35,071 bases of DNA from Bacteroidota bacterium (GTDB lineage: Bacteria; Bacteroidota; Ignavibacteria; Kapaibacteriales; UBA2268): the NCBI GenBank assembly GCA_004322215.1, contig SCSM01000005.1, forward strand, positions 1-35,071, given 5' to 3'. The stretch's first letter is position 1. Every line of letters starts with the position of its first letter. Positions 1-35,071 of the stretch are shown here, piece after piece. The notes under the pieces are model-generated. The model was not told the DNA's origin. It did not search any database and saw only the letters and a program-made list of their open reading frames with translations. The position numbers and the translations under genes were made by a program.

Positions 1-16
1 TTTTTCGAACAAACAT
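1..16 (-). CDS. Start of a transposase gene running off the left edge (partial)
   Basis: Only the first five codons are inside the window (M-F-V-R-K), reading leftward off the edge. The start is well supported: an AGAGGAG Shine-Dalgarno sequence (complement of 23-29) sits six bases before the ATG. The MFVRK opening recurs in the opposite orientation at 35049, and from memory it resembles the N-terminus of IS1634-type (IS4-superfamily, DDE) transposases of Bacteroidota. With five residues the family call is inference. The shared upstream 11-base motif at both edges supports an insertion-sequence end. Confidence 0.45.
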
Positions 17-28
17 AAAAAACTCCTC

Positions 29-39
29 TGGGACACCCA
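29..39 (-). repeat. Putative insertion-sequence terminal motif, left copy
   Basis: Read on the minus strand this is TGGGTGTCCCA, matching TGGGTGTCTCA at 35024-35034 on the plus strand at 10 of 11 positions. Each lies a short distance before an outward-pointing ATG that opens MFVRK (12 bases at the left, 14 at the right). The symmetrical arrangement is what the outer ends of two related insertion sequences would look like. The full terminal repeat and any target duplication cannot be judged because the rest of each element is outside the window. Confidence 0.45.
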
Positions 40-50
40 ACGTAAAAATT

Positions 51-58
51 CAAATATA
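51..58 (-). promoter_or_regulatory. Candidate Bacteroidota -7 element before the left-edge gene
   Basis: The minus strand reads TATATTTG, an exact match to the Bacteroidota -7 consensus TAnnTTTG, about 35 bases before the ATG at 16. No convincing TTG-type -33 element is visible at the usual distance, so support is only the -7 match and its sensible position. If the insertion-sequence tip is near position 39, this promoter element lies in flanking DNA. Confidence 0.3.
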
Positions 59-157
59 GTATTTATGCGTGTTTCCAGCGTTTTTTTCTGTCTTTTTTAA
101 AAAATGCGGAAGTCAGGAAATAATTACTAATTAATAATTATTAAATTTTATGAATAT

Positions 158-177
158 CCACGACTTTTAAGTCGTGG
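158..177. repeat. Perfect 9-bp hairpin, REP/IS200-like (copy 1)
   Basis: CCACGACTT (158-166) pairs perfectly with AAGTCGTGG (169-177) across a two-base loop. It is followed on the plus strand by TATT. The same CCAC-N5-loop-N5-GTGG plan recurs at 255-274. Neither strand carries a T-run consistent with a terminator. Such hairpins resemble REP elements mobilised by IS200/IS605-like (RAYT) transposases, but no such transposase is in the window. Confidence 0.5.
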
Positions 178-254
178 TATTTATTCTTCCCTAACCTTTG
201 GATTTATCCCCTTAAAATAAGTGACTAAAGTCAGATTAGCATGTTAATTGACCT

Positions 255-274
255 CCACTATCTGAAGATAGTGG
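255..274. repeat. Perfect 9-bp hairpin, REP/IS200-like (copy 2)
   Basis: CCACTATCT (255-263) pairs perfectly with AGATAGTGG (266-274) across the two-base loop GA. The following CTATT resembles the TATT after copy 1. The closing CCAC/GTGG is kept between copies while the inner five base pairs differ in a compensated way, so pairing rather than sequence is conserved. Confidence 0.5.
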
Positions 275-290
275 CTATTCAATTTAAATT

Positions 291-356
291 CTACCTAAGC
301 AGCATAAATTTTTCTGTAAGGTTATAGTTTCTATTCTTTATCGCAACAAAATACAA
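291..356 (-). pseudogene. Relic of a T9SS C-terminal sorting domain
   Basis: One minus-strand frame reads a short peptide ending in NYNLTEKF-MLLR-stop. It is nearly identical to the last residues of the 1072-aa secreted protein (IKNSNYNLTEKFVRVR, gene ending at 6094). A stop codon lies immediately before the relic and there is no start, so it cannot be a gene. It lies just downstream of the intact sorting domain of the 1642-aa protein. It is best read as the tail end of a lost or recombined T9SS substrate gene. Confidence 0.65.
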
Positions 357-396
357 TTAATTTTTCTTATTTTTCATTTCCTGACTTTAGTTACGA

Positions 397-3300
397 TTAA
401 CGTACTAATGTCATCTTACCAGTTCTAAACTCATCACCGGCAACTAATCTGTAAATGTATGTACCTGATGAGACTTTAAATCCATTGTTATCCGTACCGT
501 TCCATTCAACTTCATTACTGCCTTCAAGCTGCCTATTAGCCAACGTCTTAATTAAATTGCCATAAATGTCGAGTACTTCGAGAGTAACATTTGTTTTACC
601 CGGCAAATTGAATGCAATCTTAGTTGAATTGTTAAATGGATTAGGTGTGTTTGGCTCAAGTACCAATTCTCCTTTCCTGTTAATTGTCAAAGTAACGATG
701 TCTGAATAGTTTTCGCAAGACTGTGTACCGTCGAGGTCAACCTGACGCAGTCGGTAATGATATGTTCGACCATATTCAACATTCTTATCTGAATAATAGT
801 AATTGGTAGCTGAATTAGTTGTTCCCTGACCTTTTACAAATCCGATTGTATTCCACTTGTAACTGTCATTATCAGAATCAACTGCTTTTTCTACATGGAA
901 TCCATAATTGTTTATTTCTGATGCAGTTCCCCACCATAAGTCAACTCTGTTGCCGCGAACCTGTCCATTGAATGAAGTTAATTCAACAGGTATCCAATCT
1001 GGACATGGTTCATACTGAAGCACTGTACCAAAAGTTCTTATTCCAAAGTAAGGAGCAATCATCGGGATCCATGTACCTCTTGTATAAGTAGGTGTAGTTG
1101 TTGCATCAGGCACTCTACCTCTGTATTCGAGGTGGCCGTAAGCCGGGTTGCCCGTAGAATTCATAAATGGGAACCATCTGTTACTACCCTTAGTATTCTC
1201 ATAAGCAAAAACATTAAGATTAATTAAATCACCCGTTCCGGTAGCTGTTCTCAGGTTCTTATCCAAAATTAAGAAAATAGAACCGCTTCCATTCTGGAAC
1301 TGTCCGTCTCCCGGGGGATTAGAGGTATAAGTGTCTAATGTTCTCATACCAACCCTGGATTTTGATGCTCCTAATTCGATGCCTGTTTCGCCCTGCTGAG
1401 ATATTGTCATCCAGTAACTACCGGCTTTTAAGAATTTTGGTTGAGGCAACAAATACGTAACGTATACATCCCAGAACGGTTTTTTCCTGATATCATCCAT
1501 ACCTCTATTCTTGGCAACTTCAGTCCCTTCAACCATCTTAGAAGGCATTTGAACGCCATCATAAATTGACAACCGGACGATTTCACTCCATGAACCACTA
1601 ATAGGGGTGAAGAATGCCTTATAACCGAAAATAGTATCTGGCTGGAACAATTCAAATTTCATTGCAATTTGTCCCGAACCGCTACCTGATTCTCTACCGG
1701 CTTCCCATTCTCTCTTGTAGTTTGGCAGGTCATTCGAAGTAGTCTCCCAAACACCACCACCCATAGAGAAACCATACAAATTTAATCCTCTTCCATTTAG
1801 ATCTCCAAAATTCGGTTCGGGCACATCATTCATTCTGTTGTCTGCCGGGTCATATTGATAGCAATTCCCGTAGTTCACATGAAAGTCGTAATAGGTTGTA
1901 TCATTTAATGGCTCATTGTCACCACCGACATAAGGAATGAATACATTAGCAAATATTCTGTATAATCCGGGAGGAGATAATCTTGCATTCCAATCAGGGA
2001 ACTTAATTTCTGTTTGCTCACCTGCATGTAATGAAGCCCGGCATATTGCACGGCAGTAAATTGGTGCAGTATCAATCTTTGACTGGCTTATTACTCTGAA
2101 TATTCTGACTTTTACCCAAAAAGAAGGTGCACTTGCACCGGTATTATTGCTTACTTTTACCCTAATAGGTAAAGCAATTGCCTGTGATGCCGGTGTTACA
2201 GTATAAGGCCAGATAACACGAACAGAATTACATTCGAGGTCATCACATTCACTGCCGGCATTGAGAATCCTGATATTATCAACATAGAATGGGTCGTTAT
2301 CGTCAGGGATACCGGGAACAGCACCTAACATTTGGTTATCGTCAGCCCAAACTTTTATTCTGAATCTGAAATTATAAGCACCATCTTTCGGTGCATCAAT
2401 GAATCTATCGGGTATTGTCATATTGAATTTCTGGTATTCATAATCCATACCGTCATCATAAACATTATCTCTTAAACCGAGTTTTTCTCTTGTACCTGTA
2501 TTGGAAGCCATTGGATAAGCATGGTTATAGTTATACTCATCATAACCCACAACATAGCCGCCGCCACCATAAAGCCGTAAAGCACAGGCATGGCCATCAG
2601 GCCAGGTAACGCTTCCCCCACCTTCTTGTGGTAATTCATTCCAGGTTATATCGCTTCCGTGAAGCCAGCAAATACCTTTTACTCCATCAGGACTCGATTT
2701 TGCGTATTGGACTAAAATTTCATCTGCTGTTGCTGAACCGATACCAACAGTTGCTGCCCAGTTACCACCAACGATAACTCTTTGCTCACAACCGACCAAT
2801 TCAAAATCGCAAAAGCCCCTTTCCCAGTCATCTCTCCTAAGTGTTCTTTGAATAGAGACAGAAAGAACAGCTGATTTCTTACCGGTCATATCAATCGGGA
2901 AGGAACGGATCTGGTCGCCATCATCCCTGACCTGAGGAGGAGTGGGATTTCTATCCATCTGAATTACAGGTGACTGCATATAATATTTAGAATAGAAAGT
3001 CGAATCTCCTGACAATCTTGCATTATCAGCTTTGAACGAGCCCCTGGGCGGGAGAGGGTGATGCGATACTTCATCGCCATTAACGACGTCTGCATTAAAT
3101 GATACCCATTTCAAAACTGATGGAATTGGCGAAGTACTACCATTTATATCCTGAACAACGTGATATTCAGTAGCATCATCTTCAAATGAAACATCGTTTG
3201 GTATTCTTCTCATAACAAAGAATCTCGTGCTTGCCGTATCATCAAAGGGCCATTCGTCATTGTACTGAGGGAAGTGAGGATCATTATAGTTTGTTTCGCC

Positions 3301-5325
3301 GATGATTCTTGCTTGCATACGGCCAATATGATTTTCAAATGACGGATTTGGTATAAACGGCGGGAAGAAAACTTCCACATAGCCATAAGGAGGAATACCA
3401 TTTAAATTGCTTGGTCCCGGATAAGGATTTAATGTAGTAGCTAATGTATTGAAATTAGTTACATGAACATATCTTACTTTTACATTCGGGACGCCCATAC
3501 ATAAATTATTAGTATCGGGGTCAGGCAAAGACAAGCAATTATGATTAACAGGAACCGAACGGTTATAAATTGTACTTAAGGTTGCCTGGTTATTTATCAT
3601 AAATCTTGCTCTGAATTCCAAATCCTGTTCCTGGTAGTTAATACCATTAGGACCTTGTATATCATTTGTCAAATTCTGAAGTAAAGCAACCGGCTGTAAA
3701 GCACCTAATTGCTTGTGTCCTGCAAGTAGCTCTTTATCGAGAACTTCATTAGCTGCTTTTTGTACCTGGAATAAATCGGTATAGGCAGGGTCAGTTTCAG
3801 GCAATTCCTGTCTTAACATGTATTTTATACCAATAACCCTCAATACATTCTTCCATTGCTTAAATCTTACGGCAACAGATGCCTCTGGGAAACCAGGGTC
3901 TTCCTCTGTGTTGCGGTATTTATTGAAATAATAAGTTGTTTGTTCATATTCATTTGTCCATGGGTAATATGGATTACCCGGAGCTGTACACAGTGGGGGA
4001 ACAGGAGCAGTCGGATTTTTCGAATTGAAATTCGAATGTCTTGCAAAACCTCTTACACCGCAAGTTGTGTTCCATCTGAATAAGAAGTCTGAACGCCATG
4101 CAATGTCAAATCCTGAATTTAAAATTCCTTCAAATTTCTCGTATGTAATGGTAATAGTACTATCCTTACGAGTCAAACAGATTTGTGCATTTGCACCAAG
4201 ATAGGCATCTGCACCATCATTTGGCCTGTGATTAGGAGTGACAGAATAAGTACCGAATGGTGTAACTACACCACCTTTAAGAACTGCATTAACGAAATAA
4301 ATAATCAAACTATCGCCTGATATTGATTTCTTGTAATAAACCTTACCCCAGTCTTCCGCTTTCATAGATACGGGATTATATTGGGATAAGTGCAAATCTC
4401 CGAAGAAAGGTGCAATTACAGGCAATTTTGTATTTAATAAGTGCAGTGAACCGCCTCTTTGCAAAATTGTACCATTTGAAACGGGACTTGGTCCAGTGTG
4501 AGAATTGCCCCATTCATAAACAGCGATATTATATCCGAAATCATCATCATTCGTGTCAAGTGTTCCATCTTCGCCATCGCATATTGTAATACTGCGTGAA
4601 GTTACTCTGTCGGGATAACCCGCAGGAGTTGCACCGCCGGGACCAACGAACCAGTCCATGCTCATATTGTCATAGCAATGCTGTCCACCGGATGGAGGAG
4701 TTCTTACACCAAATGAATTATAAAAATACCTTCTGTTAGTTAAAGCAACAATACCGTTTGATGAAACATAGAAACTATCAAAACGGACACCATTGAAATA
4801 GAAATCAAAACCGATTGGCATAGGACCGGCAAATGCATCATCTGTTGAATCTACATCATTAGGTTTACCGTCTATGTAATCGAACCAGGAACCGGAAATA
4901 GGCGTGCCGTTTTTGGTTTTCCAGCTTCTAAAGAATGCAAAACCATTCTCATGTGGCCAATAGCCCGGAGGCTTTTGATGCGGACCTGATAAAACCCTTC
5001 TCCATAAATTACTTTCAAAATTTGTATCCACTATATTTGCAACAGGTCTCCATAAACGGTAATCATTGACAACAACATCTCTGTTATCAACGAAATAATA
5101 TCCTGTCGACACGGCAGGATTAGTCTTTTGATAAGGATCTGCAGTAGGATTAAAGGGATAAGGATAGCTTGTATGCCAGGGACCAAAAATAGAGTCTTCA
5201 AACAACTTACTTTTCTTTTGAATCTCATCCCCTCCTGCTGGTTTATTATCACTTGAATATGCGGAATAAGTCAGAAATGAACCGTAAATGAAAACAAAAA
5301 TTATCAGTATCAAGAATTTCTTCAT
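397..5325 (-). CDS. Giant secreted protein with T9SS sorting domain (1642 aa)
   Basis: This is a predicted cell-surface or extracellular protein of unknown function. Residues 1-25 form a signal peptide (MKK, hydrophobic core, then SAYSSD). The central 1,300 residues are rich in Trp, Tyr, Pro, Gly and Asn and match no domain I can name. A fibronectin-III-like module near residues 1430-1545 carries the familiar run from PVELTSF through ASEINNYGF to YRLRQVDLDG. The last ~85 residues are a type IX sorting domain (PNTPNPFNNSTKI, then SSGTYIYRL and KMTLVR), which directs outer-membrane export and anchoring. The ATG is preceded by GAGGTGA at good spacing. The gene stands alone; a TATCTTTG element at 5439-5446 could be its promoter. 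The T9SS assignment is confident; the function is unknown. Confidence 0.9.
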   Translation of the reverse strand: MKKFLILIIFVFIYGSFLTYSAYSSDNKPAGGDEIQKKSKLFEDSIFGPWHTSYPYPFNPTADPYQKTNPAVSTGYYFVDNRDVVVNDYRLWRPVANIVDTNFESNLWRRVLSGPHQKPPGYWPHENGFAFFRSWKTKNGTPISGSWFDYIDGKPNDVDSTDDAFAGPMPIGFDFYFNGVRFDSFYVSSNGIVALTNRRYFYNSFGVRTPPSGGQHCYDNMSMDWFVGPGGATPAGYPDRVTSRSITICDGEDGTLDTNDDDFGYNIAVYEWGNSHTGPSPVSNGTILQRGGSLHLLNTKLPVIAPFFGDLHLSQYNPVSMKAEDWGKVYYKKSISGDSLIIYFVNAVLKGGVVTPFGTYSVTPNHRPNDGADAYLGANAQICLTRKDSTITITYEKFEGILNSGFDIAWRSDFLFRWNTTCGVRGFARHSNFNSKNPTAPVPPLCTAPGNPYYPWTNEYEQTTYYFNKYRNTEEDPGFPEASVAVRFKQWKNVLRVIGIKYMLRQELPETDPAYTDLFQVQKAANEVLDKELLAGHKQLGALQPVALLQNLTNDIQGPNGINYQEQDLEFRARFMINNQATLSTIYNRSVPVNHNCLSLPDPDTNNLCMGVPNVKVRYVHVTNFNTLATTLNPYPGPSNLNGIPPYGYVEVFFPPFIPNPSFENHIGRMQARIIGETNYNDPHFPQYNDEWPFDDTASTRFFVMRRIPNDVSFEDDATEYHVVQDINGSTSPIPSVLKWVSFNADVVNGDEVSHHPLPPRGSFKADNARLSGDSTFYSKYYMQSPVIQMDRNPTPPQVRDDGDQIRSFPIDMTGKKSAVLSVSIQRTLRRDDWERGFCDFELVGCEQRVIVGGNWAATVGIGSATADEILVQYAKSSPDGVKGICWLHGSDITWNELPQEGGGSVTWPDGHACALRLYGGGGYVVGYDEYNYNHAYPMASNTGTREKLGLRDNVYDDGMDYEYQKFNMTIPDRFIDAPKDGAYNFRFRIKVWADDNQMLGAVPGIPDDNDPFYVDNIRILNAGSECDDLECNSVRVIWPYTVTPASQAIALPIRVKVSNNTGASAPSFWVKVRIFRVISQSKIDTAPIYCRAICRASLHAGEQTEIKFPDWNARLSPPGLYRIFANVFIPYVGGDNEPLNDTTYYDFHVNYGNCYQYDPADNRMNDVPEPNFGDLNGRGLNLYGFSMGGGVWETTSNDLPNYKREWEAGRESGSGSGQIAMKFELFQPDTIFGYKAFFTPISGSWSEIVRLSIYDGVQMPSKMVEGTEVAKNRGMDDIRKKPFWDVYVTYLLPQPKFLKAGSYWMTISQQGETGIELGASKSRVGMRTLDTYTSNPPGDGQFQNGSGSIFLILDKNLRTATGTGDLINLNVFAYENTKGSNRWFPFMNSTGNPAYGHLEYRGRVPDATTTPTYTRGTWIPMIAPYFGIRTFGTVLQYEPCPDWIPVELTSFNGQVRGNRVDLWWGTASEINNYGFHVEKAVDSDNDSYKWNTIGFVKGQGTTNSATNYYYSDKNVEYGRTYHYRLRQVDLDGTQSCENYSDIVTLTINRKGELVLEPNTPNPFNNSTKIAFNLPGKTNVTLEVLDIYGNLIKTLANRQLEGSNEVEWNGTDNNGFKVSSGTYIYRLVAGDEFRTGKMTLVR

Positions 5326-5438
5326 AAGTTCACCTCACAAGATTAATGCAAAAAAAATTAATAAGATTGTGAACCATTTGTTAAAACTGGATTTCTTAAA
5401 TATCATATTTCTGAAATTGATATTCATAATTTTAAATC

Positions 5439-5446
5439 CAAAGATA
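5439..5446 (-). promoter_or_regulatory. Candidate -7 element for the 1642-aa gene
   Basis: The minus strand reads TATCTTTG, an exact TAnnTTTG match, 113 bases or so before the ATG at 5325. No clear -33 TTG is seen, so this is a motif match with plausible placement only. Confidence 0.25.
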
Positions 5447-5508
5447 ATATAGTGACGCATCGTAATGTGTCTCTATTTTAAAAAGTTTTTATTATCTTTT
5501 ATTAGGTT

Positions 5509-5970
5509 TTAAGGGAAAGTTATTTTACCCACATTTGTGGTGCCTCCAAATCCTCCTGTACCAAAAATATATTTACTTTTTGTTGATATTATATCCAGAT
5601 AATCTAAATATTTATCATCAACTTCCTTCCAACTTTTGCCTTTACCTGTGCTTCTAAATAATCCATCTCCTCCATGGTCAGACAGACGAGTAATAAGATA
5701 AATTGAATCAGCATATACAAGTGTTATTAAGTAATTTTCATTAGGGTCGAGTTCAGCGAATTGTCTCTCCCATTCATTCGTGGCAATGTTTAGTTTATAA
5801 ATATGTCCTAAAGTATTAACATAAATATCTTTGGTTCTGCTATCGTAACAAAAACTCCACATATTTCCGCCATAAGGACCGTTTGTTGATTGAATATTGA
5901 ATTGCATCTGTGCTAATAAACAATTGCACACAATTAATTTGAAGATAAACAGAATAACATACTTTTTCAT
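5509..5970 (-). CDS. Truncated secreted beta-propeller protein (153 aa)
   Basis: A signal peptide is present (MKKYVILFIFKLIVCNCLLAQ). The body starts with a propeller-like unit (GPYGGNMWSFCYDS...DIYVNT) and has one BNR-like blade with GLFRSTGKGKSW. Family members normally have many blades and a sorting domain; here the protein stops after about two blades with no sorting domain, and the downstream frames fill with stops. It is therefore probably the N-terminal remnant of a larger T9SS surface protein related to those at 6094 and 9433. It keeps a good start (GAGG before the ATG) and a -7-like element at 5997-6004, so it may still be expressed. Confidence 0.65.
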   Translation of the reverse strand: MKKYVILFIFKLIVCNCLLAQMQFNIQSTNGPYGGNMWSFCYDSRTKDIYVNTLGHIYKLNIATNEWERQFAELDPNENYLITLVYADSIYLITRLSDHGGDGLFRSTGKGKSWKEVDDKYLDYLDIISTKSKYIFGTGGFGGTTNVGKITFP

Positions 5971-5996
5971 AGTTACCTCAATGTTTGTTGTATCTT

Positions 5997-6004
5997 CAAA
6001 TTTA
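5997..6004 (-). promoter_or_regulatory. Candidate -7 promoter element for the truncated propeller gene
   Basis: The minus strand reads TAAATTTG, an exact TAnnTTTG match, about 27 bases before the ATG at 5970 and just past the terminator at 6038-6071. A terminator followed directly by a new promoter would make 5509-5970 its own transcription unit. No strong -33 element is evident. Confidence 0.4.
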
Positions 6005-6037
6005 ATAAATAATTTGATTGAAAATAAATTAATTTAT

Positions 6038-6071
6038 AAAAAAAACAGGGACACAGAATCCTGTGTCCCTG
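6038..6071 (-). terminator. Rho-independent terminator of the 1072-aa protein gene
   Basis: CAGGGACACAG (6046-6056) pairs perfectly over 11 bp with CTGTGTCCCTG (6061-6071) across the loop AATC. On the minus strand the stem is followed by eight T residues (complement of 6038-6045). It lies 23 bases past the stop of the gene ending at 6094. This is the clearest intrinsic terminator in the window. Confidence 0.88.
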
Positions 6072-6093
6072 CAAATAATCAAATCATAAAATT

Positions 6094-9000
6094 TTACCTA
6101 ACTCTCACAAATTTTTCCGTCAGATTATAATTGCTATTCTTTATGGTAATAAAATACATACCCGAAAACACCTGATTGGCAGCCGAATCCGAGCCGTCCC
6201 AATTCAATTTGAATTTTCCTTCTTCGATTCTACCCGAATATAATTTCTTTACTATTTGTCCATATACATTCGTGATTTCAATGTCATAATAATCGGGTGA
6301 TTTATTATTAAACTCCAGATTGACAATACCCGAAGATGGATTAGGATAAATTTTAATATTTTTATTGTTTTGTGCGAAATCATCAACTGAAGTTACAACC
6401 AAAATTACGGTTTTGGTGGCTGAATCAACACATCCCTCTGGAGTGGTTTCGATAACCTTTACAAATCCTATGCTGGCGGTCTCCCAGGTTATCTCTACTG
6501 TCTGCCCGTCAGCAGCACCGTTGATTGTTCCGTTTATAGCTTTCCAAAAATAGGTGCCGTTAAACGAATTTGCAGAATATGAATAGGTTTCCCTTCTGTT
6601 TGCAGTATCTCCTCCGTTGATTAATGGGGATGGTAATGGCTTAATAGTTATGTTGAGTATTGCAGTATCCTTCGCCTGGTTTGCGGCAACTGTTTGGATA
6701 AGCCGTACATAGCCGCTGCTTGGCGAACCCCACCTGATTTTCACTAAAGTATCGGTCGCGCTGCCGACAACAGTACCATTGCTTGCAAACCAACTATTCG
6801 CTCTTCCCGATACGAAGGGAGTCGTGTATGTTGAAATATTGCGTTCGCAGCCGGTCTCGCTTCCGGTTATTGTAAGATTCAAATTGCTGATTGATATGTT
6901 CTTTTGTAATGAATCGGTACATCCGCCGGAATTAGTACACACCAGCTTTATATAACCTATACCCGTTCCACCCCAATTCACCAAAATATTCGGAGTATTA
7001 TTTGCACCGAATATAACTCCTCCCGAAACATACCATTTATATGAAACAATATCTGATAATGGACAGGAATAATTCTGCTGACTTCCCTTTTGAACTAAAT
7101 CCGGACCTGAAATAGTTACATCGGGCAGCGGATATATCATAACTTTTATCGAAGTCGAATCTGTGCATCCTGTTGTATCATTTGTCTCAATCAAGGTAAC
7201 TGTGCCGCTCGGATTGGATGTAATCCAGTCAACTGTGATTTCACTCAGGTTGTTTGCCCCGTTCAATGTGCCGTTTGTTACTCTCCATAAATATGAATGT
7301 CCTGTTTCCGGCAAAGTAGAATAAACTTTTGTACTATTCTTACATACATTTGGTAAACCATCTATTAACGGAACGGGCAAAGGAACGATTGCAACGACAT
7401 GTGTATGTGAATTTGTGCAACCTGTTATGTAATTTGTTTCGGTAAGTGTAACTGTACCGCTTGTATTTGTCGAAGCCCAATTCACAACGACTGAAGTATC
7501 GATATCCGAACCCATGATTATTCCACCGTCAACAGTCCATTTATATGAATGTCCGGGTGTGGTATATGTCCAATAAGTTTGAAAATTATTTCTGCAGGAA
7601 ACGGGACCACCCAGAATGAATGCTGCAGGGAGAGGATTTATTTCAATTGTCTTCGATGTACTGTTGGTGCATCCTGTTGTAATAATGGTTTCGGTAACAT
7701 TAATTGTGCCCATTGTATTTGATGTATTCCAGTCAACCGTAATACCTGATAAATTATTCGGCCCGACTATCGTTCCGCCTGTAACTGTCCAATTGTAAGA
7801 GTGTCCGGCGAAATAGGGAGTTGTAAATGTATGCGATGAATAATTGCAAGCTGCTGTAACTCCGCTGATTCTTGGAGCCGGCAGAACATTTATACTGATA
7901 TCATTCGAATTTGCATTACCGGTCGCACCGGGTGAATTGCTGTTTACTCTCACCCTGTAGCCAAATGCGGGAATTGTTGAAACCGGTAATGTCGCAGTAA
8001 TAGTTCCCGAACTCGATGAATTTATCGTCCCTATATCGACAGGATTTGAAAAATTTCCAACCCCGTTACTAAGTTGGGCAGTGAAAACATTATCTCCGAA
8101 AAATTGTCCGATTGCCTGGTATTGAATCGGGAAACTGACACCCGTGCATAATTGAGTTGGCACCGATGTAACATTTATAACATTACTGGGAGGACCTTCG
8201 TTACCTGTCGGATTCCTTTTGTAATAAACTGCTTTATATCCATCCCGCTGGTCTGTCCATATAACATGCACCACGTCTCCGCTGACTGCAACGAATGAAA
8301 AAGTAGGCGTTGATGCAGCACTAATTAATGTAATAGGATTTACCCATGTTGCTCCTCCATCGCTGGAGTGAATGTACGTTATTCCGTTGCCGGGCCAGAT
8401 GACGTGGACATTGGAACTGCTTCTTACAAGTGTAGGATAAACTGAAGCCGACGGGTCAAAGGAAAGCCGCTCTTCAGCTCCCCATGTAGCTCCGAAATCA
8501 GATGAATATAAATGGTATATATCATTATTGCCGTTTCTTTGGTCTGCCCAGACTAAGTCAACATCGCCGCCATAAACAGAAAGAGAAGGACTATATGCAA
8601 AAGTTGGAGAATTGGTCCTCTGCACTTCTGCTTCCCAGGTTACTCCTCCATTTGAAGAACGCCTGTAAAAAGTTTGCATGATTCCTGTTCGGTTATCGTT
8701 CCAGGCAATATGGACGCAATTTCCTCCTGCTGCTATCGTTGGGTCTTCAGAGCGTCCTGCTGCATTAGATATTTGAACCGCCGATTCCCAAATCGCACCG
8801 TTGTTTGTAGAACGGCGAAACCAAATCTCAGAATTTCCGCTTGTGTTACTGTTTAATGCAACATATACATTATTTCCTGCAACTGCAATCGAAGGCCACC
8901 AGGAATAGCTGCCGAGGGAAACCGGTGCTTCCCATGTGTTTCCCCCGTCTGTCGAACGTATGTAATTTGAGTTTGTCGTTCCGGCGGCACTATCCCGGTA

Positions 9001-9312
9001 TGCAATATGGACAATATTGCCCGATACCGCAATGGACGGATAGTCCGATTTGCCGGGTATTGGCGTCAACCTTGTGTCTGGTCCCCAGGTTAAGCCGGCA
9101 TCAGAGGAACGTTTGTAATAAATACCCATACCGTCTGTGGATTGAACCCATACTATGTGAATCACGTTGCCGTTCACTGCTATACATTTACCCATGTTCT
9201 CGTTGAGAGATGCATCGACCGTTGCAAAGGAAAGCTTTCGGTCCGGCTCCCACTGGGCAGCTATGTTAACAGTGAAAATGATAATAAGGATTAACGGCAA
9301 ATAAAACTTCAT
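6094..9312 (-). CDS. Secreted BNR propeller plus PKD-like repeat protein, T9SS substrate (1072 aa)
   Basis: The signal peptide is residues 1-20 (MKFYLPLILIIIFTVNIAAQ). Residues ~20-370 form a sialidase-type BNR propeller whose blades repeat SxDxGxTW and VHIxWxDxRxG. No catalytic sialidase residues could be identified, so a binding or structural propeller is likelier than an enzyme. An Ig-like module (~380-475) is followed by six ~85-residue PKD-like repeats, each with W.V.GG/NG, V.W and TGC motifs. The C-terminus (~985-1072) is a T9SS sorting domain (IYPNPSSGIVNLEF...SGMYFITIKN...). The start follows a GGGGGGAAT purine run. A terminator follows at 6038-6071. The protein shares the Ig-like and PKD-like modules with its upstream neighbour at 9433, pointing to duplication and module exchange. 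Likely role: surface adhesion or a surface scaffold. Confidence 0.9.
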   Translation of the reverse strand: MKFYLPLILIIIFTVNIAAQWEPDRKLSFATVDASLNENMGKCIAVNGNVIHIVWVQSTDGMGIYYKRSSDAGLTWGPDTRLTPIPGKSDYPSIAVSGNIVHIAYRDSAAGTTNSNYIRSTDGGNTWEAPVSLGSYSWWPSIAVAGNNVYVALNSNTSGNSEIWFRRSTNNGAIWESAVQISNAAGRSEDPTIAAGGNCVHIAWNDNRTGIMQTFYRRSSNGGVTWEAEVQRTNSPTFAYSPSLSVYGGDVDLVWADQRNGNNDIYHLYSSDFGATWGAEERLSFDPSASVYPTLVRSSSNVHVIWPGNGITYIHSSDGGATWVNPITLISAASTPTFSFVAVSGDVVHVIWTDQRDGYKAVYYKRNPTGNEGPPSNVINVTSVPTQLCTGVSFPIQYQAIGQFFGDNVFTAQLSNGVGNFSNPVDIGTINSSSSGTITATLPVSTIPAFGYRVRVNSNSPGATGNANSNDISINVLPAPRISGVTAACNYSSHTFTTPYFAGHSYNWTVTGGTIVGPNNLSGITVDWNTSNTMGTINVTETIITTGCTNSTSKTIEINPLPAAFILGGPVSCRNNFQTYWTYTTPGHSYKWTVDGGIIMGSDIDTSVVVNWASTNTSGTVTLTETNYITGCTNSHTHVVAIVPLPVPLIDGLPNVCKNSTKVYSTLPETGHSYLWRVTNGTLNGANNLSEITVDWITSNPSGTVTLIETNDTTGCTDSTSIKVMIYPLPDVTISGPDLVQKGSQQNYSCPLSDIVSYKWYVSGGVIFGANNTPNILVNWGGTGIGYIKLVCTNSGGCTDSLQKNISISNLNLTITGSETGCERNISTYTTPFVSGRANSWFASNGTVVGSATDTLVKIRWGSPSSGYVRLIQTVAANQAKDTAILNITIKPLPSPLINGGDTANRRETYSYSANSFNGTYFWKAINGTINGAADGQTVEITWETASIGFVKVIETTPEGCVDSATKTVILVVTSVDDFAQNNKNIKIYPNPSSGIVNLEFNNKSPDYYDIEITNVYGQIVKKLYSGRIEEGKFKLNWDGSDSAANQVFSGMYFITIKNSNYNLTEKFVRVR

Positions 9313-9432
9313 TATTCCCCCCTATGAAATTTATTTTACTAAAATCTAAAAAACAAATTAATTAATTTTTTCATTATTTCTAAAATATATAATACTCCCC
9401 ATTAAATTTTATTAAGTTATTTCAATCTTTGA

Positions 9433-12400
9433 TTATCTTAAAATCATTACCTTTTCTGCAGCCACTCCAAATTTACTGTTCAATTTTATAAAATAAATTC
9501 CCGAAGGAATCGATATTCCATCAATGTCATTTCCATCCCAATCTATATTCTGAGTGCCTTCGTTCAGCAACTGATTTCCAAAATCCTTGACGATTTCTCC
9601 TAATGAATTGACAATCTGAATACCGGCATTGACAGAACCCTTTGCCGTTATTTCAAGTTTAGCTTTCCCGTTCACCGGATTCGGAATTATTTTTATTCTG
9701 ATATTCGATGAACTAACAATATCATTTACTGAACTGACAAATAAGGCAACATTGATTTCATTAGAATCTGCACAGCCATCCGAATTGGTTTCAATTGCTT
9801 TCAAATTTCCAGAAGTACTTTCTCCCCAGTGTATATCTACTTCAGGAAGATTATCAGCACCGTTGAATGTGCCGCCTGTGACAAACCATTTATAAGTCGA
9901 ACCCTGATTATTTGCAACGGAATAATGTTCGTCTGCATTATTCAAACTTGAAGTTGCACCCTGTATTTTTGGCGATGGTGAATTAAATATGCTTACAATC
10001 TGATTAGCCGATGAACTACATCCGGAACCTGTAATTGTTTTAACTACCGTTATTGTTCCTGACGGTTCGCTAAGCCATCGCACCTGAACTTCAGCCATCT
10101 TATCATCGCTTACAATAAATCCGCCTTTGGCAATCCACTTAAATGTAAATCCGCTCACGGACTCAGTATAATATGTTTCGATTTTATTCGCACATGATGA
10201 ACTGTTGCCCGTAATCGGAGGAGCTGATGGCATTGGATAAATTGTTACCGAACTAAAGCTCGAATCCTTATACCCCGATGAATTTACTGTCATAACAAGT
10301 TTGATTGAACCGGCACCTATACTGTGCCATTGTACCTGAATTTCAGGTTGATTTACTGCCCCGATTATATCGCCTCCGCTGATATTCCAGTTATAAGAAC
10401 AATCATTAACATTAGAAGCAGAGTAATTTTCGACTGTATTTTCACATACCTGGCGGTGTCCTGAAAAATATGTTGAAAATGGTTTTATTGTAACAATATT
10501 GGAGGTGGAATCCCTGCATCCGCTCGAATCAACTGTCTGCACTAATGTAACAGTACCGGAAGGAGGTGAAAGCCATTTGATTTTTGTTTCTATATTATTG
10601 TTTTCGCCGACAATAGTGCCACCTGCAACTATCCAATGGAATGAATTCCCGAATACCGCAGTCGTTGAATATTCCTCGACACTGTCAGTATATGATACAT
10701 TAGTACCAGTGATTTGTGGTGCCGGTAATGCAAATACATTCACAATTTTTACTGCTGAATCTTTGCACAATGTTGCACTGTTTGTTTCTATCAGTGTAAG
10801 GGTTCCACTGGATTGCGCCGTGTTCCAGTAAACGTTTACATTAAGTTGATTGTCATTACCGACTATACTCCCCCCATTTACTTTCCACAGGTATGTATCA
10901 GCCGGTGTGAAAGTAGTCGAATAATTCTGATAACTCTTGTTGCATACATCGAATGTTCCCAAAACAGTTGGTGATGGCATTTTCAATATTGTAACTGTTT
11001 TCGATGCAGTAAGTTCACATCCCGTTGCCTCGATTGTTTCAGTTACCGAGACGACACCGAATGAATTTGAAGTATTCCAGTATATGTTGGCTGAATTTGC
11101 ATTTGAATTTTCTATATTACCACCGGAAACGCCCCATATATATGAATGTCCCGAAACCAAAGAGCAATTATATAAATGTGTATTCCTGTTGCAGGAAGTA
11201 TCTGCACCCGAAACCACCGGATTCGGTGCCGGATTAACTATTACAGATTTTATTGCCGAATCCCTGCACCCGGTTGCATTTACTGTTTCGGTCAGTGTAA
11301 CTGTTCCGCTTGGATTCGATGTGGTCCAATTTATCACAACGGAAGTAAGGTTAGCGCTGCCGACAACATTTCCTCCTGTTGCTGACCATGAATATGAATG
11401 TCCTAAAACACCGGTTGTTGTAAATGTTTGCGATGTATTTTGACACACGGCATCAGGACCGCTTATTACAGGTACAGGCAATGAATTGATTGTTATGTTT
11501 GTTCCGTTGTCGGTGCCGTTTACTGCAGGATTTGAACTGACAACCCTGATTCTGTATCCCGTACCTGCTGTTATATTATTCGGTATTGTGCAGTTAATCG
11601 TTCCGGAAGTAGTTGATGAAAGTGCACCTATGACAGTTGGCAATGTAAAACTACCAGAAGCATTAGATAATTGTGCAGTAAAAATATTCCCGGAATTAAA
11701 ATTTCCCGAAACAGTGTATGGAACAAGAATTGAAGCACCTGCACAAAGCGGTGAAGATACGGTTCCGGTTGTTATGCTGAGTCCTGCACCTGTAAAAGAT
11801 GATATATCCGCTTTGAAAACACCATTTCCGAAAGTTCCGAGAAATACTTTTGTGCCATTTATTGCAATTGCCCAGCAATTCATATTCAGCAATCCACCGT
11901 TCGCTGTTTGCCAGTTTGCCCCGTTATTTGACGAATAAAAAACTCCGTTCGATGTTGCAGCAATCAGAGTGCTGCCGATAACTGCAACAGATTTTGCCTG
12001 GCTTGTCATCCCATTATTTAAGTTTTGCCATGATGTTCCGTTATTTGTACTGACGCATACACCATTACTCGATGTACCTGCATATAAATTTCCTGCGGCT
12101 GAAGTCAAACAATTGATGTTCAAATTGGGTAATCCCGTATTTACCGGCTGCCAGTTTGCTCCATTATTTGTTGATATGTAAATTCCACCCCCGGTTGTAC
12201 CCGCAAACAGGTTTGCCCCATTCGATGTCATGCTCCTGACATTTGTGTTTGTCAATCCGTTATTCACGGGTGACCAGCTTAAGCCATCGTTTGTTGACAG
12301 GTAAACTCCATTCAAACTATTTCCATGGAATAAATTAGTCCCGATTAATGAAAAAGACCAGACCATTGACCTGGGATTTGTCTTGTTGACCACTGTATTC

Positions 12401-13572
12401 CATGAGCCGCCTAAATCAGAAGACCTGCAAACCTGTCCATTCCATAATCCTGCAAATAACGAACTGCTCTTTGCGATCAATGAATAACAATATAATTCCT
12501 CGAGGCCGCTGTTTATTTCGAACCAGGAAGTACCCCCGTTAATGGATTTAAATGCACCCCTGCCATAAGTGCCGGCGTATAAATCGTTTAAATCATCGTT
12601 AGCAAAATTAATAATAACTGAATTTGTCAATCCGTTTGTTATGTCATTCCAGATATTTCCTTCATCAGTCGAATAGAACGCTCCGCCATCGGTTCCTGCA
12701 TATAGATTTGAACCATTATAAAATAATTTCAGAATATATGTATTAACCAGACCGTTATTTGCAGGAAACCAATTCGCACCCCTGTCAAAAGAATAAAACA
12801 TTCCTCCGCCATTTGTCGCTGCAAATACTTTTGTAATGTTATTTTCAATATCGAGTACCGATAAATTTGTAATTCCATTGCTCGAATTGCTCCAGTTATC
12901 GCCTTTATCGGTTGATACAAATACACCGTTTGTATGCGACGCCGCATATAAATATAACCCATCGAAGGTTATTGAATTTATATCCGTACTTGTTAAGCCA
13001 CCGTTTCTCGATACCCATGTACTTCCATTATTTGATGATAAATACACTCCGCTGCTTGTTGCTAAATATAAGCTATCGCCGATGTTGATTATTTTATTAA
13101 TGCTTGCATTTGGCAATCCTGAATTGGACAACTGCCAGTTATTTCCATTATTCGTTGATTTAAATAATCCGGCTGTGGTTGTACCTGCAAAAACAAGTAG
13201 TCCTTTTTTCAAAAGCGATAGTACATTTAAATTCGATAAACCCGTATTCGATGCACTCCAGTTATCCCCATTGTTACTTGTCACGTATATGCCCCCGCCT
13301 GATGTTCCCGCAAATATCTGATTATCAACAACAATCATATCTTGGGTTCCCAATAACGGTAATCCGCTTCTCAGAGCTGTCCATGTATTTCCATTGTTTG
13401 AAGAACGGTAAATTCCGCTACCTGCTGCACCTGCAAACAACAATCCGTCTTTATATACAAAACTGGTTGTCATCCCGCCGTAAAATCCGCTATTTGCTTC
13501 AGTCCATTGAGCAAATGTGTGATTTACATTTATTATTATAAATCCAATAATAAGTACTAAAATATTTTTCAT
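9433..13572 (-). CDS. Secreted Ycf48/BNR-like propeller plus PKD-like repeat protein, T9SS substrate (1379 aa)
   Basis: The signal peptide is MKNILVLIIGFIIINVNHTFAQ. Residues ~25-585 hold about fourteen blades of ~40 residues following GGG(I/V)YxSTNNGxNWxxxNxGL, like photosystem-assembly Ycf48 or sortilin-type propellers. An Ig-like module follows (SPLCAGASILVPY, ~590-685). Next come seven PKD-like repeats of ~85 residues whose cysteine pairs are partly lost in the later copies. A T9SS sorting domain closes the protein (IIPNPVNGKAKLEI...SGIYFIKLN...MILR). The Shine-Dalgarno sequence GGAAGGAGGA just before the ATG is the strongest in this island, so high translation is expected. It lies 120 bases upstream of the related 1072-aa gene, which may share its transcript. 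Predicted location is the cell surface; ligand unknown. Confidence 0.9.
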   Translation of the reverse strand: MKNILVLIIGFIIINVNHTFAQWTEANSGFYGGMTTSFVYKDGLLFAGAAGSGIYRSSNNGNTWTALRSGLPLLGTQDMIVVDNQIFAGTSGGGIYVTSNNGDNWSASNTGLSNLNVLSLLKKGLLVFAGTTTAGLFKSTNNGNNWQLSNSGLPNASINKIINIGDSLYLATSSGVYLSSNNGSTWVSRNGGLTSTDINSITFDGLYLYAASHTNGVFVSTDKGDNWSNSSNGITNLSVLDIENNITKVFAATNGGGMFYSFDRGANWFPANNGLVNTYILKLFYNGSNLYAGTDGGAFYSTDEGNIWNDITNGLTNSVIINFANDDLNDLYAGTYGRGAFKSINGGTSWFEINSGLEELYCYSLIAKSSSLFAGLWNGQVCRSSDLGGSWNTVVNKTNPRSMVWSFSLIGTNLFHGNSLNGVYLSTNDGLSWSPVNNGLTNTNVRSMTSNGANLFAGTTGGGIYISTNNGANWQPVNTGLPNLNINCLTSAAGNLYAGTSSNGVCVSTNNGTSWQNLNNGMTSQAKSVAVIGSTLIAATSNGVFYSSNNGANWQTANGGLLNMNCWAIAINGTKVFLGTFGNGVFKADISSFTGAGLSITTGTVSSPLCAGASILVPYTVSGNFNSGNIFTAQLSNASGSFTLPTVIGALSSTTSGTINCTIPNNITAGTGYRIRVVSSNPAVNGTDNGTNITINSLPVPVISGPDAVCQNTSQTFTTTGVLGHSYSWSATGGNVVGSANLTSVVINWTTSNPSGTVTLTETVNATGCRDSAIKSVIVNPAPNPVVSGADTSCNRNTHLYNCSLVSGHSYIWGVSGGNIENSNANSANIYWNTSNSFGVVSVTETIEATGCELTASKTVTILKMPSPTVLGTFDVCNKSYQNYSTTFTPADTYLWKVNGGSIVGNDNQLNVNVYWNTAQSSGTLTLIETNSATLCKDSAVKIVNVFALPAPQITGTNVSYTDSVEEYSTTAVFGNSFHWIVAGGTIVGENNNIETKIKWLSPPSGTVTLVQTVDSSGCRDSTSNIVTIKPFSTYFSGHRQVCENTVENYSASNVNDCSYNWNISGGDIIGAVNQPEIQVQWHSIGAGSIKLVMTVNSSGYKDSSFSSVTIYPMPSAPPITGNSSSCANKIETYYTESVSGFTFKWIAKGGFIVSDDKMAEVQVRWLSEPSGTITVVKTITGSGCSSSANQIVSIFNSPSPKIQGATSSLNNADEHYSVANNQGSTYKWFVTGGTFNGADNLPEVDIHWGESTSGNLKAIETNSDGCADSNEINVALFVSSVNDIVSSSNIRIKIIPNPVNGKAKLEITAKGSVNAGIQIVNSLGEIVKDFGNQLLNEGTQNIDWDGNDIDGISIPSGIYFIKLNSKFGVAAEKVMILR

Positions 13573-13651
13573 TTTATCCTCCTTCCCTAAGGATATCCCC
13601 CAGATAATTAAAAACCATTTTAATATAAAAATAATTATTAATAATATATTT

Positions 13652-15394
13652 TTATTTCTTTGCTATGATTATAGTAACATTTTTTGTGTCGCAAATCGTA
13701 TATTGAACATTCGTGTACATATATGAATATCCGCTTTTTGCTGCTTTAACGGTATATGATGCCGGAGCACACAGATTCGTTGCTGTGAACATTCCTTCGC
13801 TGTCTGTAGTTCCCTGAATTGTCTGACTTCCGGTTCTGGATATGTAAACAGTTGCACCTTCAATCGGTGTATTATCAGCCGAATCGAGTACAGTAACATT
13901 GATTATAGCAGTACAACAAGAATCCTTAGTTGAATTCCCTGAAAGATATTGCGTACTGATATTTGTATCATTACATTTCATGCTCAAATTTATATATTTC
14001 AAATTGTATCCGTCTTTTTGCATCTTCAGAATGTAATCTCCCGGACAAATGTTATTGAATACAACATGACCGCTTATATCCGAATTATATATTCCAATCT
14101 TAGTCGAACCGAGGTATAAAGCTAACGAAACCCCTTTTAGCAAATTTCCGTTTGCTGAGTCTTTTACAGTAACATCAACCACACCGTGGCAGCAGGAATC
14201 TTCATCGGATTTCTTCATTAAAGCGATTGTCTGATTCTTAGTATCACATTCGGTATATGTAATATTCACGTACTGGTAATTATAACCGTCTTTATATGCT
14301 TTGACTGTATAAGTTGCCGGGGCACACAAATTAGTTGCTGTGTATATTCCGTTATTATCTGTTGTTCCTTTTGCAAACTGAGCACCTGACCTGAAAATAA
14401 TAACTGTTGCTCCTTCGATGCTGCTCGAATCTTTTGAATCGACGACTTTAGTATTCAAAACGGCGGTACAGCAGGTATCGGAGCTTGTCTGCTTCACTAA
14501 GTACCGCATACTTTTATTCGTATCGTTGCACTTCATTTGCAAAGGATTAATATACAAATAAATATATCCGGATTTGACTATTTTCATCACGTAATCACCT
14601 TCGCAGATATCTGCAAATTGGACATATCCGTTGTTATCAGTCAGTTTTGAACCGATTTGCATCGAGCCGTTCCATAACACAACTGTTGCACCTTCGATGA
14701 TATTACCATTGACAGAATCCTTGACGACAACTTCAATCAAACCGTGGCAACAGGAATCCATCCGGGTCATAAAATAATTTTGAGGGACCGGAATCGAATC
14801 ATCTCCCTGTACATAAGTCGAATCGTATATTAATTGGAATCCCGGCTTGAACAATCTCAACATATACATTCCCGGACACACATTTGTGAATTTAACATTA
14901 CCTTCCTTTGTAAATGCTTTTCGGATTAATGTTCCCGAACGGAACAAACGTACCTCGACATCACTCAAAGTCGTGCTGTCACTTTCATCAAACGTGAATA
15001 AGTTTATAGCACCTTTGCAACTGTCATCGTGGCATAACAAAACAGGAGATTTGCTTTTGCTTTTGAAATTCGACAGATTATCTTCATAAGCTTTGAAGTC
15101 CTGATGTGTAATTTTAACGATTAATTTACTGATGTCGTCGGGAAGATTAATAATAGAAAAATTTCCATCTTCATCAGTAGTGTCTTTTGCAATTTCACTT
15201 GCTATCGCATTTGATGTGCTGTAAACATCGACGATAGCATAAGGAACAGGATTATTTTGCTCGTCAACGATTATTCCGGTAATCGTGTGTTCGTCAACCG
15301 GATTGTTGGGATTGTTTGTGCAGGACAGGAAAATGAATATACCCGTTAATAACAGAGGGATATATAAATAACAAGCACTGATTAATTTTTTCAT
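13652..15394 (-). CDS. Lipoprotein with six carboxypeptidase-regulatory-like repeats (580 aa)
   Basis: I start at the ATG at 15394 (MKKLISACYLY...) rather than 36 bases earlier. It gives a standard lipoprotein signal ending in the lipobox FLSC, with GGGGATT just upstream. After Cys-24 there are six ~90-residue beta-sandwich modules of CarboxypepD_reg type (EGATVxIxxxGxxxxxxTDxxGxxxxxNLC, then YTVKAxKxGYxYxY). The last four begin DSCC or DTCC and alternate between two subtypes: DSCCHG...VKDSxNGN and D(S/T)CCTA...LCAPAxYTVKA. This indicates duplication of a two-module unit. The regular cysteines suggest disulfides outside the cytoplasm. Probable location is the outer membrane; role unknown, perhaps a stalk or binding scaffold. 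Confidence 0.85.
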   Translation of the reverse strand: MKKLISACYLYIPLLLTGIFIFLSCTNNPNNPVDEHTITGIIVDEQNNPVPYAIVDVYSTSNAIASEIAKDTTDEDGNFSIINLPDDISKLIVKITHQDFKAYEDNLSNFKSKSKSPVLLCHDDSCKGAINLFTFDESDSTTLSDVEVRLFRSGTLIRKAFTKEGNVKFTNVCPGMYMLRLFKPGFQLIYDSTYVQGDDSIPVPQNYFMTRMDSCCHGLIEVVVKDSVNGNIIEGATVVLWNGSMQIGSKLTDNNGYVQFADICEGDYVMKIVKSGYIYLYINPLQMKCNDTNKSMRYLVKQTSSDTCCTAVLNTKVVDSKDSSSIEGATVIIFRSGAQFAKGTTDNNGIYTATNLCAPATYTVKAYKDGYNYQYVNITYTECDTKNQTIALMKKSDEDSCCHGVVDVTVKDSANGNLLKGVSLALYLGSTKIGIYNSDISGHVVFNNICPGDYILKMQKDGYNLKYINLSMKCNDTNISTQYLSGNSTKDSCCTAIINVTVLDSADNTPIEGATVYISRTGSQTIQGTTDSEGMFTATNLCAPASYTVKAAKSGYSYMYTNVQYTICDTKNVTIIIAKK

Positions 15395-15818
15395 AGTAAT
15401 CCCCGTTAATTTATAAAAAAATTTGTTCAATCAATCTTATGAATAACACAATTTATTCAAAAATGTTACACGCCATGCCATATTTTTTTTATTTATATTA
15501 ATTTTTTAATGATTTATTAAGTAATTCCCGTCTGAATTTATATATTTTGTACTCATCAGGTTGATTGACATACGTCCTTGATTTTAATATAAATAAATCA
15601 ATTTTATCATTTCTCTATTTAACGAATTGACTTAATGATTAAAAAAAACTAATTATTTATCATTTTAAGCTGATATTTATATTAATTTTGTAATCAATTT
15701 TAATATAGTAATAATCATCTTAATATAATGGTATTTAAGTATTTACTATATTATTCCGATTAAATAAAGATAAATAAAACAACACATAATAAATGAAAAA
15801 TAAAACTTTGAGGTTAGT
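15395..15818. promoter_or_regulatory. AT-rich divergent intergenic region between the lipoprotein gene and the redox operon
   Basis: This very AT-rich stretch must hold promoters for both the leftward lipoprotein gene and the rightward cytochrome operon. On the plus strand TAATTTTG at 15683-15690 matches TAnnTTTG but lies 129 bases before the operon start and lacks a clear -33 element. No hairpin with a T-run, operator palindrome or small gene was recognised. Several runs related to TTTTAATATA recur; I cannot tell whether they mean more than base composition. Confidence 0.4.
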
Positions 15819-16466
15819 ATGTTAGAGTTGCTGAAGCATGAGGTTCAGTATGTTGCCCTTGCAATAATGGGTTTGGTCTATATATCAAAAGTAATCTGGA
15901 TTCTCAGTTTTAAACCAATGAAGGAAAGAACTCCCGGAAGAGGAATGGAAAAGAAAGCAATCACTGCTTCATTCTTTTCACTGTTTATGCCCTGGACTAT
16001 GGAAAGCACTTCAAAGAAATGGTACAAATGGATCGAATTTGCAGTTTTTCATGTCGGTATTGCTGCCGCTATAATTGCATCTTTTATTATTCCCGAAGCT
16101 CCGGAAATGATGACAGCTCAGGTGATTGTTGTATTTAAAGTATTAATGGCTTTATCATTTTTCATTGTAATTCTTCGTTTGGGGAGACGCCTATTCTCGC
16201 CGGTTAATAAAATCATTAGCCATCCCGACGATTATTTCTCTGTTGCTATGATGGTTATCTGGTTCTTTGTTGCCTTTTTTGCTATGGATTTGAACGAAAG
16301 CCATTGGTCGTTCCCCGCATTTTTTGCTATCACGGCTTTTTTAATTGCTTATGTTCCGTTTAGTAAGATGTCGCATTATATTCTCTGGCCCTTTTCGAGG
16401 TATTATTTCGGAAAACACTTTGGTCATAGGGGAACTTACCCCAAAATAAAAGGGGAGTTCCTATAA
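15819..16466 (+). CDS. NarI/DsrM-like membrane cytochrome b subunit (215 aa)
   Basis: A predicted integral-membrane di-heme cytochrome b that would exchange electrons between the quinone pool and the iron-sulfur protein encoded next. Five hydrophobic segments lie near residues 12-31, 72-92, 100-120, 138-156 and 165-182. Histidines H78 (FAVFHVG) and H186 (KMSHYI), near helices two and five, are the best candidates for axial heme ligands by analogy with nitrate reductase gamma subunits. H135 and H162 are further candidates. The length (~215) fits NarI-type subunits. GAGG five bases before the ATG fixes the start. It is 33 bases upstream of the HdrD-like gene, as in many DsrMK/HdrED-like pairs. 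Heme number and direction of electron flow are inferred. Confidence 0.75.
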   Translation: MLELLKHEVQYVALAIMGLVYISKVIWILSFKPMKERTPGRGMEKKAITASFFSLFMPWTMESTSKKWYKWIEFAVFHVGIAAAIIASFIIPEAPEMMTAQVIVVFKVLMALSFFIVILRLGRRLFSPVNKIISHPDDYFSVAMMVIWFFVAFFAMDLNESHWSFPAFFAITAFLIAYVPFSKMSHYILWPFSRYYFGKHFGHRGTYPKIKGEFL

Positions 16467-16499
16467 TTAATAATTAATTTTTGAAAAGATATTTGGGAA

Positions 16500-18260
16500 A
16501 TGAAAATGTTAAATGGTCAAAAAAGTGAGAAAGCACAGAAAGCAACTGATTCCTTTAAAAGTAAGATGAACCGCCAGGCAATTCTGTCATTCGGTGTTTG
16601 TGTGCATTGCGGAATGTGTACAGAATCCTGCCACTATTACCTTGCGACAAAAGACCCGAAAATGGCTCCTGCTTATAAAGCCGACAGAGTCAGGAAACTT
16701 TATAAAAAATATTATGACTTTGCCGGCAGGTTGCTTCCGAAATGGGTTGGCGGTGGTGAGCTTGTTAATGATGATGATTTGAAAGAACTCATGGATATAG
16801 TTTTCGGTAGCTGTACTATGTGCCGCAGATGTACTTTTAATTGTCCAATGGGTGTTGACAAGGCATTGCTTATGAGAACGGGCAGAGCTATAATTTACGA
16901 GCAGGGATATGCTCCTCAAGGTGTCCTGGACGTTGCAAAAGACCAATGGGAAATCGGTAACCAGATGGGGATTTCGGATGAGGATTACCTCGAAACAATT
17001 GAATGGCTGAATGATGAAATCAAAGCAGAACTCGATGACGACACTGCCGAAATTCCACTCGACAAACCCAATTGCAACATTGTTTTTGCTGTGAATCCGA
17101 GGGAAATTAAATATGCTCCGATGAGTTTACTCGCTGCTGCTAAAATTTTCCACGTCGCGGGTGAATCCTGGACTATGTCCTCGACAAAGGGCTGGGACAA
17201 CACTAACTTCGGTTTGTTTGCAGGTGATAACAAGCTCGGTGCACACATGGGAAACCTCGTTTATGACACTGTCGAAAAACTTAACGGTAAAATGCTTGTT
17301 ACCTCAGAATGTGGACACGGCTACAGGGCTACAGTGTGGGAAGCACCAAACTGGGCGGCTCGCGATTTGAAATTCCCTATGAAAAGTTTCCTGGAAATTA
17401 TGGTTGACTATGTTAAATCCGGTAGAATAATTTTGGATAAAACTAAGAATCAGGTTTCTGTTACGTATCATGACCCCTGCAATCTTGCCCGTAGCGGAGG
17501 CATAACTGAAGAACCGAGATTTCTCCTTCGTGAAAGTGTTATGGATTTCAGGGAAATGTATCCCAACCGGGCTGATAACTTCTGCTGTACCGGCGGCGGC
17601 GGAGCTATGTCAATGTCCGAATATGCAAAGCGACGGCTTGAAACCGCTAAAATCAAAGCCGACCAATTGAAAACCACTGGTGCCCGGATTTGCTCGACTG
17701 CCTGCCACAATTGCGTTGACGGATTGACTGACTTAATTAAATTTTATAAACTTGGTATGAAGGTGAATCTCGTGGGTGAATTAGTTGCAGATGCAATCGT
17801 TTGGGAGAAGGTGCCTGTAGTTCCCGTTCTCGAAAAAGTTGTCGAGCCGCTTGCTCCGTTCACAGTGCTTGTTATTGACGATGAGCCCGATGTGGTTACA
17901 TTCCTTTCGACATTGTTCCAGGACAACGGTTATAATACTTTGGAAGCAACGAGTGCGGCTGAGGCGTTCACATTAATGAAAACAAAGAAACCGGATTTGA
18001 TTACTCTCGATTTGATTATGCCGGGTGTCTCGGGACTTGATTTCTACAAGGATTTGAAAACTGACGGTGTTAATAAAGATATACCTGTTGTTGTAATCAG
18101 TGGCGTCAATCCTGACAATCCCGGAATGTACGACATGCGTAAGCTTCAGTTTGAACATTCACTGCCGAAACCCGAAGGATACGTGGAAAAACCAATCGTA
18201 AAAGAAGAATTATTAATGATAATTGATAAAGTGCTTGACCATTACAGGCATAAGAAGTAA
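16500..18260 (+). CDS. HdrD/DsrK-like Fe-S oxidoreductase fused to a response-regulator receiver domain (586 aa)
   Basis: The N-terminus has two [4Fe-4S] motifs: C34/C37/C40/C44 (CVHCGMCTESC) and C105/C108/C111/C115 (CTMCRRCTFNCP). Residues ~190-435 correspond to the CCG region of HdrD/GlpC proteins. Its second CCG unit is complete (C327, C362-C363, C402, C405) and could hold the non-cubane active-site cluster, while the first has only C271 and looks degenerate. From ~454 on there is a full receiver domain: D460/D461, phospho-acceptor D504 (LDLIMPG), S534 and K564 (EKP). All catalytic receiver residues are present, so phosphorylation is expected. A membrane cytochrome b gene precedes it and a histidine kinase gene follows 27 bases later. 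The start could also be the ATG at 16506. HdrD-like chemistry is confident; substrate (thiol/disulfide or other) is not. Confidence 0.85.
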   Translation: MKMLNGQKSEKAQKATDSFKSKMNRQAILSFGVCVHCGMCTESCHYYLATKDPKMAPAYKADRVRKLYKKYYDFAGRLLPKWVGGGELVNDDDLKELMDIVFGSCTMCRRCTFNCPMGVDKALLMRTGRAIIYEQGYAPQGVLDVAKDQWEIGNQMGISDEDYLETIEWLNDEIKAELDDDTAEIPLDKPNCNIVFAVNPREIKYAPMSLLAAAKIFHVAGESWTMSSTKGWDNTNFGLFAGDNKLGAHMGNLVYDTVEKLNGKMLVTSECGHGYRATVWEAPNWAARDLKFPMKSFLEIMVDYVKSGRIILDKTKNQVSVTYHDPCNLARSGGITEEPRFLLRESVMDFREMYPNRADNFCCTGGGGAMSMSEYAKRRLETAKIKADQLKTTGARICSTACHNCVDGLTDLIKFYKLGMKVNLVGELVADAIVWEKVPVVPVLEKVVEPLAPFTVLVIDDEPDVVTFLSTLFQDNGYNTLEATSAAEAFTLMKTKKPDLITLDLIMPGVSGLDFYKDLKTDGVNKDIPVVVISGVNPDNPGMYDMRKLQFEHSLPKPEGYVEKPIVKEELLMIIDKVLDHYRHKK

Positions 18261-18287
18261 ATTTGTCTTTTTGCATCAGTCGAAGCA

Positions 18288-19697
18288 ATGGACTACGAAT
18301 CGTTGAAAATACCGGATATGCTTCTTTTCGAAGAAGTGCCCTGCTACATATCCCTCCAGGATAGAAGCCACACAATTATTAAAGCAAACCGAAGATTCCG
18401 CGAAACTTTTGGCGACAGAATCGGTGAACCATGCTATAAGGTTTACAAACTCCGTGATGAAAAGTGTAAGGTCTGCCCGATGGACAGGGTATTTACTGAT
18501 GGCCACATTCACGAGAGCGAGGAAATAGTTTTTTCGCAGGAAGGTTTCCCGATTAATGTAATAGTGAATGTTGCACCTGTCCGCGATGATTCTGGCAACA
18601 TCGTTGCGATTATGGAGATGGCAACCGACATAACCGAGACAAAGCGATTGCAAAGAAAAATCGAGGAAAGCTCCGAAAAATACCGAACCCTTTATGACCA
18701 GGTGCCATGCTATATTTCAGTGCAGGCAAGGAATTTCCGGCTTATAGATGTCAACAAGCAATTCAAGGATGAGTTCGGCGGCTCACCCGGTGAGTACTGC
18801 TACAAAGTTTATAAGAAAAGGGATGAGAGATGTGAAGTCTGCCCTGTCGCTCAGGTCTTTGAAGATGGAAAAGTTCATTCGAGCGAGGAAATCGTTACCT
18901 CCAAAGACGGAAAACCGATTAACATGCTCGTCTATGCTACTCCCATCGCCGATTATGACGGGAACATTGTTTCCGTTATGGAAATGTCCACAAACATCAC
19001 AAACCTGATGAACACTAAAACACAGATGACATTGCTGGGACAGCTTGTTGCCAATCTCGCTCATACAATCAAGGGAATTGTTACTGGTCTCGAGGGTGGT
19101 ATGTATGTCGTGGAATCCGGCTTCAGGAACAAGAAAGACGAGCATGTCAAAAAGGGCTGGGACATGGTTCAGCGTAATATCGAACGTATTTCTCATTTGG
19201 TTCTCGATATGCTTTACTTTGCCAAAGACAGGGTTCCGGAAGTGGAAAAAGTATGCTTAGACAAATTCTGCTATGAAATTATTGATTTATACGAAAAGAA
19301 ATTTAAAGATAATAACATCTGCACTAAGCTTAATATACAAGAATTGAAGCCCTATACCGGGGATAAAAAATCACTTTACACATTAATTCTCACATTGGTT
19401 GAAAATGCAATCCAGGCATGCACCTGGAATAAAGATAAACCGTTACATGAAATCGGTATTTCACTTAGCGAAACCGATAGCATAATAATGCTCGAAGTTT
19501 CAGATGACGGAATCGGCATTGCACACGATGTGAAAAGCAAGTTGTTCACCACTATGTACACTACCAAGGGGAGCGGCGGAAGCGGCTTCGGACTCATGAT
19601 AGTAAAGAAAATCATTGACGAGCATAAGGGCGAAATCACGGTCGAATCCGAACCGGGACATGGGGCGAAGTTTGTTGTGAAGCTGCGAAGAAACTGA
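18288..19697 (+). CDS. Soluble histidine kinase with two tandem cysteine-motif PAS domains (469 aa)
   Basis: There is no signal peptide or membrane segment, so it is cytoplasmic. Two PAS domains (~10-118 and ~130-238) share CYKVYKxRDExCxVCP: C49/C60/C63 in the first and C171/C182/C185 in the second, plus a PCYIS cysteine in each (C19, C141). The arrangement suggests metal, Fe-S or dithiol redox sensing. The H-box is LAHTIKG with H259. The ATPase domain has N373 (ENAIQA), SDDGIGI and the GSGGSGFGL loop. No transmitter-linked receiver is attached; the obvious partner is the receiver fused to the upstream HdrD-like protein, 27 bases away in the same operon. Kinase identity is sure; ligand and cysteine role are inference. 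Confidence 0.9.
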   Translation: MDYESLKIPDMLLFEEVPCYISLQDRSHTIIKANRRFRETFGDRIGEPCYKVYKLRDEKCKVCPMDRVFTDGHIHESEEIVFSQEGFPINVIVNVAPVRDDSGNIVAIMEMATDITETKRLQRKIEESSEKYRTLYDQVPCYISVQARNFRLIDVNKQFKDEFGGSPGEYCYKVYKKRDERCEVCPVAQVFEDGKVHSSEEIVTSKDGKPINMLVYATPIADYDGNIVSVMEMSTNITNLMNTKTQMTLLGQLVANLAHTIKGIVTGLEGGMYVVESGFRNKKDEHVKKGWDMVQRNIERISHLVLDMLYFAKDRVPEVEKVCLDKFCYEIIDLYEKKFKDNNICTKLNIQELKPYTGDKKSLYTLILTLVENAIQACTWNKDKPLHEIGISLSETDSIIMLEVSDDGIGIAHDVKSKLFTTMYTTKGSGGSGFGLMIVKKIIDEHKGEITVESEPGHGAKFVVKLRRN

Positions 19698-20171
19698 ATT
19701 TAATTACTCAATCTTTATTGTACTCTTACGCCCCTATTTATATTCTTCCTTTTTGTCAAATATCATAGCCATTTGATGTTCCTCTTTGGAATAACTTGTT
19801 TGTTTCTGTTCAATTTTTGTATTACTGATTTTATTACCATTCATATCGACAGGAACAGCTCCTTTTTCGATTAAAAGATTATTGCTGTTGGATTCTCCAT
19901 CAATCGGTTTTCGGACAAATATTACTCTTCTTTGCTGGATTATTTTTCCGACATTCAACATACCATAATAAGACGCTGCAACTCCGTTTACAAGACTGGA
20001 TGAAAGGTCGTGGATTACAATAATAAGAAATAAAATATTAAGTTATTATTATTTATGATTAATGCATATCTTATAATAAATTTACGTTATTCTTTATTAA
20101 AACCGTTTTAAAATCATTTTATTTTTATTTCATTTCAAATCGCTAAATAGTTCTTATTTACAATTGCACAA
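19698..20171. other. Intergenic region before the terminase gene, with one doubtful small ORF
   Basis: Apart from the possible remnant at 19734-19961 on the minus strand, I see nothing definite. The last 130 bases before the terminase are very AT-rich. They contain no TAnnTTTG element, no Shine-Dalgarno sequence close to the terminase ATG and no terminator for the kinase gene. Confidence 0.4.
19734..19961 (-). pseudogene. Small unrecognised ORF, probably a gene remnant (75 aa)
   Basis: The product is basic and polar, with no family I recognise. The only ATG (19961) lacks a Shine-Dalgarno sequence. The frame stays open upstream without any start, reading a hydrophobic stretch (LFLIIVIHDLSSSLVNGVAA) until a TAA about 27 codons further up. 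A membrane segment followed by a polar tail, but with no start, looks like the C-terminal end of a decayed membrane-protein gene. A genuine short gene using an unusual start cannot be excluded. Confidence 0.3.
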
Positions 20172-21677
20172 ATGACTATGAATAATATGAATGATTTGAA
20201 AAAAATTGAGAAACTGAAAATTCTTTCTCCCGGTTGGTTTGCTTTCAACTCCTCGAGAGCAAAATGGACTTACCCGCCACACCTAAAACTCATAGACAAA
20301 CACCTGCTCGATTTATCACAGAGAAAAATCAGCAAGCTGATTGTCAATATGCCGCCAAGACACGGCAAATCCGAGCTTATTTCGAAATACTTCCCCGCAT
20401 GGTACCTCGGCAGGTATCCCAATCACAATGTCATTCTCGTGTCCTACAGCGCCAGCTTCGCGGTCAGCTGGGGACGAAAAGTGAAATCTCTTATCAATGA
20501 ATTCGGTGATGATTATTTCGGAATAAAGATAAATCCCGATGCAACATCCAGTGCATCATTTGAAATTAGTCCCTCATTTCCATTCATCAAAGCCGGTGGA
20601 ATAATGTCAAGTGTCGGTGCCGGTGGACCAATCACAGGTAAAGGTGCTGACCTGCTAATCATTGACGACCCAATTAAAAACGACGAAGAGGCACATTCGA
20701 AAACTATCCGCGACAACATCTGGGATTGGTTCACATCAACCGCACTGACTCGTCTGGAGCCGAACGGAATAGTTGTCATCATCATGACACGCTGGCACCG
20801 GGACGACCTGTGCGGAAGATTGACAGCCCAGCAGGAAACCGAAAAGTTCAAGCCCAATGCCGAATTTGATGATTGGAAAATCCTGAACCTGCCTGCCACC
20901 GCCGGAGAAAACGACATGCTCGGCAGAAAGCCCGAAGAGCCATTGTGGGAAAAGCGATTCCCACCTGAAAAGCTGGAGTCAATCAAAAATTCAATCGGCT
21001 CATACTGGTTCTCTGCTCTCTATCAGCAATCCCCGTCACCCGAAGGAAGCGGCATATTCAAAAAAATGAATTTCAGGTATTTCTCGACTGACGGAACTAC
21101 CTGCATAATGAAAACAGGCGAGCAGGAACAAAAACTTTGCAGCGAAAGCAAGTGCCGAACTTATGCCACGATTGACCTGGCTGTCAGCGACAAGGAGACT
21201 GCCGATTTCACCGTCGCAATTATTTTCAAAGTAACTAAAGACAATGAAATTCTCATATATGACATCATCCGCCAAAGATTTTCCGGCGCCGACCATCCTG
21301 CACTCATCGAGCAGATTTTCAACCGCTGGAAACCTGTTTCTCTCGGAATCGAAAGCACCCAATACCAGATTATGCTCGTTCAGATGCTATTAAGAAAAGG
21401 CTACCCGGTTGTTGCATTAAAACCGAGAGGTGACAAATCAACGAGAGCCATGCCTATGGCAACCAAGCTCGAGAACAATATCGTTTATTTCCGTGAAAAC
21501 GCACCCTGGCTCCTCGATTTCGAGGATGAGCTTGTTCAATTCCCAAACGGCACTCACGATGACCAGGTAGATGCCTTTGCATACATCAGCGAAATGGTCA
21601 TGCCAATATCCAATGGCAGTGTTTCCGGCTCACGCATAAGAGAGATACCTGAAAATGGTATTGCGGTCGGCTTTTAA
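20172..21677 (+). CDS. Orphan phage-type terminase large subunit (501 aa)
   Basis: Large terminases pump DNA into phage heads and cut it. The ATPase half shows Walker A PPRHGKS (61-67), Walker B LLIIDDP (161-167) and the coupling motif TRWHRDD (206-212). The C-terminal RNase-H-like nuclease has D335 (ATIDLA), E394 (GIEST) and D463/D464/D467 (HDDQVD), so both activities appear intact. Length is normal for the family. No small terminase, portal, capsid or tail gene lies on either side: a histidine kinase precedes it and a convergent response regulator follows. It may be the last piece of a prophage, a domesticated terminase, or cargo of a mobile element. The start is uncertain, since several ATGs cluster at the N-terminus without a ribosome-binding site. 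Confidence 0.88.
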   Translation: MTMNNMNDLKKIEKLKILSPGWFAFNSSRAKWTYPPHLKLIDKHLLDLSQRKISKLIVNMPPRHGKSELISKYFPAWYLGRYPNHNVILVSYSASFAVSWGRKVKSLINEFGDDYFGIKINPDATSSASFEISPSFPFIKAGGIMSSVGAGGPITGKGADLLIIDDPIKNDEEAHSKTIRDNIWDWFTSTALTRLEPNGIVVIIMTRWHRDDLCGRLTAQQETEKFKPNAEFDDWKILNLPATAGENDMLGRKPEEPLWEKRFPPEKLESIKNSIGSYWFSALYQQSPSPEGSGIFKKMNFRYFSTDGTTCIMKTGEQEQKLCSESKCRTYATIDLAVSDKETADFTVAIIFKVTKDNEILIYDIIRQRFSGADHPALIEQIFNRWKPVSLGIESTQYQIMLVQMLLRKGYPVVALKPRGDKSTRAMPMATKLENNIVYFRENAPWLLDFEDELVQFPNGTHDDQVDAFAYISEMVMPISNGSVSGSRIREIPENGIAVGF

Positions 21678-21812
21678 TCTTTTGTCTTGTCCTAATATAG
21701 CTTTACACAGAAGAAGTAAAGTTGTGGAAAAATTAAGAAATGAAGGGAAAAAAATATGTACCATTATTCATATTCCGGCATTCAGGTAAACAAATGAAAA
21801 TTAAATCATTCG

Positions 21813-22496
21813 CTATCCTTTCACAAATTTATAACCTACCGTATGAACCGTTAAAATATGCTTTGGCTGGGAAGGGTCATCCTCTATTTTTTTTCTGAGT
21901 GTCAATATAAAATTATCTACAGTGCGGGTTGTCGGGTAGCTTTCATATCCCCATACATCATCGAGAAGCATATCTCGCGATATTATTTCTCCTTCTCTTT
22001 CTGTAAAATACTTCAATATTTGAAATTCTTTTGCAGATAAATTCAATTGCTCATTATTTTTGAAAGCTTCCAGTCTTTTGAAATTTATTTTCAGGTTTCC
22101 GCACTCGAACGATTCTATTTCTTTTTTACCGGGTTCTGTCCTTCTCAAGAGGGCTTTAATCCTCATTTTGAGTTCCATAATACTAAACGGCTTGGTCAAA
22201 TAATCATCGGCTCCCGTTTCAAAACCCAGCACCTTATCAATTTCTTCTTTTTTAGCTGTCAACATTAAAACCGGTGTATTAATATTCAATTTTCTCAGGT
22301 CACGGCATACATCCAAACCGTTTTTCGATGGAAGCATAATGTCGAGTATAATTACATTCGGATTTGCGGTTTTAGCAAGCTGAAATCCTTTATCACCGTC
22401 AGTAGCAGTAATTAACTCGTAATTATCTTCTTCCAGCGAGGCCTGTAAACCAATCAGGATAGCCGGGTCATCTTCAATTATCAGAATTTTTTTCAT
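21813..22496 (-). CDS. OmpR/PhoB-family response regulator (227 aa)
   Basis: The receiver domain (~1-120) has D9/D10, phospho-acceptor D52 (IILDIMLPS), T80 and K102 (TKPF). The C-terminal winged helix (~130-226) has the family signatures LSAKEFQILKYF, VWGYES and RTVDNFILTLRKKI, ending HTVGYKFV. It is a two-domain transcription factor of standard length with all phosphorylation residues. Its start lies inside the end of the upstream kinase gene (23-base overlap), so the two are co-transcribed and probably translationally coupled. Target genes cannot be read from the sequence. Confidence 0.95.
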   Translation of the reverse strand: MKKILIIEDDPAILIGLQASLEEDNYELITATDGDKGFQLAKTANPNVIILDIMLPSKNGLDVCRDLRKLNINTPVLMLTAKKEEIDKVLGFETGADDYLTKPFSIMELKMRIKALLRRTEPGKKEIESFECGNLKINFKRLEAFKNNEQLNLSAKEFQILKYFTEREGEIISRDMLLDDVWGYESYPTTRTVDNFILTLRKKIEDDPSQPKHILTVHTVGYKFVKG

Positions 22497-24927
22497 AACT
22501 TACTCCTTTAGGAAAATAAAGAGTGAAAGTACTTCCCTCTCCAACTAAACTTTCGACTTCTACCCTGCCTTTATGTGCTGCCATAATGTGTTTTACCAGG
22601 GATAAACCTATACCAGTACCGCCTGTACTGGATGAATTAGCATCTTTTGAACGGAAAAACGGAACAAATATATTATCTTTATCCTGAGCCGAAATTCCAA
22701 TGCCTTTGTCTGAAAAACTAATACATATATCACCTTTTGTTTGCCACATTCTAATTGAAATTTCTTTTCTGTTAACAGAATATTTTATTGCATTCGTAAG
22801 TAAATTTAAATAAACTTCTGTAATGGCGTCATCATCGCAGGTATAGCTATAGTCAAGTTCATCACATTCGAGATTTAGTATAAAATTCTGCATTTTCAAT
22901 TCATAAGATAATGATTTAAGCACTGAATCGAGAAGAAATCTCAAATTAACATCCGCTGATTTATATTCTTTCGCACCCCTTTCTATCCTTGCAAAATCGA
23001 GAACGTTACTGATAAGCCGGTTCAACCTGTCACATTCACCACGAATGATATCGAGATATTCCGCTTTTTTTAATTCTGTTACATTCTGCTTGTATCTCAT
23101 CAATTCCGCAAAAAGTTTAATTGAAGTCAGAGGTGTTTTCAATTCGTGCGAAACACTCGAAACAAAATAAGACTTCAATTGATTTAACTCTTCCAATTTC
23201 CTTTTCTCTTCCTGCTGCATGAATATCTCTCTTTCTAAAATTAACCGGTGAATTGCTTTGCCCGATTCTCTGACAATTGTTGTTAGAACTGCAATGTCCT
23301 CGCTGGTGTACATGTAAAATTCTTTCTTTTTGCCAATAAGTAATGCATTTATAAAATGCCTGTCTTCTGAAATATAAAAAACAATGAGTGAAGCATTTAT
23401 TGATTTCAAAAGTGATTCTCTGCAAAGAAATTCGTTTCCTTCTTCAATACTATCCTTGAGAGATATCGGCAGATTGGCTTGATTATCAACTATTTCTTTA
23501 TTTAACTGAACAAAAATATCGTCATTAAATTCCAAATTTAATTTCTCTAAAGCCACAAAATTGTTTGCCAAAGGGTCATAATACAGGAATCCAAGGGAAT
23601 CAGCAGATATTATTTCATTAGTTGTAATTCTCACTAAATCTGCAACTTGTTCGAAAGAATTACAGTTTTTAATACCTGTAATAAAATTCAATTGCACCCG
23701 GTTGATATTATATTTTACCTTAAAAATATTCCTGTCTATAATTTTTTGAATAACTATCTTAGTTGGCTGGAAAAGCAGTGCAATAATAATCGCTCCGACA
23801 ACAGAAGGCAGATTTGACAGATTATCAGGCATGATTGATGTGCCTATGTAAAAAATTCCTCCATATAATATCATAAGTAAGATAATTGCAGAAACATAAA
23901 CAGTACTTCGGCTGATAATTAAATTGATATCAAATAATCTGTACTTTATGATTGACAGAAAAAATGTCACAGGAGATATTGCCGAAGTGAGTATCATTAT
24001 AGATTCACTTATGAATGGCTTATCAAAAATCAATTGAGGTAAAATCCATAACAATACATATACAGATGGACCAAAACAAAAACCCAGAATAATCCATAAA
24101 AGCTTTTGCCTGATATATTCTTCTTTATATCTCCGATAAGAATGTAAAAAATTAAGTAAAACAAAAATCAATGCCGGGGCAAAGAATATTTTTGTTAAAT
24201 AGTAATGAATACCGACATACAGATAAATACCATAGCTCATTTTCTGAACTATTGCAAGATAGATTAAAATTATAAGAAAAATCGAAGCTGCTCCTAAAAA
24301 TATATATAACGGAATAGTGAGTTTTGACAGATTATCCCATTTTTTTCTTGGGAAAATAAAGCTGAAATGCACCAAAATAACCGGGGTGGCGAGGATTGAT
24401 ATTTCATATATGCTTCTCATTACAAAATTGAGTTTGAAGTCAAATACCGACATATCCCCCCAGGTCAATACAATCAATAATGTAATAGACAGCATCAACC
24501 AATGGAATACATAAGAAAAGGTTTCTTCAGGTTTTTTTATTAATACAAATATTGCAGGTAAAACAAACATGAACCCTACAAATATTAAAACTATTATATA
24601 AAAAATATCGTAATAATGAATAAGGGCTATTTTAGCGACCATCGGTTTCCCGTTTCTTTCGAGTCCAAGTTTTACAATAGTTCCGGCAGGCATATTATCA
24701 CAGTAAAATTCAAGAATATGAGAATCAGATATTTCAACTTCATTCATACTTGTCAATGTATCCCCAATTTTTATTCCGTTGAGGTCCTTATTAAAAACCA
24801 AATTCTTTTTATCGTAATTCGGAATATCGGATTTGCGGGATACACTGATAATATTTATAGCACACATTGCGAGCAATAGCACATCGGCGGCAAGTATTAT
24901 TGTAATTTTTAAACTCGTTTTTTTCAT
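22474..24927 (-). CDS. Multi-pass histidine kinase with PDZ-like periplasmic domain and GAF-like domain (817 aa)
   Basis: The order is: one membrane helix (~8-28); a ~65-residue PDZ-like segment (GIKIGDTLTSMNEVEISD...) predicted outside the cytoplasm; about nine further helices to ~400 including YRLFDINLIISRSTVY, a motif familiar from 7TM-type kinases; a GAF-like region (~415-560); and a short coiled coil. The kinase core has H594 (SVSHELKTPL), NLLTNAIKYS, SDKGIGI and STGGTGIGLSLVKHI. All catalytic boxes are intact. It is probably a sensor of a peptide or envelope state, with the PDZ-like segment as ligand-binding part. Its partner is the overlapping response regulator. The start has only a weak AGAG upstream. 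The number of helices is by eye. Confidence 0.9.
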   Translation of the reverse strand: MKKTSLKITIILAADVLLLAMCAINIISVSRKSDIPNYDKKNLVFNKDLNGIKIGDTLTSMNEVEISDSHILEFYCDNMPAGTIVKLGLERNGKPMVAKIALIHYYDIFYIIVLIFVGFMFVLPAIFVLIKKPEETFSYVFHWLMLSITLLIVLTWGDMSVFDFKLNFVMRSIYEISILATPVILVHFSFIFPRKKWDNLSKLTIPLYIFLGAASIFLIILIYLAIVQKMSYGIYLYVGIHYYLTKIFFAPALIFVLLNFLHSYRRYKEEYIRQKLLWIILGFCFGPSVYVLLWILPQLIFDKPFISESIMILTSAISPVTFFLSIIKYRLFDINLIISRSTVYVSAIILLMILYGGIFYIGTSIMPDNLSNLPSVVGAIIIALLFQPTKIVIQKIIDRNIFKVKYNINRVQLNFITGIKNCNSFEQVADLVRITTNEIISADSLGFLYYDPLANNFVALEKLNLEFNDDIFVQLNKEIVDNQANLPISLKDSIEEGNEFLCRESLLKSINASLIVFYISEDRHFINALLIGKKKEFYMYTSEDIAVLTTIVRESGKAIHRLILEREIFMQQEEKRKLEELNQLKSYFVSSVSHELKTPLTSIKLFAELMRYKQNVTELKKAEYLDIIRGECDRLNRLISNVLDFARIERGAKEYKSADVNLRFLLDSVLKSLSYELKMQNFILNLECDELDYSYTCDDDAITEVYLNLLTNAIKYSVNRKEISIRMWQTKGDICISFSDKGIGISAQDKDNIFVPFFRSKDANSSSTGGTGIGLSLVKHIMAAHKGRVEVESLVGEGSTFTLYFPKGVSYEKNSDN

Positions 24928-25316
24928 TCTCTTTTGAGATTTATTTTTATAGTTTTTATTACAATTGGAAAAGAAATTTTTTAATTTTTAAAAAATGTAC
25001 CCGGCACTGTAATTTAATCCTTCATCAAACCTAACTACAAACGTATTGAAATAAAACCTTAATCCCAAAGCTGTATTGATAATCCATCGCTCAAAATCCG
25101 TTCTGTCTATTGAATTAATAATACAGTTATTTTTATTTTTTGATTCACTGATTATTTTAGTAAATAATATCAATTTAAATTTACAAATTATATATGTAAT
25201 TTTCTTATGGCAACCCTAAGCATTAAGCCAATGTAAATAATATTCAATTATCATATCTTATCTTTGAATTCATTTTTTAGATTCACGTCCGTTTCCTTTG
25301 AACCGAAACAGGGCAA
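24928..25316. other. Intergenic region with a possible outer-membrane protein remnant
   Basis: This separates the sensor kinase gene (to the left, leftward) from the broken outer-membrane protein gene. It is AT-rich. The only coding-like signal is the 61-codon frame at 24988-25173. No terminator hairpin and no TAnnTTTG promoter for the kinase gene were found. Confidence 0.4.
24988..25173 (-). pseudogene. Possible C-terminal remnant of an Omp85-like barrel (61 aa)
   Basis: The frame would have to start at TTG without a ribosome-binding site. Its second half (NTALGLRFYFNTFVVRFDEG) recalls the final strands of Omp85/BamA/TamA barrels, where GLR-x-hydrophobic-FFV-R-D-G is common, and it ends in an aromatic residue like an outer-membrane barrel. 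No upstream coding portion is present. If real, it is the surviving tail of a deleted gene. The resemblance is by eye and weak. Confidence 0.25.
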
Positions 25317-26611
25317 TCATCTCCCGAAATTATATGCAAATCCAAGCCAGGGAACGAAAGGGAAGCCGCTGAAATCGGTTTCTGTAGTTGTCATTAATCC
25401 GAAGTCTGCAGATAAATTATCGCCGAAAAATCTTATTCCAAATGTAATTAATGCAACATCAGAAAATATCCAGTTTTCGGTTATTAATTTCACACTATTT
25501 GATGCACGTACCTCACCACCAAGTAAAATAATAAAGCTATCTCCGAAACTATCATCACTATATGGTAAGCCGAACCCTAATGTTAAGGCATTGTTATTAT
25601 CTCCGTATGTACCTGATGAATAAAATATTCCTCCGTTAAAGTCTTCAATCCCCATAATAAATCCACCAAATGATAAACCGAATTTCTCGGTATTGTAAGG
25701 TATTACTCTTAAATTTCCGTAAAACATTTGAGTAGATACTCCGGGCAATAAACTCATCCCTCCTGCTAATGAAACAAAATCTGTTACTCCTACTGCTACC
25801 ATTGGAAAAAAGATTTCAACCACTGAGAAATATCCTTCTCCGGCATCGAGAGGTCTGCCAGTCGGTGCAAAAAATAATCGTGTCCTGTTCGGGTCAAACC
25901 TTCTGAATTCGCCACTACCACTTGTCCAGCCAGTTTCTTTATTTCCGACACCTTTTCTGCCGGTATATCAATTATAATGTCTGAAGTAGTTTTAAATTTA
26001 TAAATATTATTTTTAAATGAAATAATGCGTCCAGTAATCTCGTTCCCATCCTTTAGAATAATTTTATGAAAATCATTGGATGAAGAATCAGAAAATTTCC
26101 TCGTGCTATCAGAAAATTCAGATATAGTTGTATCAATAATATCATTTGGTATTACCTGCAAATAGTTTGAAGGTGAAATAATTTTGGTATTATTATTACT
26201 TTTTGAAATTAAAAAACCGTATAGGATTTCCTTGTCATTCAAATGCACTTTTAATAATTTACTTTTATTTTTAAAAGAACTATCGAGAAATGAAATTTTA
26301 TAAGATTGATAATTATAATTAGATGATGGAATGAAATCTAATAAGTTTACAATAATTGAAATCTGTTTGATATTAAAACTCAAATATTCATTATTATTAG
26401 TAATAAGATTAATTGAATCCTGTGATTGTGAGAGTATTGTCCCAATAAATTCTGTTCCATCGAGCAGAACAACAAGACATTTTTTTTCTGATGAAGAATC
26501 ATCAGAAACCGGTGCTTCGTTCATAGCAGAAACAGAAATTAAAAGCATTGGGATAAGAAAAGAAATAATTGCCCAATAAATGACATTCTTCTTCATATAA
26601 TAACCTTTCAT
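25317..26611 (-). pseudogene. Outer-membrane protein gene split by a frameshift
   Basis: Two overlapping frames form one gene. The first (from 26611, or from the ATG at 26596, which gives a better MKKN signal peptide and has AAGG upstream) encodes a signal peptide and three small beta units of the form V-x-L-x-DG-x-x-x-x-G-x-I. The second (to 25317) encodes a barrel-like C-terminus. Reading the second frame upstream of its first Met gives FRRFDPNRTRLFFAPTGRPL, then GEGYFSVVEIFFPMVAVGVTD. From memory this closely fits a Bacteroidota family with FxxPNxTRxLFxPTxxxLxxGEGYxx. That sequence is out of frame with the first part, so one base is missing (a -1 shift) near 25925-25960. It is either a true pseudogene or a sequencing/assembly error. 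Intact length would be about 430 residues. Confidence 0.8.
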
Positions 26612-26687
26612 AATAATTAATAAAAACCATATTTGAATATTTAATTACAATTACCTCTCAAGCATGAGCAGGAGTGGCTTACATTTT

Positions 26688-28286
26688 TTAATTTGTTCGG
26701 CTGCCATTCTCCACCAAATTGGACTTTCGCCACCCCTCGTATATATGAGTAAGAAAAAAGTTTCTTTGCTTGTCAAGGAGGAGTTTAAGAATTGCAATCC
26801 TATCGACGCCTTTCATTGTATCTGAAAAGACTGACATAGCGGATTCCGTTTGCGTTGGAAACCACTCATACAAGTAACCCTGGGCAGCAAAAACATAAAC
26901 CGGATTCTTCATGCCAAGTGCTATTACCGGATTAAAATGTATGTCGAAATAATCGAGAGGAAGAATGAGAGCATACGATGAATCGTTCGACTTAATGGCT
27001 TTCTCCCAATCTCTATTGTCTGAAGCACTTACCGAGTTCATTTCTAATGCCTGAAGCTGGAGTGGCTTCACCGGGGAGAAATCTACTGACACAGCATCAA
27101 GCCGCCATACATCGGATAAAGTGGAGAGACGCAAACGAAGCGGTCCTTTTACGCTGCTAAGGTTGCATAATCGAATCGCACGTGAGAATGGTACCACATT
27201 TGCCTCCGGCGGCATCATACCTGCCTCCTTCCATGTTGTTCCATCTAACATTTCAATTTTAAGACTGCACTCACTAATCCAATCCCGAATGTTTCTTTGG
27301 AGTTTAGAATCATGCTCCAATGCCTGGTAAAACTGCAGTGTTGCATCTCCGAGAACAGCACCCATATAGCTATACACTTCATTAATCAATTCAGTATTGA
27401 TTGCGTGAATAAAAAGTGTTGCCTCCGATGCATCTTGCGGAAGTTTAAAATCAAATTCCAATGTGTCCCTGAAACCGGTGTTTATTGTAATATTTGTTAG
27501 ATTTGATTTCCAGTAACAATTATCCTTTGTCATAATATCATTCAGTAAATTTTTCCCGGAATTATCAATTGCTGCTACCGGAGCTTCTGTGTTTGGGAGT
27601 TGCCAGAGTACATTGTTTATGTCCAGGACAACCGAAGAGTTTTCCGGTGCATCTGCTACAAAAAGATTCACACTATTGAGCAGATGAGTTTCGGGTCTTT
27701 CATTGCTGACACGGACTGTAAGCCGGCAATCAGCGGGGACAAGTGAAGGAAGAAGACTGAATGTTTGGGCTTCGAGAGATTTTGAAACAGAAGTACCGAA
27801 TGCTTCTGCCTCCAGTCTGAACTGTTTACCATCGAAGGCGTACACATAAGGACAAGAACCGGTACCGGTATCGTGGGGGCGGTTGTCATAAGCCGGAAAC
27901 CTTTTGATACCGAATTCGTTGGGGGTTAGCAAAGCAGGCAATCCGGAAATCAGTACAAACGCCATAGGGACAACCCAAATTCCTTTCCAGGTGCTGGTTT
28001 GAAGACCCTCAATGAAGACAATATGATTGAAAGGTATTGAATCATCGAAAGGAACCGTCAGCCCTTGCTTCTTCAGGGTACCGCGTCCTTTTAAATGTGA
28101 GTCGGTAAAAGAAAAGGTTTCCAAAGTATACAGAAGTGAATCGTTGGTAAGTGCCCGGATTGGTCCGTTTCCCTCCTGCTCTTTTAAATCAGTTTTATTT
28201 TTCAAATTGTACGTTGCCGCACAGCCGCCTCCGATTATTGCGACAATTAGAATTAAAAGCCGAATAAAATATTTTGTAGCTTTCAT
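26688..28286 (-). CDS. Uncharacterised lipoprotein (532 aa)
   Basis: I place the start at the ATG at 28286 (MKATKYF...), with GAGG seven bases upstream, rather than at a TTG 12 bases earlier that falls on that ribosome-binding site. A lipobox IGGGC follows a hydrophobic segment. A second hydrophobic stretch (WVVPMAFVLISGLPALL, ~105-120) is followed by CPYVYAFDGKQFRLEAEAFGTS. This segment recurs, as I recall, in unnamed Bacteroidota/Chlorobiota lipoproteins; the rest is all-beta-like and unassigned. It lies between two other envelope-protein genes on the same strand. Envelope location is well supported; function unknown. Confidence 0.8.
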   Translation of the reverse strand: MKATKYFIRLLILIVAIIGGGCAATYNLKNKTDLKEQEGNGPIRALTNDSLLYTLETFSFTDSHLKGRGTLKKQGLTVPFDDSIPFNHIVFIEGLQTSTWKGIWVVPMAFVLISGLPALLTPNEFGIKRFPAYDNRPHDTGTGSCPYVYAFDGKQFRLEAEAFGTSVSKSLEAQTFSLLPSLVPADCRLTVRVSNERPETHLLNSVNLFVADAPENSSVVLDINNVLWQLPNTEAPVAAIDNSGKNLLNDIMTKDNCYWKSNLTNITINTGFRDTLEFDFKLPQDASEATLFIHAINTELINEVYSYMGAVLGDATLQFYQALEHDSKLQRNIRDWISECSLKIEMLDGTTWKEAGMMPPEANVVPFSRAIRLCNLSSVKGPLRLRLSTLSDVWRLDAVSVDFSPVKPLQLQALEMNSVSASDNRDWEKAIKSNDSSYALILPLDYFDIHFNPVIALGMKNPVYVFAAQGYLYEWFPTQTESAMSVFSDTMKGVDRIAILKLLLDKQRNFFLTHIYEGWRKSNLVENGSRTN

Positions 28287-28375
28287 AAAAGACCTCAAGC
28301 ATTATTCATTAATTTAAATGATTTTGAATTCTATTTTCCGCAAAAAAGCGGTTTTATTTCTTAAAAAAACAGTCA

Positions 28376-29263
28376 TCAGAACGACAAAAGCATGCTCAAT
28401 ACGGGACCAGCGGGCTTTATTGTATAAGAACTCCCTTCGAACTTTGTATTCATCTCATTTACTATAGGGTATGTGAAAAGCAAGCCCAAATAGTGAGGAA
28501 AAATATTAAACCCTAAAATGAGAACAGGATAAGTCTCTGAAACACTGATATCTATACCTCCATTAGAATATAAGTAGCCGCCTGTAACATTAGTAAAATG
28601 GTAACTGGTATTCCCGACCCCAAGCCCGGCAAATGGTCCCCTATAATTAAAGCCGTAAGGCATGTACAAGAAAAAGTATGTGTGTGAGCTGACACTACTC
28701 TCTCCTTCGAATGTAGAACCCCAACCACCAATGAACATGATAGAAGGATTTTCAAAAAGCGGAACCTGAATGTAAAACGACAATGCGATGTTGCTGTTGC
28801 TTTTGCTTCGGGTGAGTTGATTTAATTCTGATAAATCATTAAATATCAGTCCGACCGAAACATCGAAGCATATAGTCTCAAACATCGGACGTGATAGCCC
28901 TGTTGTATTTGGTGAAAGTGGAAGGGCATCAGTACCACGCATTTCATCCCAATGATTAATCCATCCAACATACTGGTTTACAAGTTCAGGTGAGATAGCA
29001 AAAGTAGAGTCCCGGAGCGTATCTTCAGTGGATTTTAACTTGACTGTTACCCACAAGCTGTTGTCCTCTGCCCTATAAAACGAGCAAGAGTAGAAGTTTT
29101 CGATGCTTTGAAATAGTCCGTATTTTGCTGCTTCTGTTGAATCAATGTCTTCACCGACACTGGGACTTATCACAACCAAGCGTTTGTCCTGGGCAGTTCC
29201 ACCAACTGGAAAAAGAGATGTGATGATGAATAATAAAGCACAGATGAAAATTTTCACTTTCAT
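28376..29263 (-). CDS. Predicted outer-membrane protein of unknown function (295 aa)
   Basis: The start is the ATG at 29263: AAGGAGG lies seven bases upstream, and the product then begins with a clean signal peptide (MKVKIFICALLFIITSLFPVGGTAQ). Upstream in-frame starts would put a charged tail before it. Residues ~30-140 look like a globular N-terminal part. The remainder alternates aromatic and small residues in Gly-rich strands (FIGGWGSTFEGESS, GPFAGLGVGNTSYHF) and ends LSMLLSF, with the C-terminal Phe typical of outer-membrane barrels. I recognise no family. It lies 89 bases upstream of the lipoprotein gene in the same direction, so a shared role in the envelope is possible. Confidence 0.75.
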   Translation of the reverse strand: MKVKIFICALLFIITSLFPVGGTAQDKRLVVISPSVGEDIDSTEAAKYGLFQSIENFYSCSFYRAEDNSLWVTVKLKSTEDTLRDSTFAISPELVNQYVGWINHWDEMRGTDALPLSPNTTGLSRPMFETICFDVSVGLIFNDLSELNQLTRSKSNSNIALSFYIQVPLFENPSIMFIGGWGSTFEGESSVSSHTYFFLYMPYGFNYRGPFAGLGVGNTSYHFTNVTGGYLYSNGGIDISVSETYPVLILGFNIFPHYLGLLFTYPIVNEMNTKFEGSSYTIKPAGPVLSMLLSF

Positions 29264-29486
29264 GGTCATTCCTCCTTGCGACTTGCTAACAAAATATTTT
29301 TTTTTACTCTTACTCATAATGATAAATTCATTAATAAAAACAAATATTCAAATATTAAGTTTTATAATAAATTCCATCTGCAAGTTAAATTTTCTATAAA
29401 AAATATATGTCATCAGCAAGTAAAAGTATTGTCAAAAAAATGTAAAAAATGTGCGGTGATTGTTCAAAAGTAAAAATTCTAATTTT

Positions 29487-30821
29487 TCACCCGGGAATTT
29501 TAGGGATAGCCGGAAGCATCTGTGAGTTCCCTTCTTCTATTGCTTTGTTGAATTTTACTTTCGATAGAAAAGCAATTCCAATAATGAAAAATATTATCAG
29601 TGACAAGATAGCAATCCTGTAGCTTCCGGTTAACTGAAGACCTATACCAAAGCATAGAGGTCCTAACCAACTCGAACCACGTTCACTTATTTCATAAATT
29701 CCGAAATATTCGGCTTCGCTTCCCCTGGGTATCATAGATGAAAAAGACGACCTGCTAAGTGCCTGGCTTGCTACTATAATTAACCCAAAGAATATTGATA
29801 GCGCATAAAATCCCGGCTCTCCGTTTAAATATCCGTAAGACCATACTAATGCCATACAAAATAAAAATAAAGTAACGATTATCGTTCGTTTTGCTCCGAT
29901 AAATTTTGATATATAATTGAAAATTATTGCACCTGATAATCCGACAAATTGTACAATCAATATTGCTTTAATTAATATATTAACGGATAATTTCAACTCT
30001 TCATGGCCAAATTGCGACGCAACATTAGTTATAGTTTGGATGCCGTCGCTATAAAAAAAGAATGCAATGAGAAACAAAAATGTGTGTGGATAGTTTTTCA
30101 ATTTCAGTAGTGTTTTTTTCAAATCATGAAATCCGGAATAGATGTAGTTACGGTTTGTTTGCTTCTTAGGTACGATATTAGGTATTTTTAAAAAGATAAC
30201 CGTTAATGTTATCCAGAATGCCCACCATATACCTGATAAACCCAGGCAAATTCTATAAATCTGACTTTCGGCATAAGAATGAGAAGACATATAATTTGTT
30301 AATAATAACTGAAATAAAAGAAGTATGCCGCCAGCAAAATACCCGATTCCCCAGCCGATTGTCGAAACAGAATCTCTTTCCTCATATTTTGCAATTATAG
30401 GAAGAAGAGAGTTATAAAAAACAACTGCAATGCCAAAGCTCAAATTAGCAATTATAAAAAGTATACCGCCGAAAATATAAGCTTTCCCATCTATAAAATA
30501 CATAGCAATTGTTGAAAAGGCACCGATATAACCAAATATTGCCAATCTTTCGATTTTTCTGTTCGCATAATCTGCAATTGCTCCGATTATCGGTAATAAA
30601 ATAATCTGAAGTAGCACAGATATCGAAATAATATATGGGAAAAAAGAACCAGCCCTGATACTTAATCCAAGTACATGAACGAACCCATTTGAATCAGATG
30701 CTGCCTTTGTGATTGTTGTTAAATGTGAAGGATAGAAAACTGATATGACTGAAGTGGCGAATGCACTTGCACCACAATCGAAGAAGAACCAGTACCAAAT
30801 ATTTTTTTTTAGCTTTTTCAT
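29487..30821 (-). CDS. MFS transporter, UMF1/Atg22-like family (444 aa)
   Basis: An integral-membrane major-facilitator protein with about twelve hydrophobic segments. The N-terminal WYWFFFDCGASAFATSVISVFYP corresponds to the YDFANSAF-type signature of the UMF1 family. The A-motif region is IGAIADYANRK (after helix 2), and the second half has a long cytoplasmic loop near residue 220 (KKQTNRNYIYSGFHDLKK) before helix 7. Bacterial members have no agreed substrate; the yeast relative exports amino acids from the vacuole. It follows the TonB-dependent receptor gene by 108 bases containing a hairpin, so linked expression is possible but unproven. Confidence 0.85.
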   Translation of the reverse strand: MKKLKKNIWYWFFFDCGASAFATSVISVFYPSHLTTITKAASDSNGFVHVLGLSIRAGSFFPYIISISVLLQIILLPIIGAIADYANRKIERLAIFGYIGAFSTIAMYFIDGKAYIFGGILFIIANLSFGIAVVFYNSLLPIIAKYEERDSVSTIGWGIGYFAGGILLLFQLLLTNYMSSHSYAESQIYRICLGLSGIWWAFWITLTVIFLKIPNIVPKKQTNRNYIYSGFHDLKKTLLKLKNYPHTFLFLIAFFFYSDGIQTITNVASQFGHEELKLSVNILIKAILIVQFVGLSGAIIFNYISKFIGAKRTIIVTLFLFCMALVWSYGYLNGEPGFYALSIFFGLIIVASQALSRSSFSSMIPRGSEAEYFGIYEISERGSSWLGPLCFGIGLQLTGSYRIAILSLIIFFIIGIAFLSKVKFNKAIEEGNSQMLPAIPKIPG

Positions 30822-30839
30822 AATTATTTTATAATTATT

Positions 30840-30898
30840 TTTCTCCGGTGAATTATGATTTTTTCAATTTGTTTTAAATCACAACAGCACCGGAGAAA
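30840..30898. repeat. 11-bp perfect inverted repeat with 37-base loop between receptor and transporter genes
   Basis: TTTCTCCGGTG (30840-30850) pairs perfectly with CACCGGAGAAA (30888-30898). On the minus strand it starts 31 bases after the receptor stop and ends 18 bases before the transporter ATG. No T-run follows on either strand, so it is not a standard terminator. It could be an RNA-processing or stability hairpin in an operon, or a structure in the transporter leader. Confidence 0.5.
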
Positions 30899-30929
30899 TA
30901 ATAATAATATTCGATGAATTAATTATGAT

Positions 30930-33641
30930 TTAAAAATTATATGTCAGTTTTCCTGAGACAAACCTGCCGATTTCAGGTGTTCCGATAAATTCATTGTGCT
31001 TAAAATCTAACAGGTTTGTACCTGCAACATTTAGTATCATATTCGGTACAAACGGTAAATTATAAGAAATAGACATATCAATAAGGCCATAAGGATTTAC
31101 TATTCCTTCGTAAACTGCAGATTTCACTCTAAATCCATCGTTGAATCTGTATCTTGCTTCAATTCCTAAACCGATATTCGGGAACTTGTATTCCAAAGCA
31201 AATGATGCTTTATGCTTCGGAGCATTTAAAGATAAATCCGATAATCCTTCTAATGCCATGAAGTAATTTTTATTCATGAATGAATAAGTACCTTTTATGG
31301 TCATTCTGTTACTAATAGCATAATCAATAGCTAAATCAATTCCCCAATATTCGATATTGCCGAAGTTTACCGGAGCAAGCATAATATCTTTTGGATATTT
31401 TGATTCCATGGGAGTAACCGTTCCAAGAGGAATCTGTGTTAGCCCGTACCCGATTTGTGTGGCTGCTTCTTCGGACCTAACTTCAGCTTCGGGTTCCGGC
31501 ATACCCTGGTCAATAAATATTTGCTTAATAAATGGTTTTAAATAATTTTTAGAATCAGTTCCATTGAGAAAAACATTCGGTGTAAAAACATTTTGCAACG
31601 TTATAAAGTCCTTAATTTTGTTGTAATAAAAATCTAAGCTGAATTGGAGTTTCTCATCGAATACACCTTTGTATCCGAGTTCAATCGTCTGAGTAACAGT
31701 AGGCCTTAAAGCTGATATATCTGTTACAGCAGAATCGTTTATATCATTAAACGGAAAGGGGTCACCTTGATATACTTTACCCATATTCAATAACCTTAAT
31801 AAACTACTTACCTGTTGTGCATCTGGAATGGGAACGTTATTAATTAAAGCTTCTAATAGCTGTTTGGTTGGTGGGTCGTCAACAGAGTTACTAAGTAAAG
31901 TTAATCCCTCTTTCCATAAAGTCGAAGCACTGGCAACCGGAATCGAGCTCGTATCTCCGGTATAAGTTGTATGGAATTGTAAGCCATTTTTTCTGTCAAA
32001 GTGATAACCTGTTAATGGAACACCACTTCCCCTTAAGTCAAACCAAAAATCCTTTAAATCCAGAGGAAAATCAAACACATTACCATAAGCAACCATGTCT
32101 AAATACAAATCACTGGATGCAGGCGATGCATAAGCAGTGTTATATGTCAATCTGAAGTTTTGATTTTCAATGGGTTTAAATACCAAAGCAGCTCTTGGGG
32201 AGAATACGATATCATTCAGTGAATTATGCTTATCAATTCTACCTGCCAGCACCAGGTCAAGTTTATCAGGTATAATTTGTGTTTCGGATTGGATGTAACC
32301 ACCGAATTCATTAATATCATCTTTATTTTCATTTAATCCGTTTATCGTGCCGAAAGTTTTCGGTCTTGTCAGGAACATATCTGCACCATAAGTAAGCTTT
32401 TCCCAATCTGAAAAAGAAAATCCATGCTGCAACTGAACGACAAATTTTTGAGAATTGTCTTTTATCGTATCACCGGTATTGAGAAGATATGTATTTCCTG
32501 CATCATTTTGATTCAGATAAACATTAGCCATAAAGTCGCCCCAGTTATACCTTGCCTGAATATACATATTACTGAAATTATTTGCCATCGCCGCTCCCTG
32601 GTCGGTTATATCAATATTTTTTACAGCATTTGAGTAACCAAATGAGACGAAAGCATTCATGTTGTCCGAAAACAAATAATCCAACCTTGCATTAACATTA
32701 TAATTACTTATTTTATTATCACGTGGTACATAAGTTATGCCGCCTCTTTTTTCGTTAGAATCAATGTAATTCCAGTCTTGTGCAGATGTATATTGTGCAG
32801 TTATTTTATAACCGAAATTATCTCCGAATGTCCCTGCATTTCGGATTGCCCCCTGCATAAAAGACATTTCTCCACCCGATAAAGATATGGTTGTACCTTT
32901 TGAAGCAAAAGGAGATTTAGTGATTATATTTACAATGCCATTGCTTGCATTGGGTCCCCAAAGAGCTGAACCCGGTCCGAGAACCACTTCAATCCTGTCA
33001 ATATCATCTTCGATAATCGGAAATAAATACGAAACATTTGCTTTTAAAGCCGAAAGGTTCGCCAGCCGTCCGTCTGTGAATGTGAGTGTTGCACCTGAAA
33101 ATACATTATTTAAACCGCGTATCGAATAATCTTTTTGCATTAATCCTTTTTGTACCATATCCACTCCCTGAACAGTGCGGATATTATCAATAGGGGTCAA
33201 AGAATTATTCTGAGATATTTCTTTTGAATCAACTATGCTTATCGAAGCGGGAGCATCGAGGGCTTTTTCACTTTTTCTCGAAGCAGTAACGATTACAGCA
33301 CCCATTTTTACAGCATCATCTTCCATTTCGATATTAATTACCTTATTATCACTTTCCATTACTCTGAGAATGCCGTAATCTAACTTTTTGTACCCAAGCA
33401 TACTGAACTTGAGTTGGTAATCACCGGGTGGGATATTTTTGACAGTAAACTCTCCTTTATTATCCGTCCATGTGCCCAGAATTTTTGTACTGTCGGTTTG
33501 GTCGATTAATTGTAGACGAACACCGGTGAGTGTGGTAAATGTACCTTTTTCGGATACAGTGCCGGAAATGGTACTTGTTTGTGCATTCGCCATTATGCAC
33601 GTATTGAGAAGAATAATGCAGAAAAAAAATACTTTTTTCAT
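30930..33641 (-). CDS. TonB-dependent outer-membrane receptor (903 aa)
   Basis: The signal peptide is MKKVFFFCIILLNTCIMANAQ. A carboxypeptidase-regulatory-like domain (~22-105, GVRLQLIDQTDSTKILGTWTDNKGEF) is followed by a plug domain (~118-240, with ALDAPASISIVDSKEI, RGLNNVFSG and VVLGPGSALWGPNASNGIVNIIT). The remaining ~650 residues are barrel strands ending LTYNF with the C-terminal Phe. This is an active importer of a large or scarce substrate energised by TonB; no TonB/ExbBD genes or SusD partner are nearby, so the substrate is unknown. The start has GGAG upstream. It lies 33 bases after the GNAT-like gene, probably in one transcription unit with it. Confidence 0.92.
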   Translation of the reverse strand: MKKVFFFCIILLNTCIMANAQTSTISGTVSEKGTFTTLTGVRLQLIDQTDSTKILGTWTDNKGEFTVKNIPPGDYQLKFSMLGYKKLDYGILRVMESDNKVINIEMEDDAVKMGAVIVTASRKSEKALDAPASISIVDSKEISQNNSLTPIDNIRTVQGVDMVQKGLMQKDYSIRGLNNVFSGATLTFTDGRLANLSALKANVSYLFPIIEDDIDRIEVVLGPGSALWGPNASNGIVNIITKSPFASKGTTISLSGGEMSFMQGAIRNAGTFGDNFGYKITAQYTSAQDWNYIDSNEKRGGITYVPRDNKISNYNVNARLDYLFSDNMNAFVSFGYSNAVKNIDITDQGAAMANNFSNMYIQARYNWGDFMANVYLNQNDAGNTYLLNTGDTIKDNSQKFVVQLQHGFSFSDWEKLTYGADMFLTRPKTFGTINGLNENKDDINEFGGYIQSETQIIPDKLDLVLAGRIDKHNSLNDIVFSPRAALVFKPIENQNFRLTYNTAYASPASSDLYLDMVAYGNVFDFPLDLKDFWFDLRGSGVPLTGYHFDRKNGLQFHTTYTGDTSSIPVASASTLWKEGLTLLSNSVDDPPTKQLLEALINNVPIPDAQQVSSLLRLLNMGKVYQGDPFPFNDINDSAVTDISALRPTVTQTIELGYKGVFDEKLQFSLDFYYNKIKDFITLQNVFTPNVFLNGTDSKNYLKPFIKQIFIDQGMPEPEAEVRSEEAATQIGYGLTQIPLGTVTPMESKYPKDIMLAPVNFGNIEYWGIDLAIDYAISNRMTIKGTYSFMNKNYFMALEGLSDLSLNAPKHKASFALEYKFPNIGLGIEARYRFNDGFRVKSAVYEGIVNPYGLIDMSISYNLPFVPNMILNVAGTNLLDFKHNEFIGTPEIGRFVSGKLTYNF

Positions 33642-33674
33642 AATAACTCCAAAATATGATTAATAAAAATACAG

Positions 33675-34784
33675 TTAATTTGATATTTGAATAACTTTTT
33701 TTGCATATATCCCAAATTCTTTATAGGGTTCGTATTCAAGATGATTTGCAATTGATTCTGAAGCCGTGTTCCCTTCTGTAATCCATACACCAACAGATTC
33801 TTTGAAATTGCTTAACAGCTTGCAGAAAATCTTTGTGCCTAATAAAAAACCTCTTGAATTCCTGTACTTTTTTTTCATACCATAAGCAAAAACCAGGAGT
33901 CTCGCCATTTTTTTCCTGGTAAATAGAATATTGATTTTTTTAAAAATTCCGTTAGCACCATTATATTTTTTTATAAGCGGATTTATGTCATACATACTGA
34001 TAATAAATCCTGCAGGTTCATTTTTAAAATAAATTATATAAACCAATGAAGGACTGATAGCAAGGAATAATCTCCGTATTAAATAAAGGTATTCAGAGAA
34101 AGAAATTTGTGAATAATGATAGTTTTCACTGAATGCCTCTTCATAAATTTCTGAAATTGCCCTGATATCTTTAAATATACTCAGCCAGCTTACTTTTTTA
34201 CATGAATAATCACCGATTTTTAATGGCGTTATGCTGTCATCCAGATATTTTTTTACTACTTCAGTGCAATTTGTATTTTTCCATGTTTTCCCGATTTTTA
34301 TTATTTCAAATCCAAGTTGAGCCATTAATTCGTTATAAAATTCAGGATTATAAATTTCATAAAAGGCAGGCATTTCTTTGAAATTATTCAACAGGAGACC
34401 TGCTGAGCCATAGTATTGGGGATTGAAGGGACCTTCGAGTTGTGAAATTTTTTCCTGACTGCATATTTTAAACATCTCATCGAATAGGTATTTTACAGCA
34501 GTAAAATCATTGATACTTTCAAAATAACCAAAATAAGCTTCCCTATCCCGGGTATTAACTACAAAAGAAGCTCTCGAAATACAATCTCCATTCTTATAGC
34601 ATAAAAATAATTTTAGTTTATTCGAATGAAAATATGGATTTCTTTTGGAATCCAACTGCCGCCTTACTTCCGATTTAATTTCGGGCACCCAACATGGATT
34701 ACCGGAATATATTCTTTCAGGAAGACTTAGGAAATCCTTCCATCCTGCTTTATCCCTAACCTCGATGACCTTGTAATCACTCAT
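33675..34784 (-). CDS. GNAT-like acyltransferase-fold protein (369 aa)
   Basis: The N-terminal part reads RIYSGNPCWVPEIKSEV...LDSKRNPYF and then FLCYKNGDCISRASFVVN. This fits a widespread uncharacterised family (similar to E. coli YghO) with the pattern YxxxPxWVPPL...xxxNPFF...GRIxA and an acyl-CoA N-acyltransferase fold. EGPFNPQYYGSAGLLLNNF at ~115-135 is a second family signature. There is no signal peptide, so it is cytoplasmic. Substrates of the family are not known to me. It is the first gene of a likely unit with the TonB-dependent receptor 33 bases downstream. A TAATTTTG element at 34819-34826 could be its promoter. Confidence 0.75.
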   Translation of the reverse strand: MSDYKVIEVRDKAGWKDFLSLPERIYSGNPCWVPEIKSEVRRQLDSKRNPYFHSNKLKLFLCYKNGDCISRASFVVNTRDREAYFGYFESINDFTAVKYLFDEMFKICSQEKISQLEGPFNPQYYGSAGLLLNNFKEMPAFYEIYNPEFYNELMAQLGFEIIKIGKTWKNTNCTEVVKKYLDDSITPLKIGDYSCKKVSWLSIFKDIRAISEIYEEAFSENYHYSQISFSEYLYLIRRLFLAISPSLVYIIYFKNEPAGFIISMYDINPLIKKYNGANGIFKKINILFTRKKMARLLVFAYGMKKKYRNSRGFLLGTKIFCKLLSNFKESVGVWITEGNTASESIANHLEYEPYKEFGIYAKKVIQISN

Positions 34785-34818
34785 AATGTAACTATTTGTT
34801 TGATTAAAATGAACGATG

Positions 34819-34826
34819 CAAAATTA
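34819..34826 (-). promoter_or_regulatory. Candidate -7 element for the GNAT-like gene
   Basis: The minus strand reads TAATTTTG, matching TAnnTTTG, with its end 35 bases before the ATG at 34784, a typical leader length. No convincing -33 TTG is seen at 19-21 bases upstream. Confidence 0.3.
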
Positions 34827-35023
34827 GAGTTGCATAAAATGGATTTAGTCCCGATAATGTAAAAGAATTGTCAAAAAATTGTCATAAAGAGAAATGGAAA
34901 TTTCAATTTAGAAAAGTTATAATAATACTGTTGTCCTGAGTTTCGCAAGTAAAAAAAAACCGATGGGCCCAAAAACATAAGTATCATAATACCAATGACA
35001 TGTAAAATTGACTATGAATAAAA

Positions 35024-35034
35024 TGGGTGTCTCA
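35024..35034 (+). repeat. Putative insertion-sequence terminal motif, right copy
   Basis: TGGGTGTCTCA matches the left-edge motif (29-39, minus strand) at 10 of 11 positions and lies 14 bases before the ATG of the right-edge transposase start. See the left copy for the reasoning; the inner part of the element is outside the window. Confidence 0.45.
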
Positions 35035-35048
35035 TTATATTCGCAGAC

Positions 35049-35071
35049 ATGTTTGTACGCAAAAAACATAA
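35049..35071 (+). CDS. Start of a transposase gene running off the right edge (partial)
   Basis: Seven codons are visible (M-F-V-R-K-K-H), reading rightward off the edge. The first five residues equal those of the left-edge gene, though the codons differ (GTA CGC here, GTT CGA there), so the two are related copies rather than identical ones. The MFVRKK start fits my memory of IS1634-type transposases. No strong Shine-Dalgarno sequence is seen (upstream TTCGCAGAC), unlike the left copy. Confidence 0.45.

Follow-up and report, generated by a model that had tools for sequence, protein, structure and literature searches.

A receiver-fused relative of Hmc/Tmc/DsrMK-type Fe-S oxidoreductases, adjoined by a Cys-PAS kinase in many phyla, as a candidate for direct two-component control

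Two-component systems are known mainly for their effects on transcription, chemotaxis or second messengers, and the response regulators with outputs that do not bind DNA include CheY, CheB, RssB and PleD. ArcB is a Cys-PAS redox kinase, the PAS cysteines of which have been proposed to sense redox state. The membrane complexes closest to the locus described here are Hmc and Tmc, in which a cytochrome b is paired with a CCG Fe-S subunit of the same superfamily (HmcEF and TmcBC), and DsrMK/DsrMKJOP, which shares the cytochrome b and CCG architecture. Excerpts of a paper on Desulfococcus multivorans place response regulator and kinase genes beside Hmc/Tmc and call the regulators beside Hmc DNA-binding (PMC5109826), and an excerpted legend to the hdr loci of Desulfobacterium autotrophicum names a response regulator, a histidine kinase and a CheY-like regulator (PMC2702500). 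A paper that treats Tmc and Hmc (PMC4215793) never uses the term 'histidine kinase' and mentions a response regulator once, and PMC3333781 contains none of six terms looked for in it. For EvgS, the excerpted source proposes the PAS cysteines as a redox switch and reports a need for ubiquinone (PMC8174306). Searches of the open-access literature found no paper on DVU0258/DVU0259 and none on a heterodisulfide reductase fused to a receiver together with a histidine kinase; no title among the matches listed concerned a receiver-oxidoreductase fusion, which is not proof of absence.

The window, by which we mean the whole 35,071-nucleotide stretch that was analysed, carries a three-gene set made up of a cytochrome b, a receiver fusion and a two-PAS kinase (Table 1), with gaps of 33 and 27 bases between the genes. 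The initial annotation had delimited this set, and its coordinates proved exact.

Table 1. Positions of the three genes and of the parts of the fusion protein in the window
Feature	Coordinates	Strand	Description
Cytochrome b gene	15819-16466	+	215 aa; HmcE/TmcC-like membrane subunit, perhaps distantly NarI-like
Fusion gene (Fe-S oxidoreductase and receiver)	16500-18260	+	586 aa
Fe-S oxidoreductase part, fusion residues 1-437	16500..17810	+	Two CX2CX2CX3C clusters and CCG site; TmcB/HmcF/DsrK-like; Pfam Fer4_8, CCG
Flexible linker, fusion residues 439-450	17814..17849	+	pLDDT <50
C-terminal receiver, phospho-acceptor D504, DVU0259-like	17850..18257	+	Response_reg 68.8 bits
Histidine kinase gene	18288-19697	+	469 aa; two Cys-PAS domains, HisKA-like helix pair with H259, HATPase_c

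By its two 4Fe-4S motifs and its CCG motif the fusion is a CCG (HdrB/HdrD-type) Fe-S oxidoreductase, and its Pfam matches over cut-off are Fer4_8 and CCG, followed by Response_reg. It scores 318.7 bits against HmcF, 299.9 against TmcB and 260.5 against DsrK, where the NCBIfam cut-offs are 750, 735 and 400 bits, so that it belongs to none of these three equivalogs. The Fe-S ligand cysteines are invariant or at least 90% conserved in an alignment of 49 enzyme rows, chosen from 81 available (28 fusions, 52 unfused relatives and the window). TmcB/HmcF/DsrK-like fits better than the earlier label 'HdrD-like', as Pfam finds one CCG domain. Unlike in Hmc and Tmc, the receiver is here fused to the Fe-S subunit, and the recurrent fusion operon is without a multihaem cytochrome gene. 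The one multihaem-like gene that does recur (at L041, L043 and L072) belongs to a DsrMKJOP-like cluster close by. A separate DsrMKJOP-like cluster, recognized by eye, is also present in the window's own genome, which further sets the fusion apart from DsrMK. The top Foldseek match is EtfD of M. smegmatis (PDB 9ojn, E 9.4e-18, 20% identity), and HdrB was also found. This fold match prompted us to consider ETF:quinone oxidoreductase as the specific reaction, which we rejected because no ETF-like family was apparent by eye among the neighbours common to at least three loci.

The cytochrome b had been described as 'NarI-like', and a profile of the family does match NarI of PDB 3egw, though marginally (E 0.005). 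Since Pfam finds no match and the NCBIfam scores for HmcE (33 bits) and TmcC (31 bits) are far under the cut-offs, any relation to NarI would be a distant one. H78 and H186 are invariant in 28 aligned relatives. A quinone linkage of the oxidoreductase is inferred from its family.

The claim of a complete receiver at the C-terminus of the fusion stands. The acidic pair, phospho-Asp, Ser/Thr and Lys are present, the Response_reg match (residues 456-558) is over the Pfam cut-off, and none of the four residues D460, D461, D504 and K564 varies among the 7 fusions of the closest relatives. The phosphotransfer active-site residues are kept in all 36 fusions listed. No domain that binds DNA is found by Pfam in the fusion protein, which is like CheY, CheB, RssB and PleD in having an intact receiver without one, and differs from them in that its output would be an N-terminal Fe-S oxidoreductase. 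The top-scoring receiver model listed is NF045717 (DVU0259), but the score of 93.7 bits is under the cut-off of 160 and does not place the fused receiver within that family. The distance between the enzyme and receiver matches ranges from 4 to 37 residues in the 36 fusions listed, and no fixed receiver-enzyme interface is seen because the linker is variable and poorly predicted. In helix alpha1, the kinase contact, fused and freestanding receivers are 47% alike (36% in the rest of the domain), against 18% (25% in the rest) for fused and control receivers, a comparison with some circularity in that the controls were chosen by their low score to the receiver profile.

In the kinase, the two Cys-motif PAS domains that had been reported are both there, one carrying CYKVYKLRDEKCKVCP and the other CYKVYKKRDERCEVCP. 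C49, C60, C63, C141, C171, C182, C185 and H259 are invariant in 23 aligned two-PAS kinases, as are the ATP-binding positions of HATPase_c (N373, D406, G408, G410, G431, G433 and G435; Pfam 80.8 bits). The conservation of the cysteines is partly circular, as the Cys-PAS profile was seeded with sequences chosen by the Cys motif and the 23 kinases were chosen for two profile matches; the single-PAS kinases of L062, L063 and L077 and the cut ones of L061 and L078 are omitted. The HisKA score of 21.8 bits is below the cut-off of 26.9. In HisKA domains the phospho-His is usually followed by Glu or Asp, and the residue after H259 is G in 19, T in 2, S in 1 and D in 1 of the 23 kinases. Autokinase activity is therefore not a given, the H-box being mostly without that acidic residue. 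The PAS pair matches PDB sequences weakly (best E 0.00035). The kinase resembles EvgS and ArcB in PAS cysteines proposed as redox sensors; it differs in having two PAS domains with three conserved cysteines each, and no transmembrane part or other membrane anchor is apparent.

In all, at least 36 distinct fusions were found, in genomes that bear ten or more different phylum-level names. These counts are lower bounds and refer to loci, not to independent events: 80 named loci were kept, most of them metagenome-assembled with some bins possibly misassigned, and the tree requires the fused label to change 4 times. As 28 of the 80 named loci listed are fusions, we reject the idea of a curiosity confined to the window, and a chance or artefactual fusion is ruled out because two further assemblies of the genus have fusions that are 93% identical. 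Within the family, 7 of 60 genomes have the fusion, the window's own included; when 395 genomes of the phylum were searched at E 1e-40, none turned up besides that of the window's genome. A cytochrome b lies upstream of the fusion wherever sequence is in view in the fusions listed. Co-occurrence of fusion and Cys-PAS kinase, which the initial annotation had proposed as a check, was borne out: among the matches listed, the kinase gene directly follows the fusion gene on the same strand in 33 of the 35 fusions with visible downstream sequence, while one of the other two has its kinase 1.5 kb off on the other strand and one has none. The L083 genome has kept the fused receiver, with its active site, and has no match to the PAS-covering kinase profile at E 1e-45.

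The 46 rows of the enzyme clade include 43 evaluable loci, of which 36 have receiver and kinase, 1 has the receiver only and 6 have neither, so the enzyme persists without both partners. The kinase occurs without a receiver of the DVU0259-like family at none of the 43. Of 51 unfused enzyme relatives (36 with 5 kb of downstream sequence), one has a Cys-PAS kinase within 5 kb, not counting L088, where enzyme, receiver and kinase are three adjacent separate genes in the same order; none of the 42 members of the other enzyme clade has one (12 of these with less than 5 kb downstream). A survey of 11 genomes, namely the window's own and ten chosen because they have the module, gave 17 kinase matches above 300 bits, each of them no more than about 4 kb from a gene of the enzyme superfamily (9 at fusions, 1 at the split locus and 7 elsewhere). 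In our reading, receiver and kinase have been added to an enzyme that other lineages possess without the two.

Most relatives have further genes beside the three, so that the set in the window represents a minimal form of the module. Among the matches listed, a freestanding receiver is near 26 of 34 evaluable fusions, a macro-domain gene near 26 of 36 and an Rrf2 or HTH-Cys regulator match near 15 of 36. The initial annotation had noted that the operon lacks a regulator, which is borne out at the operon level (the opposite strand has a PhoB-type regulator and a kinase 2.1 kb further downstream, at 21813-24927), and had argued from this that control is post-translational instead of transcriptional. 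The operons of the window and of two further fusion loci, G001 and G002, do have neither freestanding receiver nor regulator, but the freestanding receivers and regulator matches near many other fusions leave the argument unsupported.

The gene sequences show that receiver and Fe-S subunit form one covalent chain, that the receiver's active site is strictly conserved, and that the kinase accompanying them has three conserved cysteines per PAS domain. Our best reading is that the module is a receiver-fused variant of Hmc/Tmc/DsrMK-type complexes with kinase-controlled electron transfer. With slightly more confidence than doubt, we regard it as a quinone-linked membrane oxidoreductase (cytochrome b with a TmcB/HmcF/DsrK-type Fe-S subunit) under direct two-component control. 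The kinase would read the cellular redox state through its PAS cysteines, by a disulfide, an Fe-S cluster or similar, autophosphorylate at H259 and then phosphorylate D504, and the phosphorylated receiver on its flexible tether would alter either the flow of electrons or the docking of partners at the Fe-S subunit. That the kinase controls phosphorylation of the oxidoreductase, as first suggested, has gained partial support: the kinase co-occurrence, the intact active sites and an alpha1 common to freestanding receivers are best read as pointing to phosphorylation of the receiver that the enzyme carries. In most relatives the kinase probably also serves the adjoining freestanding receiver, so that control would be branched. 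From the recurrence in many phyla it seems that phosphorylation may be a direct switch for such enzymes in bacteria. A receiver within a respiratory Fe-S subunit, kept together with its kinase across phyla, would amount to a direct route from redox sensing to the control of an enzyme.

The signal may also run in reverse, although we think this unlikely. The oxidoreductase would then be a redox antenna, with electrons from the quinone pool reaching the kinase PAS cysteines by way of cytochrome b and the CCG site, the fused receiver keeping the kinase close and the freestanding receiver, where present, serving as output. CCG proteins include disulfide and trisulfide reductases, which together with the fold match to HdrB would suit such a role, as would the flexible tether and the invariance of C141 and of the three cysteines per PAS domain. 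The excerpted work on EvgS, with its cysteine switch and ubiquinone need, offers a precedent (PMC8174306). However, the enzyme persists where kinase and receiver are lacking (6 of the 43 evaluable loci of its clade, while none of the 42 members of the other clade shows the kinase, 12 of them with less than 5 kb downstream) and therefore has a role beyond feeding the kinase, for which reason a pure sensor role was ranked lower; the operons of the window, G001 and G002 have no such output, and docking alone needs no intact phosphorylation site, yet the site is kept throughout the fusions listed. The two directions of signalling could be joined in a closed redox-phosphorylation loop, in which the PAS cysteines exchange electrons with the CCG site while the kinase, docked via the fused receiver, phosphorylates it to gate the flow. 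We consider this loop speculative and improbable as a whole; if true, it would define a class of response regulators with a respiratory Fe-S enzyme as output in many phyla, and the same with separate parts in the Hmc/Tmc-type complexes of sulfate reducers.

It is quite unlikely, in our judgement, that the fused receiver serves as a sink for phosphate or as a step in a relay, the true output being gene expression via Rrf2, an HTH-Cys protein or a regulator elsewhere. The frequency of second receivers and of nearby regulators fits this explanation, as does the description of the D. multivorans regulators beside Hmc as DNA-binding in the excerpted source (PMC5109826). Against it, most freestanding receivers are short proteins of about 120-155 aa, Pfam finds Response_reg only in the two separate receivers scanned (that of L084 and the split one of L088), and no second receiver is in view at 8 of the 34 evaluable loci among the matches listed, the window included. 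A passenger receiver no longer used for phosphorylation, for which the kinase-free surroundings of the L083 fusion might speak, is very improbable given that the active-site residues are kept across many phyla, L083 included.

Direct control of the oxidoreductase by its kinase leads to a prediction for the complexes with which we began, namely that the kinases and receivers encoded next to Hmc and Tmc have, partly at least, those complexes as their target. Against direct control, the DVU0259 model matches 12 of 14 control genomes at loose cut-offs (0 of 14 at 1e-30), and within the Deltaproteobacteria group covered by the search, 5 of the 15 DVU0259-type receivers stand with the kinase while no gene for the enzyme is in view. 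In its favour, freestanding receivers that score over the DVU0259 cut-off adjoin two TmcB proteins (845 and 839 bits; L206 and L207) and one HmcF (925 bits; L205), all three over the curated cut-offs. At L206 there is no clear Cys-PAS kinase, and L205 and L207 also show such a kinase.

The initial annotation had described three consecutive genes encoding a cytochrome b, a receiver-fused Fe-S oxidoreductase and a histidine kinase with conserved PAS cysteines (Cys-PAS kinase), and our analysis confirmed this observation. The fusion joins ferredoxin-type clusters and a CCG domain to a receiver at its C-terminus; its closest named families are HmcF, TmcB and DsrK, each scoring below cut-off, as does the top receiver model, the DVU0259 family. 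AlphaFold modelled the fusion with confidence (mean pLDDT 89.4), with a disordered linker at residues 439-450. Foldseek matches of the enzyme part were EtfD and HdrB, and those of the receiver PhoB and DivK. Structural matches to the kinase model (mean pLDDT 84.7, pTM 0.45) were WalK, NifL and HK853.

Locations of the genes and clusters discussed (L, locus; C, contig of the own genome)
Feature	Location	Strand	Remark
Cytochrome b (215 aa), fusion (586 aa), kinase (469 aa)	window 15819-19697	+	three genes
HTH-Cys protein	L075:2454-3239; L065:5884-6651; L083		examples; three matches in L083
Macro-domain gene	L075:3267-3803		example
DsrM-like gene, with DsrJ- and DsrO-like genes except in L076	L041:70-3865; L043:200-3995; L072:14199-17719; L076		by eye
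Hmc-like cluster	L009:3639-8325 (C24)		with Cys-PAS kinases and freestanding receivers
DsrMK-like cluster	L010:7639-11681 (C24)		with Cys-PAS kinases and freestanding receivers
DsrMKJOP-like cluster	L011:4548-9514 (C2)		by eye
OmpR-type regulator and kinase	window 21813-24927	other strand	
Phage terminase large subunit gene	window 20172-21677		
Large proteins	window 397-13572		BNR repeats or type IX secretion sorting tails
Two proteins (536, 313 aa)	window 26688-29317		

The fusion is present in 7 of 60 related genomes, own included. A scan of named genome contigs gave at least 80 loci, at least 28 of them fusions; after a duplicate (L080, the contig of L046) was dropped and the window, L041-L046 (six relatives) and L216 and L217 from the Deltaproteobacteria group were added, at least 36 distinct fusions remained. 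By record titles these come from Kapaibacterium, Melioribacteraceae, Sumerlaeota, Acidobacteria, Zixiibacteriota, Phycisphaerae, Calditrichaeota, Syntrophaceae and other Deltaproteobacteria, Electryonea/Tariuqbacter, LCP-89 and Elusimicrobia. Loci L043 and L046 belong to genomes G003 and G028; although G003 and the window come from one genus, their fusions share 51-52% identity, and the G003 protein clusters in the tree with one from Electryoneota, suggesting horizontal replacement.

The expectation that such fusions neighbour Cys-PAS kinases was borne out, the kinase being the next gene on the same strand in 33 of 35 evaluable cases (L074, whose sequence stops 116 bases past the fusion, was left out; the kinases of L061 and L078, cut by contig ends, were identified from the PAS part alone). 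The exceptions are L077, where the kinase lies 1.5 kb off on the opposite strand, and L083, which has none. Among the loci listed, one of 51 unfused enzyme relatives (L092) has a Cys-PAS kinase within 5 kb, a count that excludes L088, where enzyme, receiver and kinase are three genes, and includes 15 loci in which under 5 kb of sequence follows the enzyme gene. In a tree the 36 fusions and 10 unfused proteins form one clade (SH-aLRT 99, quick method); 42 other unfused proteins and TmcB/HmcF fall outside it. Across its 43 evaluable loci (L074, L089 and L090 had too little sequence), receiver and kinase occur together in 36 (34 are fusions, and in L088 and L092 the receiver is a gene of its own), the receiver alone in one (L083) and the kinase alone in none. 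Six loci (L091, L093, L094, L095, L096 and L106) have neither; in L094, L096 and L106 the downstream sequence spans less than 6 kb. Generic matches to receivers or kinases of other types near L091, L093, L095 and L096 were left uncounted. Since five of these six share a seven-row clade with L092 (L091 lies elsewhere), this state reflects a few events rather than six.

The kinase profile was searched in 11 genomes, the own and ten chosen for holding the module, and each of the 17 matches above 300 bits had an enzyme-superfamily gene no more than about 4 kb away: nine at fusions, one at L088 and seven elsewhere. Five weaker matches (181-220 bits) start at model position 184 or later and thus lack the first PAS domain. 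At a threshold of 1e-30, DVU0259-type receivers numbered 15 in 11 of 148 genomes from the phylum to which G432, a 'Deltaproteobacteria' record, belongs and 0 in 14 control genomes. The fetched stretches around these 15 hold an enzyme gene in 10 (one about 6 kb away) and a Cys-PAS kinase in 12 (one at 74 bits); in five the kinase is present with no enzyme gene in view. Loci L206 and L207 exceed the curated cut-off for TmcB and L205 that for HmcF, while L212 and L213 fall slightly under the TmcB cut-off; no clear Cys-PAS kinase was found in the stretch fetched for L206.

A freestanding receiver stands beside 26 of 34 evaluable fusions. A macro-domain gene also recurs in the operon, preceding that for cytochrome b at 26 of the 36 fusions; three of the other ten have no upstream sequence. 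Rrf2 or HTH-Cys regulator matches occur near 15 of 36 fusions, and Pfam scores on one example each were 85.8 (Macro), 104.2 (Rrf2) and 45.9 bits (HTH_17). By eye, the HTH-Cys protein has a cysteine-rich middle and a receiver-like C-terminal stretch without the acidic pair; Pfam recognised the HTH alone. Freestanding receiver, macro gene and regulator are all absent near the fusion in the window and in G001 and G002, its closest relatives, and the window is therefore the minimal form; the own genome's single macro gene sits on another contig. A second enzyme-superfamily gene lies within 6 kb in seven of 36 loci (L041, L061, L063, L072, L076, L077, L083). DsrM-like genes recur in L041, L043, L072 and L076, joined in the first three by DsrJ- and DsrO-like genes (by eye), which shows that a DsrMKJOP-like cluster can adjoin the fusion module.

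The initial annotation had further proposed, as the simplest model, that redox state sensed by the PAS cysteines controls phosphorylation of the oxidoreductase, switching electron flow post-translationally. The receiver acid pocket is kept in all 36 fusions, and all 23 two-PAS kinases keep seven cysteines in the sensor part (C378, an eighth, is in the ATPase part). The cysteine conservation is partly built in, because the profile used to choose these kinases was itself seeded by the Cys motif. Together with the Fe-S ligands, the conserved residues of receiver and kinase argue that enzyme, receiver and kinase are all active. In the receiver alpha1 helix, the kinase-contact surface by analogy with HK853-RR468, fused and freestanding receivers are 47% alike versus 36% elsewhere in the domain, and likeness to 25 other receivers is lower (18% versus 25% elsewhere); this comparison is supporting evidence only, because one of the 33 freestanding receivers is the PhoB-type receiver of the window itself and low-scoring receivers were chosen as controls. 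We infer a direction in which the kinase would act on D504 of the fused receiver and, through it, on the enzyme. Counting against this are the atypical kinase H-box, the variable linker, L083 and the regulator genes near 15 of the 36 fusions. The proposed kinase-to-enzyme wiring is likely but unproved, and its least supported step is the proposed effect of D504 on electron flow.

No published account of a receiver-fused Fe-S enzyme was found in the literature searched. In published reports, Hmc of D. multivorans is flanked by genes for a kinase and response regulators, the regulators being termed DNA-binding and the arrangement said to resemble D. vulgaris (PMC5109826); the hdr loci of D. autotrophicum hold genes for a histidine kinase, a response regulator and a CheY-like regulator (PMC2702500); D. 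alaskensis needs Tmc for normal hydrogen use (PMC4215793); and the PAS cysteines of EvgS are proposed as a redox switch, with a need for ubiquinone (PMC8174306).

Contig C24 of the own genome carries two further loci in which an Fe-S subunit relative lies beside Cys-PAS kinases and freestanding receivers; DsrK is the best model for both Fe-S proteins (L009, 292 bits; L010, 321 bits), below cut-off. No kinase or receiver was found among the reading frames of at least 120 aa in L011, whose DsrMKJOP-like cluster indicates that the organism probably has a dissimilatory sulfur metabolism.

Elsewhere in the window, the OmpR-type regulator and kinase form a separate two-component pair, and the terminase gene was the one phage gene recognised among the proteins scanned. 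The 536- and 313-residue proteins had no Pfam match at E 0.001. Two of the large proteins are related to fusion neighbours in G001, G002 or G003.
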